The position numbers and the translations under genes are program-made. A stretch of DNA of 64,000 nt from Albimonas pacifica (GTDB taxonomy: Bacteria; Pseudomonadota; Alphaproteobacteria; Rhodobacterales; Rhodobacteraceae), in the NCBI RefSeq assembly GCF_900113695.1, contig NZ_FOQH01000001.1, forward strand, positions 558,001-622,000, given 5' to 3'. Shown piece by piece: positions 1 to 64,000 of this stretch. Numbering within the stretch: position 1 is the first letter of the stretch; each line of letters begins with the position of its first letter. The notes under the pieces are model-generated. The model worked only from the letters and a program-made list of their open reading frames with translations, had not been told where the DNA came from and did not search any database.

Positions 1-276
1 GTTGGCCGGCACGTGGATCAGGCCGGACTGGGCGCAGGCCAGCCACAGCAGGTAATAGGCGTCGGAGTTGCGCGCGAAGGCCGCGACCCGGTCGCCCTTG
101 CGCAGCCCCGCGTCGCGCAGGTGGGTCGCGATGCGGAAGGCCGCCGTCTCCATCTCCGCGTAGGACCAGGTGCGGTCGCGGAAGATCAGGGCGTCCTTCC
201 TGGGGTTGCGGGCCACGGCGCGGCGCAGGCCGTCGCCGATGCCGTTGCGACCGGCGCGGGCGCGAAGATCGATCAT
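1..276 (-). CDS. Acyl-CoA synthetase / AMP-dependent ligase, N-terminal part (runs off the left edge)
   Basis: The first 92 codons of a minus-strand gene; the 3' end lies beyond base 1. The start ATG at 276 has a good Shine-Dalgarno (AAGGGAGGAC) about 4 bases before it. The visible protein begins MIDLRARAG, then carries the typical opening of fatty-acyl-CoA synthetases: a section like DALIFRDRTWSYAEM, then GLRKGDRVAAF and NSDAYYLLWLAC. Members activate a carboxylic acid to its CoA thioester through an acyl-adenylate. The catalytic P-loop and hinge motifs would lie in the missing part, so the exact substrate class cannot be read. The TetR gene just upstream on the same strand may control it. 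Confidence 0.8.
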   Translation of the reverse strand, partial: MIDLRARAGRNGIGDGLRRAVARNPRKDALIFRDRTWSYAEMETAAFRIATHLRDAGLRKGDRVAAFARNSDAYYLLWLACAQSGLIHVPAN

Positions 277-485
277 CGATGTCCTCCCTTGGGACCGCCG
301 TCTGCGGGCGGTTGCGGCGGGACCATGGCGCAACGCGCGGCGCGCGTCACGACCTGCCGGCCGTTCGACTGACGAGAAAAGACGCCGCAAGGCGCGGCGG
401 GGTCGACGGTCACGTCGCTTTTCCTCCCAGGGCGCGGGGGCGTCGCGCCCGCTGCCCGGGCGTCGCGTCCTCCGTCGTTGTCGTC

Positions 486-500
486 CGCGATATAGTCGCG
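486..500. promoter_or_regulatory. Inverted repeat CGCGA-N5-TCGCG upstream of the acyl-CoA synthetase
   Basis: A perfect 5-bp inverted repeat around an AT-rich centre (TATAG) in the 225-bp gap between the TetR gene stop (502) and the ligase start (276). Its place fits an operator for the neighbouring TetR protein, but this is inference from position and symmetry only. The rest of the gap shows nothing else I can name. Confidence 0.25.
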
Positions 501-501
501 G

Positions 502-1317
502 TTAGGATTTGCTAGCGGCGAGCATATTTTGTTGCGCCGAGTCGTCAAGCGTCTCTTTCCGCGACGAACCCGCCGGGCCGCCGCCTGCGCCCGGGCGCGA
601 GCCGGCCGAGGCCACCTCGAACGGCACGCCGAGGGCGGCCAGCACCAGGGTCTCCATCCGGGCGGCGATCGTCTCGGGGCTCTCGGGCCCGTCGGGGCTG
701 AACCAGTTGAACGGCCAGGTGAGCATGCCGGTGACGGTCTGGTTGGCGATCGAGGCGTCCTCGAACCGGAACACCCCCGCCTGGCGCCCCTGCTCCAGCA
801 GGTGGTGCAGGGCGCGGGCGAAGCGCTGACGGTCGGCGCGCAGCCGCTCGTAGATCTCGGGGGGGAGCTGCTTGCCCTCCACGAACAGGATCGAGAGGAA
901 CTCGCGCTCCTCGATCACCCGCAGGCACATCTCGCGCACGAAGCGGCGGAAGCGGGTCAGCACGTCCTCGTCCGAGTGGGCGAGCGCGCTTTCCGCCAGA
1001 TCCGCCGACATCACCGAGGTCTGGGCGCAGATCGCGGTCAGCAGCTCCAGCTTCGAGGCGAAGTGGTAGTAGATGAACGGCGGCGTGACCCCGAGCTCGG
1101 CGGCGATGTCGGAGATCTTGGTGCGCGTGTAGCCGTTGCGGAAGAACAGCGTGGCGGCGGTCTTGAGCACCAGCTCCTTCTTGAACGCGTAGGCGGCCGA
1201 GCGCGCCGGCGTGCGGCCGCCGCCGCGGCGCAGGCCCGGCGGCGGGCGACCGACGGGGGCGTGCGGCCGCGGCGCGGCGCCGGCTGGGTCTTCGGTGGGG
1301 CGGGGATCGTCGGTCAT
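502..1317 (-). CDS. TetR/AcrR-family transcriptional regulator
   Basis: 271 aa. Residues about 1-40 are a Pro/Arg-rich low-complexity extension. A classical TetR helix-turn-helix follows at about 45-95 (AATLFFRNGYTRTKISDIA, then GVTPPFIYYHFASKLELL). The C-terminal half is an all-helical ligand-binding and dimerisation domain, with a WPFNWFSPDG segment typical of regulators of acyl-CoA metabolism. Start chosen at ATG 1317 because the reading frame upstream is only low-complexity antisense to the OmpV gene. It is transcribed toward the acyl-CoA synthetase, which suggests control of fatty-acid degradation by an acyl-CoA ligand (inferred). Confidence 0.88.
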   Translation of the reverse strand: MTDDPRPTEDPAGAAPRPHAPVGRPPPGLRRGGGRTPARSAAYAFKKELVLKTAATLFFRNGYTRTKISDIAAELGVTPPFIYYHFASKLELLTAICAQTSVMSADLAESALAHSDEDVLTRFRRFVREMCLRVIEEREFLSILFVEGKQLPPEIYERLRADRQRFARALHHLLEQGRQAGVFRFEDASIANQTVTGMLTWPFNWFSPDGPESPETIAARMETLVLAALGVPFEVASAGSRPGAGGGPAGSSRKETLDDSAQQNMLAASKS

Positions 1318-1533
1318 GGGCTCCGGTCGCCGAGGCGCCCGCGTGCGTGGGCGCCCGCGCATGATCCCCGATCCGCCCCGGCGGCGCCAAGAGGCGAAGC
1401 GGACCCGCCCGGGCGGGGGGGGCGCCCGGGCCGCCCCCCGGGCCGCGGCCTCCGCCGGCCCGCGAAGCCCGTGGACGCGCGCCCCGGCGCCGGCTAGCCT
1501 CGCGCCGTTCGACCCGCTTCGGAGGCGCGCCAG

Positions 1534-2373
1534 ATGGTTCCCGGTTCCGCCCGCGCCGCGCTGCTCCCGCTCTTCGGCTGGGCCTCGCCCGCCCTTGCCG
1601 GCGGGGATTTCCCGATCCCGATTCCGCTCGACCACCTGCCCAACGTGGTCGCCGTGGGGGTGGGCTTCGCGCCGACCTGGCTGGGCTCGGACGACGACTT
1701 CCTGGGCGCCGCGCCGGCCGCGATGCTCGAGACGCCGCTGGGCCGCCTGACGGTGCTGGGCAACTACGCGGCGCTGAACCTGCTCGAGACGCGCTTCGAC
1801 CGGAGCGGCTGGCGCGCCGGTCCTGCCGCGATCTACCGCTTCGGGCGCAGCGACGTGGACGACCCGGTCGTGGCGCGCCTGCCGGAGGTCGACGATTCGC
1901 TCGAGCTGGGCGTGAACCTGGGCTACGAGTTCGTCGACCCCGCCCGCCCCGCGCGCCGCCTGGCGCTGGGCGCGGACCTGACCTTCGACGTGACCGAGGG
2001 CGACGGCGCGGCGGCGCTGAACCTCTACGCCCGCGCCGTGCACCCGCTGCCCTGGCCCGGCGGCGCCGTCGCGGCGCTCGCCGGCGTCACCCTGACCAAC
2101 GACGCCTATGCCGAGCGCTACTGGTCCGTCTCCGCCGCCGGCGCCGCCGCCTCGGGCCTGCCGGCCTTCGACGCCGGCGGCCCCGGCCGGGACCTGCGCG
2201 TGGGCTTCGGCGTGCTGCAGAGCCTCTCGCCCCGCTGGCACCTGGGCGCGGGCGCGGTCTACAGCCGCCTGCTCGGCGACGCCGCCGACACCCCGATCGT
2301 CGCCCGGCGCGGCGACGCCGACCAGCTCCTCTTCGGCCTCGGCGTGGCCTACGCCTGGGGCTTCGAGGGTTAG
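1534..2373 (+). CDS. MipA/OmpV-family outer-membrane protein
   Basis: 279 aa, usual length for MipA/OmpV proteins. The N-terminus is a signal peptide (ALLPLFGWASPALAG, cleavage near residue 23). The rest alternates aromatic and polar residues as in a beta-barrel: VAVGVGFAPTWLGSDDDF near the start, AGPAAIYRFGRSD, and a barrel-closing C-terminal strand LLFGLGVAYAWGF. In the family GSD/N-D-F follows the first strand, as here. MipA of E. coli scaffolds peptidoglycan enzymes, but most homologues have unknown roles. It lies divergent from the TetR gene and converges on the argE-like gene, with an intergenic palindromic element in between. Confidence 0.82.
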   Translation: MVPGSARAALLPLFGWASPALAGGDFPIPIPLDHLPNVVAVGVGFAPTWLGSDDDFLGAAPAAMLETPLGRLTVLGNYAALNLLETRFDRSGWRAGPAAIYRFGRSDVDDPVVARLPEVDDSLELGVNLGYEFVDPARPARRLALGADLTFDVTEGDGAAALNLYARAVHPLPWPGGAVAALAGVTLTNDAYAERYWSVSAAGAAASGLPAFDAGGPGRDLRVGFGVLQSLSPRWHLGAGAVYSRLLGDAADTPIVARRGDADQLLFGLGVAYAWGFEG

Positions 2374-2414
2374 GCCGCGCCCCACGCGCCCGCCGCCCCC
2401 AGGCCCCTCGCGGA

Positions 2415-2682
2415 GCGCCTGTTCCCCGGAGCCGTCCATCGCGGATGCCGATCAGAGCGACTCGCCCGCCCCGGTCAAGGATCGCGCAGCGACCGGCGAA
2501 GCCGGCTCGTCCTTGACCGGGGCGGGCGAGTCGCTCAGGCATCAGACGCGATGGACGGATCCGGGGAACAGGCGCGGGCCCTTGTTCCCGGGTGAGTCCG
2601 GAGCCCGCCGGAGGCTCTCCCCTCCCCCTCCCGGACCGCCGTTCGCCCCCTGCGCGCCAGCCAAGCCCGCCCGCAGGGCGCC
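2415..2682 (-). repeat. Intergenic palindromic element, copy 1 (inverted relative to the other copies)
   Basis: Lies between the convergent ompV-like and argE-like genes. Core arms 2455-2481 and 2510-2536 are 27-bp perfect inverted repeats, flanked by imperfect outer arms so that 2415-2575 forms one long palindrome. The 28-nt loop contains two mini-hairpins (CCGGC-gaa-GCCGG and TCGC-agc-GCGA as read on this strand). A one-sided tail with a GAGCC/GGCTC hairpin ends in the GC-rich end motif at about 2662-2682. The same architecture recurs at 45881, 50725 and 54939. No ORF of note is inside. Confidence 0.85.
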
Positions 2683-2703
2683 CAGGCGCCCGCAAGCCGC
2701 GGC

Positions 2704-3876
2704 TCAGGCCGCCAGCATCTCCACCAGCCGCTTCATGAAGGCCTCGCCCTTGTCGAGCTGGTCGGCCTCGAGGAACTCGTCGGGCTGGTGGGCCTGGGCG
2801 ATGTCGCCCGGCCCGCAGACGATGGTGGAGTAGCCGGCCTCCTGGAAGAAGCCCGCCTCGGTGCCGTAGGCGACGGCGCGTTCGGCGTTGTCGCCGGTGA
2901 TCGTGCGGGCGACGCGCTCGGCCTCGCCGTTCTCCTCGCGCCGGCAGGGGGGCACGGGGATGCGGGGTTGCGGGTCGATGCGCGCCTCGGGCCGGATCTT
3001 GCGGATCTCCGCCTCCAGCCGCGCGCATTCGGCGATGTAGCGCTCCGCCCACTCGGCCGGGACCTCGGGCGGCACCACCCGGATGTCGGTCGAGAACCAG
3101 GCGTCCTTGGCGGTGATGTTGCCCGCCGTGCCGCCATGGAACAGGCCCACGTGGAGCGTGGTCCAGGGCGGCTCGAAGCCCTCCGCCTCGGGGTAGGGCC
3201 CGGCCTCCGCCTTCGCGCGGTTCTCGGCCATCCGGTCCTCGAGCCAGGTGACCAGCCGCGCCGCGGTCATCACCGCCGAGACGCCCTTGTGCACCTGGGA
3301 GGAATGCACCTCGAACCCGTGCACGTAGGTGGTGAAGCCCGCCCCGCCCTTGTGGGTCGAGACCACGCCCATCATCGTGGGCTCCCCCACGATCACCGCC
3401 GAGGCCGGGGGCAGCACCTTGCGCATCTCGGCCACCAGCGGCGGCGCGCCGCGGCAGCCCAGCTCCTCGTCGAAGGAGAAGGCGATCTGCAGCGGGCGCT
3501 TCAGCCCCACCTTGGCCGCATCCGCTGCGGCGCAGAGCGCCAGCGCATCGAAGCCCTTCATGTCGCAGGTCCCGCGGCCATAGAGCCGGCCGTCCCGCTC
3601 GACCACCGAGAACGGGTCGGTGCTCCAGGCCTGCCCCTCCACCGGCACCACGTCGGTGTGGCCCGACAGGACCATGCCGCCGGGGACCTCGGGGCCGATG
3701 TTGGCGAGCAGCCCCGCCTTCTCGCCGGTCTCGTCGGGCATCAGGTGGACGCGCGCGCCGTGGCCCTCGAGGTAGTCCTTCGCGAACTGCACCAGCGCGA
3801 GGTTCGACTTGGCGCTGACCGTGTCGAAGCCGACCAGCTTCTCCAGCATCTCGCGCGGGGTGTAGGTCACGGGCAT
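2704..3876 (-). CDS. argE: Acetylornithine deacetylase (ArgE-type M20 metallopeptidase)
   Basis: 390 aa. Removes the acetyl group from N-acetylornithine, or acts on a related N-acyl amino acid, in the cytoplasm. M20 landmarks in order: LSGHTDVVPV (first metal His and catalytic Asp), GRGTCDMKGFDA (bridging Asp), FSFDEELGCRGAP (catalytic and metal Glu), VGEPTM, and the C-terminal GPGDIAQAHQPDEF carrying the last metal His. A dimerisation domain with HSSQVHKGVSAV lies at about 180-300. The start ATG 3876 is preceded by GGAGCCCC. It diverges from the peptide-transporter operon, so it may act on imported peptides or acylated amino acids rather than in arginine synthesis; the family has such paralogues. 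Confidence 0.85.
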   Translation of the reverse strand: MPVTYTPREMLEKLVGFDTVSAKSNLALVQFAKDYLEGHGARVHLMPDETGEKAGLLANIGPEVPGGMVLSGHTDVVPVEGQAWSTDPFSVVERDGRLYGRGTCDMKGFDALALCAAADAAKVGLKRPLQIAFSFDEELGCRGAPPLVAEMRKVLPPASAVIVGEPTMMGVVSTHKGGAGFTTYVHGFEVHSSQVHKGVSAVMTAARLVTWLEDRMAENRAKAEAGPYPEAEGFEPPWTTLHVGLFHGGTAGNITAKDAWFSTDIRVVPPEVPAEWAERYIAECARLEAEIRKIRPEARIDPQPRIPVPPCRREENGEAERVARTITGDNAERAVAYGTEAGFFQEAGYSTIVCGPGDIAQAHQPDEFLEADQLDKGEAFMKRLVEMLAA

Positions 3877-3995
3877 CCGGGGGGCTCCTCAGGGGGACGA
3901 CGCGGGCAGCCTGCGCCGCCTTCGCCCGCCCGGTCAAGCGCGCCGGCGGCGTGTTCCCGACCGCCGGCAGGCAGGTGACGCAAGGCGCGGCTCAC

Positions 3996-4007
3996 ATTAT
4001 CGATAAT
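3996..4007. promoter_or_regulatory. 12-bp perfect palindrome ATTATCGATAAT in the argE/dpp divergent promoter region
   Basis: A self-complementary AT-rich 12-mer in otherwise very GC-rich DNA, between the argE-like start (3876) and the dpp operon. Such symmetry is what a dimeric regulator binds. The stretch that follows (about 4020-4080) is also locally AT-rich and probably holds the promoter. The regulator is not recognisable from this sequence. Confidence 0.4.
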
Positions 4008-4111
4008 CCGCCCTTCCCCCGCGTTTTTGCGTTGCGGCGCCTTGCGTATTGGTATTCTCTGACTCGCGCAGAACCCGAAAAACAACTGGGTCCGACAGGG
4101 AAAAGAGAACC

Positions 4112-4159
4112 ATGCGAACGGCCGACGCCCATGCGGCGGGACGGGATGCCCTTGGCTGA
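4112..4159 (+). CDS. Possible 15-codon leader peptide ahead of the peptide-transporter operon
   Basis: ATG at 4112 follows a good purine-rich ribosome site (GGGAAAAGAG) and encodes [15 protein letters not shown] before TGA at 4157-4159. Its stop overlaps the first codons of the ABC ATPase gene, whose own candidate starts have weaker ribosome sites. It could couple translation to the ATPase or be chance. There is no codon run suggesting attenuation. Confidence 0.25.
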   Translation: MRTADAHAAGRDALG

Positions 4160-5194
4160 CGGCGCCCCGGCGACCGCGCAGCAGACGAACGGCGTGGACG
4201 ACGCGCCGGTGCTCGAGGTCGAGGGCCTCGAGACCGTCTTCGACACGCGCGACGGCGCGGTCCATGCGGTGAACGGAGTGTCCTTCCACCTGCGCCCCGG
4301 CGAGCTGCTGGGCGTGGTGGGGGAGAGCGGCTCCGGCAAGTCCGTCACCATGATGAGCGCGCTGCAGCTGCTGCCGAGCCCGCCCGCCCGGCGCACCGGC
4401 GGCATGGTGCGCTTCCGCGGCCAGGACGTCGACGCGATGACGCCGAAGGCGATGCGGCGCCTGCGCGGCGGCGAGATCGGCTTCGTCTTCCAGGACCCGA
4501 TGACCTCGCTCAACCCGGTGTTCACGGTGGGCTTCCAGATCATGGAGCCGCTGCGCAAGCACCTCAGGCTGAGCAAGCCCGAAGCCCGCAAGCGCGCGGC
4601 CGAGCTGCTGGCGATGGTCGGCATCCCCTCGCCCGAGGCGCGGCTGAACGACTATCCCCACCAGTTCTCGGGCGGCATGCGCCAGCGGGTGATGATCGCC
4701 ATCGCGCTCGCCTGCGAGCCGGGCGTGGTGATCGCCGACGAGCCGACGACCGCGCTCGACGTCACCATCCAGGCCCAGATCATCGAATTGGTCAAAGACC
4801 TGCGCCAGCGGCTCGGCGCGGCGATCGTGTGGATCACCCACGACCTCGGCGTCATCGCCGGCATCGCCGACCGCGTGGCGGTGATGTACGCCGGCCGGAT
4901 CGTGGAGGAGGGGCCGGTGCTCGAGATCTTCGAGGACCCCCGCCACCCCTACACCCGCGCCCTGCTGGAGACGATGCCCCACCTCGAGGGCGACCGCCCC
5001 CAGCGCCTGCGCACCATCCCCGGCCAGCCGCCGGTGCTGATGGAGACGCCCGTCGCCTGCTCCTTCGCGCCGCGCTGCCCGCACGCCTTCGACAAGTGCC
5101 TCGCGGCCGACCCCAGGCTCGAGCCCTGCGGCGCGGCGGGCCACCGGGTCGCCTGCTGGTGGACCCCGCCCGAGGCGGAAACGGAGGTTCCGGC

Positions 5195-5198
<4 letters not shown>
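4146..5198 (+). CDS. Peptide ABC transporter ATP-binding protein (DppD/OppD type)
   Basis: 350 aa from ATG 4146; ATG 4131, five codons earlier, is an alternative. Energises import of peptides or related substrates across the inner membrane. Walker [10 protein letters not shown]-loop [12 protein letters not shown], signature FSGGMRQR, Walker [12 protein letters not shown] and switch His in WITHDLGVI are all intact. The C-terminal oligopeptide/dipeptide extension is present, with the cysteine pattern [14 protein letters not shown] that in some members binds an iron-sulfur cluster. It overlaps the next ATPase gene by 4 bases (ATGA), so the two are translationally coupled. Confidence 0.9.
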
Positions 5199-6211
<1,013 letters not shown>

Positions 6212-6281
6212 CCCGAGCTTCCATGCGGGACCGGGAAAAAAGCCGGACCGCTTCCATCAACAGGGAGAGAAGGAAGAGATC

Positions 6282-7991
6282 ATGAAAGCGACCCATAAAC
6301 TGCTCGCGGGCGCCTGCGCCGCGGCGCTTCTCGCCGGCGCGGCCCCCGCGCAGGCCGAGCGCGGCGCCGACGGCCAGCTCAACATCATCTACTGGCAGGC
6401 CGTTTCGATCCTGAACCCGTTCCTGTCGGGCGGCACCAAGGACGTCGAGGGCTCCTCGCTCGTGCTCGAGCCGCTGGCCCGCTACGACGAGACCGGGACC
6501 ATGGTCCCCTGGCTCGTGGACGTGATCCCCTCGCTGGAGAACGGCGGGGTGTCCGAGGACCTGAAGTCGATCACCTGGAAGCTGAAGCCCGGCATCAAGT
6601 GGTCCGACGGCACGGACTTCACCGCCGAGGACGTGGCCTTCACCGCCGCCTACTGCATGGATGAGAGCGGCGGCTGCCAGCAGGTCGCGGCCTTCACCGA
6701 CGTCGAGAGCGTCGAGGTGATCGACCCGCTGACCGTCAAGGTCAACTTCGCGGTCGCCAAGCCCTTCCCCTACGGGCCCTTCGTCGGCGCCCAGTCGCCG
6801 ATCATCCAGAAGGCCCAGTTCGCCGACTGCATGGGCGCCAAGGCCCCCGAGTGCACCGACGCCAACTTCGGCCCCAACGGCACCGGCCCCTACGTGGTGT
6901 CCGAGTTCAAGCCCAACGACGTGGTGGTCTTCGCCCCGAACCCCCACTACCGCGACGCCGCCAAGCCGGCCTTCTCGACGGTGGTGTTCAAGGGCGGCGG
7001 CGACGCGGCCGCGGCCGCGCGCTCGGTCCTCGAGACGGGCGAGTTCGACTACGCCTGGAACCTGCAGGTGGAGCCCGAGATCCTGACCCAGATGGCCGCC
7101 GCGGGCAAAGGCACGGTGGTCTCGGCCTTCGGCACCTCGGTCGAGCGCATCCACACCAACTTCTCCAACCCCGACCCGGCGCTGGGCGACGCGCGCTCGA
7201 CGCTGGAGGGCGGCAAGCATCCGTTCCTGACCGATCCGGCGGTGACCAAGGCCCTGTCTCTGGCCATCGACCGCGAGATCCTGGTCGAGGCCGGCTACGG
7301 CGCCGCGGGGCAGGTGACCTGCAACGTGCTGCCCGCGCCGGAGATCTACAACTCCACCAACAACGACTGGTGCAAGACCCCGGACGTCGACGAGGCCAAC
7401 CGCCTGCTCGACGAGGCGGGCTACGAGATGGGCTCGGACGGGGTGCGCGCCAAGGACGGCGTGCGTCTGTCGATCCTGTTCCAGACCTCGACCAACTCGG
7501 TCCGCCAGGGCACCCAGGCGCTGCTGAAGCAGATGTGGCAGGAGATCGGGGTCGAGACCGAGCTGCGCAACATCTCGGCCTCGGTGTTCTTCGGCGGCGA
7601 CCCGTCCTCGCCGGACACGTTCCAGAAGTTCTATGCGGACCTGGAGATGTACACCAACAACTTCGACGGCACCGACCCCGAGGCCTACATGGCCTCCTGG
7701 CGCTGCTCGGAGATCCCGTCGCCGAAGACCAACTGGCTGGGCGCCAACATGCCCCGCTTCTGCTCCGAGGAGTATGACGCGCTGGTCGCCGAGATGGCCG
7801 GCACGGCCGAGCTCGAGAAGCGCGCGGAGCTCGCGATCAAGATGAACGACATGCTGATGGAATCCGGCGCGATCATCCCGCTGATCCACCGCGGCGGCGT
7901 CTCGGCCCACGCCGTGACGCTCGAGGGGGTCAAGATGAACGAGTGGGACTCCGAGCTGTGGAACATCGCCGACTGGACCCGCGCCGAGTGA
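6282..7991 (+). CDS. Peptide ABC transporter substrate-binding protein (SBP family 5)
   Basis: 569 aa, the usual size for family-5 binding proteins. A Sec signal peptide (KLLAGACAAALLAGAAPAQA) ends at about residue 25. Family marks include NIIYWQAVSILNPFLSGG, LKPGIKWSDGTDFTAEDVAF (the SBP_bac_5 signature) and GTGPYVVSEF. Captures substrate in the periplasm and hands it to the two permeases. Strong ribosome site AGGGAGAGAAGGAAGAG before ATG 6282. Substrate is probably a peptide, but the family also binds nickel, heme and opines, and the pocket cannot be read by eye. Confidence 0.9.
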   Translation: MKATHKLLAGACAAALLAGAAPAQAERGADGQLNIIYWQAVSILNPFLSGGTKDVEGSSLVLEPLARYDETGTMVPWLVDVIPSLENGGVSEDLKSITWKLKPGIKWSDGTDFTAEDVAFTAAYCMDESGGCQQVAAFTDVESVEVIDPLTVKVNFAVAKPFPYGPFVGAQSPIIQKAQFADCMGAKAPECTDANFGPNGTGPYVVSEFKPNDVVVFAPNPHYRDAAKPAFSTVVFKGGGDAAAAARSVLETGEFDYAWNLQVEPEILTQMAAAGKGTVVSAFGTSVERIHTNFSNPDPALGDARSTLEGGKHPFLTDPAVTKALSLAIDREILVEAGYGAAGQVTCNVLPAPEIYNSTNNDWCKTPDVDEANRLLDEAGYEMGSDGVRAKDGVRLSILFQTSTNSVRQGTQALLKQMWQEIGVETELRNISASVFFGGDPSSPDTFQKFYADLEMYTNNFDGTDPEAYMASWRCSEIPSPKTNWLGANMPRFCSEEYDALVAEMAGTAELEKRAELAIKMNDMLMESGAIIPLIHRGGVSAHAVTLEGVKMNEWDSELWNIADWTRAE

Positions 7992-8010
7992 TCGGACGGA
8001 CCTGAGCCCC

Positions 8011-8035
8011 GGGGGAGGGGCGCCGCCCCTCCCCC
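8011..8035. promoter_or_regulatory. Intercistronic stem-loop between binding protein and permease genes
   Basis: Perfect 10-bp stem GGGGGAGGGG / CCCCTCCCCC with a 5-nt loop (CGCCG), 20 bases after the binding-protein stop and without a U-tract. Such hairpins in ABC operons are known to stabilise the upstream binding-protein mRNA or reduce read-through, giving excess binding protein over permease. That role is inferred here. Confidence 0.55.
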
Positions 8036-8103
8036 TCCGCCCCTTTCGGGGGCAGTCCGGGGGCTCCGCGCCTCCCGGCCCAGGCCGAGTCCCAGAGACG
8101 CAC

Positions 8104-9114
8104 ATGCTGACCTACACCCTCAGACGGCTCGCTTTCGCGGTTCCCGCGCTTCTGGCGATCAGCTTCATCATCTTCGCGATCCTCGACCTCGCCCCCTCGG
8201 ACCCGACGGCGCAGCTTCCGCTGACCATCCCGCCCGAGGTGCGCGAGAAGATCCGCCTGTCGCTGGGCCTCGGCGAGCCCTTCGCCGTGCGCTACTGGAA
8301 GTGGCTGATCCAGTTCTTCGTCAACGAGCCCCTGAACCTGATCGAGCAGTGGACCGGCTGGAGTTTCGGCGACGGCGACCGGCTGCGCGTCCTGTCCTGG
8401 CAGACCCGCTCCCCCGTGGTCGACCTGATCGCCCAGCGGATGCCGCAGACCCTGTGGGTGGTGGGGATGAGCTACGTGCTCGGCGCGCTGATCGCGATCC
8501 CGATCGGGGTGATCTCGGCCTATCGGCAGTATTCGTGGTTCGACCAGTTCGGCACGCTGTTCTCGATGGTCGGCTTCTCGATCCCCACCTTCTTCACGGG
8601 CCTCCTCTTCATCGTGATCTTCTCGGTGAACCTGGAGTGGTTCCCCTCGATCTACGACACCACGCACGAGGTCACGGACTGGGAGAGCTTCGTCTTCCAG
8701 ATCAAGCAGATGATCATGCCGACGATGGTGCTGGGCCTCTACAACGCCTCCCAGATCAGCCGGTTCATGCGGGCCTCGATGCTCGACAACCTCGGGCAGG
8801 ACTACGTTCGCACCGCCCGCGCCAAGGGCATGACCGAGAAGGTCGTGGTGCTGGTGCACGTGATGCGCAACTCGCTGATCCCGGTCGTCACGGTGCTGGC
8901 CCTGAACCTGCCGCAGGTCTTCGGCGGCGCGATCATCACCGAGCAGATCTTCAAGGTGAACGGCCTCGGACAGCTGCTGATCGGCGCCATCGAGGGCGGC
9001 GACATCCCCACCGTCCAGACCCTGACCTTCATCTTCGCGGTGCTGATCGTGCTGTTCAACCTGATCGCCGACCTGCTCTACGGCATCCTGGACCCGAGGA
9101 TCCGCTATGACTGA
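8104..9114 (+). CDS. Peptide ABC transporter permease (DppB type)
   Basis: 336 aa. The N-terminus MLTYTLRRLAFAVPALLAISFIIF is the classic DppB first membrane helix. The core has the permease cytoplasmic loop ASMLDNLGQDYVRTARAKG (EAA-like loop, contacts the ATPase) and ends DLLYGILDPRIRYD, also typical. An enlarged loop after the first helix (about residues 65-110) is longer than in E. coli DppB. It overlaps the next permease gene by 8 bases. Confidence 0.9.
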   Translation: MLTYTLRRLAFAVPALLAISFIIFAILDLAPSDPTAQLPLTIPPEVREKIRLSLGLGEPFAVRYWKWLIQFFVNEPLNLIEQWTGWSFGDGDRLRVLSWQTRSPVVDLIAQRMPQTLWVVGMSYVLGALIAIPIGVISAYRQYSWFDQFGTLFSMVGFSIPTFFTGLLFIVIFSVNLEWFPSIYDTTHEVTDWESFVFQIKQMIMPTMVLGLYNASQISRFMRASMLDNLGQDYVRTARAKGMTEKVVVLVHVMRNSLIPVVTVLALNLPQVFGGAIITEQIFKVNGLGQLLIGAIEGGDIPTVQTLTFIFAVLIVLFNLIADLLYGILDPRIRYD

Positions 9115-10063
9115 CCAGCCGATCCCCGCCGGAGGCGCCACCCCCGCGGGCGGCCCCGCCCTCGTCGCCGCCCCCGCGATGCCGAAACACCGCTCGCAAT
9201 GGTCGGACGTGTGGCGTCAGTTCGCCTCCCACCGGGGCGCGCTGGCGGGCATGGCGGTGTTCCTGTTCATCATCCTTCTGTGCACGCTGGGGGCCTTCAT
9301 CCACGACGTGGACCCCCAGAAGCTCGACATCCGCGCCAAGAACCAGCTGATGAGCTGGGAGCATCCGCTGGGCACCGACAACCTCGGGCGGGACATGCTG
9401 GCCCAGATCATCGCGGGCGGGCAGGTGTCGCTGGCGGTGGGCGTCACCGCGATGCTGCTCTCGCTGCTGGTGGGCACGCTGATCGGGGTGCTGTCGGGCT
9501 ATTTCCGCCGGCTCGACGGCCCCTTGATGCGCTTCACCGACCTGTTCCTGGCCCTGCCGCTGCTGCCGCTGCTGCTGGTCATCATCATGCTGTTCCGCGA
9601 CATGCTGCGCACCGCCTTCGGGCCCGAGAGCGGCATCTTCATCCTGATCGTCTTCGTGATCGGCATCACCAGCTGGATGCAGACCGCGCGCATCGTGCGC
9701 GGCGACGTGCTGGCCCTGAAAGAACGCGAGTTCGTGCTGGCGGCGAAATCCATCGGCACGCCGTCCCGCCGGATCATCCTGCGCCACATCCTGCCCAACG
9801 TGCTGAGCCCGATCATGGTCTCGGCGACGCTCGGCGTCGCCAACGCCATCATCACCGAGAGCGCGCTCTCGTTCCTGGGCCTCGGCTTCCCCTCGGACTT
9901 CCCGACCTGGGGGCGGCTGCTCTACGACGGCGCGAACTTCATGACGCTGACGCCCGACCGGGTGATCTGGCCCGGCCTCGCGATCTCGCTGACGGTGCTG
10001 TCGGTGAACTACATCGGCGACGGTCTGCGCGACGCGCTCGACCCCCGCATCCGGGGGCGCTGA
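9107..10063 (+). CDS. Peptide ABC transporter permease (DppC type)
   Basis: 318 aa. A cytoplasmic N-terminus of about 35 residues is followed by helix GMAVFLFIILLCTLGAF and the DppC hallmark HPLGTDNLGRDMLAQIIAGG. The EAA-like loop reads REFVLAAKSIGTPSRRIILRH. The C-terminus GDGLRDALDPRIRGR is standard. It forms the heterodimeric channel with the preceding protein. It is the last gene of the operon and converges on tesB with a GC-rich hairpin-prone gap of about 50 bases. Confidence 0.9.
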   Translation: MTDQPIPAGGATPAGGPALVAAPAMPKHRSQWSDVWRQFASHRGALAGMAVFLFIILLCTLGAFIHDVDPQKLDIRAKNQLMSWEHPLGTDNLGRDMLAQIIAGGQVSLAVGVTAMLLSLLVGTLIGVLSGYFRRLDGPLMRFTDLFLALPLLPLLLVIIMLFRDMLRTAFGPESGIFILIVFVIGITSWMQTARIVRGDVLALKEREFVLAAKSIGTPSRRIILRHILPNVLSPIMVSATLGVANAIITESALSFLGLGFPSDFPTWGRLLYDGANFMTLTPDRVIWPGLAISLTVLSVNYIGDGLRDALDPRIRGR

Positions 10064-10114
10064 AACGGAAAGGGCGGCCCCCGGGGCTGCCCTTCCTCGT
10101 TCCGGGAGGGCGGT

Positions 10115-11020
10115 TCAGCCCTTCTTCTTCATCGGCCGCATCAGCCCTTCCTGGGCGACCGAGCAGACCAGCTCCCCGGCCTGCGTGAACACCTGGCCGC
10201 GATTGAAGCTGCGGGCGCCGCCGGAGAAGGGGCTGTCCATCGAATACAGCAGCCAGTCGTCGAAGCTGACCGGCTTGTGGAACCACATCGCGTGGTCCAG
10301 CGAGGCCTGCATCGCGTCGCCGCGGCGCCACGAGATCCCGTGCCGCCGGGTGCCGGAGCTGAGCAGGTTCATGTCCGACGCATAGGCCAGAAGGCACTGG
10401 TGCACCTCGGGCGGCTGCTCGGCGGGCGCCTGGAGCTTCATCCACAGCCGGTTGAAATCCGAGAGCTTCCTGGGCTCCAGCAGGTCCTGGGGCTCCACCT
10501 CGCGCATCTCGATGGCGTAGATGTGGGTCGGGCCCAGCGGGTCGAACTTGCCGGTCTTGCGCCGGATCTCCTCGCGGATCTCGTGGCGCGAGCGCAGGCC
10601 GCTGTCGGGACCGGGCGTGTCGGGCATGTCGTGCTGGTGGGCCCAGCTCTCCTCCGGCCGCTGGAAGGAGGCGGCGAGGTTGAAGATCTGCCGGCCGTGC
10701 TGGATCGCGATCACCCGGCGGGTGGCGAAGCTGCGGCCGTCGCGGGCGCGGTCGACCTCGTAGATCACCGGGATCGCGGGATCGCCGGGGTGGATGAAAT
10801 AGGCGTGCAGCGAGTGGCAGGCCATGCCCTCGACCGTCTTGTAGGCCGCGCGCAGCGCCTGGGCGATCACGTGGCCGCCGTAGATGCGGACGTGGTCCTC
10901 GTCCGCCTCGGCGACCCGGCCGCGGAACAGGTTCATCTCCAGACGCTCGACGTCCAGCAGGTCGATCAGCTCCGCGACCAGCTGCGGTCCGGGGACGGGG
11001 TGGGGGATCGGGTCGGACAC
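10115..11020 (-). CDS. tesB: Acyl-CoA thioesterase II (TesB-like)
   Basis: 301 aa, double hot-dog protein hydrolysing acyl-CoA to free acid and CoA. Family marks: the N-terminal hot-dog has YGGHVIAQALRAAYKTV and SLHAYFIHPGDP, then VDRARDGRSFATRRV. The C-terminal hot-dog has SLDHAMWFHKPVSFDDWLLY, which contains the catalytic Asp, and SFNRGQVFTQAGELVCSVAQEGLMR. It stands alone on the minus strand between the dpp operon and the TetR/acyl-CoA genes, fitting a role in trimming acyl-CoA pools. Confidence 0.92.
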   Translation of the reverse strand: MSDPIPHPVPGPQLVAELIDLLDVERLEMNLFRGRVAEADEDHVRIYGGHVIAQALRAAYKTVEGMACHSLHAYFIHPGDPAIPVIYEVDRARDGRSFATRRVIAIQHGRQIFNLAASFQRPEESWAHQHDMPDTPGPDSGLRSRHEIREEIRRKTGKFDPLGPTHIYAIEMREVEPQDLLEPRKLSDFNRLWMKLQAPAEQPPEVHQCLLAYASDMNLLSSGTRRHGISWRRGDAMQASLDHAMWFHKPVSFDDWLLYSMDSPFSGGARSFNRGQVFTQAGELVCSVAQEGLMRPMKKKG

Positions 11021-11230
11021 GGCGTCTCCTGTGGCGGCGGCGGGCAGGGCGGCCGACGCAGGGACCGGCCGGGTCGGACTTTACTCCCCGCCGCGGCGCG
11101 GCGCCATGGGTGCGGCGCAGCAGGAACGCCGCGGCCCGACCGGCCGGCCGGCCGACGACGCCTGCGTGACAACGCTTCGCTCCCCGATTAAGGTCCAGGT
11201 CGATGAACCGGGGGACCGTTTAACTTGGCG

Positions 11231-11869
11231 ATGAAGAGCGACACGGCCGCGGTGGCCGAGGGGGATCGGATGTCGACCCGCGACCTGCTGCTGACCGCGG
11301 CCAGCGAGCTGATGCGCAAGCGCGACACGCTCAACGTGCCGATCAGCGAGATCGCGGCCGAGGCGGGCGTGAACTCGGCCCTGGTGAAGTATTACTTCGG
11401 CAACAAGAACGGGCTGATGCTCGCCCTGCTGGAGCGGGACCTGGGCGCCTCGATCACCCAGCTCTCGGCGCTGGTCAACATGGACATGAGCCCGTCCAAG
11501 AAGATGCGCTACCATCTCTCGGGCCTGGTGCGCATGTATTTCCGCTGCCCCTACCTGCAGCGGCTGCTGATCAAGACGATGCGCGACGAAAGCGCCGAGA
11601 TCGCGCGCGACATCGCCGAGAAATACCTGGCCCCGATTTCCCACGCCTACCACGCGATGATCTCCGAGGGCGTGGCGGCCGGCGAATTCAAGCCGATCGA
11701 CTCGCGTCTGTTCTACTTCATCGCCATCGGCGCGGCGGACCAGATCTTCTCGGCGCGATTCGTGCTCAAGTACGTGCACGGCATCGACGAGATCGACGAC
11801 GAGCTGCGCCGCGCCTATGTCGACACCACCATCACCCTGATCATGGACGGTCTGCTGGCCAAGTCCTGA
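11231..11869 (+). CDS. TetR-family transcriptional regulator
   Basis: 212 aa from ATG 11231. ATG 11270 (MSTRDLLLTAASELM), after a GAGGGGGAT ribosome site, is equally plausible. Helix-turn-helix at about 20-65: NVPISEIAAEAGVNSALVKYYFG, with KNGLMLALLERDL after it. The C-terminal domain of about 140 aa is TetR_C-like (LLIKTMRDESAEIARDIAEKY). Immediately precedes an acyl-CoA dehydrogenase operon on the same strand, whose promoter carries a palindromic TTGGTTAGTTAA site, so it probably represses that operon and responds to an acyl-CoA (inferred). The 210-bp gap upstream of it shows no other gene. Confidence 0.88.
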   Translation: MKSDTAAVAEGDRMSTRDLLLTAASELMRKRDTLNVPISEIAAEAGVNSALVKYYFGNKNGLMLALLERDLGASITQLSALVNMDMSPSKKMRYHLSGLVRMYFRCPYLQRLLIKTMRDESAEIARDIAEKYLAPISHAYHAMISEGVAAGEFKPIDSRLFYFIAIGAADQIFSARFVLKYVHGIDEIDDELRRAYVDTTITLIMDGLLAKS

Positions 11870-11971
11870 CCGCCGCGCAACGCAGCGTCCGCCGGGCCCC
11901 GCAGGGGCGCCCGAGGGGCTTCCGCGCGCGTCGCTTTGCGCCACGCAAGCCGCTTGTCCGGCCCCTGTTAA

Positions 11972-11983
11972 TTGGTTAGTTAA
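11972..11983. promoter_or_regulatory. Candidate TetR operator TTGGTTAGTTAA in the acyl-CoA dehydrogenase promoter
   Basis: An AT-rich near-palindrome (it sits within GTTAATTGGTTAGTTAATGG), 39 bases before the dehydrogenase start at 12022. A close match, TTGGCTAGTCAA read on the minus strand, lies upstream of another acyl-CoA dehydrogenase at 50631-50642. The shared sequence and context suggest one regulator for both; the neighbouring TetR gene at 11231 is the obvious candidate. Confidence 0.45.
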
Positions 11984-12021
11984 TGGCCGCAAGGTCGATT
12001 GAACGCCACCGGGAGGATCGT

Positions 12022-13164
12022 ATGCTCGACGCCATGGACCGCCACGTCTACGAGGAGGAGCACGGCCTGTTCCGCGACGCCGTGCGCAAGGTCTTCGACC
12101 GCCACCTCGCGCCGCGCCTCGACGAGTTCGAGCAGACCGGCGTCGTCGACCGCTCGGTCTGGCTCGCCGCGGGAGAGGCCGGGCTGCTGTGCCCCACCGT
12201 GCCCGAAGCCTACGGCGGCATGGGCCTCGACTACCGCTACAACGCCGTGGTGGCCGAGGAGCTCGCCTACCTCGGCTCGTCGGCCGGCTTCACCCTGCAG
12301 TCCGACATCGTCGCCGACTACCTGGTCGAATACGGCTCGGAAGAGCAGAAGAAGAAGTGGCTGCCGAAGATGGTCTCGGGCGAGGCGATCTCGGCCATCG
12401 CGATGACCGAGCCGGGCACCGGCTCCGACCTGCAGGGCGTGAAGACCACCGCCAGGAAGGACGGCAACCACTACGTGGTGAACGGTCAGAAGACCTACAT
12501 CACCAACGGCCAGAACGCCGACTTCATCGTGGTGGTGGCCAAGACCGATCCCAGCCTCGGCGCCAAGGGCATCAGCCTGATCCTGGTCGAGGCGGACCGC
12601 GAGGGCTTCCAGCGGGGCCGCAACCTCGACAAGATCGGCCAGCATTCCGCCGACACCTCGGAGCTGTTCTTCCAGGACGTGCGGGTGCCGATCACCAACT
12701 GCCTCGGCGAGGAGGGCAAGGGCTTCGTCTACCTGATGAGCCAGCTTCCCCAGGAGCGTCTGTCGATCGCGCTCGCCGCCCAGGCCGGCGCCCAGCGGGC
12801 CTTCGACGAGGCGGTGAAGTTCACCAAGGGCCGCACCGCCTTCAAGCAGCCGATCTTCGATTTCCAGAACACCCGTTTCACGCTGGCGAGCCTGAAGTCC
12901 AAGCTCCAGGTCGGCTGGGCGCATGTCGACTGGGCCCTGAAGCGGCATATCGACGGCAAGCTCGACGCCTACGAGGCCTCGGCCGCCAAGCTCTGGCACA
13001 CCGAGATGCAGTGGGAGATGGTGGACGCCTGCCTCCAGCTCCATGGCGGCGCCGGCTACATGAACGAGTATCCGATCGCCCGCCTGTGGCGCGACGCCCG
13101 CGTGCAGCGCATCTACGGCGGCACCTCGGAGATCATGAAAGAACTGGTGTCCCGCTCGATCTGA
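12022..13164 (+). CDS. Acyl-CoA dehydrogenase
   Basis: 380 aa. FAD enzyme oxidising an acyl-CoA to the 2,3-enoyl-CoA and passing electrons to ETF. Start ATG 12022 follows GGGAGGATCGT. Motifs: AIAMTEPGTGSDLQG (FAD and substrate binding), NGQKTYITNGQNADF, then KFTKGRTAFKQPIFDFQNTRF and LQLHGGAGYMNEYPIARLWRD, ending RIYGGTSEIMKELVSRSI. The Glu of the MCAD YEGT motif is Gly here, as in isovaleryl- and long-chain-type enzymes, whose base lies elsewhere. First gene of a catabolic run up to 20.3 kb. Confidence 0.92.
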   Translation: MLDAMDRHVYEEEHGLFRDAVRKVFDRHLAPRLDEFEQTGVVDRSVWLAAGEAGLLCPTVPEAYGGMGLDYRYNAVVAEELAYLGSSAGFTLQSDIVADYLVEYGSEEQKKKWLPKMVSGEAISAIAMTEPGTGSDLQGVKTTARKDGNHYVVNGQKTYITNGQNADFIVVVAKTDPSLGAKGISLILVEADREGFQRGRNLDKIGQHSADTSELFFQDVRVPITNCLGEEGKGFVYLMSQLPQERLSIALAAQAGAQRAFDEAVKFTKGRTAFKQPIFDFQNTRFTLASLKSKLQVGWAHVDWALKRHIDGKLDAYEASAAKLWHTEMQWEMVDACLQLHGGAGYMNEYPIARLWRDARVQRIYGGTSEIMKELVSRSI

Positions 13165-13174
13165 CGGCGGGACC

Positions 13175-13201
13175 GCCCGGGCGGCCCAGACCCGCCCGGG
13201 C
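13175..13201. terminator. GC stem-loop after the acyl-CoA dehydrogenase gene
   Basis: 10-bp stem GCCCGGGCGG / CCGCCCGGGC with a 7-nt loop, 10 bases after the stop at 13164. There is no U-run, so it may be an mRNA-stabilising or weak termination hairpin rather than a full terminator. Confidence 0.4.
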
Positions 13202-13264
13202 GACAGGATTGGGGCGCGAGCGGCCGGGACAGGCCGCGCGCCCGCTCAGGGAGGAGACCACGGA

Positions 13265-14836
13265 ATGATCGACCCCGCCGCGCTGAAGACGATGGGCACG
13301 CTCGCCCGGTCGAACGCCAAGCGCCGCCCCGACGTGATGGTCCACGAGTTCGAGGGCCGGATCACCACCTTCGCCCAGTTCGACCGGTTCACCGACCAGG
13401 TGGCGAACGGGCTGCAGGCGCTGGGCGCCAAGAACGTCGCCTACTGGGGCAAGAACTCGGACGTCGCCTTCGAGCTGTTCATCGGCACGTGCAAGGCCGG
13501 CGGCTTCTTCGGGCCCCTGAACTGGCGCCTCGCGCCGGCCGAGATCGGCCAGATCCTCGAGCGCTTCGTTCCCGACGTGCTCGCCGTCGGCCCCGAGTTC
13601 CTCGACGCGGTCGAGCAGATCCGCGGCCAGCTCCCCGAGGGCGTGACCATCATCGCGGCCGAGGGCGGGTCGGAGAAGCACCCCTCCTATTTCGACTGGC
13701 GCGACGGCCAGCCGGCGGAGTTCACGGGCGACCTCGGCGAGCCTGACGACGTCTGCCTGGTGCTGTTCACCTCCGGCACCACCGGCCTGCCCAAGGGCGT
13801 GATGCTGAGCCACGCGAACCTGCTGGGCCAGCGCACGCTGATGTCCGAAGCCGGCATGAACTACGACACCATGGACGACGACGCGGTCATGCTGGTGTGC
13901 ATGCCCTTCGCCCATATCGGCGGCATCGGCGTGTGGTGCCTGAGTTTCGCCAACTGCGCCAAGGCGATCATCACGCGGGAGTTCAACCCGCTCGAGGCCC
14001 TCGACCTGTTCATCAACCGCGGCGTCTCCCACGCCTTCCTGGTGCCCGCGGCGCTGCAGTTCATCGTGCGCACCCCCCAGGCGCAGGCGGCCGACTTCTC
14101 CCACGTCAAGAATATCGCCTACGGCGCGGCGCCGATGCCCGTGCCCCTGCTGGAGGAGTGCCTGACCGTCTTCGGCTGCGACTTCTGCCAGTGCTACGGC
14201 ATGACCGAGACCACCGGCACGATCAGCCTCCTGCCGCCCGAGGATCACCGCGCCCGGGATCCCAGGCGGCTGAGCTCGGCGGGCAAGGCGCTGCCCGGTT
14301 CCAAGATCAAGATCATCGATGCGGACGGCAATGAACTCCCCATCGGCGAGATCGGCGAGATCGCGATCCTGTCGGGCAACAACATGGCCGGCTACTACAA
14401 CAACCCCGAGGCGACCGCGAAGACCAAGGACGCCGAGGGCTGGGTCCGTTCCGGCGACGCGGGCTACATGGACGCGGACGGCTATCTCTACATCCACGAC
14501 CGCATCAAGGACATGATCGTCTCGGGCGGCGAGAACGTCTACCCCGCCGAGGTCGAGAGCGCCCTCTACGCCCACCCCGCCATCTCCGAGGCCGCCGTGA
14601 TCGGCGTGCCCGACGACAAGTGGGGCGAGGCGGTGAAGGCCGTGGTCACGGTGAAGGAGGGCCACACGCTGGACCCCGTCGACGTCATCAACTTCGTGCG
14701 CACCCGGCTCGCCCACTTCAAGTGCCCCAAGACGGTCGACGTGATCGAGGCGATGCCCCGCAACGCCTCCGGCAAGCTCCTGAAACGAGAGCTCCGCGCC
14801 CCCTACTGGGAAGGCCAGTCGCGGCAGGTGAACTGA
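13265..14836 (+). CDS. Acyl-CoA synthetase (long-chain/medium-chain fatty-acid CoA ligase type)
   Basis: 523 aa. Activates a carboxylic acid with ATP and CoA. Motifs in order: P-loop LFTSGTTGLPKGVMLSH (about 160-180), CYGMTETTG (about 310), hinge segment GWVRSGDAGYMDADGYLYIHDRIKDMIV (only its outline quoted: SGD and DRIKD) and catalytic-Lys region PRNASGKLLKREL near the C-terminus. Ribosome site AGGGAGGAGACC precedes ATG 13265. It follows the dehydrogenase with a gap of 100 bases and probably supplies its substrate. Confidence 0.9.
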   Translation: MIDPAALKTMGTLARSNAKRRPDVMVHEFEGRITTFAQFDRFTDQVANGLQALGAKNVAYWGKNSDVAFELFIGTCKAGGFFGPLNWRLAPAEIGQILERFVPDVLAVGPEFLDAVEQIRGQLPEGVTIIAAEGGSEKHPSYFDWRDGQPAEFTGDLGEPDDVCLVLFTSGTTGLPKGVMLSHANLLGQRTLMSEAGMNYDTMDDDAVMLVCMPFAHIGGIGVWCLSFANCAKAIITREFNPLEALDLFINRGVSHAFLVPAALQFIVRTPQAQAADFSHVKNIAYGAAPMPVPLLEECLTVFGCDFCQCYGMTETTGTISLLPPEDHRARDPRRLSSAGKALPGSKIKIIDADGNELPIGEIGEIAILSGNNMAGYYNNPEATAKTKDAEGWVRSGDAGYMDADGYLYIHDRIKDMIVSGGENVYPAEVESALYAHPAISEAAVIGVPDDKWGEAVKAVVTVKEGHTLDPVDVINFVRTRLAHFKCPKTVDVIEAMPRNASGKLLKRELRAPYWEGQSRQVN

Positions 14837-14840
14837 GCCG

Positions 14841-15341
14841 ATGCGCGTCGTGGAGGAGAGATCGGTGCCCTTCGACCAGTTCGAGACGGTTTCGTTCCAC
14901 GACGCCGAGATACGGCGGATGGAGTTCGGCGACCGGGAGGTGCGGATCGTCTTCGAACACACCGGCTTCAAGCCCGCCTCCGAGGGAGGGTTCGCCGAGG
15001 GGTTCGAGGGCGCCGAGTTCGACGTCCGCCTGCGGGACGTCCGGTTCTTCGGCGCAGGCCTCTACGGCCCCTTCCCCATCGACCGGCTGACGGTCACCCG
15101 CCTCGGCGACGAGACGCCCGAAACGCTGGCCCGCCTGAGGTACGCGGTGACGGACGGCGCCCATGCCGCGCGGTCCTGGGAGGAGGCGCGCCAGGGGATC
15201 TGGGGCGACGTCAAGGGCGAGGCGGCGCTGATCGCCGCTTGCCCGGACCACCGGCTGCTGTCCTTCGACGCCCATGTCGGCATGGGCGTCGTGGCCATCG
15301 CCGGCGACGGAGAGATCGAGGTCAGGCGGCCCGCCGCCTGA
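14841..15341 (+). CDS. Conserved hypothetical protein in the acyl-CoA operon
   Basis: 166 aa; I do not recognise the family. It begins 4 bases after the ligase stop, with codon use like its neighbours, so it is very likely translated. No signal peptide or membrane helix. Sequence is mixed alpha/beta, acidic, with strands such as VSFHDAEIRRMEFGDREVRIVF and FDVRLRDVRFF early and a TRLRYAVTDG-like stretch in the middle. The pattern of paired short strands with FHDAEI near the start resembles small uncharacterised beta-rich proteins. Function unknown. Confidence 0.7.
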   Translation: MRVVEERSVPFDQFETVSFHDAEIRRMEFGDREVRIVFEHTGFKPASEGGFAEGFEGAEFDVRLRDVRFFGAGLYGPFPIDRLTVTRLGDETPETLARLRYAVTDGAHAARSWEEARQGIWGDVKGEAALIAACPDHRLLSFDAHVGMGVVAIAGDGEIEVRRPAA

Positions 15342-15388
15342 CCCGGCCCGCGCAGACGGGCGCATAACGACACGGAGGAGACGCCCCC

Positions 15389-16294
15389 ATGGTGGAGCGC
15401 AAGGACTACTCGACGATCTTCACGACCCTGGACGAGGGGATCTTCACGATCCACCTCAACCGTCCGGACAAGCTCAACGCCTTCACCCGCGACATGATGA
15501 ACGAGATGATCGCGGCCTTCGACGTCTCGGACGCCGACGACCGCGTGCGCGTGGTCATCGTCACCGGCGAGGGGCGCGGCTTCTGCGCCGGCGCGGATCT
15601 CGAGCGCGGCAAGGGCGACGGCGCAAAGGTCTTCACCACCGGCGACTTCATCAAGAAGGGCCCGGACGGCAAGAACGACTACTCGGCCGAGGAGCTGCGC
15701 GACGGCGGCGGCCGCGTGACCCTGCGCATCTTCGACAGCCTCAAGCCCGTGATCGGCGCGATCAACGGTCCGGCCGTCGGCATCGGCGCCACCATGCAGC
15801 TGCCGATGGACGTGCGAATGGTCTCGACCAAGGCCCGCGTCGGCTTCGTCTTCCCCAAGCGCGGCATCGTCCCCGAGGCCTGCTCGTCGTGGTTCCTGCC
15901 GCGGGTCGTCGGCATCTCGCGAGCCGTCGAGTGGGTGACGACGGGGCGGATCTTCGACGCCGAGGAGGCGATCGCCACCGGCTTCGCCCGCTCGGTGCAC
16001 GAGCCTGACGACCTGCTCCCCGCCGCCCGGGCGCTGGCCAGGGAGATGTCGGAGAACACCTCCCCCGTCGCCGTGGCGCTGGCGCGCAACATGATGTGGA
16101 AGATGCTGGGCGAGCCGCATCCGATGATGGCCCACCGCGTCGACAGCCGCGGCATCGCCAGCCGCGGGATGTCGGCCGACGTGAAGGAGGGCGTGCAGAG
16201 CTTCCTCGAGAAGCGCGCGCCGAACTTCCCGGACAAGGTCTCGACGGACATGCCCGACTACTTCCCGTTCTGGGAAACGCCCGAGTACCGCTGA
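15389..16294 (+). CDS. Enoyl-CoA hydratase/isomerase (crotonase family)
   Basis: 301 aa. Crotonase fold: IHLNRPDKLNAFT at the start, oxyanion-hole segment GRGFCAGADLERG at about 65-80, and INGPAVGIGATMQLPMDVRM. The active-site stretch FPKRGIVPEACSSWFLPR keeps a Glu in the catalytic position. A 30-residue insertion after the oxyanion loop (GDGAKVFTTGDFIKKGPDGK) makes it longer than the typical 260 aa. Hydrates or isomerises an unsaturated acyl-CoA in the same pathway as the flanking genes. Good ribosome site (CGGAGGAGACG). Confidence 0.88.
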   Translation: MVERKDYSTIFTTLDEGIFTIHLNRPDKLNAFTRDMMNEMIAAFDVSDADDRVRVVIVTGEGRGFCAGADLERGKGDGAKVFTTGDFIKKGPDGKNDYSAEELRDGGGRVTLRIFDSLKPVIGAINGPAVGIGATMQLPMDVRMVSTKARVGFVFPKRGIVPEACSSWFLPRVVGISRAVEWVTTGRIFDAEEAIATGFARSVHEPDDLLPAARALAREMSENTSPVAVALARNMMWKMLGEPHPMMAHRVDSRGIASRGMSADVKEGVQSFLEKRAPNFPDKVSTDMPDYFPFWETPEYR

Positions 16295-16375
16295 CCCGGC
16301 CCGCGCGGGGACCGCGCAATCGAGATGCGGCGCGGGCCCTCGCGGCCCGCGCGCCCTGACCGACCGGAGACTTCC

Positions 16376-17155
16376 ATGTCCGACAAGCTGCTGGTGGAGA
16401 AGGACGGCGACGTCGCCGTCATCCGCCTCAACGATCCCAAGACGATGAACGCCATCACCTCGGACCTCGCGACCGAGCTGAAGGAGGCGATCGAGGCCGC
16501 CGGCCGGTCCTCGCGCGCGATCCTCCTGGCCTCGGGCGAGCGGGCGTTCTGCTCGGGCGCCAACCTCTCCGGCGGCACCGTGCAGCCGGGCGACCCGAAC
16601 GCAGACGCGGGCGCCGCGCTGGAGAACCATTTCAACCCGCTGATGATGGCGATCCGCGACAGCGCCGTGCCCATCGTCTCGGCGGTGCGCGGGGCGGCGG
16701 CGGGCGTCGGCTCGTCGATCTCGCTGGCGGCCGACATGATCGTGGCCGGCAAGTCGGCCTATTTCATGCTCGCCTTCGCGCGCATCGGCCTGGTGCCCGA
16801 CGGCGGCGCCACCTGGCTGCTGACCCGCGCCGCGGGCCGCGCGCGGGCCATGGAGATGATGCTGCTCGCCGAGAAGATCCCCGCCCAGCAGGCGATGGAC
16901 TGGGGCCTGGTGAACCGGGTGGTCGAGGACGACCAGATCGACGCCACCGCCATGGAGCTCGCCCAGCGGCTGGCGAAGGGCCCGCAGCCCTCGCTGCGCC
17001 TGATCCGCAGGCAGGCCTGGCTCGCCGCCGACAGCTCCTTCGCCGAGGTGCTGCAGGCCGAGCGCGAGCACCAGCGCGACGCCGGCCGCTCGAAGGACTT
17101 CGCCGAGGGCGTCTCGGCGTTCCTCGAGAAGCGCGCCGCCAAGTTCGGCGGCTGA
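16376..17155 (+). CDS. Enoyl-CoA hydratase/isomerase (crotonase family), second copy
   Basis: 259 aa from ATG 16376, chosen over an upstream in-frame ATG because CCGGAGACTTCC is a better ribosome site and the extension is low-complexity. VIRLNDPKTMNAITSDL, oxyanion loop ERAFCSGANLSGG, VRGAAAGVGSSISLAAD and FARIGLVPDGGATWLL are the crotonase marks. The second catalytic Glu position is Asp (VPDGG), a common variant in PaaG/isomerase-like members. Acts with the upstream crotonase and the downstream thiolase. Confidence 0.88.
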   Translation: MSDKLLVEKDGDVAVIRLNDPKTMNAITSDLATELKEAIEAAGRSSRAILLASGERAFCSGANLSGGTVQPGDPNADAGAALENHFNPLMMAIRDSAVPIVSAVRGAAAGVGSSISLAADMIVAGKSAYFMLAFARIGLVPDGGATWLLTRAAGRARAMEMMLLAEKIPAQQAMDWGLVNRVVEDDQIDATAMELAQRLAKGPQPSLRLIRRQAWLAADSSFAEVLQAEREHQRDAGRSKDFAEGVSAFLEKRAAKFGG

Positions 17156-17190
17156 CGCCGCCGGGGGAATATTCGGCGGCTGACGCCGCC
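17144..17190. repeat. 19-bp direct duplication of a gene's stop region
   Basis: TTCGGCGGCTGACGCCGCC occurs at 17144-17162, where it contains the crotonase stop codon, and again exactly at 17172-17190, offset by 28 bases. Each copy is itself a GGCGGC-TGAC-GCCGCC hairpin. Looks like a short tandem duplication of the 3' end; it may stabilise the transcript end. Confidence 0.6.
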
Positions 17191-17222
17191 ATGACCGAAC
17201 GACAAAGACTCAGGAGGACACC

Positions 17223-18380
17223 ATGGCCGAAGCCTATATCTGCGCCGCCGTGCGCACCGCCGGGGGCCGCCGCGGCGGCAAGGTCGCCGACTGGCACCCC
17301 GTCGACCTCGCCGCTCATGCGCTGAACGCGGTCGTCGACCGCTCCGGCGTCGACCCCGCCGCCATCGAGGACGTCATCATGGGCTGCGTCGGCATGGTCG
17401 GCGAGCAGGGCCTGCACATCGGCCGCAACGCCGTGCTGGCCTCGAAGTTGCCCGAGCACGTGCCCGCCGTCTCCATCGACCGCCAGTGCGGCTCCTCCCA
17501 GCAGGCGATCCAGTTCGCCGCGCAGGCGGTCATGTCCGGCACGATGGACCTGGTGATCGCGGCGGGCGTCGAGTCGATGACCCGCGTGCCCATGGGCTCC
17601 TCCGGCCGCTTCACCCGCTCGTTCGAGCCGGGCTCGGCCAAGTCGCCGGGCCTCGACAAGAAGTATCCCGACATCGCCTTCACCCAGTTCGCGGGGGCCG
17701 AGATGATCGCGCAGAAGCACGGCTTCTCCCGCGAGCAGCTCGATGAGTTCTCCCTCGAGTCCCACCGCCGCGCGAAGGCCGCCATCGAGGCCGGCGCCTT
17801 CGACAAGGAGATCGTGCCCCTCGAGATCGAGGGCGGGATGCACACCCAGGACGAGGGCGTGCGCATGGACGCCTCGATGGAGGCGCTGGGCGGGCTGAAG
17901 ACCCTGGTCGAGGGCGGCGTGATCACCGCCGGCAACGCCTCGCAGATCTGCGACGGCTCGTCGGGCGTGCTGGTCGCCTCGGCCGAGGCGGTCAAGCAGC
18001 ACGGGCTGACGCCGCTGGCGCGGATCCACAACCTGACCGTGACCGCGGGCGATCCGGTGATCATGCTCGAGGAGCCGCTCTACGCCACCGACCGCGCCCT
18101 GAAGCGGGCGGGGATGAAGATCGACGACATCGACCTCTACGAGGTCAACGAGGCCTTCGCGCCGGTTCCCATGGCCTGGCTGAAGCATGTCGGCGCCGAC
18201 CACGCGAAGCTGAACGTCAACGGCGGCGCCATCGCGCTGGGCCATCCGCTGGGCGCCTCGGGCACCAAGCTGATGGCGACCCTGGTCCACGCGCTGCACG
18301 CGCGCGGCAAGAAGTGGGGTCTGCAGACCATGTGCGAAGGCGGCGGCGTCGCCAATGTGACCATCATCGAGGCTGTGTAA
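17223..18380 (+). CDS. Acetyl-CoA acetyltransferase (thiolase)
   Basis: 385 aa. Cleaves 3-ketoacyl-CoA to acetyl-CoA and a shortened acyl-CoA, or the reverse. Nucleophile Cys in SIDRQCGSSQQAIQ (about residue 90), catalytic His in NGGAIALGHPLGASG, EVNEAFAPVPMAW, and the C-terminal catalytic Cys in MCEGGGVANVTI, where Ala-Asn replaces the usual Gly-X. Start ATG 17223 with ribosome site CAGGAGGACACC. Completes a beta-oxidation set with the crotonases and the SDR dehydrogenase that follows by 4 bases. Confidence 0.92.
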   Translation: MAEAYICAAVRTAGGRRGGKVADWHPVDLAAHALNAVVDRSGVDPAAIEDVIMGCVGMVGEQGLHIGRNAVLASKLPEHVPAVSIDRQCGSSQQAIQFAAQAVMSGTMDLVIAAGVESMTRVPMGSSGRFTRSFEPGSAKSPGLDKKYPDIAFTQFAGAEMIAQKHGFSREQLDEFSLESHRRAKAAIEAGAFDKEIVPLEIEGGMHTQDEGVRMDASMEALGGLKTLVEGGVITAGNASQICDGSSGVLVASAEAVKQHGLTPLARIHNLTVTAGDPVIMLEEPLYATDRALKRAGMKIDDIDLYEVNEAFAPVPMAWLKHVGADHAKLNVNGGAIALGHPLGASGTKLMATLVHALHARGKKWGLQTMCEGGGVANVTIIEAV

Positions 18381-18384
18381 GATC

Positions 18385-19164
18385 ATGGATGTCAAAGGAC
18401 TTTCCGCCGTCGTCACCGGCGGCGCATCGGGCCTGGGCGCCGCGACCGCCCGGCGGCTGGCCGCGGCCGGCGCCAAGGTCGCGCTGTTCGATCTTAACGC
18501 CGAGAAGGGCGAGGCGCTGGCCGAGGAGCTGGGCGGCGTCTTCGTCCAGGTCGACGTGACCTCGGACTCGTCGGTCGACGACGGCTTCGCCAAGGCCCGC
18601 TCGGCCATCGGGCAGGAGCGGATCCTGATCAACTGCGCCGGCATCGGCAACGCCATCAAGACCGTCGGCCGGGATCGGAAGACGGGTGAAATCAAGAAAT
18701 TCCCGATCGACGCCTACAAGAAGATCATCGAGGTCAACCAGATCGGCACCTTCCGCTGCATCGTCGGCTCCGCCGCGGGCATGCTGGAGCTGGACAAGCT
18801 CGACTGCGGCGACCGCGGCGCGATGGTGATGACGGCCTCGGTGGCCGCCGAGGACGGGCAGATGGGCCAGGTCGCCTACTCCGCCTCCAAGGGCGCGATC
18901 GTGGCGATGACCCTGCCGATCGCGCGCGACTTCGCCTCGGAGGGGATCCGGATCAACACGATCCTGCCGGGCATCTTCAACACGCCGCTCCTGCAGGGCG
19001 CGCCCGACAACGTGAAGGCGGCGCTCTCGGCCTCGGTCCCCCATCCGCCGCGGCTGGGCGACCCGGACGAGTATGCCAAGCTCGCCATGTGCATGGTCGA
19101 GACCGGCTACTTCAACGCCGAGGACGTGCGCCTCGACGGCGCCATCCGCATGGCGCCGCGCTGA
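18385..19164 (+). CDS. SDR-family 3-hydroxyacyl-CoA dehydrogenase (HSD17B10-like)
   Basis: 259 aa short-chain dehydrogenase. NAD-binding TGGASGLGAATARRL at the N-terminus, Asp in FDLNAEKGEA favouring NAD(H), NCAGIGNA, catalytic Ser region MTASVAAEDGQMGQ and YSASKGAIV with the Tyr-x3-Lys pair. The insertion between strands 4 and 5 (KTVGRDRKTGEIKKFPIDAYK) and PGIFNTPLLQG match type II 3-hydroxyacyl-CoA dehydrogenase. It oxidises the hydroxyacyl-CoA that the adjacent thiolase then cleaves. Only 4 bases separate it from the thiolase gene. Confidence 0.9.
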   Translation: MDVKGLSAVVTGGASGLGAATARRLAAAGAKVALFDLNAEKGEALAEELGGVFVQVDVTSDSSVDDGFAKARSAIGQERILINCAGIGNAIKTVGRDRKTGEIKKFPIDAYKKIIEVNQIGTFRCIVGSAAGMLELDKLDCGDRGAMVMTASVAAEDGQMGQVAYSASKGAIVAMTLPIARDFASEGIRINTILPGIFNTPLLQGAPDNVKAALSASVPHPPRLGDPDEYAKLAMCMVETGYFNAEDVRLDGAIRMAPR

Positions 19165-19205
19165 TGCGACGTCAGGGGTTCCGCGCGCGCTTGACCTGCG
19201 CGTAA

Positions 19206-20288
<1,083 letters not shown>

Positions 20289-20311
20289 GCGTGGGTCGAC
20301 GGCTGTCGACG

Positions 20312-20336
20312 ACGGGGGCCTCAGGGCCCCCGTTTT
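20312..20336. terminator. Rho-independent terminator after the nitronate monooxygenase gene
   Basis: Stem ACGGGGGCC / GGCCCCCGT with a TCAG loop followed by TTTT, 23 bases after the stop. Because the next gene converges from the right, it may serve both directions. Confidence 0.75.
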
Positions 20337-20352
20337 CGTCCCGGGCGCGCCC

Positions 20353-22110
20353 TCAGCCGGGCAGGGCGATCCCCTCCTCCTGCGCCTTGATCTGCAGGGC
20401 GAGATAGCGCGAGTAGATCCGGCACTGCGCGAGGCTGCCGGCGATGAACCACAGGCCGGGCTCCGGGGTGGGGACGAACATGTTGCGCAGTTCGAGACCG
20501 TCTCCGAACCCCCAGACGGGGCCCACGCGCGCGGCCACCGCCTCGCCGAAGAGGCGGGCGACCAGCGCCTCCTGTCCCTTGTAGCCGGTGGCCAGCACCA
20601 CGAGGTCTAGCGGGAGCCGGCGGCCGTCGGCGAGGATCGCCGCGTCCGCCTCGAAGCCCGCGAGGTCCGAGGCCTGGACCAGCCCGATCTCGCCCTCCGC
20701 GATCAGGTCCGAGCAGCCGACGTTGAAATAATAGCCGCCGCCGCGGGCGAGGTACTTGAACTGCCAGCCGGTCCCGTCCTCGCCGAAGTCGAGCCGGAAG
20801 CCTTTCGCGCGCAGGCCGTCGAGGAGGGCTGCGTCCATCTCCTGCGCGCGGGCGGTATAGCCGCGGTGGGCGCGCCTGAGCAGCGGGACCGGCATCGAGA
20901 CCGCGATCAGGTCGCAGATCTCGGTCGAGGGACCGTCGGAATAGAAGGCGTAGGGGAGCTGGGCGCTGGGCTCGATGTTGACGACCGAGGTGGGGCTGCG
21001 CTGGACCAGCGTCGCCTGCGCGCCCGAGGACCACAGGTCCTGCGCGATGTCGTGGCCGCTGTTGCCGGTTCCGATCACCAGGGCGCGCCGGCCGGAGAAA
21101 TCCTCGCCGTCGCGGTAGTCGGAGGAATGCAGGACGCGGCCCCGGAAGCTCCCGAGGCCGGGGATCTCCGGGCGGTTGGGAATGCCGGAGACGCCGGTGG
21201 CGAGGATCACGTGGCGGGGGGAAAGGGTCCGTTCCGCGCCGCCCTCGCGGCGCAGGCGGACCTGCCAGGCGCCGGAGGGGGCGCGCTCGGCGCCCAGGAA
21301 CTCGGTCCCGGTCCAGGCGTTGATCTCCATCGCCTCGGCGTAGGATTCGAGCCAGCCGGCGAGCTTGTCCTTGGCGATGTAGGTCGGCCAGGTGTCGGGA
21401 AAGGGCAGGTAGGGCAGGTGGTTGACCTGCACCTGGTTGTGCAGGGTCAGGGCGTGGTAGCGCCTGCGCCAGGTGTCGCCGACCCGGGCGTGCCGGTCGA
21501 CGACCAGCGTGTCGACGCCGAGCGCCGTGAGGCGCGCGGCGATGGCGAGGCCGGCCTGGCCGGCGCCGACCACGAGGACGGCGGGGTCGCGGTCCTCGAA
21601 CGCCTGCGCGGCGCGGCGGCGGTCGAGCCAGTTGGGGCCGCGGAAATCGCGCGACTCGGCCTGGCCGGCGGGGCGGCGGGGGCCGAGGCGCTCCTCGTGG
21701 CCCTTCAGCTCGTGCAGGGCGGTGAGCAGGGTCCAGGCGCGGGGCGGCTCGCCGGGGGCTGGCGCGACCAGGCGCAGGACGGCGCGGGCGCGGCCCGGGC
21801 GGGTCTCGAAGCGCAGGAAGGCCTCGAGGCAGGTCCGGTCGACCCGCTGCACCCGCGCCGGCGGCGGGGCGTCGGGGTCGAGGACGAAGCCGCCTGCGCC
21901 CGCGGCGGCGAGGGCGGGGGCGAGGGCCCCGGCGATCGCCTGCGGGCCGCAGAGCGTGCGCAGCCCGGGGCCGAGGGCCGCGGCGTCGCGCCAGAAGCTC
22001 TCGGAATGAAACAGGGGGGCGAGCGCGTCGCGGGCGCGCGCCGCCCGTTCGAGGCGGCCCAGCCAGGTCTCGACCAGAGCCGCGGGATCGCCGTCGGGGC
22101 CGTCCAGCAT
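20353..22110 (-). CDS. Flavin-containing monooxygenase with N-terminal NTF2-like domain
   Basis: 585 aa. Residues about 1-150 look like a SnoaL/NTF2-type cone domain (LFHSESFWRDAAAL, VQRVDRTCLEAFLRFETR). The rest is a class B flavin monooxygenase: FAD Rossmann VLVVGAGQAGLAIAARL, DTWRRRYHALTLHN, NADPH Rossmann VIGTGNSGHDIAQDL and the ATGYKGQEAL motif. Such YUCCA-like enzymes oxygenate nucleophilic N or S atoms or carbonyls of small molecules using NADPH and O2. It stands alone on the minus strand; the substrate cannot be deduced. Confidence 0.88.
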   Translation of the reverse strand: MLDGPDGDPAALVETWLGRLERAARARDALAPLFHSESFWRDAAALGPGLRTLCGPQAIAGALAPALAAAGAGGFVLDPDAPPPARVQRVDRTCLEAFLRFETRPGRARAVLRLVAPAPGEPPRAWTLLTALHELKGHEERLGPRRPAGQAESRDFRGPNWLDRRRAAQAFEDRDPAVLVVGAGQAGLAIAARLTALGVDTLVVDRHARVGDTWRRRYHALTLHNQVQVNHLPYLPFPDTWPTYIAKDKLAGWLESYAEAMEINAWTGTEFLGAERAPSGAWQVRLRREGGAERTLSPRHVILATGVSGIPNRPEIPGLGSFRGRVLHSSDYRDGEDFSGRRALVIGTGNSGHDIAQDLWSSGAQATLVQRSPTSVVNIEPSAQLPYAFYSDGPSTEICDLIAVSMPVPLLRRAHRGYTARAQEMDAALLDGLRAKGFRLDFGEDGTGWQFKYLARGGGYYFNVGCSDLIAEGEIGLVQASDLAGFEADAAILADGRRLPLDLVVLATGYKGQEALVARLFGEAVAARVGPVWGFGDGLELRNMFVPTPEPGLWFIAGSLAQCRIYSRYLALQIKAQEEGIALPG

Positions 22111-22284
22111 GTCGGTTGCGCCTCCCTCGCGCCGGGGGAGCGTACCCGCTGACCGGGGCGGATGGCGAGGGGCGCTTCGGGGGGACGTTTCGGGGGGACG
22201 GCGGGTCGGGCGCTCGCGCTGCGCGCGTCGCCCCGCCCGCCGTCCCCCGGGCCGCCCCGGGAGGGGGCGCCCGGGGGCGCGGTG

Positions 22285-23985
22285 TCAGGAGGCGCGCAGC
22301 GTCTGCGCGAGGGCGCGGGCCTCGGCCGCGATGCGGGCCAGGGTCTCGGCCTGGGGCGCGGGGCGGCCGAGCAGGAAGCCCTGGCCGAAGCCGCAGCCCA
22401 GCGCGCGCAGGCGCGCGAGCTGGTCCTCGGTCTCGATGCCCTCGGCGGTGGCCTCGACGCCCAGGCCGAGCGCGAGGCCGAGCACCGCGCGCAGGATCTC
22501 GTCGCCCTCCCCCCCGTCGCCGGCGCGGGCGATGAAGCCGCGGTCGATCTTGATGCCGTCGAAGCGCAGCCGGGTGATCTGGGCGAGGCTGGAATAGCCC
22601 GCCCCGAAGTCGTCGAGCGCCACGCGCACGCCGGCCTCGCGCAGGCCGTCGAGGATCATCGCCCCCATGTCGGGGTTGCGCATCACCGCGGTCTCGGTGA
22701 CCTCGATCTGCAGGCGGGCGGGGGGCAGCCCCTCTTCGGCGAGCGTGTCGAGGATGCGCCGGGCGAGGCCCGGGTCGCCCAGCTGGGCCGGCGAGATGTT
22801 GAACGACAGGCGCAGCCCCTCCGGCCAGCGGGCGGCGTCGGCGCAGGCCTGGCGCAGGAGCTGCTCGGACAGGCGCATGATCTGGCCGGTCTGCTCGGCG
22901 AGCGCCACGAATTCGTCCGGCTGCGCGGCGGGGGCGCCGTCGGGGCCGGTCCAGCGGGCCAGCGCCTCGAACCCCGACAGGCGGCCGGAGGCGAGGTCGA
23001 CGAGCGGCTGGTAGAGGAGCGAGATCGCCGGCCGCGGCGCGGGCCGCCCGTCGGGGGGCCTCGCCTCCTGCGCGGCCGGCTCGTCGAGCTCTTCGGCCAG
23101 GGCGCGGCGCAGGCCGGTCTCGAGCTCCGCGCGGCGGGCGAGGGCGTCGCCCATCTTGGGGCGGTAGGCGACCGCGCGGCCGCGCCCGCCGTCCTTGGCG
23201 GCGTAGAGGGCGGCGTCGGCCATGCCCAGCGCCTCGGCCAGGCTGCGGGTGTCCTCGGGCAGGCGGGCGACGCCGACCGAGGCGCCGACCCGCACCGCGA
23301 TGCCGTCGAGGTCGATCGACTCCGACAGCGCCGCGCAGATCCGCTCGCCCAGCGCCAGCGGGTCCGGGGCGACCAGCCGGTCGACGATCACCACGAACTC
23401 GTCCCCGCCCAGGCGCGCGATCACCCCGCCGGGGACCGCGCGGCGCAGGCGCGCCGCGCTCTTGCGCAGAAGGGCGTCGCCGCCGGCGTGGCCGACGAGC
23501 GTGTTGACCTGCTTGAACCCGTCGAGGTCCAGCGCCAGCACCGCCCCCTGCTCGAGCGCGGGACCCTCGCCGCGCCGTTCGGCCCCCGTGCTCCAGGGCC
23601 GGCCGGGGCCGCGTCGGTCGGCGCCCGCGCGCCGCTCCGCCCCCTGGCGGGCGGTCATCTCGTCGATGAAGCGGCGGTTGAAGAGGCCGGTCAGCGGGTC
23701 GTGCTGGGCGAGCCAGGCGACCTCCGCCTCCGCCCGCTCCCGCCCGGCTTCGGTCCGGCGGAGCTGCAGGCCGCGGCGGGCCAGCGCCGCGGTGGCGAGC
23801 AGCCCCGCCACGGCCAGCGCCAGGATCAGCTCGTCGAGCTCCCAGTCCTCATGGGCGACCATCGTGGCGATGACCTCGTCCATTACGTCCAGAGCGGTGG
23901 CCGCGGCGTAGACCGCGGCCCAGCACAGCAGGAACATTCCTTCGGCGCTGCGCGCGAGCGTCAGCGCGCGCCCTGCGAGGCCCAT
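22285..23985 (-). CDS. Membrane-anchored diguanylate cyclase/phosphodiesterase (GGDEF-EAL)
   Basis: 566 aa from ATG 23985, preferred over an ATG seven codons earlier because GGAAAGGA lies 7 bases before it. Two membrane helices at about 15-35 and 50-70, then GGDEF domain DPLTGLFNRRFIDEM to ARLGGDEFVVIV (active site intact), then EAL domain with GFEALARW, SFNISPAQ, ALDDFGAGYSSL, DGIKIDRGFI and AEGIETEDQ, all residues for cyclic-di-GMP hydrolysis. An Arg/Gly-rich insertion of about 35 aa (starting TARQGAERRAGADRRG) sits after the first GGDEF helix, which is unusual. Likely sets cyclic-di-GMP level at the membrane. Confidence 0.92.
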   Translation of the reverse strand: MGLAGRALTLARSAEGMFLLCWAAVYAAATALDVMDEVIATMVAHEDWELDELILALAVAGLLATAALARRGLQLRRTEAGRERAEAEVAWLAQHDPLTGLFNRRFIDEMTARQGAERRAGADRRGPGRPWSTGAERRGEGPALEQGAVLALDLDGFKQVNTLVGHAGGDALLRKSAARLRRAVPGGVIARLGGDEFVVIVDRLVAPDPLALGERICAALSESIDLDGIAVRVGASVGVARLPEDTRSLAEALGMADAALYAAKDGGRGRAVAYRPKMGDALARRAELETGLRRALAEELDEPAAQEARPPDGRPAPRPAISLLYQPLVDLASGRLSGFEALARWTGPDGAPAAQPDEFVALAEQTGQIMRLSEQLLRQACADAARWPEGLRLSFNISPAQLGDPGLARRILDTLAEEGLPPARLQIEVTETAVMRNPDMGAMILDGLREAGVRVALDDFGAGYSSLAQITRLRFDGIKIDRGFIARAGDGGEGDEILRAVLGLALGLGVEATAEGIETEDQLARLRALGCGFGQGFLLGRPAPQAETLARIAAEARALAQTLRAS

Positions 23986-24088
23986 GGCGCATCCTTTCCA
24001 TCCCATCCCGGGAGACGGGTGATGCGCCGCGGCCCCCTAAGTCCGCGTTAATGCGGCGCGCGCCTCGCGGGCGCCCGTCGCTGCAATC

Positions 24089-24110
24089 AAACCGACATGA
24101 AACCGTGATC
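24089..24110. promoter_or_regulatory. Two 11-bp direct repeats (AAACCGACATG / AAACCGTGATC) upstream of ugpB
   Basis: Tandem units in exact 11-bp register in the 215-bp gap between the GGDEF-EAL and ugpB starts. The 11-bp period is that of PhoB-type boxes, and ugp operons are commonly PhoB-controlled, but the sequence matches the PhoB consensus only weakly. A regulatory site is plausible, its factor uncertain. Confidence 0.3.
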
Positions 24111-24200
24111 GGCGCGACATGCATCGCCGCTAGGCATCCCCCCGGTCCTCCCGCGGCCCCGACCGGGCGCGCGGGCTCCCGACGTGCAAGAGGGATTCGC

Positions 24201-25502
24201 ATGCTCCGCAAGACGCTGCTCGCCGCCGGCGCGCTGGCCGCCTCGGCCGCCTCCGCCCAGGCCCAGACCGAGATCACCTGGTGGCACGCCATGGGCGGCG
24301 CCCTGGGCGAGACGGTCAACGAGATCTCGACCCGCTTCAACGACAGCCAGTCCGACTACAGGATCGTGCCGATCTACAAGGGCGGCTACGAAGAGACCCT
24401 GACCAACGTCATCGCCGCCTTCCGCGCCGGCGAGCAGCCCAACATCGTGCAGGTGTTCGATGCGGGCTCGGCCACGATCATCGGCGCCAAGGGCGCGGTG
24501 CTCCCCGCCGAGGACCTGCTCAACGAGGCCGGCGCCGGCTTCGACGTCACCGACTACATCGACGGCGTGCGCTACATGTACGCCGACGCCTCGGGCAAGA
24601 TGATCGGCATGCCGTTCAACTCCTCGACGCCGATCCTCTACTACAACGAGGACGCGCTGAAGGCGGCGGGCGTCGAGGCCCCCAAGACCTGGGAGGAGTT
24701 CGAGGAGATTGCGCCGAAGCTGGTCGGGGCCGGCTACGTGCCGCTCGCCCAGAGCCACATGCCCTGGATCTTCGTCGAGAACTTCTTCTCGCGCCACAAC
24801 CTGCCCTTCGCGACGCAGAACAACGGCTACGACTCCGCCCAGGACGTCGAGCTGCTGCTGTCCTCGACCCCTGAGCTGCAGCATCACTTCACCAAGCTCA
24901 AGGAGTGGCAGGACGCCGGCTTCTTCGGCTACTACGGCCCCGGCTGGAACGACAACCAGCAGCCGTTCGAGACCGGCGACGTGGCGATGTGGATCGGCTC
25001 CTCGGGCTCCTTCGGCGGGCTGCAGCAGTCGATGAAGCATCCCTTCGCCTCGACCTACCTGCCCTACTGGGGCTCGGTCGAGGGCGCCGGCGGGTCGACC
25101 TTCATCGGCGGCGCGGCGCTCTTCGCGCTGACCGGCCATGACGCGGCCGAGAACAAGGCCACCGCCGCGTTCTTCGAGTTCCTGACCTCGCCCGAGATCC
25201 AGTACATGTGGCACCGCGAGACCGGCTACGTGCCGATCACCACCGCCGCCTACGAGATGGCCAAGGCCGACGGCTATTACGACGAGAAGCCCTCGGCCGA
25301 GACCGGCATCCTGCAGCTGCTGCTGCCTTCGGCTGAGTGGACCAAGGGCTACCGCCTGGGCTTCTACCCGCAGGTGCGCGACGTCATCAACCGCGAGACT
25401 GGCAAGATCTTCTCCGGCGAGACCTCGGTCGAGGACGCGCTGAAGACGATCGACGAGGAAGGCGACCAGATCCTGGCCCGCTTCGCCAAGACCTCCGGCT
25501 GA
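24201..25502 (+). CDS. ugpB: sn-Glycerol-3-phosphate ABC transporter substrate-binding protein UgpB
   Basis: 433 aa. Signal peptide LRKTLLAAGALAASAASAQA, then strong resemblance to E. coli UgpB throughout: WWHAMGGALGETVNEISTRFN, VPIYKGGYEETLTNVIAAFR, NIVQVFDAGSATIIGAKG, MPFNSSTPILYYNEDALKAAG, FIGGAALFAL and WHRETGYVPITTAAYE. Binds glycerol-3-phosphate or glycerophosphodiesters in the periplasm. Start ATG 24201 follows AAGAGGGATTCGC. First gene of a tight ugpBAEC operon. Confidence 0.93.
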   Translation: MLRKTLLAAGALAASAASAQAQTEITWWHAMGGALGETVNEISTRFNDSQSDYRIVPIYKGGYEETLTNVIAAFRAGEQPNIVQVFDAGSATIIGAKGAVLPAEDLLNEAGAGFDVTDYIDGVRYMYADASGKMIGMPFNSSTPILYYNEDALKAAGVEAPKTWEEFEEIAPKLVGAGYVPLAQSHMPWIFVENFFSRHNLPFATQNNGYDSAQDVELLLSSTPELQHHFTKLKEWQDAGFFGYYGPGWNDNQQPFETGDVAMWIGSSGSFGGLQQSMKHPFASTYLPYWGSVEGAGGSTFIGGAALFALTGHDAAENKATAAFFEFLTSPEIQYMWHRETGYVPITTAAYEMAKADGYYDEKPSAETGILQLLLPSAEWTKGYRLGFYPQVRDVINRETGKIFSGETSVEDALKTIDEEGDQILARFAKTSG

Positions 25503-25588
25503 TCCCGGCCCCATCGTGGACGGGGGCGCCCGCGCGGCGTCCCCGTTCCCTTTCCGGCCCCCGCCCCCTGACTGTCCGCGAGCCCCCC

Positions 25589-26470
25589 ATGAAGAAGGCC
25601 CTCTTCGGCCCCTCCCTGACGCCTTACCTGCTGCTTGCGCCGCAGATGGCGATCGTCGCGATCTTCTTCCTGTGGCCCTCGGCCGAGGCGGTGCGCTCGT
25701 CCTTCCATATCGAGGACCCGTTCTTCGGCACGGCGACCTTCGTGGGGACCGACAACTACGTCGACGCGGTGACCAGCTCGACCTACGGGCGGGCGGCGCG
25801 GTTCACGGCGCTGTTCACGGTGGTGGTGTCGGTGGTCTCGCTCGGGATCGCGCTGGCGCTGGCGGTCTCGGCCGACGCGGTGCTGCGGGGGCGGGCGACC
25901 TACAAGACCACGCTGATGTGGGTCTACGCCATCGCCCCCCCGGTGGCGGGGCTGATCGGCTCGATGCTCTTCGACCAGCACATCGGGCCGCTGAAGGAAT
26001 TCGCCGCCCTGTTCGGCTGGGACATGCGGGTGGGCTTCGACTACGCCGACACGGCGATCGCGATGATGACGGTGGCCGCCTGGAAGCAGATCCCGGTCAA
26101 CTTCATCTTCTTCCTGTCGGGCCTGCAGGGCATCCCCAACGCGCTGAAGGAGGCGGCGTCGATCGACTGCCGCTCGCCGGTCCGGCGCTTCTGGACGGTG
26201 GTGTTCCCGCTGCTGGCGCCGACCAGCTTCTTCCTGCTGATCATCAACATCACCTACGCGCTGTTCGAGACCTTCGGCGTGGTCGACGTGATGCTGAAGG
26301 GCGAGCCGGGCAACAACCCGGTGACGCTGGTCTACAAGGTCTTCCTCGACGGCTTCCGCGGGCAGGACCTGGGCGGCAGCTCGGCGCAGTCGGTGATCCT
26401 GATGGTCGCCGTGTTCCTCCTGACCGTGATCCAGTTCCGCCTGATCGAGCGGCGCGTCCACTACGCCTGA
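25589..26470 (+). CDS. ugpA: sn-Glycerol-3-phosphate ABC transporter permease UgpA
   Basis: 293 aa; MalF-type inner-membrane permease. N-terminus LTPYLLLAPQMAIVAIFFLWPSAEA is the first helix with the usual FLWP. The EAA loop NALKEAASIDCRSPVRRFWTV contacts UgpC. Six helices are visible. Start ATG 25589, 87 bases after ugpB; upstream in-frame sequence is antisense-like low complexity. Confidence 0.92.
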   Translation: MKKALFGPSLTPYLLLAPQMAIVAIFFLWPSAEAVRSSFHIEDPFFGTATFVGTDNYVDAVTSSTYGRAARFTALFTVVVSVVSLGIALALAVSADAVLRGRATYKTTLMWVYAIAPPVAGLIGSMLFDQHIGPLKEFAALFGWDMRVGFDYADTAIAMMTVAAWKQIPVNFIFFLSGLQGIPNALKEAASIDCRSPVRRFWTVVFPLLAPTSFFLLIINITYALFETFGVVDVMLKGEPGNNPVTLVYKVFLDGFRGQDLGGSSAQSVILMVAVFLLTVIQFRLIERRVHYA

Positions 26471-26480
26471 GGCCAGAGCC

Positions 26481-27398
26481 ATGACCGTCTCCTCCGATCC
26501 GGCGCTCGCCGCCTCCTGGTCCCGCGCCACGGCCGCCGCGGGGGCCAACCGCCGCCGGCGCAACCTGCAGGTCTATCACCACGCGGTGCTGATCTTCGGG
26601 GTGGCGCTGATGATGGCCCCGCTGCTGGTGGCCTTCGCCTCCTCGACCTACGACCCCATCGTGATCCACTCCGAAGGGCTGCAGCTGGGCTATGGGGGCG
26701 AATTCGCCTCGACCTACGGCGCGGTGCTCTTCGACCGGGGCGGCTTCACCGGGGACATCACCGGCGTGCGGATGCTGTGGAACTCGGTGATCCTGGGGCT
26801 GGGCTTCGCGGTCGGAAAGATCGTGATCTCGATGCTGGCGGCCTACGCCATCGTCTACTTCCGCTTCCCCTTCGGCACGGTCGCCTTCTGGATCATCTTC
26901 TCGACCCTGCTGCTGCCGCTGGAGGTGCGCATCCTGCCCTCCTACGAGGTGGTGCAGTCGATGGGGATGCTGAACAGCTGGACCGGCCTGATCCTGCCGC
27001 TGATCGCGTCCGCCACCGCCACCTTCTACTTCCGCCAGTTCTTCAAGTCGGTGCCGGACGAGCTGCTGGAGGCCGCGCGCATCGACGGCGCGGGGCCGGT
27101 GCGCTTCTTCCTCGACATCCTGGTTCCGCTGTCGAAGACGATGATGGCGGCGATCTTCATCATCATGTTCGTCGTGGGCTGGAACCAGTATCTGTGGCCC
27201 GCGCTGATGACCACGGACGAGAGCCTGTTCACCATCGTCCGCGGCATCCGCCAGATCCTGCAGGTGTGGATCGGCGCCAACATCCCCGAGTACAACAAGG
27301 CCCTGGCCATGGCGATCCTGGCCATGGTCCCCCCCGCGCTGATCGTGCTGATCTTCCAGCGCGCCTTCGTGAAGGGCCTGGTGGAGACCGAGAAATGA
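26481..27398 (+). CDS. ugpE: sn-Glycerol-3-phosphate ABC transporter permease UgpE
   Basis: 305 aa; MalG-type partner permease. A hydrophilic N-terminus of about 33 aa precedes the first helix [19 protein letters not shown]. The EAA loop [21 protein letters not shown] is intact. [13 protein letters not shown] is a UgpE/MalG hallmark. Overlaps ugpC by 4 bases (ATGA). Confidence 0.92.
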
Positions 27399-28507
27399 TG
27401 ACCCTGCTCGAAGCCGCCGCCCGCCACGTGGAGGCGCCCGTGCACACCCCCTCCGACCGCGCCCTGACGCTCGAGATCGACGGCGTCGTCAAGCGCTACC
27501 CCAACGGGGCGCTGGCGGTGAAGGGCGTCGACATCCAGGTGGGGCAGGGGGAGCTGGTCGTGTTCGTCGGCCCCTCCGGCTGCGGCAAGTCCACCCTCCT
27601 GCGCATGGTCGCGGGGCTGGAGGCGGTCTCGGAGGGCGAGATCCGCATCGACGGGCGCCGCATGAACGAGGCCGACCCCGCCGACCGCGACATCGCCATG
27701 GTGTTCCAGAACTACGCGCTCTACCCGCACATGACGGTGAGGAAGAACCTCGCCTACGGGCTGCAGAACCGGAAGACCCCGAAGGACGTGATCGCGGCCA
27801 AGGTCGCCGAGGCGGCCGCGATGCTGCAGATCGAGGAGTTCCTCGACCGCAAGCCCTCCCAGCTCTCCGGCGGGCAGCGCCAGCGCGTCGCCATGGGCCG
27901 GGCCATCGTGCGCGACCCCAAGGTCTTCCTCTTCGACGAGCCGCTCTCGAACCTCGACGCCCGCCTGCGCAACCAGATGCGGCTGGAGATCCGGAAGCTG
28001 CAGCGCCGGCTGGGCGTCTCGGCGATCTACGTGACCCACGACCAGGTCGAGGCGATGACGCTCGCCGACCGCATCGTGGTGCTGAACGGCGGGCTGGTGG
28101 AGCAGGTGGGGACGCCCTCCGAGGTCTACGCCCGCCCCGCCACCACCTTCGTCGCCTCCTTCATCGGCGCGCCGGCGATGAACCTGCTCGACGCCGTGGT
28201 CGACGGCGGGAGGCTGCGCGTTGGGGAGGCCGCGATCCCCGCCCCCGCCGGCGCCCCGCAGGGCCCGGTCAAGGCCGGCCTGCGCGCGGAGAAGGCGCGC
28301 CTCGTCCCCGCGGGCCAGGGCCTGCCCTTTGCGCTGGAGGCGGTGGAGGAGCTCGGCGCCACCCGCCTCCTGCACGGTCTCGCCGCAGGCGCGCCGGTGG
28401 TGGTCGCCGCCGACGCCGCCCTGCCGCTGCCCGCGGGCCCGCTGTCGCTGACCGCGGATCCCGCCGACCTGCATCTCTTCGACGCCAGGCAGGGGGGTCG
28501 CCTGTGA
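27395..28507 (+). CDS. ugpC: sn-Glycerol-3-phosphate ABC transporter ATPase UgpC
   Basis: 370 aa. Walker [12 protein letters not shown]-loop [14 protein letters not shown], signature LSGGQRQR, Walker [13 protein letters not shown] and switch [10 protein letters not shown], followed by a MalK-like regulatory OB-fold ([14 protein letters not shown] onward). An N-terminal extension of about 25 aa ([20 protein letters not shown]) precedes the usual start of the family and could be a start-site artefact, but the ATGA overlap with ugpE supports it. Confidence 0.92.
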
Positions 28508-29214
28508 GACTGACCGACGCGCTCGCCGCCCGCCAGGGCGAGGCCGCCCCGACCTATCTCGGTCTGCGCTTCGACGCACGGGGCGACGCGCTGCCCGACC
28601 CCGGCAGCACGATCGTCGCCCATGTGCGCGAGCCCGCGGCGAACGCGGCGCTCGCCACCGTGCGCGCGACGATGGAGGCGGCCGGCCTCGCCCGCTTCTG
28701 GGCCTGGCTGCCGCCCTCGTCCTTCCACATGACGATGTTCGACATGGTGCTCCACGGGCGGCGCGGCGCCGCCTGGCCGCGGCATCTGCCCCAGGACCTG
28801 CCGGGGCGCGAGGCGGACGCCGCCGTCGTCGAGGCGGTGCGCGGCTTCGCGCTCGACACCGACCCGGTGTTCCGGATGACGCCGCGCAGCCTCACCCTCT
28901 CGCCCTCGGGCATGGGGGTGACGCTGACCGGCGAGACGCCCGCCGAGGACGCCCGCCTGCGGGCGCTGCGCGACCGGCTGGCGGCGGCGACCGGCCTCGC
29001 CGAGCGGCCGGGCCACGCCGACTACCGCTTCCACATCACGCTCGCCTACCTGATCGACTGGCCGGCGCCCGAGGACGCGCGCGAGGCCGACGCGATGCTC
29101 TCGGAGGCCGAATCCGCGCTGCTCGCCGCGCTGCCGACCCTCCGCCTCGGCCCGCCGGAGGTCTGCCTCTTCGACGACATGACCGAGTTCCGGCCGCTCT
29201 TCACCCTGTCCTGA
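28504..29214 (+). CDS. 2H-phosphoesterase-superfamily protein (DUF1868-like)
   Basis: 236 aa, GTG start overlapping the ugpC stop (GTGA), hence translationally coupled to the transporter. Two His-x-Thr motifs of the 2H phosphoesterase fold are seen: [12 protein letters not shown] (about residue 75) and [10 protein letters not shown] (about residue 180). In this superfamily the two histidines act on cyclic or phosphodiester bonds (for example 2',3'-cyclic phosphates). It occupies the position held by ugpQ, the glycerophosphodiester phosphodiesterase, in E. coli ugpBAECQ, so it may process the imported phosphodiester (inferred). Confidence 0.8.
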
Positions 29215-29307
29215 GGGCAGGGGGCGCGCTGCGGCGCCGCGGGGGGTTCAGGCGCGCGGCCCCGGTCCGCTAGGGTCCCGCCCGGCACCCAGGCAACCGG
29301 AGCGCGC

Positions 29308-30252
29308 ATGTCCCGCATCCTCACCGTCACCCTGAATCCCGCGCTCGACCTGACAACGGGGGTCGCGCGGCTGGAGGAAGGCCGCAAGATGCGCTGCGAG
29401 CCGCCGCAGATGGATCCCGGCGGCGGCGGCGCCAACGTCTCGCGCGCGATCCGCAAGCTGGGCGGGGCGTCGGAGGCGTTCATCTGCACCGGCGCCCCCC
29501 TCGGCACGACCTACCGCGAGCGCTTCGCGGCCGAGGGCCTGGCCGCGATCTGGCACGACTGCGGCGTCCCCACCCGGCAGAGCATCGCCGTCCACGACCG
29601 CGCCACCGGCGGCCAGTACCGCTTCGTGTTCCCGGGCGAGCTCTGGGGGGAGCCGGTCTGGCAGGGCGCGCTCGACGCCCTGACCGCGGCCATGCGGCCG
29701 GGCGACCTGGTGGTCCTGTCCGGCTCCCAGCCCCCCGGCGTGCCCGAGGACTTTCCCCGCCGGCTCTGCGCCATGGCGGGGCGGGTCGGGGCGAAGGTGA
29801 TCGTCGACACTTCCGGCCGCCCGCTGGAGGTCGCGGCCCAGCCCAACACCGGCGCCCACGTCCTGCGCATGGACCACTACGAGGGCATGGAGCTGATGGG
29901 CTGGACCGAGTTCGGCCCGCGCGAGGCCGAGACGCTGGCGCGCGAGCTCGTCGACCGCGGCGCCGCCGAGATCGCCATCGTGACCCTCGGCGGCGACGGC
30001 GCCTGGGCCGCCACGGCCGAGGAGGCCTGGCATTGCGCCCCGCCCGCGGTCGAGGTCCTGTCCTCCACCGGCGCCGGCGACAGTTTCGTCGCGGCGCTTT
30101 CCATCGGCCTCTCGGACGGGCGCCCGTTCGTCGAGGCGATCGCCTTCGCCGTCGCCGCGGCCGCAGACGCGGTGACCACGCCGGGCACCGACCTCTGCAC
30201 GCTCGACGGCACGCTGGAGAAGCTCGCCCGGGTGACGCGGGCGCGGTTCTGA
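29308..30252 (+). CDS. pfkB: PfkB-family sugar kinase (6-phosphofructokinase II type)
   Basis: 314 aa. Resembles E. coli PfkB: TLNPALDLTTGVARLEEGRK then PGGGGANVSRAIRKLGG at the N-terminus, GGQYRFVFPGE, LSGSQPPGVPEDF, IVDTSGRPLEVA and catalytic STGAGDSFVAALSIGL near the C-terminus. Phosphorylates a sugar phosphate at C1 or C6. Odd point: the KPN-x-x-E segment usual after the central strand is replaced by RMDHYEGMEL. It lies 93 bases after the 2H phosphoesterase and may be in the ugp operon. Confidence 0.85.
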   Translation: MSRILTVTLNPALDLTTGVARLEEGRKMRCEPPQMDPGGGGANVSRAIRKLGGASEAFICTGAPLGTTYRERFAAEGLAAIWHDCGVPTRQSIAVHDRATGGQYRFVFPGELWGEPVWQGALDALTAAMRPGDLVVLSGSQPPGVPEDFPRRLCAMAGRVGAKVIVDTSGRPLEVAAQPNTGAHVLRMDHYEGMELMGWTEFGPREAETLARELVDRGAAEIAIVTLGGDGAWAATAEEAWHCAPPAVEVLSSTGAGDSFVAALSIGLSDGRPFVEAIAFAVAAAADAVTTPGTDLCTLDGTLEKLARVTRARF

Positions 30253-30289
30253 CCGCGGCGTCGGAGGGCGGTCCGCCCGCCGGAGCGCG

Positions 30290-30916
30290 CTAGAAGGCCG
30301 CCACGCACTCGCGCAGATAGGCCCAGGCGGCCGAGGCGGCCCCCGGCGCCGCGTGCACCGCGCGCGAGCAGGCGTGGATGGCGCCCGCCTCGACCGAGTA
30401 GGGCGCGGGCGCCAGGCGATAGGTCCGCCCGGCGTGGGGATCGTCCAGCAGGTCCACGAAGAACACCCCCTCGCCGACCAGCGCGCCCTCGTTCTCGAAG
30501 TCGAGGAACCCGTCGGCCAGCAGCGCCTCGGCGGCCTCCGACACCGGCAGGCGCACCCGGGGCATGCTGTTGGCGGCCCGCGGCTGGCGGAGGGGGAGCG
30601 TGTAATGCGCCGCGCCGGCCGCCGTCTCGCGGTAGAAGGGATGCTCGCCGATCGAGCCGTCCTCGCATTCCGGCGTCTCCTGCAGGGCGACGTCGAGGTA
30701 GACGAAGCGGCCGACGTTCGCGTCGAGCGCCCGTTCCCAGCGCGACAGCACCGCCTCGCCGGGATCGCAGGGGCTGCCGGTCAGCGAGACCTCTGGCGCC
30801 AGCCGGTCGCTGAACGCCGCCTGCGCGAGGCCCAGCGCGGTCGCCATCGCCCCGACCAGCCCCATGAAGGACAGGAACGAGGATACGATCCGACCGATGG
30901 CGCTGGGCTGGCGCAT
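30290..30916 (-). CDS. Hypothetical protein with N-terminal membrane anchor
   Basis: 208 aa, not recognised. One hydrophobic segment (IVSSFLSFMGLVGAMATALGLAQAAF, about residues 9-34) could be a membrane anchor or uncleaved signal. The remainder is probably periplasmic, with three Cys (SPCDPG, TPECEDG, ACSRAVHAA or LRECVAAF) that could form disulfides, and a repeated use of PRVRLPVSEAAEALLADGFL-like beta/alpha segments. Codon use is normal for the window. It converges on pfkB. The 162-bp gap upstream of it shows nothing further. Confidence 0.65.
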   Translation of the reverse strand: MRQPSAIGRIVSSFLSFMGLVGAMATALGLAQAAFSDRLAPEVSLTGSPCDPGEAVLSRWERALDANVGRFVYLDVALQETPECEDGSIGEHPFYRETAAGAAHYTLPLRQPRAANSMPRVRLPVSEAAEALLADGFLDFENEGALVGEGVFFVDLLDDPHAGRTYRLAPAPYSVEAGAIHACSRAVHAAPGAASAAWAYLRECVAAF

Positions 30917-31078
30917 TCGCCTCCTCCGACGTCGACCCGGGGCCGGTCTAGCACCGAACCGCCCCGGAAATCGACCGGCGAGCGCCGCCGCGGCCCCTCT
31001 GGCGCGGGCGGCGCCGCCGCCCGGATGCGCGAACCGCCGCCGGGGGGACTGGCGGCGGCGTTCGGGCGCGCGGGCGCC

Positions 31079-31831
31079 TCAGACGGTCTGCGGCTCCTCC
31101 AGCGCGTCGGCGATGAACAGCGCCACCTGGTCCTCGCCCCCCAGCGCCTCGGCCGCGAAGGCGGACATCGAGCCGTAGCGCTGCGCGACGGTGTCGAGCG
31201 CGGTCTGCAGGTAGTCCGCCTCCACCCGGCGCAGCGCCTCGCGCGCGAGCTCGGGGACGGCGGAGACGGTGGAGTTCGCCGGCGGCGCCCACAGGTCGTT
31301 GGTGGCGAGGTAGTCGGCCATCACCGCCTCCTCCGCCGCGCCCAGCGTGCCCAGGATCATCGCGCCGGCGAAGCCGGTGCGGTCCTTGCCCGCGGCGCAG
31401 TGCCAGACGATCGGGCGCCCGCCGCTCTCGTGCGCGAGGCGCAGCAGGTCTTGGAAGACATGCGCGCTCTCCTCGACGTAGTAGCGGTAGGTCTCGCGCA
31501 TCGCCTCGCGCGCGCTCTCGCGGTCGAGCAGGCCCGCCTCGTGCAGCTCGCGCACGCGGTCGCCGGTCTTGGGCTCGATCGGCATCGCCACCCGGCGGTC
31601 CTTGATCGCGTCGGGCAGGACGTAGGCGTTCACGGTCGCCTCCTCGCGCCCGCGCAGGTCGACGATGGCGTAGGGGTCCAGCGCCTCCAGCGCCTCCATC
31701 CCCGCCGGGCCGAAGGTGCGCGGCGAGGCGCAGCGGTAGAAGCGCCGCTCGCGCACCCGCCGCCCGTCGGGCAGCGCCATCCCGCAGAAGGAGCGGAAGT
31801 TCGGGGCGTCAGGGTGCAGAAGCGTGGCCAT
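31079..31831 (-). CDS. Tyrosine-protein phosphatase (dual-specificity-like, CX5R)
   Basis: 250 aa from ATG 31831. Active-site loop IVWHCAAGKDRTGFAGA (nucleophile Cys near residue 145, Arg seven residues after HC) with the N-terminal marker NFRSFCGMALPDGRRVRERRFYRCASP and general-acid region IVDLRGREE. This is the Y_phosphatase3 type, close to Mycobacterium PtpB and LipA-like lipid phosphatases. May dephosphorylate proteins or phosphoinositides. It is divergent from the cyclase gene at 32115, so it shares its 283-bp control region with the signalling cluster. Confidence 0.9.
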   Translation of the reverse strand: MATLLHPDAPNFRSFCGMALPDGRRVRERRFYRCASPRTFGPAGMEALEALDPYAIVDLRGREEATVNAYVLPDAIKDRRVAMPIEPKTGDRVRELHEAGLLDRESAREAMRETYRYYVEESAHVFQDLLRLAHESGGRPIVWHCAAGKDRTGFAGAMILGTLGAAEEAVMADYLATNDLWAPPANSTVSAVPELAREALRRVEADYLQTALDTVAQRYGSMSAFAAEALGGEDQVALFIADALEEPQTV

Positions 31832-32114
31832 GCGTGCGATCCTTTGCTCTTGCCTGCCGCGCGGCAGGGAGACTCCTTGTAGGCCGAAACCGGCCCTCGG
31901 CGTCCGGCGACCCGGGGTCGCGGCGTCTCTCGCCCGCAGACATCGCCCCGCGGGCCGCCCGGCGCAAGCCCGCGCGTCGTCGCCCCCATCCTGGCGCCCC
32001 GCCACGACGCTTTCGCGACGAGGCCCGCGCGACGCCCTCCCCGCTTGCGCGCCGGGGCGGGAGACCCCTAAGGTTCCCATCAGCTTGCACGAGGCGTTGG
32101 GAGGAGACCGGCCG

Positions 32115-33308
32115 GTGAGCGCCGAAGCCGTGATCCTGTGCGCCGCGCCCTACGCCGCCGATCCGGCGTGGCTCGATCCCGCCTGCGAATCCGTTCTGCG
32201 CGCGGAGATCGAGGCGGCGCTGCCGGCCTCGGCCCGCGTCGCCTACGCCTCTCCCGCCGCCGGCCCCGGGCTGCTCTTCGCCGAGGCCGCGCTCGCCCGC
32301 GGAGCGGAGCTGCACCTCTTCCTGCCCTGCGCGCCCGAGGATTTCGCCCGTTGGCACGTGGCCCCCGCCGGCCCCGCCCACCTCGCCCGCTTCGAGGCGG
32401 TGCGCGCCGCGGCCGCGCGGGTGGAGACCTCCGGAGAGGAGCGCCTGGCGGGCGACGAGATCCAGCTGCGCTTCAACAACCAGGTGCTGCAGGGCCTCGC
32501 GCGGCTGCATGCCGACAGCCTCGGCGCCGCCGCGCGCCTGCTGGTGTGCTGGAGCCCGATGGCCCCGCCCGAGCCCGGCTCGCCCGCCGACTTCATGGAC
32601 CAGTGGCCCGAGATCGAGCGCCTGTCGCTGATCGACCTCGACGAGCCGCGGGGCGAGGGGGCGGCCCCCCTCTCGGACATCGCCCCGGGCCTCGGCGCGC
32701 TGTCCTTCGGGGCTAGCCCGCTGGTGGTGCGCGCGATCTTCTTCGCCGACCTCGCCACATACTCGACGCTGCGCGACGAGCAGGTGCCGCTGCTGTGGGA
32801 TTTCCTCGCCGAGGTGCAGGCCCGGATCGAGACGCGCGCGACCGCGCCGATCCTGATCAACACCTGGGGCGACGCGGTGCATGCGGCGGCCGAGACCGCC
32901 ACCGACCTCGCCGGCTACGCCGCCGAGCTGACCGCGGGGGTGGCGGAGCTCGAGCTCGACCGCTTCGGCCTCGAGGCGCGTCCGCGCTTCCGCGTGGCGC
33001 TCCATGCGGGGCCGGTCTACGTCGGCCTGCACCCGCTGACCGGGCGCTCGATGATCTTCGGGCACCACGTGAACCGGGCGGCGCGGATCGAGGGGGTGGC
33101 CGCGCCCGGCGAGATCTACGCCTCCCAGCATTTCGTGGCCCTGCTGCGCGCCGAATCCGACGCCCGCCAGCACGAGGCCCGGCTGACCGGCCAGCCCTGG
33201 GCGCCGGCCTTCGCGGTGACCTACCTGGGCGAGAAGGACCTGCCCAAGAACTTCGGGCGGGAGACGGTCTACCGCGTCGAGCCGCTGGACGGGAGGGCCT
33301 GCGCATGA
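32115..33308 (+). CDS. Class III adenylate/guanylate cyclase with Rossmann-like N-terminal domain
   Basis: 397 aa from GTG 32115 (GGGAGGAG upstream; upstream frame is low-complexity). Residues about 1-150 form an alpha/beta domain (VILCAAPYAADPAW, LFAEAALARGAELHLFLPCAPEDF) resembling the nucleotide-sensing Rossmann domain found before many proteobacterial cyclases. The C-terminal cyclase domain keeps both metal Asp residues (IFFADLATYS about 213, LINTWGDAVHA about 255) and the transition-state Asn/Arg (HHVNRAARIE about 318). Makes cAMP or cGMP. Overlaps the HATPase gene by 4 bases, so it is co-translated with an anti-sigma kinase. Confidence 0.85.
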   Translation: MSAEAVILCAAPYAADPAWLDPACESVLRAEIEAALPASARVAYASPAAGPGLLFAEAALARGAELHLFLPCAPEDFARWHVAPAGPAHLARFEAVRAAAARVETSGEERLAGDEIQLRFNNQVLQGLARLHADSLGAAARLLVCWSPMAPPEPGSPADFMDQWPEIERLSLIDLDEPRGEGAAPLSDIAPGLGALSFGASPLVVRAIFFADLATYSTLRDEQVPLLWDFLAEVQARIETRATAPILINTWGDAVHAAAETATDLAGYAAELTAGVAELELDRFGLEARPRFRVALHAGPVYVGLHPLTGRSMIFGHHVNRAARIEGVAAPGEIYASQHFVALLRAESDARQHEARLTGQPWAPAFAVTYLGEKDLPKNFGRETVYRVEPLDGRACA

Positions 33309-33721
33309 CCGCCCTCTCCCTGACGCTGGTCAACGATCTCGCCGAGGTCGGCCGCCTCGCCGAGGCGGTCGAGGCCTTCTGCGAGGCGAACGAGCTGCCG
33401 ATGGGCGCGGCCCACGCGCTGGCCCTGTCGCTGGACGAGCTTTTGACCAATACGATCAGCTACGGCTATGAGGACGGCGCGACGGGGCGGATCGAGGTCT
33501 CGATCACGCTCGCGGGCGGCGCGGCGACGGCGGTGGTGCGCGACGACGCCCGCCCCTTCGACCCGACCGGGGCGGCGGCGCCCGACCTCGACGCCGCGCT
33601 GGACGACCGCGCGGTGGGGGGCCTGGGCATCCACCTGGTGCAGTCGATGATGGACGAGGTCGGCTACGTCCGCCGCGACGGGGTCAACGAGGTGACCCTG
33701 GTCAAGCGGCTGGACGGCTGA
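33305..33721 (+). CDS. Anti-sigma-factor-type serine kinase (HATPase_c_2, RsbW/SpoIIAB-like)
   Basis: 138 aa. GHKL fold: N-box ALSLDELLTNTISYGYED with the Mg-binding Glu/Asn, G1 box VVRDDARPFDP (variant of DDGxPFDP) and G2 region GGLGIHLVQSMMDEVGY. In partner switching it phosphorylates a STAS antagonist and sequesters a sigma factor or another effector. ATGA overlap with the cyclase; the STAS gene follows after 24 bases. No sigma-factor gene is adjacent. Confidence 0.9.
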   Translation: MTALSLTLVNDLAEVGRLAEAVEAFCEANELPMGAAHALALSLDELLTNTISYGYEDGATGRIEVSITLAGGAATAVVRDDARPFDPTGAAAPDLDAALDDRAVGGLGIHLVQSMMDEVGYVRRDGVNEVTLVKRLDG

Positions 33722-33745
33722 CGAAGGCAAGAGGGGAGAGCGACC

Positions 33746-34084
33746 GTGGAGATCGAGACGGAGACGCAGGCCGGCGTGGTGGTGCTGCGCCCGAAGGGCC
33801 GGGTGGACAGCAACTCCGCGCGCGAGCTGGAGGAGGCGCTGCTGCCCCGCTTCGACGCCCCGGCGCCGGTGCTGGTGGACTTCTCGGCGCTCTCCTACAT
33901 CTCGTCGGCGGGCCTGCGGGTGCTGCTGCTCGCCGCCCGCCGCTCGAAGGCCACGGGCACGGCGCTGGGCCTGAGCGGGATGAGCGAGCCGGTGGCCGAG
34001 GTCTTCGCGATCAGCGGCTTCGCCAAGCTGTTCCGGATCTGGCCCGACGCCGAGGCGGCCCTCGCGGAACTCGCCGCCGGCTGA
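33746..34084 (+). CDS. STAS-domain anti-sigma factor antagonist (RsbV/SpoIIAA-like)
   Basis: 112 aa. Begins VEIETETQAGVVVLRPKGRVDSNSA and carries the phospho-acceptor loop LVDFSALSYISSAGLRVLLLA, where one of the two adjacent Ser is the expected phosphorylation site. ATP-binding partner is encoded immediately upstream; the matching phosphatase is likely the SpoIIE-type protein at 43734. Ribosome site AGAGGGGAGAG. It is the last gene of the plus-strand trio and converges on the alanine racemase. Confidence 0.92.
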   Translation: MEIETETQAGVVVLRPKGRVDSNSARELEEALLPRFDAPAPVLVDFSALSYISSAGLRVLLLAARRSKATGTALGLSGMSEPVAEVFAISGFAKLFRIWPDAEAALAELAAG

Positions 34085-34159
34085 CGCCGCCGCTCGCCCC
34101 GCGCGAGCCCCGCGCGGCGCCCGTGGTTTCGGCGCCGCCCTTGGCCCGGAGCCGGCCAA

Positions 34160-34226
34160 GCCCGCCCGCAGGGCGCCTCCGTCCCGGGGCGCGGGTCCCG
34201 GGTCCGGAGGCGCCCTGCGGGCGGGC
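34160..34226. repeat. Solo inverted pair of the intergenic-element end motif
   Basis: Arms 34160-34181 and 34205-34226 are a perfect 22-bp inverted repeat whose core (GCCCGCCCGCAGGGCGCC and its complement) is the GC-rich outer end of the large palindromic elements at 2.4, 45.9, 50.7 and 54.9 kb. The long central hairpin is absent. Lies between the convergent STAS and alr genes, so may act as a two-way terminator. Confidence 0.65.
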
Positions 34227-34286
34227 CTGGGCCCGAGGGCCGGCGGTCCGCCCGGAGGCCCGTCCGTGGGCCTCGCGGCGGGGGCG

Positions 34287-35645
34287 TCAGGCGCCGAGAT
34301 ATTCCTTGCGCACCGCCGCGCCGACCTGGGTGAGCAGCACGTTGGGGGCGCAGGCCATGGCCTCGGCCACCGGCTCCACCGGGGCGGCGGCGTCGAGCAG
34401 GACCGCGCGGGCGCCGGGGCGGGCCGCGGCCTCGGGCAGGTCGGTGACGTCGAGCATCGTGAGGTTCATCGCCACCCCGCCCACCACCGCAACCCTGCGC
34501 CCCTGCACATGGGGCCGCCCCGCCTCGGCGTAGACCTGGGGCAGGCCGTCGGCGTAGCCCGCCGCGATCGTGGCGATCCGCGAGGGGCGCGAGAGCTCTC
34601 CGGCCCCGCGATAGCCCAGCCGCCGGCCGGCGGGATGCGCGGCGACCGCGATCACCGGCGCCTCGAGCGAATAGCAGGGCCTGAGCCCGGGCTGGCGGAC
34701 CACCGAGGTCTGGGTTCCGAACAGCGCGCTGCCCACCCGCGCCAGGCCCTGGCGCCACTCCGGCCCCAGGAACAGGCCGGAGGAGGCCGAGAGGCTCAGG
34801 ACCGCGCGCGGCAGCCCGCAGGCCAGCCGCTCCAGCAGCGCGAGCTGGGCGGCGTTGCCGGGATCGTCGGGCAGGTTGTAGGCGGCCAGATGCGAGACCA
34901 GCGCCGCCAGCTCCAGCCCCGCCAGCCGCTCGGGCTCGGCGGCGAGCCGCGCCGCCTCCGCCTCCGACAGGCCCAGCCGGCCGAGCCCGGTGTCGAGCTG
35001 CAGCGCCGCCCGCATCGGCCGGCCGGCGGCCGCGGCCCAGCGCGCGCAGGCCTCGACCTCGGCGAGCGACACCAGCGCGGGGATCGCGCCGAGGGCGGCG
35101 AAGGCCGCGGGCGTCGCGTCGGCGAGCCCCATCAGGCAGAACGCCTGCGCGCCCGGCGCCACGGCCAGCAGGCGCTGGGCCTCGTCGAGGTCGTTGACCC
35201 AGAACGCGGCGCAGCCCGCCTCGGCCAGCGCCCGGGCGACGGGCGCGAGGCCTAGGCCGTAGGCGTCGGCCTTCAGCACCGCCGACAGCCGCCCCGGCGC
35301 GCCCAGCCGGCAGGCCTGCGCCCAGTTCGCCCGGATCGCGTCGAGGTCCACCCGCAGCACCGGCGCCGTCGCCGCGCGGGACGCCGCCATGGCGGGCGCG
35401 CGGCCGTCCCGCCCGCTCCCCGCGGCTCCCGGCGGCCCCGACGCCCCGGCCGCCGTCCGGTCGTCCGTCGCGGCCCCGCGCGCAGGCGCGGGCTCGGGCG
35501 CCCGGACGACGGTCGGCTCGGTCTCCGCCCCGCCGCCCGTGCGGCGCGGCGCCGGCGCGTCGGCGGGTGCGGCCGGTCCGCGCCCGCCCGTGGGCGGGAC
35601 CGCAGCGGGGGCGCCCGCGGGCGCGGAGGGGCGGGGCGCGGTCAT
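34287..35645 (-). CDS. alr: Alanine racemase
   Basis: PLP enzyme interconverting L- and D-alanine. Core of 367 aa from MAASRAATAPVLRVDLDAIRANW; Lys-PLP in SAVLKADAYGLG, LDTGLGRLGL, and the second-base Tyr region in AAGYADGLPQVY. From ATG 35645 the protein is 452 aa, with an 85-residue Pro/Ala/Gly extension. That start overlaps the upstream stop as ATGA, which supports it, while ATG 35390 gives a normal family length. Last gene of the minus-strand operon containing the sensor-MFS protein, so it may be a specialised racemase rather than the cell-wall enzyme. Confidence 0.85.
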   Translation of the reverse strand: MTAPRPSAPAGAPAAVPPTGGRGPAAPADAPAPRRTGGGAETEPTVVRAPEPAPARGAATDDRTAAGASGPPGAAGSGRDGRAPAMAASRAATAPVLRVDLDAIRANWAQACRLGAPGRLSAVLKADAYGLGLAPVARALAEAGCAAFWVNDLDEAQRLLAVAPGAQAFCLMGLADATPAAFAALGAIPALVSLAEVEACARWAAAAGRPMRAALQLDTGLGRLGLSEAEAARLAAEPERLAGLELAALVSHLAAYNLPDDPGNAAQLALLERLACGLPRAVLSLSASSGLFLGPEWRQGLARVGSALFGTQTSVVRQPGLRPCYSLEAPVIAVAAHPAGRRLGYRGAGELSRPSRIATIAAGYADGLPQVYAEAGRPHVQGRRVAVVGGVAMNLTMLDVTDLPEAAARPGARAVLLDAAAPVEPVAEAMACAPNVLLTQVGAAVRKEYLGA

Positions 35646-36382
35646 GGGCGGGCGTACCAGAGGTCCCGGCCCCCGTCCGCGCGCCGTCGCCAGCGCAGGC
35701 CGAGCCGCCCCTCGGCGAGGGCGGCGTGCTGGGCGGGCGCGTCCTCGGCGGCGAGCCAGAGGCCGGCGGCGGGGTCGGGCGGCGGCGTCTCGGCCGCCTC
35801 GACCGCCGGCAGGGCCGAGCGGCGCCACATGAAATAGCGCAGGTGGCCGCCGTATTTCTCGTGCAGGGCGCGCACCGCGAAGCCGCCGGCCATCAGGTTG
35901 GTCCAGCTCCGCGGATTGCCCGGCGCGGCGGTGGCGTAGAGATGCGCGATCTCCAGCCGCCGGGCCTCGGCCACGCGCCAGTCGATGAACAGGTCGTGCA
36001 GCCCCGCCCCCCATTCCGCCGGCAGCACCCCGGCGCCGGCGAGCTTGGCGAGGCCCTCGCCCGCGGGAATGCCCAGCCAGGGCCGCGCGTCCTCGGACGG
36101 GGGCAGATGCACCTGCAGGACGCCGTAGCCGATCAGCGCCTCGCCGCGGAAGGCGCCCAGCAGGCGGCCCTCGCCGGCCAGCAGCCGCTCGAAGAAGCCG
36201 CGGTCCTCGGGCTTGACCAGCCGGGGGTCGCCCACCGCGGCCATGGCGGCGAGATGCACGGCGTAGACCCGCTCGAGATCTCCCGGCGCCAGCACCGCGA
36301 GGCGCACCTCCCCCGGGGGCGCGGCCGAAGGCCCGCCCGCGGCGGGGTCGCCGGACCTGGTGTCGTCGCCGGGCGCGGTCAT
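35642..36382 (-). CDS. GNAT-like acetyltransferase-fold protein
   Basis: 246 aa from ATG 36382 (GGGGGAGAC before it). The N-terminal half has a GNAT-type pattern: VRLAVLAPGDLERVYAVHLAAM, then LLGAFRGEALIGYGVLQV for strands 2-4 and LEIAHLYATAAPGNPRSWTNLMAGGFAVRAL for the acetyl-CoA helix and C-terminal strand. The consensus Q/RxxGxG/A loop is not clear, so binding of acetyl-CoA is uncertain. Overlaps alr by 4 bases and lies 83 bases after the binding-protein gene. Substrate unknown. Confidence 0.65.
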   Translation of the reverse strand: MTAPGDDTRSGDPAAGGPSAAPPGEVRLAVLAPGDLERVYAVHLAAMAAVGDPRLVKPEDRGFFERLLAGEGRLLGAFRGEALIGYGVLQVHLPPSEDARPWLGIPAGEGLAKLAGAGVLPAEWGAGLHDLFIDWRVAEARRLEIAHLYATAAPGNPRSWTNLMAGGFAVRALHEKYGGHLRYFMWRRSALPAVEAAETPPPDPAAGLWLAAEDAPAQHAALAEGRLGLRWRRRADGGRDLWYARP

Positions 36383-36465
36383 CGCGCGGTCTCCCCCAAT
36401 GCGCGGCCCCCGCCCCGTGGCGCGGCCGCTCCCCAATGCCCCGCACCGCCGGCGCCGCCGGCCCC

Positions 36466-37518
36466 TCAGCCGGTCAGCACCTCGGCGTAGTTCAACATCT
36501 CGATCGGCGGGTAGAGGTCGAGCTTCTCCGCCACCGGCAGGTTGATGATCAGCGAGAAGCGCTTGAGCGTCTCGATCGGGATCGATCCCGGATCCTCGCC
36601 GTCGCGCAGCACCCGCGCCGCCTTCGAGGCCGCGAGCTGGCCGACCGAGTAGTAGCGCGAGATCAGCCCCACCAGCGCCCCGCCGCTGCGGATCGCGAGC
36701 TCCGCCGCCCCGAAGGTCGGCAGCCGCTGCTCCAGCGCCGCCGGGACCACCCGGTCGTACTGCGTGCCGAGGAAGGTGTCGGGCAGCAGGTAGAGCCAGT
36801 TGGCGCCCGCCGACTTGATCTCGGCGATCAGCTCCTCGATCCCGTCGGCGGTGGGGCGGGCGTCGCCGTCGATGCGGAACTGCCGCTCGACCAGCGCGAA
36901 GCCCATGCTCTCGCGCAGGGTGCGCAGCTCGTCGACGATGGCGACCGAGTTCTCCTCGGAGGCGGTGTAGAGCACGCCTAGGCTCTCGATCGGGCGGTAG
37001 GAGTGCATGGCGCGGAGCTGCGTCTCGGGCGGCACGATGTGCACGGCGCCGGTGACGTTGCGCGCCGGCGTCTCGACGTCGGCCACAAGGCCCGATTTCT
37101 CGGGCGCGGAGACGAGGGCGAAGACCACCGGGATGTCGTGGATATGGGCGGCGGGGTCGGGGTCGTCGTGGCGCCCGGCGATGCCGAGCGTCACCGACGT
37201 GCCCCAGGTGACCACCAGGTCAGGCTTCTCGGCGCGGATCTCCTCGACGAAGCCGGGCAGCTTGCCGGGGTCGCGGTCGGCGTCGCGCTCGATGAACTCG
37301 GCCGCGATGCCGTTGGCGGCGAGGTAGTCGTCGAAGCCGTCCTCGACCTCGGTGCGGCCGCGGTAGGTGACGCGGTAGATGCGGAACGGCCGGGCCTGGG
37401 GCAGGGCGGGGCCCGCGGCGCCGGCGGCGATCAGCCCCGCCGCGCCGCCCAGAAAGGCCCGCCGGCCGAGCGGCGGCGCGCGGCCGGCGGCCGGGGCGGT
37501 GGTCCTGCGGTCCTGCAT
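36466..37518 (-). CDS. Orphan ABC-type substrate-binding protein (ABC_sub_bind/TrpX family)
   Basis: 350 aa. Export signal with twin-arginine-like RRAFLGGAAGLIAAGAA ending near residue 40. Mature part fits the ABC_sub_bind family of two-lobed periplasmic binding proteins: FRIYRVTYRGRTEVEDGF, PDLVVTWGTSVTLGI, IPVVFALVSAPEKSGLV, NVTGAVHIVPPETQL, LGVLYTASEENSV and LINLPVAEKLDLYPP. No permease or ATPase gene accompanies it. Instead it is 3 bases from the sensor-MFS gene, which suggests it presents a ligand to that membrane protein (inferred). Confidence 0.85.
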   Translation of the reverse strand: MQDRRTTAPAAGRAPPLGRRAFLGGAAGLIAAGAAGPALPQARPFRIYRVTYRGRTEVEDGFDDYLAANGIAAEFIERDADRDPGKLPGFVEEIRAEKPDLVVTWGTSVTLGIAGRHDDPDPAAHIHDIPVVFALVSAPEKSGLVADVETPARNVTGAVHIVPPETQLRAMHSYRPIESLGVLYTASEENSVAIVDELRTLRESMGFALVERQFRIDGDARPTADGIEELIAEIKSAGANWLYLLPDTFLGTQYDRVVPAALEQRLPTFGAAELAIRSGGALVGLISRYYSVGQLAASKAARVLRDGEDPGSIPIETLKRFSLIINLPVAEKLDLYPPIEMLNYAEVLTG

Positions 37519-37521
37519 CGC

Positions 37522-39534
37522 TCAGCCCTCCACGCCTTCGACGTCCAGGTCGGCCGGGCGCAGCGCGGCTGCGGCGAGCCCGAAGACGACGGCGCAGGTC
37601 ATCACCGCGCCGCCCACGATCATCGCCGCATCGGCGAAGCCGTAAAGCCCCAGCAGCGCCCCCGCGACCGGGGGCCCCAGGGCGTTGCCGGTGCGCTCCA
37701 CCAGCCGGAAGATGCCGTAGACCGAGGCCTCGGTCACCTCTGCGGCATGGCGGCGCCCGTAGTCCCCCACCAGCCCCGAGAGCGCGGCGATCGACAGCGC
37801 CTGGCCCAGCCCCAGGCCCAGCAGCATCAGCGCGATGCGCGCCGGATCGTCCGCGCCTCCGGCCGAGAGGGCGAAGGCCGAGGCGCCGGCGAGCAGCCCG
37901 CCGACCGCCACGAAGCCCGCCCGCGCCCGCCAGCGGTCGGCGAGCCGGGCGCAGGCCGGGACCAGCAGCACCATCACGATGGGGTAGATCATCAGCATCC
38001 GCCCGGTGGCGGCCTGGGTGGCGCCCAGCGCCTCCATCTGCAGGGGGACGAGGAAGAAGCAGAAGGCGACCAGGATGATCTTGGCCGGCATCGCGCACAG
38101 GAAGAACAGCGCGGCGAGCGAGGGCGAGGCGATCACCCGCCCGAATTCCCGCCAGCGGATCGCGGGGCCGGCGGCGCGCACCGGGCCCGCGTCGGGCATC
38201 ACCAGCCAGGCGAGCAGCAGCGACAGCCCGGCGAAGAGCCCGGCGACGAGGAACGTGCCCTCGACCCCCACCCGGTCGGTGAGGATGCCGCCGATGGGCG
38301 GGCCGCAGACCCCCGCCACCAGAATCGCCGAGATGAACACGGCCATGCCGGAGGAGCGCTGCGCGGGCTCGGTCGAATCGATCACGTAGCCCTGGGCGCC
38401 CACGAAGACCATCGCGAAGCCGAAGCCGGTCAGCGCGCGCAGGGCCGCGAAGGGCACGAGCCCGTCGGCGAAGGCCGAGGCCGCGTAGCCCACCAGCCCG
38501 ATCGCCCCGCCGAGGGCCAGCGCCCGGCGCCGGCCCAGCCGCTCGGTCACCCCGCCCAGCAGGGGCTGGCAGGCGGCGACCACGGCGAGGAAGGCCATCA
38601 TCGGCAGGGCCGCGACGAAGGCGGGGTCGAGGCCCGCCAGCGCGCCCTCGCCCTGGGCCGCCTGCGCCAGCGCGCGGACATGGCCGGGCAGGAACGGGCG
38701 GGTCAGCTCCTCGGCCAGCATGAAGACGAAGAGGGGCGCGCGCACCGCCATCACCCGGCCGGCGCCCGCGGTTCCCAGCATCTGGCCCAGGCCGAAGCGG
38801 TCCTGCAGCATCTCCAGCGCCTGGCGTGCGGCGCGGTCGCCGCTCTCCATCGCGCGGTCGCGGATCTGGGCGTAGGCGGCGTGGACCTTCTCGATCCGGC
38901 CGTCGAGGGCGCGGGCCAGCGCCCCGAACTCGCCCCGCGCCTCCACCGGCTGGTGGCTGCGCAGGTCCCCGCGCTGGATGTTGTGCAGCCGCCGCTCGAC
39001 GCCTTCGATGGCGGCGTAGAGCCCGTCGCCGAGGCCCACGTAGATCAGCTCCAGCGCCACCACCGCGGTGACGAACATGACGATGGCGAGGTCGATCCAC
39101 AGGTTCGCCACCACGTCGCGGGCGAAGGCGGGATCGAGCCCGACCGAGATCGCGAGCGGCGGCGCGCCCTCCGCCCGCGGCACGGCGCGCGAGACGACGC
39201 CCGAGGTCTGCGTGCGCTCCCCGTCCGGGGCGTAGACGATCTGGATCGGCGCGCCGTCGGGACCCTCGAGCGCGATCCAGGCGACGTCGTCGTTCTCGGC
39301 CACCAGCCGCGCGAAATGCGCGTCGAGCCCGTGCAGCCGGTCGGGCGGGATGCCGAGCGCCAGCGCCTTGCCGATCAGGGCGGCGGAACTGTCGGCGAGC
39401 GTGGCGGCCTTGCGCTCGATCTCGGGGCCCAGCACGGCGTCGGCGCGGCGGACCGTCTCGAAGGAGATCGACAGCAGCGCCGCCAGCAGCGCGGCGAGCA
39501 GGGCGGCGGAGAGGCGGACGCGGAGGCTTCTCAT
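37522..39534 (-). CDS. Chimeric membrane protein: periplasmic sensor, HAMP-like linker and MFS transporter
   Basis: 670 aa. Helix 1 (about 8-25), periplasmic sensor about 26-165 containing VAWIALEGPDGAPIQIVY and PPLAISVGLD, helix 2 (WIDLAIVMFVTAVVALELIYV), a HAMP-like amphipathic linker with IQRGDLRSHQPVEARGEFGAL, then a full 12-helix MFS module from about 275: MFS motif-A-like GGVTERLGRRRALALG, FGFAMVFVGAQGYV and GLVGDYGRRHAAEVTEASVYGI. The start of a receptor is thus fused to a transporter. Function inferred as a sensing transporter or transporter-derived receptor. Tight operon with the sensor upstream (10 bases) and the binding protein downstream. Confidence 0.85.
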   Translation of the reverse strand: MRSLRVRLSAALLAALLAALLSISFETVRRADAVLGPEIERKAATLADSSAALIGKALALGIPPDRLHGLDAHFARLVAENDDVAWIALEGPDGAPIQIVYAPDGERTQTSGVVSRAVPRAEGAPPLAISVGLDPAFARDVVANLWIDLAIVMFVTAVVALELIYVGLGDGLYAAIEGVERRLHNIQRGDLRSHQPVEARGEFGALARALDGRIEKVHAAYAQIRDRAMESGDRAARQALEMLQDRFGLGQMLGTAGAGRVMAVRAPLFVFMLAEELTRPFLPGHVRALAQAAQGEGALAGLDPAFVAALPMMAFLAVVAACQPLLGGVTERLGRRRALALGGAIGLVGYAASAFADGLVPFAALRALTGFGFAMVFVGAQGYVIDSTEPAQRSSGMAVFISAILVAGVCGPPIGGILTDRVGVEGTFLVAGLFAGLSLLLAWLVMPDAGPVRAAGPAIRWREFGRVIASPSLAALFFLCAMPAKIILVAFCFFLVPLQMEALGATQAATGRMLMIYPIVMVLLVPACARLADRWRARAGFVAVGGLLAGASAFALSAGGADDPARIALMLLGLGLGQALSIAALSGLVGDYGRRHAAEVTEASVYGIFRLVERTGNALGPPVAGALLGLYGFADAAMIVGGAVMTCAVVFGLAAAALRPADLDVEGVEG

Positions 39535-39544
39535 CGGGGCGTCC

Positions 39545-40186
39545 TCACCGGCGGGCCGAGGGCCGGAAGCCGGCCATCTCGTTCTCGGCCTGGGCGATCA
39601 TGTCGGCGTGCTCGGCGGCCGAGGCGCGCCGGGCGCGGGCGCGCAGGCGGCTGAGCAGGGCCAGCGCCAGCAGGCAGCCGGCCGCGACCGCGGCGAGGCC
39701 GGCGGGAACCGCGCCCAGCAGCACGTCGCGGCGCAGGCCCGCGACGGTCGCGTCCATCGTGGCGCCGTCGAGGCGCACCAGAACCTCGCCGACCGGGGCG
39801 CCGAGCGCGCCGATCACGGGCTCGGACTGGCGGAAGGCGGGGTCCTCGCCGGCGGGGGTCTCCAGCGCGCCGATCCGGGCGGGAGCGGAGGAGAACAGGA
39901 TGCGCCCCTCGGGGCCGGCGACGTCGATGGTCAGGATCAGCGGGTCGGTGGCGGCCTGGCGGGCGAGGAGCTCGCCCAGCGTGCGCTGCTCGGCGAGGCG
40001 GATGCCGAAGCCCTGGGCGGCGGAGGCGTCGGCGGCGATGTCGCCGGCGATCATCGCGGCGCGGGAGCGGACGAGGTCGAGGTAGGCGGTGCGCACGCCG
40101 GAGAAGTTGAGATAGGCCGCGAGCGCCATGGCGAAGCCGATGATGGCGGCGAAGACGGGAAGGGTGCGGGCTGCGAGCCGAATCAT
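39545..40186 (-). CDS. Two-helix periplasmic sensor protein without output domain
   Basis: 213 aa from ATG 40186. Helix 1 RTLPVFAAIIGFAMALAAYL, a periplasmic domain of about 130 aa with Cache-like pattern (IAGDIAADASAAQG, LGELLARQAATDPLILTIDVAGPEGRIL in pieces, PVIGALGAPVGEVLVRL), helix 2 GLAAVAAGCLLALALL, and a short basic cytoplasmic tail. There is no kinase, cyclase or methyl-accepting domain. It probably signals through the sensor-MFS protein encoded next in the operon. A similar stand-alone sensor is encoded on the other strand at 40850. Confidence 0.75.
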   Translation of the reverse strand: MIRLAARTLPVFAAIIGFAMALAAYLNFSGVRTAYLDLVRSRAAMIAGDIAADASAAQGFGIRLAEQRTLGELLARQAATDPLILTIDVAGPEGRILFSSAPARIGALETPAGEDPAFRQSEPVIGALGAPVGEVLVRLDGATMDATVAGLRRDVLLGAVPAGLAAVAAGCLLALALLSRLRARARRASAAEHADMIAQAENEMAGFRPSARR

Positions 40187-40849
40187 CCGTGAACCGCCGG
40201 GAGGTCGGAGTTGCGAAAGGCGCCTGAAGGGCTTGTGAAAACTACCACGCCCCAATCGCAGCGCACAGGCCCGCCCGCCGCGGCTCCGGGACGCCTGCGC
40301 CTCTTCCGACGCCCCGCGGCGCCGCCGGCCGACGCGGGCGCCGCGTCGACGGCGTCCCCGGCCGCGCCGTCCCGCCCGCGGCGCGGCCCGGCGCGGCGCC
40401 CGGCCGCCGCCGCCGCCCGGGGCCGGCCGGGCGGGGACGCCCCGCGCTGGGCGACGGCGGCCGGAGGCGCGATGCGGGCGTGACCGCCCGCGCGCCGCGG
40501 CCGGCGTGGCGCGGGCGGGAGCCGAGCGCCCGCGGCGCGGCTGCGGGCGCGTCGCCGCTCCGGGCCTCCGGCCGGGCGCCCCGGCGCCGCGGCCCGCGCT
40601 CCGCCCGCCGTCCGGCGCCGGGCGCGTCGCCTGTCGCGCGCTTCGCCCCGGGCGGCGCTCGCCCCCCGCGCCGTCGCCGGGGCGCGCCGCGGGCGAGGCG
40701 CCGGCCCCGGGCGCGCGGGTCGACGCGGCGCCTGCGCCGGCGCCGCCCGCGCGGCATTGGCGGGTGACAGGCCCCGGGCCGCGGGCTAGCGTGGCCCGGT
40801 TCCCGCCCGCCCCGCCCTGCGTCCCCCGCCGCCCGAGACCCTCCCGCCG
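40187..40849. promoter_or_regulatory. 663-bp divergent intergenic region of the signalling operons
   Basis: Separates the two mirrored operons starting at 40186 (minus) and 40850 (plus). It is extremely GC-rich and rich in Pro/Arg/Ala-coding low complexity in every frame; ORFs found there have no domain and look like chance. The only less GC-rich patch, about 40230-40260 (TTGTGAAAACTACCACG), probably holds the minus-strand promoter. No palindromic operator stood out. Confidence 0.4.
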
Positions 40850-41632
40850 ATGGCCCCCAGTTCGCGGATCCTCCTGGCCCTCGCGGGCGTCACGGCCGCG
40901 TCGCTCGCCCTCGTCGCCGCGCTGGTCTTCGGCGGGCTGGACCGGCTCGGCCTGCGCTCGGCCGAGGCGAACATGGACTTCCTGCTCTCCCAGCTGCGCG
41001 GCTCCATCGAGGCCAACGTCGGCCTCGGCCTGGCGCTGCCCGACGTCCGCGTGGCCCAGGCGCTGGTCGAGCAGGCCAAGGCCGCCGACGACCGGGTGCT
41101 GGCGGTCGAGGTGTTCTCGCCCGCCGGCGTCTCGCTGTTCAACACCGACCGCGGCGCCGTCGGCGAGGAGATCCCCGAAGCCTGGCGGCGCGCGCTCGCC
41201 TACCGTTCCGTCGGCGACCGCTGGCGGGTGGAGGAACTGGGCGCCATCGTCGTCGGCGAGGCGATGCGCAACGACTTCGACGAGCCGGTGGGCTACGTCG
41301 CCGTCACCATCTCGGACGCCGCCCGCGCGAGCCATGCCGACGGGCTCGCCGCGGTGCTGGCCGCCCGCGCCGCCTGGCTCGCGCCGCTGGCGCTGGTCCT
41401 GGCGCTGGGGGTGGCGGGATGGGTGCTCGACCGCTCCACCCGCGACCTCAGGCGCCTGGCCGCCGAGCTTTCGGCCGCGCCGCCCGCCGGGGCGGCCCCC
41501 TCGCCCGCCCCCGCCCCCGCCCCCGCCCCCGCCGCGACCACGCCCGGCGCCCGCGTGCGCGCCGCCGCCGACCGAGCCGTCGCCGAGCACGAGCGGGCGG
41601 CGGCCGACGTCCTCGCCGCGGACGAGGCATGA
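40850..41632 (+). CDS. Two-helix periplasmic sensor protein (counterpart of the 39545-40186 gene)
   Basis: 260 aa. Helix 1 ILLALAGVTAASLALVAALVF, a periplasmic Cache-like domain of about 140 aa with MDFLLSQLRGSIEANVGLGLALPDV, VLAVEVFSPAGVSLFNT and EPVGYVAVTIS, helix 2 WLAPLALVLALGVAGWVL, then a cytoplasmic tail with a Pro/Ala repeat (APAPAPAPAPAAT) and a helical end. No output domain. The stop overlaps a small ORF (ATGA), and the operon continues to the MFS-like and SpoIIE genes. Confidence 0.75.
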   Translation: MAPSSRILLALAGVTAASLALVAALVFGGLDRLGLRSAEANMDFLLSQLRGSIEANVGLGLALPDVRVAQALVEQAKAADDRVLAVEVFSPAGVSLFNTDRGAVGEEIPEAWRRALAYRSVGDRWRVEELGAIVVGEAMRNDFDEPVGYVAVTISDAARASHADGLAAVLAARAAWLAPLALVLALGVAGWVLDRSTRDLRRLAAELSAAPPAGAAPSPAPAPAPAPAATTPGARVRAAADRAVAEHERAAADVLAADEA

Positions 41633-41772
41633 GCGCCCAGATGCCCCGCGCGCGCCCCGCCCCGCGCCGGCCCGCCCCGCGCCGGCCTGCCCTGCGCGGG
41701 CGGCGCCCGTGCAGTCCCTCCCTCGGCCGGGCCGCTTCGCGCCGGCCCTCTCCGCGCCGGGCCGCCCTGTGA
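41629..41772 (+). CDS. Small Arg/Pro-rich ORF linking two signalling genes
   Basis: 47 codons, MSAQMPRARPAPRRPAP at the start, strongly basic and repetitive (PRRPAPRRPALRGRRP). ATG overlaps the sensor stop (ATGA) and its TGA overlaps the GTG of the next gene (GTGA). No domain. It may be real, may only carry ribosomes across the gap, or may be chance in GC-rich DNA, where Arg/Pro codons abound. Confidence 0.3.
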   Translation: MSAQMPRARPAPRRPAPRRPALRGRRPCSPSLGRAASRRPSPRRAAL

Positions 41773-43730
41773 GCGCCCCCGCGCTCCTCTCGGGCCGCGA
41801 GGCCCGCGCCCGGGTCTGGACGCCCGCGCTGCTGGTGGCGCTGGCGCTGACCCTCGCGGTGGGGCTGGCGGGCCAGCTGATGCTGCGCGCAGGGCTCGGC
41901 TACAGCGTGCCGGCGCTGGCTGAGTCGACCCGCGCCGGCGCCGCGGCGGTGGGCCATGCCGTCGCCGGGCAGTTCGCCCGCGCCCGGGCCCTGGGCATCC
42001 CGCTCGAGCGCCTGCCCGACGCCGAGGCCTATCTCGCGCGCATCGCCGCCGAGGCGCCGCAGGTGCGCGCCCTCGCCCTGATCGACGCGCAGGGCCGCAC
42101 CCTCGCCGCCACCGCGCCCGACATCGAGGGCGAGGCGATCCCGATCCGGGGCGCCGAGCCGCCCGCGACGCTGGTGGTGGCCGCCGCCTCGCCGCTCTTC
42201 GACGACGCCATGCTGCGGCTGCGCGTGGCGCTGTGGCTGGCGGCGCTGCTGGCCGGCGCGGCGGGGGGCGCGATCACCGCGGGCTTCCTCGGCCTCGCCC
42301 AGGAGCCCGCCCGCCGCCGCCTGCGCCGCGCCGTCGAGCGCGCCGCCGAGGGCGATTTCGCCGAGACCCCGCCCCCCGGCGCCCGCGGCCGCTTCGCCGC
42401 CGCGGCCGAGGCGCTCGCACGCCAGGTCGAGCGGGTGCAGGCCGCCCGCACCGCGCTGCTGGAGGCCGCGGCCACGATCCGCGCCATCGACTTCGACGGC
42501 AGCCTCGGCCGGCGCATCGACCCGGTGCTGGCCCGCGTGCAGGCCCGCTGGACCCTGCCGGAGCGCGAGGACGACGACCTCGGCGATCTCGTCCGCCCGC
42601 CCGCCGCGGGCGCCGCCTCCGCCGCGCCGGCGCCTGCGGGCGCGGCGGGCGCGGACGCGGCGGCCTGGCGGCTGGCGGCGGCGCTGGCGATCTGGGCGGG
42701 CGCGGCGCCGCTGGTCGCGAACTTCGCCGTCGACCGGGGGGCGTTGTGGGCAACGCCGGCCTGGCAGCCGGTGGTTCCGCTGCTGGTGGAGCTCGCGGCG
42801 CTGGCGCTGGGCGCGCTGGTCGGGCGCGGCGCCCCGGGGCGGTCGGCGACGCTGCGGGCGCTGGCCCTGGCGCTGGCGGGGGCCTGCCTCGCCGCGACCT
42901 ACTGGTGCCGGACGTGGGAGCTGTTCGTCGCCCTGCGGCTCGGCGCAGGCCTCGGCGCGGGCTTCGCCGGGGCGGCGCTGGCGGGCGCTTTCGCGCCCGC
43001 CGCCTCGCCCCGCGCGCTGCGCGCGCTGCTGGTCTTCGCGGCCCTCGTCGCCGGACCGCTGATCGGCGGGCTGGCGGGCGAGGCCGTCGGCCGCCGCGCC
43101 GCCTTCCTCGCGCTGGGGGTGCTGGCGCTGCTGGCCGCGCCGCTGCTTGCCGCGGCCGGCCCCGGGGCGCGGGCGGGGCCGCGCGCCGGGACCCGGGCGG
43201 GCGCCGCGCCGTCCGCGGCCGCCCGGGCGGCGGCGCGGGGGCTCTCGGCCGCGCCGGCGCTGCTCGCGGCCTGCGCCGCCGCGCCGGCGGCGGCCGCGGA
43301 GCTGACCTGGCTGCCGCTGGGGCCCGGCTACGACGATTATCTCGCGGGCGGCGGGCTCGCGGCGGGCCTGGGCCTCGCCGCGCTGCTCGCGCCCCGGATG
43401 CCGCCGGCGGGCGTGGCGCTGGCCCTGGGCCTCGCCGCCGCCGCGCGCTTCGCGGCCGAGGACTGGGGCCCGGCGCTCGGCGGTCCGCCGCCCGCCCTCG
43501 CGCCGCTGCCGGCCTGCCTGCTGCTGGGGCTGGCGCTGGGCGCCGCGGCGCCGGCGCGGGGCGGGCGTGGCGCGCTGCTGGCGCTGGCCGGCGGCGCGGC
43601 GGCCGGCCTGCTCGCCGAGGGCCTCGCCCGCCAGCTCTCCGCCCCGCCGGGGGCGGCGACGGCCGCCTTCGCCGCCGCCGCGCTCGTCGCAGCCCTGGCG
43701 ATGCGCCCGGCCGACCGCGGGAGGGGCTGA
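41769..43730 (+). CDS. Sensor fused to a degenerate MFS-like membrane module
   Basis: 653 aa from GTG 41769. Helix 1 ALLVALALTLAVGLAGQLML, periplasmic sensor to about 150 (ALIDAQGRTLAATAPDIEG, ATLVVAAASPLFDDAML), helix 2, HAMP-like linker with VERAAEGDFAETPPPGARGRF, then from about 295 a run of 10-12 very Ala/Leu-rich helices. The first half still shows an MFS-like layout (LFVALRLGAGLGAGFAGAAL, GPLIGGLAGEAVGRRAAFLALG) but conserved motif A and charged residues are mostly gone. Looks like a paralogue of the 37522-39534 chimera that lost transport and kept a membrane sensory role (inferred). Confidence 0.7.
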   Translation: MSAPALLSGREARARVWTPALLVALALTLAVGLAGQLMLRAGLGYSVPALAESTRAGAAAVGHAVAGQFARARALGIPLERLPDAEAYLARIAAEAPQVRALALIDAQGRTLAATAPDIEGEAIPIRGAEPPATLVVAAASPLFDDAMLRLRVALWLAALLAGAAGGAITAGFLGLAQEPARRRLRRAVERAAEGDFAETPPPGARGRFAAAAEALARQVERVQAARTALLEAAATIRAIDFDGSLGRRIDPVLARVQARWTLPEREDDDLGDLVRPPAAGAASAAPAPAGAAGADAAAWRLAAALAIWAGAAPLVANFAVDRGALWATPAWQPVVPLLVELAALALGALVGRGAPGRSATLRALALALAGACLAATYWCRTWELFVALRLGAGLGAGFAGAALAGAFAPAASPRALRALLVFAALVAGPLIGGLAGEAVGRRAAFLALGVLALLAAPLLAAAGPGARAGPRAGTRAGAAPSAAARAAARGLSAAPALLAACAAAPAAAAELTWLPLGPGYDDYLAGGGLAAGLGLAALLAPRMPPAGVALALGLAAAARFAAEDWGPALGGPPPALAPLPACLLLGLALGAAAPARGGRGALLALAGGAAAGLLAEGLARQLSAPPGAATAAFAAAALVAALAMRPADRGRG

Positions 43731-43733
43731 GCC

Positions 43734-45866
43734 ATGCTCCTCTCCACCCGCATCGCCATCATCGTCTCCCTCGCCTTCGTCTTCGCCTTCGGCTCGCTCC
43801 TCGCCATCGGCCTGCAGCGCGAGGCGCTGGCGGTGCGCCCCCACACCGACGTCGCCATCGCCGGCGAGGCCGCGCTGTGGCGCAAGATCGTCGAGCTCGA
43901 GACCCTGCGCCTCGCCGAGCTGCGCGAGGAGATCGCCGCCGAGCCCGCGGTGGTCGAGGCCGCCGGGGCCGGCGACCTCTCCCGCCTGCGCAGGCTGGGG
44001 GCGGTGCTGCTCCAGTCCCGGCTGATGGCCGAGGAGGTCTCGGACGTGCAGCTCCTCGACGCGCAGGGGCGGGTGATCTACGCCTCCGCCGCCTCGGCCG
44101 AGCCGCCGCCGCTGCTCGACGTGGCGACGGTTGGCGCGGTGCTCGACGGGCCCTCCATCGGCGGCGTGCGGCAGGTGGCGCCGGGGGCGTTCCGGGTGGT
44201 CTCTGCGGCGCGCTTCGGGGCCTGGGCGGGGGCGCCCACGGTGATCGCGGTGGGGGTGAACGCCGCCCGCCCGCTGGAGGCCTTCGCCGAGGCGATGCAG
44301 TCGGAGGCCTATCTGCTCTCCACCCGCGGCCGGCTGGTCGAGGGCACCGCGCCGCGCCTGTGGCGCGAGCTGGCGATCGAGCTGCCCCAGCGGGTGGGCG
44401 TGGTGCGCCAGGCGCCGCTGGACGAGCGGCTGTTCTCGGTGACCGCGATCCCCATCGCCGACATCTCCGCGGGCTCGGCGGGGCTGCTGGTGGCGGTGCA
44501 GGACGCGACGCCCAGCCTGAAGGCGCTGCAGCGGCTGACCGCGGCGACCATGGCGGTGATGATCGCGGTGGCGCTGGCGACGGTGGGGGGGCTGTGGCTC
44601 TACCTTCGGGTCAGCTTCGCGCCCCTGCAGCGCGCGGTCGGCACCCTCGGCGCGCTGGCCCGCGGGGACATGTCCGCCCGCCTGCCGCCCGGGGGCGACG
44701 ACGAGATCGGGCAGATCGCCTCCGCCGTCGCCCGCCTGCGCCGCAGCCTGCGCGCGCTCGACGACGCGCGCCGCCAGCGCGAGCTGCAGCGCCGCCGGCA
44801 GGAGCGCTTCGTGCGCCGCCAGATGGAGGCCCTGGCCGAGACGCTGGAGCCCGGCGCGCGCGAGGAGGTGCTGGCCGACCTCCGCCGCATCGTCGCGGCC
44901 ACCCGCGGCGCGGGCGAGGCCGGCTCCGACGCCCCCGCGCCGGCCGCCGCCGAGGCGCCCGCGGCCGAGGCCGCCCCCGGCGACACCGTCGCCCGCCTGA
45001 TCCGCGAGGACGACCAGCTCGGCCCCATCGCCGCCGTGCTCCAGCAGATGTCGGGCCGGGTGGTCGACCAGCACCGGCGCCTGTCCGAGCTCGTCGCCCG
45101 CCTGCGCGAGGCGCTGGTGCGCGAGACGCGGCTCGCCTCCCTCCAGCAGGAGCTCGCCATCGCGCGGGAGCTTCAGCACTCGGTGCTGCCCGCGGACATG
45201 GCGGACCGGCCGGGCTATGCGGTGAAGGGGGTGATGGAGTCGGCCCAGGAGGTCGGCGGCGACTTCTACGACTTCTTCGAGCGGCCCGACGGGCGGCTGG
45301 TGTTCGTGATCGCCGACGTCTCGGGCAAGGGGGTGCCGGCGGCGTTCTTCATGGCGATCTCGCGCACGCTGCTGAAGGCCATCGCCCTGTTCGAGCCGGA
45401 TCCCGCGCAATGCATCCGCCAGCTCAACGACCTGCTGGCGGTGGACAACGACCGGATGATGTTCGTGACCCTGCTGTTCGGCATCTTCGACCCCGCCGCC
45501 GGCCGGGCCGAGATCGTCAACGCCGGCCACCTGCCCCCCGTCCGCCTCGGCCGCGAGGGCGCGGCGCTGGTGCCCTCGACCGGGGACATGGCGGTGGCGG
45601 TGGCCGAGGGGCTGGAGTTCACCACCCTGGCGATCGACCTCGAGCCGGGGGAGAGCCTCGTGCTCTACACCGACGGCGTCACCGAAGCCTTCGACGCGGC
45701 GGGCGACCAGTTCGGCGAGCAGCGGATGGTCGACCGCCTCGCCCCCCTCGGCGGCGCCGGGCCGGAGACGGTGGCGGCGGCGATGCTGGAGACGGTGAAG
45801 GCCTTCGAGCAGGGGGTGGAGCAGTCGGACGACATCACCCTGCTGATCGTGCGGCGGGCGGGCTAG
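43734..45866 (+). CDS. Membrane sensor with HAMP and SpoIIE/PP2C-type serine phosphatase domain
   Basis: 710 aa. Helix 1 (about 7-26), large periplasmic sensor to about 265, helix 2 (LTAATMAVMIAVALATVGGLWLYL), HAMP with LARGDMSARLPPGGDDEIGQI, a helical coiled region, a Pro/Ala linker, then the phosphatase: LQHSVLPADM, EVGGDFYDFFERPDGRLVF (GGDFYD near 507), DVSGKGVPAAFFMA, VNAGHLPPV, LYTDGVTEAFD and SDDITLLIV. All metal Asp residues are present. In RsbU/SpoIIE systems it dephosphorylates the STAS antagonist and so frees the anti-sigma partner. Three bases separate it from the MFS-like gene. Confidence 0.93.
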   Translation: MLLSTRIAIIVSLAFVFAFGSLLAIGLQREALAVRPHTDVAIAGEAALWRKIVELETLRLAELREEIAAEPAVVEAAGAGDLSRLRRLGAVLLQSRLMAEEVSDVQLLDAQGRVIYASAASAEPPPLLDVATVGAVLDGPSIGGVRQVAPGAFRVVSAARFGAWAGAPTVIAVGVNAARPLEAFAEAMQSEAYLLSTRGRLVEGTAPRLWRELAIELPQRVGVVRQAPLDERLFSVTAIPIADISAGSAGLLVAVQDATPSLKALQRLTAATMAVMIAVALATVGGLWLYLRVSFAPLQRAVGTLGALARGDMSARLPPGGDDEIGQIASAVARLRRSLRALDDARRQRELQRRRQERFVRRQMEALAETLEPGAREEVLADLRRIVAATRGAGEAGSDAPAPAAAEAPAAEAAPGDTVARLIREDDQLGPIAAVLQQMSGRVVDQHRRLSELVARLREALVRETRLASLQQELAIARELQHSVLPADMADRPGYAVKGVMESAQEVGGDFYDFFERPDGRLVFVIADVSGKGVPAAFFMAISRTLLKAIALFEPDPAQCIRQLNDLLAVDNDRMMFVTLLFGIFDPAAGRAEIVNAGHLPPVRLGREGAALVPSTGDMAVAVAEGLEFTTLAIDLEPGESLVLYTDGVTEAFDAAGDQFGEQRMVDRLAPLGGAGPETVAAAMLETVKAFEQGVEQSDDITLLIVRRAG

Positions 45867-45880
45867 GCGGGCGGTCTACA

Positions 45881-46151
45881 GGCGCCCTGCGGGCGGGCTT
45901 GGCAGGGGCGCGCCTGCCGCGGGGCCTGCGAGGGGTTGGGGAGGGGGGAGCCTCCGGCGGGCTCCTGACTCACCCAAGAACAAGACGCCCGCGCCCGTCC
46001 TCCGGATCCGTCCATCGCGGCCGATGCCTGAGCGACTCGCCCGCCCCGGTCAAGGACAAGCCGCCTTCGGCGGTCGCTTCGCGATCCTTGACCGGGGCGG
46101 GCGAGTCGCTCTTGCGGCATCCGCGATGGACGGCTCCGGAGAACAGGCGCT
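45881..46151 (+). repeat. Intergenic palindromic element, copy 2
   Basis: Between the convergent SpoIIE and crotonase genes. GC-rich end motif at 45881, GAGCC/GGCTC hairpin near 45949-45964, then core arms 46030-46056 and 46085-46111, 27-bp perfect inverted repeats identical in sequence to copy 1. The 28-nt loop holds mini-hairpins CCGCC-ttc-GGCGG and TCGC-ttc-GCGA. It also fills the 380-bp gap, where nothing else is seen. Confidence 0.85.
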
Positions 46152-46247
46152 CCCGGGGAGCCTGTGGCACGGGGCGCCGCTGGGCGGGCCGGGGCGCGGG
46201 CCGGCAGGAGTGGGGGGCGATGCGGCGGGCGCGGGCGCGCGCCGGGG

Positions 46248-47084
46248 TCAGGAGGCGGAGGGGTCGAAGGGCTTGTCGCGCTCGCGCACCAGGCCCGCGA
46301 CGGAGGCGCCGTCGCGGCGGAAACGGGAGAGGTAGGCGCTGCTGGAGCCGGAGGTGAAGGCGAGCGCCTGGATCTCGGTCCCCGCGCGCAGGCCGGCGCG
46401 GATCCCCATTGCCTCCATCTGGCGGTGCACGGCGCGCTTGTTGAACTGCTGCACGTCGGGGGGGACCAGGGCCACGCGCTCGGCGAAGGCCAGCGTGGCG
46501 TCTTCGAGCGCGTCGAGCGGGAAGGCGCGGGTGGCGTAGCCGTCGGAGACCGCTTCCAGGCCGGTGATCGAGTCGCCGGTCAGATACATCTCCATCGCCC
46601 GGCGCATGCCGTGCAGCCAGGGGTGGAACTGCATGTCGGGCGGGGACATCAGGCGGGTCGGCGGGTAGCCGATGGCCGCGTCCTCGGCGACGTAGACCAC
46701 GTCGCAGGCGGCCGCGAGCTCGGACCCGCCGGCGAGGCAGTGGCCATGCACCTGGGCGATCACCGGCTTGGCCAGGTCCCAGACGCGGAACCAGCCCTCG
46801 ACCACGTGCCGCGCCCAGTCGTTGCCGCCGCGGGCGGTGTGGTAGGGTCGCCCCTCCTCGTTGTTCGCCGAGAGGTCGTAGCCGGCCGAGAAGCTGGGGC
46901 CGGCGCCGCGGATCACGGTGACGTGGATCTCGGGGTCGAGGTCGGCTTTCTCCAGTTCCTCGAAGATCCGGCCGCGCAGCTCGTTCGAGAGCGCGTTGCG
47001 CTTCTCGGGGCGGTTCAGGGTCAGGCGGCGCACCCTGGGGCGGGGCGTGTCGACCAGCAGGACGTCGGGGCCGGTGAGGGGCAT
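46248..47084 (-). CDS. Enoyl-CoA hydratase/crotonase-family protein
   Basis: 278 aa. RLTLNRPEKRNALSNELRG, oxyanion loop GPSFSAGYDLSAN and VHGHCLAGGSELAAACDVVYV are the crotonase marks. The helix carrying the usual two catalytic Glu reads IGYPPTRLMSPPDMQFHPW, without Glu at either place, so it may be a hydrolase, isomerase or other crotonase variant rather than a hydratase. Stands upstream of a second crotonase in the same strand run. Confidence 0.82.
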   Translation of the reverse strand: MPLTGPDVLLVDTPRPRVRRLTLNRPEKRNALSNELRGRIFEELEKADLDPEIHVTVIRGAGPSFSAGYDLSANNEEGRPYHTARGGNDWARHVVEGWFRVWDLAKPVIAQVHGHCLAGGSELAAACDVVYVAEDAAIGYPPTRLMSPPDMQFHPWLHGMRRAMEMYLTGDSITGLEAVSDGYATRAFPLDALEDATLAFAERVALVPPDVQQFNKRAVHRQMEAMGIRAGLRAGTEIQALAFTSGSSSAYLSRFRRDGASVAGLVRERDKPFDPSAS

Positions 47085-47207
47085 CGTGGGGCCTTTCGCG
47101 ATGGGGGCGCCGACCGGCGCAGGGCCGGAGAGGAGCGGGCGTCGGCAGAGGCCCCGGGTCGAGCCCGGGGCGCCCCGTGGGGCGGGCGTCGCGCCCTTGC
47201 GGCGGGG

Positions 47208-48059
47208 CTACTTCGCTTTCGCCTCGCGGCGGATGATCTCGGCGCCCTTGGGGTCGACCAGCATGCCGTGGACGATCTCGTTATGGGCGTGGCCCATCTG
47301 GTGGAGGCTCATCGCGGCCGCCTGCACGGTCTGGAAGCCCTGCGCGTCCTGGGCCTGGTTCATCGCCTGCTTCGCCAGCCGCAGGCCGAAGGCGGGGCGC
47401 TGGGCGATGCGCTCGGCCAGCGCCAGGGTCTCGGCCGCCAGGTCCGCTCGGGGGACGACGCGATTGACGAAGCCCATGCGCTCGGCCTCCGTCGCGGAGA
47501 ACGGCGCCCCGGTGAACAGCAGCTCCTTGGCCTTGCGAATTCCAAAATCCCATGGGTGGGAGAACCACTCCACGCCGTTGACGCCGAAGGCGACGGTGGG
47601 GTCGGAGAACTGGGCGTCTTCGGAGGCCACCACCAGGTCGCAGACCGCCACCAGCATCAGGCCGCCGGCGATGGCCTTGCCCTGCACCTGGGCGATGGTG
47701 GGTTTCGGAAGATCCCGCCAGCGGCGGCAGAAGCCGAGGTAGATTTCTTCTTCACGCGCTTGCCGACCCGACACGCCGGGTTCCTCCGCCGCCGCGCCGC
47801 CCCAGGAGGTGACGGGGGTGAAGCGGGTCATGTCGCGGGCGCCGCTGAGGTCGTGGCCCGAGGAGAAATGCGGGTCGTCGCCGGCGAGGATGATGACCTT
47901 CACGGCCGGATCATGGGCGGCCCGGTCGAAGGCCGCGTCCAGCTCGTAGAGCAGGTCCTCGTTCTGGGCGTTGCGCATCTCGGGGCGGGCGAGGGTGATC
48001 CGGGCGACGCCCGTCGCGGGGGTCTCGTAGCGGATCGTCTCGTAGCTGGGGGCGGTCAT
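47208..48059 (-). CDS. Enoyl-CoA hydratase/crotonase-family protein
   Basis: 283 aa from ATG 48059 (GGAGCCCCCC before it). ARITLARPEMRNAQNEDLL, oxyanion loop DPHFSSGHDLSGARD, QGKAIAGGLMLVAVCDLVV. The active-site segment FGVNGVEWFSHPWDFG has a single Glu in a nonstandard spot. An insertion of about 35 aa after the oxyanion loop carries SGRQAREEEIYLGFCRRWRD. Follows an acyl-CoA dehydrogenase gene by 71 bases and likely belongs to its operon. Confidence 0.84.
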   Translation of the reverse strand: MTAPSYETIRYETPATGVARITLARPEMRNAQNEDLLYELDAAFDRAAHDPAVKVIILAGDDPHFSSGHDLSGARDMTRFTPVTSWGGAAAEEPGVSGRQAREEEIYLGFCRRWRDLPKPTIAQVQGKAIAGGLMLVAVCDLVVASEDAQFSDPTVAFGVNGVEWFSHPWDFGIRKAKELLFTGAPFSATEAERMGFVNRVVPRADLAAETLALAERIAQRPAFGLRLAKQAMNQAQDAQGFQTVQAAAMSLHQMGHAHNEIVHGMLVDPKGAEIIRREAKAK

Positions 48060-48130
48060 GGGGGGCTCCTCCGGGCGCGCGTCGGCGCGGGCCGCCGGAG
48101 CGGCCCGCGCGATTGGCTCTGGAAAGGGCC

Positions 48131-49300
48131 TCAGCCCGCGGCCATGCCGGTGGTCGAGGCCGCCGAGGCGGGGGCCTGCGCGCCCGCCGCGATCAGCCGG
48201 CGCAGGTGCCATTCGCCGTCGCCGAACTGGGCCTCGAGGACCGAGAGGCGCTTGTAGAAGTGGCTCGCGCTCAGCTCGTCGGTCATGCCCATGCCGCCGT
48301 GGAGCTGCACCGCCTGGCCGCCGATGAAGCGCGAGGCGCGGGCGCATTGCACCTTGGCGCGGGCGACCGCCAGGGCGGCGCCGGGGCGGGCCTCGTCGAC
48401 CGCCGTGAGGGCGGCGTGCACGGCGGCGCGGGTCTCCTCGCACAGGATGTTCATGTCGACGAGCCGGTGCTGGATCACCTGGAACTCCGACAGCGCGCGG
48501 CCGAACTGCTTGCGCTGCTTGAGGTAGTCCAGCGTGGTGGCGGCGGCGGCATGCATGGCGCCCACGGCCTCGGCGCAGGCGGCCAGCGTGCCGCGGTCGA
48601 GGAGCGCGTCGATGGCGGCCAGCCGGTCCTCCTCGCCGCCCAGAAGGGCGTCCGCCCCCAGGGACACGCCCGAGAAGGTGGCCGCGGCGCCCTTGCGCCC
48701 GTCCATGGCCGGGGAAACGTTCAGCGAGACGCCCTCGGCCTTGCCCGGGACGAGGAACAGGCCGACGGGGCCCGACGCGTCGCCGATCCGGGCCGAGACC
48801 ACCAGCAGGTCGGCGGCGTGCGCCCCGATGGCGAAGGTCTTGGCGCCGTCGAGCTTGAAGCCGTCGCCGGAGCGGGCGGCGATGGCCTCGACATGGTCGC
48901 GCGCGAAGCCGGAGGCGGGCTCGGCGTGCAGGAGGGCCATCAGGCACGCGCCCTCGGCGACCTTGCCGAGGATTTCCTGCTGGGCCGGCGTGCCCAGCTG
49001 GGCGACCGCGCCGGCGCCGAGCACCAGGGTGGGGAGCAGGGGCTCCATAGCCAGGTGCTTGCCGGCCGTCGCCAGAAGGATCGAGAGCTCCGTCAGGCCG
49101 CCGTCGGAGCCGCCGGCGGCCTCGGGCAGGGCGAGGCCGAGCCAGCCCATCTCGGCGTAGGTCTTCCATTCCTCGCGGCCGAAGCCGTCCTCGGTGTCGC
49201 GCGAGAGTTTCTTGGAGTGCTCGGGGCCGTAGCGGTCGGCGAACCAGGCCTCGGCGGACTCGGACAGGAGCTGGCGCTCCTCGGTGGAGAATGCGGTCAT
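48131..49300 (-). CDS. Acyl-CoA dehydrogenase, subunit lacking the C-terminal GGT/S-E motif
   Basis: 389 aa from ATG 49300. ACAD fold with EERQLLSESAEAWFADRYG, WLGLALPEAAGGSDGG, LKQRKQFGRALSEFQVIQHR and VQLHGGMGMTDELSASHFYKR. It lacks the TEPxxGSD and GGTSEI segments that bind FAD in the partner gene. Heterotetrameric ACADs (for example actinobacterial ChsE1-ChsE2) pair one subunit of each kind, so this and the 49312-50535 product probably form one enzyme (inferred). Gap between them is 11 bases. Confidence 0.87.
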   Translation of the reverse strand: MTAFSTEERQLLSESAEAWFADRYGPEHSKKLSRDTEDGFGREEWKTYAEMGWLGLALPEAAGGSDGGLTELSILLATAGKHLAMEPLLPTLVLGAGAVAQLGTPAQQEILGKVAEGACLMALLHAEPASGFARDHVEAIAARSGDGFKLDGAKTFAIGAHAADLLVVSARIGDASGPVGLFLVPGKAEGVSLNVSPAMDGRKGAAATFSGVSLGADALLGGEEDRLAAIDALLDRGTLAACAEAVGAMHAAAATTLDYLKQRKQFGRALSEFQVIQHRLVDMNILCEETRAAVHAALTAVDEARPGAALAVARAKVQCARASRFIGGQAVQLHGGMGMTDELSASHFYKRLSVLEAQFGDGEWHLRRLIAAGAQAPASAASTTGMAAG

Positions 49301-49311
49301 GGTCCCCTCCC

Positions 49312-50535
49312 TCAGAGCCCCAGGGCGCCCTTGGCGATGATGTTGCGCTGGATCTCGGAGCTGCCCCCGTAGATCGTGGCGGCGCGGCGGTGCAGGTGCT
49401 CGGCGAGGATGCCGGCCATCTCGGCGGGGCCCATCAGCTCGCCGTTCCAGCCGGCCATAAGCGCGTCGGCCTGGTAGGCGAGGCCGTGGCGGGCGAGCGC
49501 GTCGGTCATCGCCTGCAGGATCGCCTGCTGAAGCTCCGAGCCGCGGATCTTCAGCGCCGCCGCGCCGATCAGCGAGGGCTGGTCGGCGGCGGACTGGTGG
49601 GCGGCGTGCTGGTCGGCGACCAGCGCCTCGAGGGTGGCGAACTGCACTTCCAGCTCCGCCACGCGGCGCTGGAATTCGGGGGACTCGGAGAGGGGCTTGC
49701 CCCCCTCCATGGTCTTCGCCAGCACGCCCTTGAGCTGGTCGAGGTAGCGGACCATCGAGCCGAGCTCGGCCACGCCCACGCGCTCGTTCGCCAGCAGGAA
49801 CTTGGCGTAATCCCAGCCCTTGTTCTCTTCCCCGATCAGGTTCTCGGCGGGGACGCGGACGTCGTCGAAGAAGACCTCGTTGACGTGGTGGCCCATGTCG
49901 AGGGTGATGATCGGGCGCACGGTGATGCCCGGGGACTTCATGTCGATCAGCAGGAAGGAGATGCCCTTCTGCGGCTTCGCCTCGGGGTCGGTGCGCACCA
50001 GGCAGAAGCACCAGTCGGCCCAGTGGGCGAGCGTCGTCCAGATCTTCTGGCCGGTGACGCGGTAATGCGCGCCGTCGTCGTCCACGCCCTTCACCGCGCG
50101 GGTGCGCAGGGACGCCAGATCCGAGCCCGAGCCGGGCTCGGAATACCCCTGGCACCACCAGGTGGTGTTCTTGAGGATGCCGGGGAGGTGCTGCGCCTTC
50201 TGCTCCGGGGTTCCGAAGGTGTAGATGACGGGGCCGACCATGGTGACGCCGAAGGGGACCAGCCAGGGGGCGCCGGCGCGGCCGGTCTCCTCGCGGAAGA
50301 TGGCGGCTTCCTCGGCGGACCAGCCCTGGCCGCCGGCCTCCCTGGGCCAGTTGCCGCCGAGCCAGCCCTTCTCGCCGAGCGCCTGGAGCCAGCCGTCGTA
50401 TTCCTCTTTCGTGAGGTGCTGGCCGAGGTCGAGCTTCTTGCGCAGTTCGGGCCCGATCCGGGCGGCGCAGAAATCGCGAACCTCCTGCCGGAAGGACTCC
50501 AGCGAGGGGTCGCGGGCGAGGGCGTTGATGAACAT
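49312..50535 (-). CDS. Acyl-CoA dehydrogenase, FAD-binding partner subunit
   Basis: 407 aa. LGGNWPREAGGQGWSAEEAAIF, CQGYSEPGSGSDLASLRT, TGQKIWTTLAHWADWCFCLVRT and the C-terminal ATIYGGSSEIQRNIIAKGALGL are full ACAD marks. This branch often acts on bulky or branched acyl-CoA. First gene of a run with its partner and two crotonases. A palindromic TTGACTAGCCAA lies about 100 bases upstream of its start. Confidence 0.9.
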   Translation of the reverse strand: MFINALARDPSLESFRQEVRDFCAARIGPELRKKLDLGQHLTKEEYDGWLQALGEKGWLGGNWPREAGGQGWSAEEAAIFREETGRAGAPWLVPFGVTMVGPVIYTFGTPEQKAQHLPGILKNTTWWCQGYSEPGSGSDLASLRTRAVKGVDDDGAHYRVTGQKIWTTLAHWADWCFCLVRTDPEAKPQKGISFLLIDMKSPGITVRPIITLDMGHHVNEVFFDDVRVPAENLIGEENKGWDYAKFLLANERVGVAELGSMVRYLDQLKGVLAKTMEGGKPLSESPEFQRRVAELEVQFATLEALVADQHAAHQSAADQPSLIGAAALKIRGSELQQAILQAMTDALARHGLAYQADALMAGWNGELMGPAEMAGILAEHLHRRAATIYGGSSEIQRNIIAKGALGL

Positions 50536-50630
50536 GAGCCTCCTCCCGTGGGGCTGTCCCGCCGCGGCCCGGCTTCTGCGTCCGGAGGGGCGGGGCGGCG
50601 CGCGCGGGGGATTCGCCCGCGGCGGCCTAG

Positions 50631-50642
50631 TTGACTAGCCAA
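50631..50642. promoter_or_regulatory. Candidate TetR operator TTGACTAGCCAA upstream of the acyl-CoA dehydrogenase pair
   Basis: Near-perfect palindrome (read on the minus strand TTGGCTAGTCAA) matching the TTGGTTAGTTAA site at 11972. It is surrounded by ACCGGTTAAAT, an AT-rich patch in GC-rich DNA, about 100 bases before the gene start at 50535. Likely part of the promoter and bound by the same regulator. Confidence 0.45.
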
Positions 50643-50724
50643 CCGGTTAAATCGGGACGAGGCCGCAGGCAAGGTTTCCCTCATGCGCACGGCGGGCGCC
50701 AAGGCCGCAGAGGAGCGGCCTACA

Positions 50725-51001
50725 GGCGCCCTGCGGGCGGGCTTGGCTGGGGCGGCGTATGTGGGGAGGGTCGGAGGGAAGGGCTGGCGGGGGAGCCTCC
50801 GGCGGGCTCGGGAACTCACCAGGGAACAAGCCCCGCGCCTGTTCCCCGGCGCCGCCCATCGCTTCTGGCCTGCCTGAGCGACCTAGCCCCCACGGGTCAA
50901 GGACAAGCCGCGCGGAGCGCGGTCGCTGCGCGATCCTTGACCCGCGGGGGCTAGGTCGCTCCGTTGGCCGCCAGCGACGGACGGCTCCGGGGAACAGGCG
51001 C
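50725..51001 (+). repeat. Intergenic palindromic element, copy 3
   Basis: Between two minus-strand genes. End motif at 50725. Core arms 50876-50903 and 50934-50961 (28 bp, one mismatch) have a different middle sequence (CTAGCCCCC) from copies 1 and 2, matched on the opposite arm. Loop mini-hairpins CCGCGC-gga-GCGCGG and TCGC-tgc-GCGA. Outer arms end at GGAACAGGCGC near 51001. Confidence 0.85.
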
Positions 51002-51042
51002 TCGACGAGGGATGTTCGGGGCGGGGCGCCCGGGGGCGGGCG

Positions 51043-52335
51043 TCAGAGGCCGAGCCGGTCCATGAGCTTGTATTTCTGCACCGTCGCCCAGATGCCCAGG
51101 CCCCGGAAGGCGTGGAAGGGGATCGGGCGCAGCGGGGTGACGGGCGCGTCGAGCGCCTCGGGCGGGCGGCCGGCGGCCCAGTCGCCGAGGACGCGGCCGA
51201 GCGCCACCGTGATGGCCACGCCGCGGCCGTTGAAGCCGCCGGAGCTGAGCACGTTGGGGGCCAGAAGGTGCAGATGGGGAAAATGGTCGACCGTCATCGC
51301 CACCGAGCCGCCCCAGGCGTGGGTCCACTCGAAATCCGCGAGGTCGGGGATCATCCGGCAGGCGATGCGGCGCAGGTCCTCGTGGTCGCCGGGCACGCGG
51401 GCGTCGTTGAAGCCGCTGCGCCCGCCGATCACGAAGCGGCCCTCGGGGGACATCCGGAAATAGGTGGTCAGGCGCTGGGTGTCGGAGCCGTGGTGGCCCC
51501 GCGGCATCAGCGTGCGGCGCAGGTTCTCGGGCAGGATCTCGGTCGCGACCTGCACCGAGCGCACCGGGACCACCGAGCGGCGAAGGCGGTCGTGCACGCC
51601 GTCGCCGTAGCCGTTGAGGCAGACCAGCGCCTTCTTCGCCGTGACGGCGCCGGCGGCGGTGCGGACCGTGACGCGCTCGGCGCCGGGCTCGATGGCGGTG
51701 GCGCGGCTGCGGGCGTGGATGCGCACGCCGCGGGCCTCGGCGGCCTCGGCGAGGCCCAGCGCCAGCTTCAGGGGCTGCACCGTGCCGCCGGTCTCGTGCA
51801 CCGCGCCGCCGACGTAGTGGTCGAAGCCGAGCAGGGAGGCGATCTCGTCGCGGTCGAGCGCGCGGACGGGGCGGCCCAGCGCCTGCCACTGGCGGGCGCG
51901 CTCGCGCAGCGGGGGCAGGCCTGCGACGTTGACCGCGGTCTGGACGAAGCCGCCGCGCCGGGGGTCGCAGTCGATGCCGAGCCGCGCGACCAGGTCGAAG
52001 AGGTAGTCGGCGTCGTCCATGGCGAGGCGGATGAAGCGGCCGCCCAGGTCCTCGCCGAAGCGGGCGAGGACCGTCTCGGGGTCCTCCTTCAGGCCGGGGT
52101 TCACCTGGCCGCCGTTGCGGCCCGAGGCGCCCCAGCCGGGGGTCATGGCCTCCAGGACGACGACCGAAAGGCCCCGCTCGGCCGCGTGCAGGGCGGCGGA
52201 GAGGCCGGAGAAGCCTCCGCCGATCACCACCAGGTCCGCCTCGGCCTCGCCCGTGAGGGCGGGGCGGTCGGGCGGCGGAGGGGCCGTGGCGGTCCACAGC
52301 GAGTTGGCGATGACGGGGCTTTCGTCGTGGATCAT
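51043..52335 (-). CDS. FAD-dependent oxidoreductase (PuuB/DadA-like amine oxidase)
   Basis: 430 aa. N-terminal FAD Rossmann DLVVIGGGFSGLSAALHAAERG with the acidic end ...VVVLEA and GWGASGRNGGQVNPG, typical of gamma-glutamylputrescine oxidase and related DAO-fold enzymes. Later GGTVQPLKLALGLAEAA, VPVRSVQVATEILP and GVAITVALGRVLGDWAAG. Oxidises a primary or secondary amine to aldehyde or imine. Operon with the next FAD oxidoreductase and an aminotransferase suggests polyamine or amino-acid catabolism. Confidence 0.87.
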   Translation of the reverse strand: MIHDESPVIANSLWTATAPPPPDRPALTGEAEADLVVIGGGFSGLSAALHAAERGLSVVVLEAMTPGWGASGRNGGQVNPGLKEDPETVLARFGEDLGGRFIRLAMDDADYLFDLVARLGIDCDPRRGGFVQTAVNVAGLPPLRERARQWQALGRPVRALDRDEIASLLGFDHYVGGAVHETGGTVQPLKLALGLAEAAEARGVRIHARSRATAIEPGAERVTVRTAAGAVTAKKALVCLNGYGDGVHDRLRRSVVPVRSVQVATEILPENLRRTLMPRGHHGSDTQRLTTYFRMSPEGRFVIGGRSGFNDARVPGDHEDLRRIACRMIPDLADFEWTHAWGGSVAMTVDHFPHLHLLAPNVLSSGGFNGRGVAITVALGRVLGDWAAGRPPEALDAPVTPLRPIPFHAFRGLGIWATVQKYKLMDRLGL

Positions 52336-52346
52336 CGGGGGAGCCT

Positions 52347-53462
52347 TCAGGCGAAGCGGGCGGGGGAGAGGGCGGCGACGACCTCCGGGGCGAGCTCCGG
52401 CGCGGCGCCGGTCGCCAGCGCTCCCGCCAGCGCCGAGAGGGCGGGCGAGGTCTGGATGCCGTGGCCGCCCTGGCCGGCGAGCCAGAAGAAGCCGGGGGTC
52501 TCGGGGGCGAAGCCGACGACCGGGACCTCGTCCGGGGCGAAGCTGCGCAGGCCGGCCCAGGACCGCTCCACGCGCGTGACCTCGTAGTCCATGGCCTGCG
52601 AGAAGCGGTCCAGGCCCTCGGCCAGCACCATGTCGTCGGGCCAGGCGTCCATGGGCGCCACGGGGTCCTCGTCGGCGGGGGAGACCATCAGGGCGCCGGA
52701 CTGGGGCTTGGCGTACCAGTCGAAGGCGACCGGGTCGATCAGGGGCCAGCGGGAAGACTCCATGCCGGGGGGCAGGGGGAGGATCGCGGCGGAGCGGCGT
52801 TTTGGAACGATGCCGAGGGGCCTGGCGCCGGCCATCTCGGCGACCGGATCGGCCCAGGCGCCGGCGGCGTCGACCAGGACGGGCGCCTCGAAGGCGCCGG
52901 CGGGGGTCTCGACGCGCCAGGCGTCGCCGCGGCGCTCGATCCTCCCGGCGCGGGCGTTCACGACGATGCGGCCGCCGTCGCGGCGGAGCATCTTCGCAAA
53001 ACCCTGGAACAGGCGGTCGACGTCGATGTCGGCGGCCTGGGGTTCGTAGCTGGCGGCGGCGATGCGGCCCTTCTTGAGGAGGGGGAACAGCGCCTCGGCC
53101 TGGGCGCCCGTCAGGCGCTCCATGCCCTTGGCCTCGGCGAAGGAGGCTTCGAGCGCGGGCAGGTCCGCCTCGGTGGCGATGGTCAGCACGCCTCGCGGGG
53201 AGAGGAGGGCGCCCTCGATCGCGCCGCCGGAAAAACCCTCGGGGTCCATGAAGGCGGGGTGGGCGGCGTCGGAGACGGCGCGCAGCACCGGGCCGCCGTA
53301 GTTGCGGATGTAGATCGCGGCCGAGCGGCCGGTGGTGTGGTAGGCGGGGGTCGGCTCCGCCTCCAGCACGGCGACGGAGGCGCCGCGGGCGGCGGCCATG
53401 GCGCCCGCCCCGACGCCGGCGATGCCGGCGCCGATCACCAGGATGTCGGAGGTCTCGGTCAT
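52347..53462 (-). CDS. FAD-dependent oxidoreductase (DAO family, DadA/glycine-oxidase-like)
   Basis: 371 aa. FAD Rossmann DILVIGAGIAGVGAGAMAA ending VAVLEAEPTPAYHTTGRSAAIY, with YEPQAADIDVDRLFQGFAKM and a C-terminal WAGLRSFAPDEVPVVGFAPE, FFWLAGQGGHGIQTSPALS typical of D-amino acid dehydrogenase-like proteins. Eleven bases from the downstream FAD gene and nine from the aminotransferase, so co-transcribed. Substrate unknown. Confidence 0.87.
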   Translation of the reverse strand: MTETSDILVIGAGIAGVGAGAMAAARGASVAVLEAEPTPAYHTTGRSAAIYIRNYGGPVLRAVSDAAHPAFMDPEGFSGGAIEGALLSPRGVLTIATEADLPALEASFAEAKGMERLTGAQAEALFPLLKKGRIAAASYEPQAADIDVDRLFQGFAKMLRRDGGRIVVNARAGRIERRGDAWRVETPAGAFEAPVLVDAAGAWADPVAEMAGARPLGIVPKRRSAAILPLPPGMESSRWPLIDPVAFDWYAKPQSGALMVSPADEDPVAPMDAWPDDMVLAEGLDRFSQAMDYEVTRVERSWAGLRSFAPDEVPVVGFAPETPGFFWLAGQGGHGIQTSPALSALAGALATGAAPELAPEVVAALSPARFA

Positions 53463-53471
53463 AAGGTCCTT

Positions 53472-54821
53472 TCAGGCCGGCAGGCCCGCCTCGGCGGCGA
53501 AGCGGGTCAGGGCCGTGGTCAGTTTCTCGATGATCTCGTCGACATGGGCCTCGGTCGAGATCATCGGCGGGCAGACCAGGATGTGGTCGCCCTCGGTTCC
53601 CCGCGAGCGGCGGGAATAGACGATCAGCCCCTCGGCATAGGCGAGATCCACCAGCCGCTCGTAGGCGTCGAGGTTTTTGGGCAGCGGCGCCCGGGTCTCG
53701 CGGTCCGAGACCATCTCGAAGGCCAGCAGCAGGCCCAGGCCGCGCACGTCCCCGATGAAGGGGAAGCGTTGGGCGAGGGCCTGGAGGCGGGCCTTCAGGA
53801 CCTCGCCGATGCGGGAGGCGTTGGCCAGCAGGCCGTCCTGCTCGATGACCTCCAGCACCGCCACGCCCGCGGCGCAGGCGAGCGGGTTGCCGGCGTAGGT
53901 ATGCCCATGCGGGAAGCCGCCCGAGGCGAGCACCGGCTGCACGATGCGGTCATGGGCGGTCACCGCGCCCAGCGGCGCGTAGCCCGCGCCGTAGCCCTTG
54001 GAGACGGCGATCAGGTCAGGGGCCGCGTTCCAGTTGTCGCCGCCCCAGAACCTGCCCGTGCGCCCGCCCCCGGACATCACCTCGTCGTGGATCAGCAGGA
54101 CGCCGTGGCGGGTGCAGATCTCGCGCACCGCCTCCATGTAGCCCGCCGGCGGGACCAGGGCGCCGGTGGAGGCGCCGCCCACCGGCTCCTGGATGAAGGC
54201 GAGCACGGTTTCGGGGCCTTCCTCGAGGATCTTCGCCTCCAGCATCGCGGCGTAATGGGCGCCGGTGGCGGGGTCGTCCATCGGCAGGCCGTCGAGCCAG
54301 GCGCGCGGCGCGGGGACCTTGGGCATCGGGCGCATCATCGCCTCGAAGGGCTCGGTCAGGGGGCGGTAGCCGGAGAGGGCGAGCGCGCCGAGGGTGGAGC
54401 CGTGGTAGGAGGGCGTGCGCGAGATCACCTTCCAGCGCGAGCGCTGCTCGGTCGCCCAGGCCCATTGCCGGGCGAGCTTGATCGCGCCCTCCACGGCCTC
54501 GGAGCCGCCGGAGACGAAGAACACCTTCTCGAAGCCCTCGGGCGCCAGGGCGCAGGTCATGTCGGCGAGGCGCTCGGCGGCCTCGGTCTCGAAATGCAGG
54601 CGGTAGCCGAAGGTGCCCTGCTCCATCTGCCGGCGCATGGCGTCCAGCACCCGCGGGTCCGAATGGCCGATGTTGGAGACCATCGCCCCCGAGGAACCGT
54701 CGAGATAGCGGCGTCCCTGCTGGTCCCAGACGTAGACGCCCTCGGCCTTCGCCATGCGCGGGCGGCGCACGCGGCTCTGGAAGAACAGGCGGGAGGGGGG
54801 GAGAGGGGCGGCGTCGGTCAT
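53472..54821 (-). CDS. Class III PLP-dependent aminotransferase
   Basis: 449 aa from ATG 54821; an upstream in-frame ATG gives only low-complexity extension. YVWDQQGRRYLDGSSGAMVSNIGH, VFFVSGGSEAVEGAIKLAR, SYHGSTLGALALSGYR, LLIHDEVMSGGGRTG and PLP-Lys region LIAVSKGYGAGYAPLGAV are the class III marks. Transfers an omega- or alpha-amino group to an oxo acid. Leads the operon with two FAD amine oxidases. Confidence 0.92.
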   Translation of the reverse strand: MTDAAPLPPSRLFFQSRVRRPRMAKAEGVYVWDQQGRRYLDGSSGAMVSNIGHSDPRVLDAMRRQMEQGTFGYRLHFETEAAERLADMTCALAPEGFEKVFFVSGGSEAVEGAIKLARQWAWATEQRSRWKVISRTPSYHGSTLGALALSGYRPLTEPFEAMMRPMPKVPAPRAWLDGLPMDDPATGAHYAAMLEAKILEEGPETVLAFIQEPVGGASTGALVPPAGYMEAVREICTRHGVLLIHDEVMSGGGRTGRFWGGDNWNAAPDLIAVSKGYGAGYAPLGAVTAHDRIVQPVLASGGFPHGHTYAGNPLACAAGVAVLEVIEQDGLLANASRIGEVLKARLQALAQRFPFIGDVRGLGLLLAFEMVSDRETRAPLPKNLDAYERLVDLAYAEGLIVYSRRSRGTEGDHILVCPPMISTEAHVDEIIEKLTTALTRFAAEAGLPA

Positions 54822-54938
54822 GGGAAGGTCACCGGAGGGCGCAAGGGAGGCGCCAGTCGTCCACGCCGGGGGGCGGCGCGTCAACGGCGACGCCTCGGCG
54901 CAGGGCGATGAGGGCGGAACGTGGAGGACCGGACTGCA

Positions 54939-55209
54939 GGCGCCCTGCGGGCGGGCTTGGCTGGGGGGCGCCTGGGGGGAGGTCTTTCGGGAGGGTCGGA
55001 AGGCGGGAGCCTCCGGCGGGCTCCTGACTCACCCAAGAACAAGCCCCGCGCCTGTCCTCCGGAGCCGTCCATCGCGTCTGATGCCTGAGCGACTCGGCGG
55101 GGGGGGGCAAGGACAAGCCGCGCAAGCGCGGTCGCTGCGCGATCCTTGACCACCCCCGCCGAGTCGCTCTGATCGGCATCCGCGATGGACGGCTCCGGAG
55201 AACAGGCGC
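54939..55209 (+). repeat. Intergenic palindromic element, copy 4
   Basis: End motif at 54939, GAGCC/GGCTC hairpin near 55007, core arms 55087-55113 and 55143-55169 (27 bp, two mismatches). The middle of the stem is CGGCGGGGG, again changed on both arms relative to other copies. Loop mini-hairpins CCGCGC-aa-GCGCGG and TCGC-tgc-GCGA. It fills most of the 532-bp gap between the aminotransferase and GST genes. Confidence 0.85.
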
Positions 55210-55272
55210 TCTGCAAGGAGGCCCCGGCGTTGCGCCGGGGCGCCCGGATGGGGGAGGGCGCGCTTGGGGGGA

Positions 55273-55298
55273 GCAGAGTTGACAGCTGTCAACTCTGC
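55273..55298. promoter_or_regulatory. 26-bp perfect palindrome with core TTGACAGCTGTCAA
   Basis: Exactly self-complementary with no loop, 56 bases past the GST gene's stop and just after element copy 4. Lower GC than its surroundings. Symmetry suggests binding of a dimeric protein; its position downstream of GST and about 450 bases upstream of the aminotransferase operon leaves its target open. Confidence 0.5.
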
Positions 55299-55353
55299 AA
55301 CCGGCGGCGCGGAGGCGCCGGGCGGGGAGCGCGGGGGCGCTCCCCGGCGAGGG

Positions 55354-56055
55354 TCAGGGCTTCGCGGGGATGGTCAGGGCGGCCTGCGAGGCGGGGCGGG
55401 CGAGGCAGCGGGCGAGCCAGGCGCCGACATGGGGGAAGTCGTCGAGGGACAGGCGCTCGGACGCCTCGTAGAAGCCGCCCAGCGTGCGCACCCAGGGCCA
55501 GGCCGCCATGTCGGCGATCGTGTAGGCCTCGCCCATGATGAAGTCGCGCGACGCGAGCCGGGCGTCGAGCACCGCCAGCAGGCGGCGGCTCTCGTCGGCG
55601 TAGCGGGTCTCGGGGTAGGGGTCCGAGACCTTGTCGGCGGCGAACTTGAAGAAATGGCCGAACTGGCCGAACATCGGCCCGACGCCGCCCATCTGGAACA
55701 TCAGCCACTGCAGCGTCTCGTAGCGCGCGGCGGGCGCGGAGGGCAGGAATTTCCCCGTCTTCTCAGCCAGGTAGACCAGGATCGCGCCCGACTCCCACAG
55801 CGCCAGCGGGCCCCCGGGGCCGTCGGGGTCCAGGATCGCGGGGATCTTGTTGTTGGGGTTCAGGGACAGGAACTCGGGCGACATCTGGTCGTTCGATCCG
55901 AAGTCGACCAGGTGGGCCTCGTAGGGCAGGCCGGTCTCCTCGAGCATCGCGCCCACCTTGATGCCGTTGGGCGTGGGTAGCGAGTAGAGCTGCAGGACCG
56001 TCGGGTCGGCGGCGGGCCACTTGCGGGTGATCGGGAAGGCGGAGAGGTCGGCCAT
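55354..56055 (-). CDS. Glutathione S-transferase (YfcG/YghU-like)
   Basis: 233 aa from ATG 56055. N-terminal thioredoxin-like domain with LQLYSLPTPNGIKVGAMLEE, where PTPNGxK marks the Nu-class/YfcG type, then NPNNKIPAILDPDGP and LWESGAILVYLAEKTG. The C-terminal helical domain has FQMGGVGPMFGQFGHF and YTIADMAAWPWV. Such proteins use disulfide-bonded or reduced glutathione as peroxide or disulfide reductases. Single gene. Confidence 0.92.
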   Translation of the reverse strand: MADLSAFPITRKWPAADPTVLQLYSLPTPNGIKVGAMLEETGLPYEAHLVDFGSNDQMSPEFLSLNPNNKIPAILDPDGPGGPLALWESGAILVYLAEKTGKFLPSAPAARYETLQWLMFQMGGVGPMFGQFGHFFKFAADKVSDPYPETRYADESRRLLAVLDARLASRDFIMGEAYTIADMAAWPWVRTLGGFYEASERLSLDDFPHVGAWLARCLARPASQAALTIPAKP

Positions 56056-56246
56056 CGGGGCGCCTTTCGCTGGGATCGGGGGGCGGGGCCGCGGCGGCGG
56101 CCCGCAGGGGAGGGGCGGCGCGGGCCGCCCTGCCTCACCTGTGCCGGCGGGCGCGAAACGCAATCCCGGCGGCGGAAACGGTTTGTGCGCGCCCGCGCCG
56201 AGGCGTAGGCAGGAACGAGACGGGCGGCAAGCAGGGGAGCCTATTC

Positions 56247-56690
56247 ATGCTGAAGGAATTCAAGGCGTTCGCCGTGAAGGGCAACGTGGTGGACATGGGC
56301 GTGGGCATCGTCATCGGCGCCGCCTTCACCACCATCGTCAAGAGCTTCGTGGACGACATCGTCAACCCGATCCTGGGGCTGTTCACCGGGGGGATCGACT
56401 TCTCGGGCCTCTACGTGAACCTCTCGGGCCAGGAGGTCGCCTCGGCGGTCGAGGCCAAGGAGCAGGGGCTGGCGGTGATCACCTACGGCGTCTTCATCAA
56501 CGCCTGCATCAGCTTCCTGATCGTGGCGTGGGTGCTGTTCTTCGTGGTCCGCGCCGTGAACCGGCTGAAGCGCGAGCTGGAGCCGCCGACCGAGGACGCC
56601 ACCCCCCCGGGCGAGCCCGAGCCGCCGGCGGACGTGAAGCTGCTGTCCGAGATCCGCGACCTGCTCAGGGACCGCCCGGTCTCGGGCTGA
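56247..56690 (+). CDS. mscL: Large-conductance mechanosensitive channel
   Basis: 147 aa. MLKEFKAFAVKGNVVDMGVGIVIGAAF is the gating first segment, followed by FTTIVKSFVDDIVNPILGLF, a periplasmic loop and second helix VFINACISFLIVAWVLFFVV, ending in the cytoplasmic helix VKLLSEIRDLLRDRP. Homopentameric emergency valve that releases solutes on osmotic downshock. Start ATG 56247 with AGGGGAG. Single gene. Confidence 0.97.
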   Translation: MLKEFKAFAVKGNVVDMGVGIVIGAAFTTIVKSFVDDIVNPILGLFTGGIDFSGLYVNLSGQEVASAVEAKEQGLAVITYGVFINACISFLIVAWVLFFVVRAVNRLKRELEPPTEDATPPGEPEPPADVKLLSEIRDLLRDRPVSG

Positions 56691-56734
56691 AGCACTTCGG
56701 GCCGTCGTCGCGCAGGCGACCTGCAGGCGGGCAG

Positions 56735-56758
56735 GGGCGCGCCGCGAGCGGCGCGCCC
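56735..56758. terminator. Stem-loop between convergent mscL and CoA-ester lyase genes
   Basis: 10-bp stem GGGCGCGCCG / CGGCGCGCCC with a 4-nt loop, 44 bases after mscL and 34 before the lyase stop. No T-run; likely a bidirectional end of transcripts. Confidence 0.45.
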
Positions 56759-56792
56759 GAGGATGTCCGGGCGCGCGCCCGAAGGCCCCGCG

Positions 56793-57689
56793 TCAGACCC
56801 GCGAGGCGATGGCCGCGTGCAGGGCCAGCACGTGGCGGGCCTGGCGCAGGTGGGGGATGTCGATCATCTTGCCGTCGAGCCCCACCGTGCCGACGCCGGG
56901 ATTGGCCTCGAACGCCTCCACCACGCGGCGGGCATGGGCGACCGAGGCCTCGGACGGCGCGAAGGCGCGGTTGATCGGCGCCACCTGCGCGGGGTGGATG
57001 GCGAGGCGGCCCAGGAAGCCCTCGGTCGCGGCCTCCTCGGAGGCGGCCAGCAGGCCGGCCTCGTCGCGGAAGTCGGCGTGGAGCGTGTCGATCGGCGCCA
57101 CCCCCGCCGCCTTCGCCGCCAGCAGCAGGTTCGAGCGCGCCATCCGGTAGGTCAGCGCCCAGCGTCCGTCCGGCGCGCGGTTGGTCGAGGCGCCGAGCGC
57201 GGCCGACAGGTCCTCGGCCCCCCAGGTGAGGGCGATGACGCGGGGCAGCTTCACCTCGGTGAAGGTGATCAGGCGCAGGGCGGCCTCGGGCGTCTCGGTC
57301 ATCACCGGGATGATCCGGGTGGCGCCGATCTCGAGCCCGTTCGCCGCCTCGAACGCATCCAGCCAGCGGCCGAGGTGCACCAGGTCGGCCGCGTCGCGGG
57401 CCTTGGGCAGCATGATCCCGTCCGGCGCCGCGGGCATCACCGCGGCGAGGTCCTGCAGGGCGCCCTCGTCGAGCGCGTTGACGCGCACGTAGAGGAGCGG
57501 CGCGCGCGAGCCCCGGGGCCGCGCGTCGAGATGGGCGCGGGTCAGGGCGCGGCCCTCGGCCTTGCGCTCGGGGGCGACCGAGTCCTCGAGGTCCAGGATC
57601 AGCGCGTCGGCGCCGGTGGCGTCGGCCTTGCCGAGCTTCTTCTCGCTGTCGCCGGGGATGAACAGCCAGCTGCGCGGGGTCATCTCCAC
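56793..57689 (-). CDS. CoA-ester lyase (HpcH/HpaI, citrate-lyase beta / malyl-CoA-lyase type)
   Basis: 298 aa TIM-barrel lyase. RSWLFIPGDSEKKLGKA, ADALILDLEDSVAPERKAEGR (Mg-binding region), LLYVRVNALDEG, IMLPKARDAADL, VIPVMTETPEAAL, VIALTWGAEDLSAALG and AIHPAQVAPINRAF are all typical. Cleaves or forms a 3-hydroxyacyl-CoA such as malyl- or methylmalyl-CoA. It follows the MaoC gene by 4 bases, so it may split the hydroxyacyl-CoA that MaoC makes. Confidence 0.92.
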   Translation of the reverse strand: MEMTPRSWLFIPGDSEKKLGKADATGADALILDLEDSVAPERKAEGRALTRAHLDARPRGSRAPLLYVRVNALDEGALQDLAAVMPAAPDGIMLPKARDAADLVHLGRWLDAFEAANGLEIGATRIIPVMTETPEAALRLITFTEVKLPRVIALTWGAEDLSAALGASTNRAPDGRWALTYRMARSNLLLAAKAAGVAPIDTLHADFRDEAGLLAASEEAATEGFLGRLAIHPAQVAPINRAFAPSEASVAHARRVVEAFEANPGVGTVGLDGKMIDIPHLRQARHVLALHAAIASRV

Positions 57690-57693
57690 GGGC

Positions 57694-58164
57694 TCAGGCC
57701 TCCATCTTCGCCGCGGGGCGCTTGAGCTGCAGGCCGGAGCGCTTGCAGATGCCCACCAGCTCGCCCTTCTGGTTGTAGGCGCGGTGCTCGAAGGTGACGA
57801 TGCCCTGCGTGGGGCGGGATTTCGATTCCCGCAGCTCCAGCACCTCGGTCTCCACGCGGATGGTGTCGCCGTGGAACAGGGGCTTGGGGAAGCGCACGTC
57901 GTCCCAGCCGAGGTTGGCGACCGCCGTCCCCAGCGTGGTGTCGTTGACCGAGATCCCCACCATCAGGCTGAGCGTGAAGCAGGAGTTGACGATCCGCTGG
58001 CCGAACTCGGTCTGGGTCCGGCAGTACTCCTCGTCGAGGTGCAGCAGCGCCGGGTTGTGGGTCATCGTCGTGAACAGGACGTTGTCCGTCTCGGTGATCG
58101 TGCGGCGGATCGGGTGGTCGAAGACCTGGCCCACCTTGAGCTCGTCGAACCAGACGCCGGGCAT
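57694..58164 (-). CDS. MaoC-like acyl-CoA dehydratase/hydratase
   Basis: 156 aa, single hot-dog. [42 protein letters not shown] with the catalytic Asp/His pattern, [31 protein letters not shown] and [22 protein letters not shown]. The pattern is close to mesaconyl-CoA/2-methylfumaryl-type and R-specific hydratases. Same operon as the lyase and AtuA-like genes. Confidence 0.9.
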
Positions 58165-58184
58165 GGCGCTCTCCTCCTTGTCGG

Positions 58185-58508
58185 TTATTCGGGTGCGGGC
58201 AGGTCGATCTCCAGTTCCAGCAGCAGGAACGAGAACGATTTTCCGTGGGCGTCGAGGTTCAGGGAGGCGTTGACGCCGCCCTCCAGCCCTCGCTCGATGA
58301 CGTAGTTCAGGACGTGCAGGTGCGGGATCTCGTAGCGGCGGACGGGGCCGCGGAACAGGCGCGGGAATTCTTTCGTCAGCCGCTCGGGCGGGACCTGGGC
58401 GCGGACGGCTTCGAAGACGGCGGCGTCGTCGCAGAAGAGCGCGATGGAGGAGACGTCCCCCTTGTCCCCGGCGCGGGCCGAGGCGACCTCGTGCAGCCGG
58501 ACCTTCAT
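58185..58508 (-). CDS. AtuA C-terminal-domain-like small protein
   Basis: 107 aa. [24 protein letters not shown] at the start and [25 protein letters not shown] at the end match the AtuA-type ferredoxin-like C-terminal domain, here a separate polypeptide. Overlaps the AtuA N-domain gene by 4 bases (ATGA), so the two likely form one complex. Known from acyclic terpene and short branched acid catabolism clusters; biochemical role unknown. Confidence 0.82.
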
Positions 58509-59887
58509 GCCGTGATCATCCGAACGGTCGGCCGCGCCAGGTCCCGGGGCAGCAGGGCGGATCGGGTGGTCACCGCCGGCGTCACCCGGCCGCGGGCGCC
58601 GCCGCCGCCGGCGGGGCCGGAGAGCCAGGCGCCCTCCACCTCCCGCGGCAGCGCCTCGGCGAGGTCGCGCTCGTGGGTGCGCAGCGCCATGCGCAGGCGC
58701 ACCTCCGAGGGCTCGTAGGGCGGGGGCGCGTCGGGGTCGCGGGCGGAGCCGTGCAGCGAGGCGAGGCCTATGAAGTCGGTGCGGATCGGGCCCTGGTGGC
58801 CGTGGACCTCGCGCATCCGGGTCTCGATCACCTCGCCCGCCAGCTTCGCGCGGGCCAGGGCGTTGGGGCCGGCGTAGGAGATTTCTCCCTCGGACAGGAA
58901 CCCGCCGTCGAAGCCGATGGTGACTTTCAGCGTCTCGGGGCGGGTCCGGCCGGAGCCGCCGGAGACGGAAACCCGGTCCTTCGAGGGCTCCTCGAGCCGC
59001 ACCTGGGAAAAATCGGCGGTCACGTCGGGGGTCAGGTAGGCGGCGGGGTCGTGCACCTCGTAGAGCATCTGCTCGAGCACCGTGCCGCGGCTGACCAGCC
59101 CGCCGGTTCCGTCAAGCTTGCCGATCGTGGCGGAGCCGTCCTCGGCGACCTCGGCGAAGGGGAAGCCGAGGAAGGCGAGGCCCGGCACGTCCTTGCGCCC
59201 GGGATCGGCGTAGTAGCCGCCCGTGACCTGGGTCGAGCACTCCAGCAGGTGCCCCACCAGCGTCCCGGCCCCCAGCCGCGCCCAGTCGTCCGGCGCCCAG
59301 CCGAAGGCGTGCGCCAGCGGCCCCACGGCGAGCGAGGGGTCGGCGCAGCGGCCGGTGATCACCACCTCGGCGCCCTCCTCCAGCGCCTGGCGGATCGGCT
59401 CGTGGCCCAGGTAGGCGTTGGCGCCGGTCATGCGCAGGGGGACGTCGCCGAGGCGGCCCTCGCCGTCCATCAGCTCCAGGTCCGGGGTCATGTGGGCTGC
59501 GACGTCGTCGCCCTCGACCACCGCCACCTTGAGGCCCTGGAGGCCCAGCGCGCGGGCCACCTCGGCCACCGCCTCGCCGGCGGCGGCGGGATTGGCGGAG
59601 CCCATGTTGGAGATCACCCGCGTGCCCGCCTCGCGGCAGGGGCGCAGCACCGCCTCCATCCGCTTGCGCAGCCAGGGGTCGTAGCCGGCCCGAGGGTCGG
59701 CGGCGCGCAGGGCGTGGGCGTTGGCGAGCGTGCGCTCGGCCAGGCATTCGAAGAACAGGAAGTCGAGCGCGCCGCGCTCCGCCAGGTCGCGGGCCGGGTC
59801 GATGCGGTCGTTGGAGAAGCCGGCGCCGCAGCCGATGCGCACGCGACGTCCGCCGGAGCGCGCCGGCGGCTGGATCGGATCGGCCAT
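58505..59887 (-). CDS. AtuA-like protein (DUF1446 family)
   Basis: 460 aa from ATG 59887 (GGAGGAGAC before it). [24 protein letters not shown] is the family opening, with [55 protein letters not shown] and [20 protein letters not shown] conserved family of unknown chemistry found in citronellol/geraniol, leucine-like and other acyl-CoA catabolism operons. First gene of the minus operon, divergent from an acyl-CoA dehydrogenase pair. Confidence 0.88.
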
Positions 59888-60030
59888 GTCTCCTCCCTGG
59901 CTCGTTCCCCCGATCGCTGCCACGGACGCCGGGCCGCTGCAAGGAAAACGCCCGGGCGCGCGGCTTTCGAGACCTCGGTACGGCATGTCGCGCCGTCCCT
60001 GACGCGCGCGTCTTCCCCTCCGCCCGCCGA

Positions 60031-60052
60031 TGACATACCCTCGGGAATGTCA
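60031..60052. promoter_or_regulatory. Imperfect palindrome TGACATACCC-TC-GGGAATGTCA in a divergent promoter
   Basis: 10-bp arms with one mismatch, 36 bases before the acyl-CoA dehydrogenase start (60088) and 144 bases from the AtuA-like start (59887). Position and symmetry fit an operator controlling both operons. It does not resemble the TTGGYTAGTYAA sites elsewhere in the window. Confidence 0.45.
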
Positions 60053-60087
60053 CGCGCCTCGCAACCGGCGCGGAAGGGAGGAGACCC

Positions 60088-61268
<1,181 letters not shown>

Positions 61269-61269
<1 letters not shown>

Positions 61270-62384
61270 TGGCGACGCTGGTTCTCGACGACGAACAGAA
61301 GATGCTGCGCGAGGCGGCGATGCGCTTCATGGCCGAGAAGGCCCCGGTCGCGCAGCTCCGCGCCCTGCGGGACGGCGAGGGCGACGCCTTCGACGCCCCC
61401 ACCTGGGCCGCGATGGCCGAGATGGGCTTTCCGGGGGCCCTGATCCCTGAGGAACACGGCGGCGCCGGCTTCGGCCATGTCGCCATGGGCCAGATCATGG
61501 AGGCGGGCGGGCGCACGCTGGCCGCCTCGCCGCTGTTCGCCACCGGCGTGGCGGGCGCCTCCGCCGTGATGCTGGCGGGCTCCGACGCCCAGAAGGCCGA
61601 GCTGCTGCCGAAGATCGCCGCCGGGGAGCTGCTCTGCGCGCTGGCGGTGGACGAGAGCGTGCGCCACACCGGCAAGGCCCCGGCCACGACCGCCGCGCCC
61701 TCGGGCGACGGCTTCGCGATCACCGGCGCCAAGTCGAACGTGGCCGACGGCTCCATCGCCGGGCTGATCGTGGTCTCGGCCGCGACGCCCGACGGCGCGA
61801 CCGGCCTGTTCCTGGTCGAGGCCGGCGCCTCGGGGCTGGAGGTCGAGCCGGTGGAGATGGCCGACAGCCGCGCCACCGCGATCCTGCGCTTCGAGGCCAC
61901 GCCCGCCCGGGCGCTGGGCGAGGTCGGGCAGGGGGCCGAGGCGCTGGCCCGGCTGCTGGACATCTGCAACGCCCATCTCGCGGCCGAGCTGATCGGCGTC
62001 GCCGGCAAGGCCTTCGAGGACACGCTCGCCTACGTGCAGGAGCGCAGGCAGTTCGGCGTCACCATCGCCTCCTTCCAGGCGATCCAGCACCGGGCCGCCC
62101 ACCTGTTCGGGGAGATCGAGCAGGCGCGCTCGCTGGTGCTGGCGGCCCTGTCCGGGCTGGACGAGGGGGTCGAGGGCCTGCCGCGGCTGGTCTCGGCCGC
62201 CAAGGCCAAGGCGGCGGCGGTGGCGGACCTGGCGACCAACGAGGGCGTGCAGCTCCACGGCGGCGTGGGCATGACCGACGCCTTCGACATCGGCCTGTTC
62301 ATGAAGCGCGCCCGGCCGGCGGCCCAGCTGTTCGGCGACGAGCGATTCCACGCGAATCGATTCGCCTCCCTCAGCGGCTACTGA
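61269..62384 (+). CDS. Acyl-CoA dehydrogenase, partner subunit lacking the C-terminal GGTSE motif
   Basis: 371 aa. DDEQKMLREAAMRFMAEKAP, GFPGALIPEEHGGAGFGHV, VQERRQFGVTIASFQAIQHR and GVQLHGGVGMTDAFDIGLFMKR. Like the 48131-49300 protein it lacks the TEPxxGSD and GGT/SE segments and should form a heteromer with the 60088-61269 product. Followed by a strong terminator. Confidence 0.9.
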
Positions 62385-62426
62385 TCCGGCCCCACCGCGC
62401 CCTCCGGGGCGCCGAAGACGCCCCGC

Positions 62427-62461
62427 GCCCCGCACGCTCCGCGTGCGGGGCGTTTTGTTTT
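62427..62461 (+). terminator. Rho-independent terminator after the acyl-CoA dehydrogenase pair
   Basis: 11-bp perfect stem GCCCCGCACGC / GCGTGCGGGGC with a 3-nt loop, followed by GTTTTGTTTT. The clearest intrinsic terminator in the window, 42 bases after the stop. Confidence 0.92.
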
Positions 62462-62495
62462 CGGCGACTTGACGCAGGGGTCACGGGATATTTTC

Positions 62496-62556
62496 CGCGA
62501 AATTACGCACTCTGCGCAATTTGCGCAAAAAGATCTTGAAACCGCGCAAATTGCGT
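62496..62556. promoter_or_regulatory. Operator array of CGCAA-W-TTGCG palindromes
   Basis: TGCGCAATTTGCGCA (62513-62527, perfect 7-bp arms) and GCGCAAATTGCG (centre about 62550) are spaced close to 30 bp, three helical turns, so they face one side of the helix. A weaker third copy, CGCGAAATTACGC, is centred near 62502. The region is markedly AT-rich. It controls, by position, the small membrane protein at 62629. The regulator is not identifiable here. Confidence 0.6.
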
Positions 62557-62628
62557 GGAAAAAGGTTTTCGTTCGCTGGGGTCAGCGGAAAACAGCCGCG
62601 CGGCGGCGAGAGAGCGGAGGACTGGAAC

Positions 62629-62844
62629 ATGGTTCGGATCGGCATCGGGAGCATCGTGGCGACCTGCACGACCCTGGCCGCCCAGGCGGCCTGGTCCTTC
62701 GAGGCGAAGTGGGTCAAGGTTGGCGGGGGAGCGCCCAACCTCATGGAAAACTGGGACGTTTCTCCTGGAATGACCATGTTCTTCGCCGCGGTGATCGGAG
62801 TGGGCACAGCCTCGATCTGCGCATCGCTCTTCGCCGGCCGCTGA
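62629..62844 (+). CDS. Small membrane protein, hypothetical
   Basis: 71 aa from ATG 62629, with ribosome site AGCGGAGGA 7 bases upstream; an earlier in-frame ATG at 62521 lies inside the operator array. N-terminal hydrophobic stretch IGIGSIVATCTTLAAQAAWSF may be a signal peptide (cut after AQA or AWS), and a second helix FFAAVIGVGTASICASLF lies near the C-terminus. Preceded by an operator array, so tightly regulated. No family recognised. Confidence 0.65.
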   Translation: MVRIGIGSIVATCTTLAAQAAWSFEAKWVKVGGGAPNLMENWDVSPGMTMFFAAVIGVGTASICASLFAGR

Positions 62845-62992
62845 CGGCTGAGCGCCGCCGCGGTCCGGGGGTCGGATCGCGGCGGCGCTTGTAAACTCCA
62901 TGATTTCAGGTAGCATTGCGCAACAGACCACTTCGCGACAGGGCGCGGCCTGCAGGGGATGCGGGTCGCGCCGCATTTGGGGACACGCGGAC

Positions 62993-63913
62993 ATGCCGCA
63001 CCGAGCCTTGAAGGACAGCTCCTTCGACCGGCTGAAGGAAGACCGCACGATCACCGCCGCGGAGGCCACGCGCAATTTCGGGCGCCTGCAGGAAGAGGTG
63101 GCCGGCGGACCGATCACCCTGACCCACCACGGCCGCGCCCGGATGATCCTGCTCTCGCCCGAGCAGTACGAGGCGCTGGGCGGCGAGGGCGCGGCCGCCG
63201 ACCCGCCGCGGGTCGACGGCATCTCCTTCGTGCTCGACGAGATGGAGGAGGGCTTCATCGCCCTCGACCAGGACGACCGCTTCGCCGCGGTCAACCGCGT
63301 GGCCGAGTTCTACTTCGGCCGCGCGCGCGAGGATCTGCTGGGCCGCGCCTGGCACGAGGCGCTGCCCAACGTCGGGCGCAGCGGCATGGTCGAGATCATC
63401 GAGGGCGTGCGCGCCCAGGGCCGGCCGCGCCGGCTGTCGTGGGATTCGGTGATCCGCGACGGCCGCCGGCTGGAGATGAACATCTTCCCGATCCCCAACG
63501 CCCGCGGCTGGATCGGCGTGGTGTTCACCAACATCGGCGAGGTCGAGCAGCTCTCGCGCGAGGCCGCGGTGGCCCAGGGCGTGATCGACATGCTGCTCGC
63601 CGCCCTTCCCGGCGCCGCGCTGGCGGTGGTCGACACGGCCGGGCTGGTGATGGACTGGCGCGGCGCCGCCTCCGACCTGCTGGGCTGGAGCCCGGGCGAG
63701 ATCGTCGGCCAACCGATGGAACGCCTGGCCCCCGAGGACGGCGCCGAGCAGGGCCGCCTGTGGGTCCACATCGCCGAGGCGCGCCGCAAGGGCGTCGCCC
63801 ATTGCACCGGCCCGCGGCTGGCGCGCGACGGCTCGGTGGTCGAGGTCGACTGCACCACCACCTGGCTGCCCGAGCCCGACGTCTTCGTCTGCGTGATGCG
63901 CCGGGCGCAATGA
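62993..63913 (+). CDS. Fusion of Phd/YefM antitoxin-like domain with two PAS domains
   Basis: 306 aa from ATG 62993. Residues about 18-64 match Phd/YefM: TITAAEATRNFGRLQEEVAGG then PITLTHHGRARMILLSPEQYEAL. PAS 1 follows at about 80-190 (EMEEGFIALDQDDRFAAVN, YFGRAREDLLGRAWHEALP) and PAS 2 at about 205-305 (GAALAVVDTAGLVMDWRGAAS, LGWSPGEIVGQPMERLAPED). Antitoxin N-domains bind DNA; here a ligand- or redox-sensing PAS pair replaces the toxin-binding tail, so it may be a transcription regulator. No toxin gene is adjacent. Confidence 0.82.
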   Translation: MPHRALKDSSFDRLKEDRTITAAEATRNFGRLQEEVAGGPITLTHHGRARMILLSPEQYEALGGEGAAADPPRVDGISFVLDEMEEGFIALDQDDRFAAVNRVAEFYFGRAREDLLGRAWHEALPNVGRSGMVEIIEGVRAQGRPRRLSWDSVIRDGRRLEMNIFPIPNARGWIGVVFTNIGEVEQLSREAAVAQGVIDMLLAALPGAALAVVDTAGLVMDWRGAASDLLGWSPGEIVGQPMERLAPEDGAEQGRLWVHIAEARRKGVAHCTGPRLARDGSVVEVDCTTTWLPEPDVFVCVMRRAQ

Positions 63914-63950
63914 ACCGCGTCCCCGCCGCGCCGGCCCGGGCCCCGACGCC

Positions 63951-64000
63951 GTGAGCGCCGAGATCCACGCGATCCCGGGCCCCGGCCCCGGCGTCCTGTT
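63951..64000 (+). CDS. Start of an unidentified gene running off the right edge
   Basis: GTG at 63951 opens VSAEIHAIPGPGPGVL up to base 64000. A 14-codon ORF beginning at ATG 63910 overlaps the Phd-PAS stop (ATGA), and its own stop overlaps this GTG (GTGA), so ribosomes could move from one to the next. Too short to assign. Confidence 0.4.
   Translation, partial: MSAEIHAIPGPGPGVL

Follow-up and report, generated by a model that had tools for sequence, protein, structure and literature searches.

A conserved Albimonas pacifica locus predicted to encode a membrane-receptor-driven partner switch that probably acts on a class III nucleotide cyclase

Results

Gene content and conservation of the locus

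The window analyzed here is a 64,000-nt stretch of the Albimonas pacifica genome, in which a block of 11 genes occupies positions 32115–45866. The features of the block are as follows.

32115–33308, + strand: cyc, predicted class III nucleotide cyclase (PF00211, 32.0 bits, cut-off 21.9, residues 207–348)
33305–33721, + strand: hatp, RsbW-type protein-serine kinase (HATPase_c_2, PF13581, 92.3 bits, above cut-off)
33746–34084, + strand: stas, stand-alone STAS antagonist (PF01740, 70.1 bits; TIGR00377, 77.5 bits, above cut-off)
34287–35390, − strand: alr, alanine racemase (PF01168/PF00842)
35642–36382, − strand: conserved 246-residue protein, called GNAT-like in the initial annotation, a label withdrawn here because PF00583 matches at E 0.1, below cut-off
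36466–37518, − strand: sbp, orphan periplasmic-type binding protein (PF04392, 99.5 bits)
37522–39534, − strand: mfs1, membrane helix, sensor, helix, HAMP-like region and MFS domain (MFS_1, 134.1 bits)
39545–40186, − strand: sen1, stand-alone two-helix membrane sensor (two hydrophobic segments)
40187–40849, no strand: divergent intergenic region between sen1 and sen2, separating both receptor operons
40850–41632, + strand: sen2, stand-alone two-helix membrane sensor (two hydrophobic segments)
41769–43730, + strand: mfs2, sensor, HAMP-like region and diverged MFS domain (start, about 41769, taken from alignment A4)
43734–45866, + strand: spoIIE, membrane sensor, HAMP and PP2C-type (SpoIIE) phosphatase (PF07228, 164 bits, residues 518–708)

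Pfam matches and conservation bear out this gene list and layout, which had been proposed from sequence inspection. The reading frames of cyc and hatp overlap by 4 nt. Pfam scans of 40 window ORFs gave no sigma factor match, in agreement with the earlier statement that none lies nearby; they likewise matched no ABC permease among the block proteins and no GGDEF domain among all 11. A defence system was considered and rejected, as none of 10 proteins submitted to PADLOC was matched (nine of the 11 block proteins, all but alr and mfs2, plus the cyclase of locus L055).

Colinear copies of all 11 genes occur in Albimonas sp. CAU 1670 (72–95% identity), in Jiella pelagia, which belongs to a different order (48–79% identity), and in the alphaproteobacterium G395. 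The tested flanking genes are matched at both ends of the block in Albimonas sp. CAU 1670 and at neither end in J. pelagia. Because the whole block is conserved, a chance arrangement is excluded, and on this comparative evidence the 11 genes are a single unit. Individual members recur more widely: alr is kept in L006, L007 and L049 and adjoins the receptor module in L098, sen2 is conserved in L006, L007, L049, L112, L063 and L065, and relatives of the 246-residue protein occur in L049, L050, L057, L063, L065, L069, L098, L112, L114 and L116. The suggestion that alr and the 246-residue protein are outputs of the locus was not upheld.

The partner-switch proteins

The kinase, STAS and phosphatase genes carry the features of an RsbU/V/W-type partner switch, namely an RsbW-type HATPase, a STAS protein with a candidate serine and a SpoIIE domain with metal-binding Asp motifs; the cognate sigma factor of the RsbU/V/W-SigB arrangement is absent among the scanned ORFs. 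The hatp product, whose matches to the RsbW and SpoIIAB equivalog models fall below their cut-offs, retains the LDELxxN, DD-FDP and GGLG stretches and is the only strong PF13581 match in the genome (91.8 bits in that search), the next best (40.2 bits) lying in an 834-residue frame. Ser54 of stas, within SSAGLR, is a candidate phosphosite, and this motif is found in 14/14 aligned STAS rows, which represent 12 distinct genes (two genes on two loci each). In spoIIE, the HAMP domain scores above its Pfam cut-off (33.6 bits, residues 295–341), and the Asp motifs GGDFYD, ADVSGKG, YTDG and SDDI are intact. The genome encodes one RsbW-type kinase, one stand-alone STAS protein and one strong SpoIIE protein, all of them inside the block.

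The distribution of the locus was surveyed with an sbp profile (A6), which identified 26 places in 25 of 385 genomes of the class. A sensor gene lies beside sbp at 24 of these places, a sensor-HAMP-MFS gene is present at 19, and SpoIIE is present on the fetched DNA at 11; these 11 SpoIIE-bearing loci include an RsbW-type kinase in eight (that of G200 counted from L124) and a STAS gene in seven. In G307 (L051) the genes form one co-directional run, hatp-stas-sen-mfs1-sbp-sen-mfs2-like-spoIIE. These conserved neighbourhoods, the single run in G307 and the lack of another strong partner candidate in the source genome support the initial proposal that the receptor genes, SpoIIE, kinase and STAS belong to one pathway. 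That annotation had called for such a neighbourhood search and had named a missing neighbourhood, or pairing with a different phosphatase and a sigma factor, as grounds for giving the proposal up; the outcome points the other way. Counting against this reading, the fetched DNA contains no SpoIIE at 15 of the 26 places, although two of these (G409 and G312) have a cyclase in its stead, as described below. SpoIIE alone was not taken to denote module membership: it was found in 74/385 class genomes, surroundings were fetched for 20 places, and among these L058–L062 and L066–L068 showed no receptor genes apart from a single 27-bit MFS match.

The cyclase and its link to the switch

Assignment of cyc to the class III cyclases is based on the PF00211 match above cut-off together with the two metal-binding residues Asp212 and Asp253. 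These two residues, Asn320 and Arg324 are all present and are what we take to be the catalytic-site residues, while the positions that presumably set purine specificity hold the unusual pair Asn249 and His317 (Asn/Glu/Lys and His/Ser/Thr in relatives). An unassigned N-terminal domain spans residues 1 to about 200; the structure model of cyc, built from two sequences, one of them partial, has a pLDDT of 39.0. Relatives of cyc occur in L017, L018, L049, L112, L055 and L064, and in L055 and L064 a TPR-S domain (PF20308) lies farther upstream. In the G395 protein a Ser replaces the transition-state Asn; this and the unusual Asn249/His317 pair make cyc a putative rather than a proven enzyme.

Several observations tie the cyclase to the switch. 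The cyclase and kinase are fused in G395 (618-residue frame) and G537 (584-residue frame), which represent different genera of one family. These fusions, at L049 and L112, were kept because the cyclase itself reads in frame into the kinase; N-terminal kinase fusions at L054 and L068 were rejected, their upstream parts having no domain and resembling, by eye, non-coding read-through. In G409 and G312, the SpoIIE slot is filled by a protein with a similar sensor-HAMP front but a PF00211 end. A class III cyclase is present on 4/11 SpoIIE-bearing loci, where genome density would predict 0.33 (P about 4e-4), counting a G395 domain that scores 20.9 bits, below the Pfam cut-off of 21.9, and a different, CHASE2-type cyclase in G424. 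The cyc subfamily (≥434 bits, a threshold set after the score gap was visible) occurs together with SpoIIE in 8/8 genomes compared with 74/385 overall, and SpoIIE is found in 3/16 genomes with lower-scoring cyc relatives. When the four model-building genomes are left out the count is 4/4 (P 0.0013 if genomes are independent; two of the four are of one family, and of the remaining two G165 belongs to the family of G395).

The fusion and the output swap suggest that the cyclase is a regulated effector rather than the second, parallel output that had been envisaged for it. The alternative that fares best is a real switch with a target elsewhere, be it a sigma factor or some other protein, with the cyclase as a passenger or an independent signal in a shared operon. 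It draws on G307, which has the entire receptor and switch and no PF00211 match in its genome, on the seven of 11 SpoIIE-bearing loci whose fetched DNA, in some cases truncated by a contig end, contains no cyclase, and on the precedent of RbaVWY in Rhodobacter capsulatus, which operates without an identified sigma target (PMC3999984). The cyclase-kinase fusion in two genera, the exchange of SpoIIE for a cyclase, the co-occurrence of the cyc subfamily with SpoIIE, the 4-nt cyc/hatp overlap and the lack of a sigma factor match in the window all argue against it, and we consider it rather unlikely, though a distant sigma factor may still be a target. Since G307 has a full switch without PF00211, the cyclase cannot be the sole target. 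On gene context, the cyclase is the best-supported output of the switch, though not a universal one.

The receptor module

The core of the module, composed of a sensor, a sensor-HAMP-MFS protein and an orphan binding protein, recurs across the class and outside it. The start of sbp is twin-arginine-like by eye. The mfs1 product (alignment A5, 13 sequences) has 14 hydrophobic segments, and its HAMP match, at 16.3 bits, is below the cut-off of 25 but positioned directly behind the second predicted membrane helix. Neither sensor matched a Pfam family above cut-off: sen1 reached only E 0.076 with sCache_3_2, sen2 had no match at all, and a comparison of sensor with sensor gave a marginal match (48 residues, E 7e-4).

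The mfs2 product itself has no Pfam match, and plain BLASTP of the two window proteins was not significant (E 1.4), whereas profile comparison with mfs1 by hhalign gave 99.1% probability (E 4.6e-19, 398 columns); mfs1 is placed in the MFS family by MFS_1 and mfs2 through this profile comparison only. In a tblastn search mfs2 matched the first sensor-MFS of Albimonas sp. CAU 1670 (E 2.8e-10), and of the relatives scanned with Pfam (L063, L065 and L049), MFS_1 was found only in L065 (34.2 bits, cut-off 33.4). The mfs2 structure model (three sequences) has a pLDDT of 50.4, approaching or exceeding 80 only in part of the periplasmic sensor (~residues 61–150), and a fold search with this model returned nothing at E 0.001; like the cyc model, it was set aside as uninformative. 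Albimonas sp. CAU 1670, J. pelagia and G395 all conserve mfs2, and its reading frame is open, so the gene is diverged rather than decaying, contrary to the description "decayed MFS".

The full MFS_1 match of mfs1, and stretches in it that resemble what we take to be antiporter motifs, would also suit a transport and metabolism locus in which MFS and sbp move a substrate, HAMP gates transport, alr and the 246-residue protein process the substrate, and the signaling genes serve as a local transport regulator. Metabolic genes do lie near the module (alr; a PanB-like gene, PF02548, in L054, L056 and L113; ATP-grasp in L114), but the companion varies while the sensors recur, mfs2 is conserved though most of its MFS similarity is lost, the block has no ABC permease, and G409 and G312 carry a cyclase behind sensor-HAMP; we regard this explanation as improbable. 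Slightly less probable again is that the module serves mainly to regulate type VI secretion and that its window copy controls the T6SS of the genome directly or through a nucleotide messenger: TssC lies no more than about 25 kb from the module in 6/29 genomes or records, G421 has the order sen-mfs1-sbp-PanB-like-spoIIE followed by ClpV-like, Hcp, VgrG, DUF6931, TssB and TssC, and the source genome has TssC at C31:332872 with a weaker match at C31:343734, but that T6SS is on a different contig from the block, and a T6SS is not required for the module, since TssC was not matched in 15/29 genomes or records.

Discussion

We propose that the block encodes a membrane-receptor-driven partner switch that probably controls a class III nucleotide cyclase. 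In this model, sbp, the MFS domains or both would bind a small molecule and so change the state of the two sensor/sensor-HAMP-MFS pairs, which would act together with the membrane SpoIIE phosphatase. SpoIIE is predicted to dephosphorylate the STAS protein, probably at Ser54, the freed STAS protein would bind the RsbW-type kinase, and this binding may alter the activity of the cyclase bound to the kinase or, in two genera, fused with it. The physical contacts, phosphorylation site, sign of control, ligand and product (cAMP, cGMP or another) are points that we infer from sequence.

With about even confidence, we further suggest that the receptor parts form a transporter-derived kit whose output can be exchanged. 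The kit would comprise a stand-alone sensor, a sensor-HAMP-MFS protein, in which MFS takes the place usually occupied by a kinase or cyclase in HAMP proteins, and a loose periplasmic binding protein. Its output would be a partner switch acting on a class III cyclase in the window, a cyclase fused directly behind the sensor in G409 and G312, and type VI secretion in Vibrio sp. THAF190c, G678, G626, G760 and G421. The window copy would then be, within the literature searched, the first known partner switch setting a class III cyclase. Known partner switches act mostly on sigma factors and in a few cases on diguanylate cyclases, and the natural cyclase-kinase fusion and the phosphatase/cyclase exchange make a class III cyclase switch directly testable with a handful of purified proteins. 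With an MFS domain placed behind HAMP, one may ask whether a transporter domain can serve a HAMP relay as its output or as its sensor. Through its link to type VI secretion clusters, the module is also a candidate receptor for a signal that triggers such machines, and the same receptor parts are found in other bacteria with different outputs.

The RsbU/RsbV/RsbW-SigB system of Bacillus subtilis uses a phosphatase, an antagonist and a kinase of the same broad families as those of the block. Its operon contains the sigma factor target (PMC3999984), which has no counterpart among the scanned window ORFs. RbaV/RbaW/RbaY of R. capsulatus, a member of the same order, likewise comprises canonical STAS, HATPase and PP2C proteins, and two-hybrid tests found no sigma partner; RbaY differs from the membrane-sensor phosphatase of the block in having a receiver domain, and the available portion of the paper describes no MFS or binding protein (PMC3999984). 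The combination seen here had no published description in the literature searched, weak evidence of absence since subscription journals lay mostly outside it, and is absent also from the accessible parts of PMC8256260 and PMC11418112.

The closest known systems are SiaABCD and HsbRAD, which are partner switches on diguanylate cyclases. We know of no MFS receptors or binding protein in SiaABCD. In this Pseudomonas aeruginosa system, a PP2C-type phosphatase, a kinase and a STAS-like protein govern a nucleotide-messenger enzyme, unphosphorylated SiaC binding and activating SiaD (PMC8457831; PMC7647112); the block is proposed to resemble it in placing such an enzyme under a phosphatase, a kinase and a STAS protein. 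The parts differ: SiaD is a diguanylate cyclase whereas the block cyclase is class III (PF00211) without GGDEF, spoIIE scores 57 bits against the SiaA model, far under the cut-off of 700, and the kinase fits PF13581 and weakly the RsbW models, the STAS protein fitting TIGR00377. In HsbR/HsbA/HsbD (with FlgM) of P. aeruginosa, phosphatase and kinase domains are both part of the response regulator HsbR, phosphorylated HsbA binds the c-di-GMP-producing enzyme HsbD, and the accessible text describes no transporter-derived receptors, but there too a messenger cyclase is coupled through a STAS protein to a switch of PP2C and kinase (PMC6482189).

Conservation of the gene block

The genome that carries the block comprises 6.02 Mb in 68 contigs and is 99.58% complete. 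Eleven genes fill positions 32115–45866 of the window, and the flanks are ordinary, with a Y_phosphatase3 gene on the left (31079–31750) and enoyl-CoA hydratase-like genes on the right (46248–49169).

Genes of the block at 32115–45866
cyc, plus strand: class III cyclase, grouped with hatp and stas; 4-nt overlap with hatp
hatp, plus strand: RsbW-type kinase; overlaps cyc by 4 nt
stas, plus strand: STAS antagonist, grouped with cyc and hatp
sen1, minus strand: stand-alone sensor, divergent from sen2-mfs2-spoIIE
mfs1, minus strand: sensor, HAMP-like and MFS regions
sbp, minus strand: orphan PF04392 binding protein
unnamed gene, minus strand: 246-residue protein, family unassigned
alr, minus strand: alanine racemase
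sen2, plus strand: stand-alone sensor, divergent from sen1
mfs2, plus strand: sensor, HAMP-like and diverged MFS regions
spoIIE, plus strand: sensor, HAMP and PP2C phosphatase

The initial annotation proposed to look for a conserved neighbourhood in related genomes, and tblastn with the proteins of the block and seven from its flanks as queries found one. All eleven genes are colinear in Albimonas sp. CAU 1670 (72–95% identity) and in Jiella pelagia (48–79%), and G395 holds a further complete block, mirrored; that of G537 is partial. The eleven genes form one unit. Among the 11 loci returned by the SpoIIE scan, Albimonas sp. CAU 1670 also has the nearest relative of the window SpoIIE protein (86% identity), and it matches the flanks on either side, the Y_phosphatase3 gene and a neighbour on the left and the enoyl-CoA hydratase-like genes and a neighbour on the right. 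None of the seven flanking proteins was matched in J. pelagia over the DNA covered (1.5 kb left, about 10 kb right). Albimonas is placed in Rhodobacterales and J. pelagia in Hyphomicrobiales, and only 3 of 149 genomes sampled from the window's order have a cyclase match, two of them low-scoring. Presence of the block in another order and its absence from most near relatives suggest spread by horizontal transfer. The J. pelagia kinase gene (L007 837–1367) has an apparent frame break, its pieces matching two frames, which is either a sequencing error or real.

Receptor proteins and the wider module

At their N-termini, sen1, sen2, mfs1, mfs2 and spoIIE each have two hydrophobic segments separated by a polar stretch; in mfs1 these are followed by a HAMP match below threshold and a complete MFS domain. 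The mfs2 protein is a diverged relative of mfs1. The MFS domain probably serves sensing, not transport; mfs1 retains stretches resembling those of working antiporters.

A binding-protein profile (1e-40) matched 26 places in 25 of 385 genomes of the class, and the DNA around all 26 was scanned with profiles of the block's genes; these derive partly from the same loci, which inflates scores and leaves adjacency unaffected, and several of the 26 loci are short owing to contig ends. A sensor gene was present at 24 places and a sensor-HAMP-MFS gene at 19, with an MFS match lacking the sensor at one more (L111). SpoIIE was found at 11, a count that excludes the G409 and G312 proteins (sensor-part match only) and two weak L111 matches; a kinase lies near 8 of these 11 (that of G200 on L124) and STAS near 7. 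G307 (L051) has a single co-directional run, hatp-stas-sen-mfs1-sbp-sen-mfs2-like-spoIIE, whose second MFS gene scores only 86 bits. The phylum search gave matches in 6 of 299 genomes, four of them outside the class; one of these, G722 (L116), has kinase, sensor, SpoIIE, MFS, binding protein and STAS. The receptor genes of G514 (L098) are accompanied by alr and the unknown-family protein and adjoin cobW and cobN, with no SpoIIE found beside them. At L104–L108 (G199, G222, G338, G509 and G432; genomes of 1.9–2.3 Mb) the binding protein is paired with a sensor protein of ~355 residues, and the fetched DNA contains no mfs1 match.

Two further observations concern SpoIIE neighbours and relatives. 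In three genomes (L054 5677–6663, L056 6949–7917 and L113 10848–11825) a PanB-like protein (PF02548) separates the binding protein from SpoIIE. In alignment, the G541 SpoIIE relative (L114 4973–7552) keeps GGDFYD and not the other Asp motifs, and would be either a pseudo-phosphatase or a gene with a frame break near its end.

The cyclase as putative target of the switch

All four Asp motifs of the PP2C domain are intact, as are the kinase stretches and the serine of the STAS protein. In the block's own genome, a single PF13581 match is of RsbW type (91.8 bits), the runner-up (40.2 bits) being in an 834-residue frame. Of three STAS matches, one is in a short frame and the others occupy frames of 683 and 584 residues; of two SpoIIE matches, one is strong (168.5 bits) and the other scores 30.5. 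The block's phosphatase, kinase and STAS protein therefore have no evident competitors there.

Five lines of sequence evidence point to the cyclase as the target of the switch. First, cyc and hatp overlap. Second, cyclase and kinase form a single open frame in G395 and G537. Third, the protein in the SpoIIE slot of G409 and G312, which retain the mirrored receptor layout, has a sensor-HAMP front and a PF00211 end (Pfam scan for G409, genome search for G312); the fetched DNA surrounding it gave no kinase, STAS or cyc match. Fourth, a class III cyclase is present on 4 of the 11 SpoIIE-bearing loci (window, G395, G261 and G424) where PF00211 match counts per genome would predict 0.33, the G395 cyclase lying 1 bit below the Pfam cut-off and that of G424 being CHASE2-type. 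A further SpoIIE-cyc pair in G216 (L064) is outside this count because its binding protein is on another contig.

Fifth, the cyclase-family profile gave 24 matches in 24 of 385 genomes, eight at ≥434 bits and 16 at <340 bits, and SpoIIE (1e-30) was found in all eight high-scoring genomes, four of which were used to build the profile, versus 3 of 16 lower-scoring genomes and 74 of 385 overall. The four non-profile genomes are only partly independent: G204 and G325 belong to one family, and G165 to that of G395. G204, G325 and G496 (0.8–1.0 Mb) have a spoIIE-hatp-stas run; in G165, hatp-stas-spoIIE is accompanied by relatives of sbp (weak, 42 bits) and mfs1 (311 bits), and cyc lies on a separate contig. 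The surroundings of 14 of the 16 lower-scoring cyclases were fetched, and no kinase, STAS or SpoIIE score there exceeded 28 bits.

Against the cyclase as target, no cyclase was found on 7 of the 11 SpoIIE-bearing loci (G271, G435 and G414 being limited by contig ends), and G307 has no PF00211 match anywhere in its genome; in genomes of this kind the switch must act on other targets. Also on the contrary side, the window cyclase carries Asn and His where other class III enzymes have the residues that fix the purine.

Type VI secretion genes near the receptor module

Receptor-gene neighbours include Hcp at L101, VgrG and DUF6931 at L115, and a ClpV-like ATPase at L117; at L056, where the receptor genes adjoin spoIIE, they include ClpV-like, Hcp, VgrG, DUF6931 and TssB genes. 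Receptor module, SpoIIE and type VI secretion system stand in a row in G421.

Type VI secretion genes near receptor genes
L056, 3102–19377: beside SpoIIE in G421
L115, 6545–19611
L071, 8649–20613: from the TssC search alone
L117
L118: from the TssC search alone

Of 29 genomes or records, 14 have TssC somewhere, and six have it no more than about 25 kb from the module (G421, G189, G678, G626, G760 and the Vibrio sp. THAF190c plasmid record). By adjacency only, the pattern suggests that the receptor genes are a kit with exchangeable outputs.

In the type VI secretion region of G189, a 957-residue protein follows the module (L101 11072–13942) and has no Pfam match at 0.001. Outside the window, a stretch of about 26 kb in the block's own genome (C31:332872–358300) has a TssC match, a second, weaker one and a weak SpoIIE-like match (249-residue frame) that may represent a type VI secretion phosphatase.

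Comparison with known systems

Within the terms searched, the open-licence literature yielded no account of the receptor kit, of a cyclase fused to an RsbW protein or of a class III cyclase governed by a partner switch. The anatomy of the block is well supported; the mechanism is a proposal. The sigma factor that defines the SigB system was not found in the locus among the 40 window ORFs scanned, and two defining features of SiaABCD, a GGDEF target and a sufficient SiaA score, are likewise lacking. RbaVWY, from the window's own order, is a switch for which no sigma factor has been identified (PMC3999984). The logic proposed for the locus is that of SiaABCD (PMC8457831, PMC7647112) and HsbRAD (PMC6482189), in which the switch acts on diguanylate cyclases.
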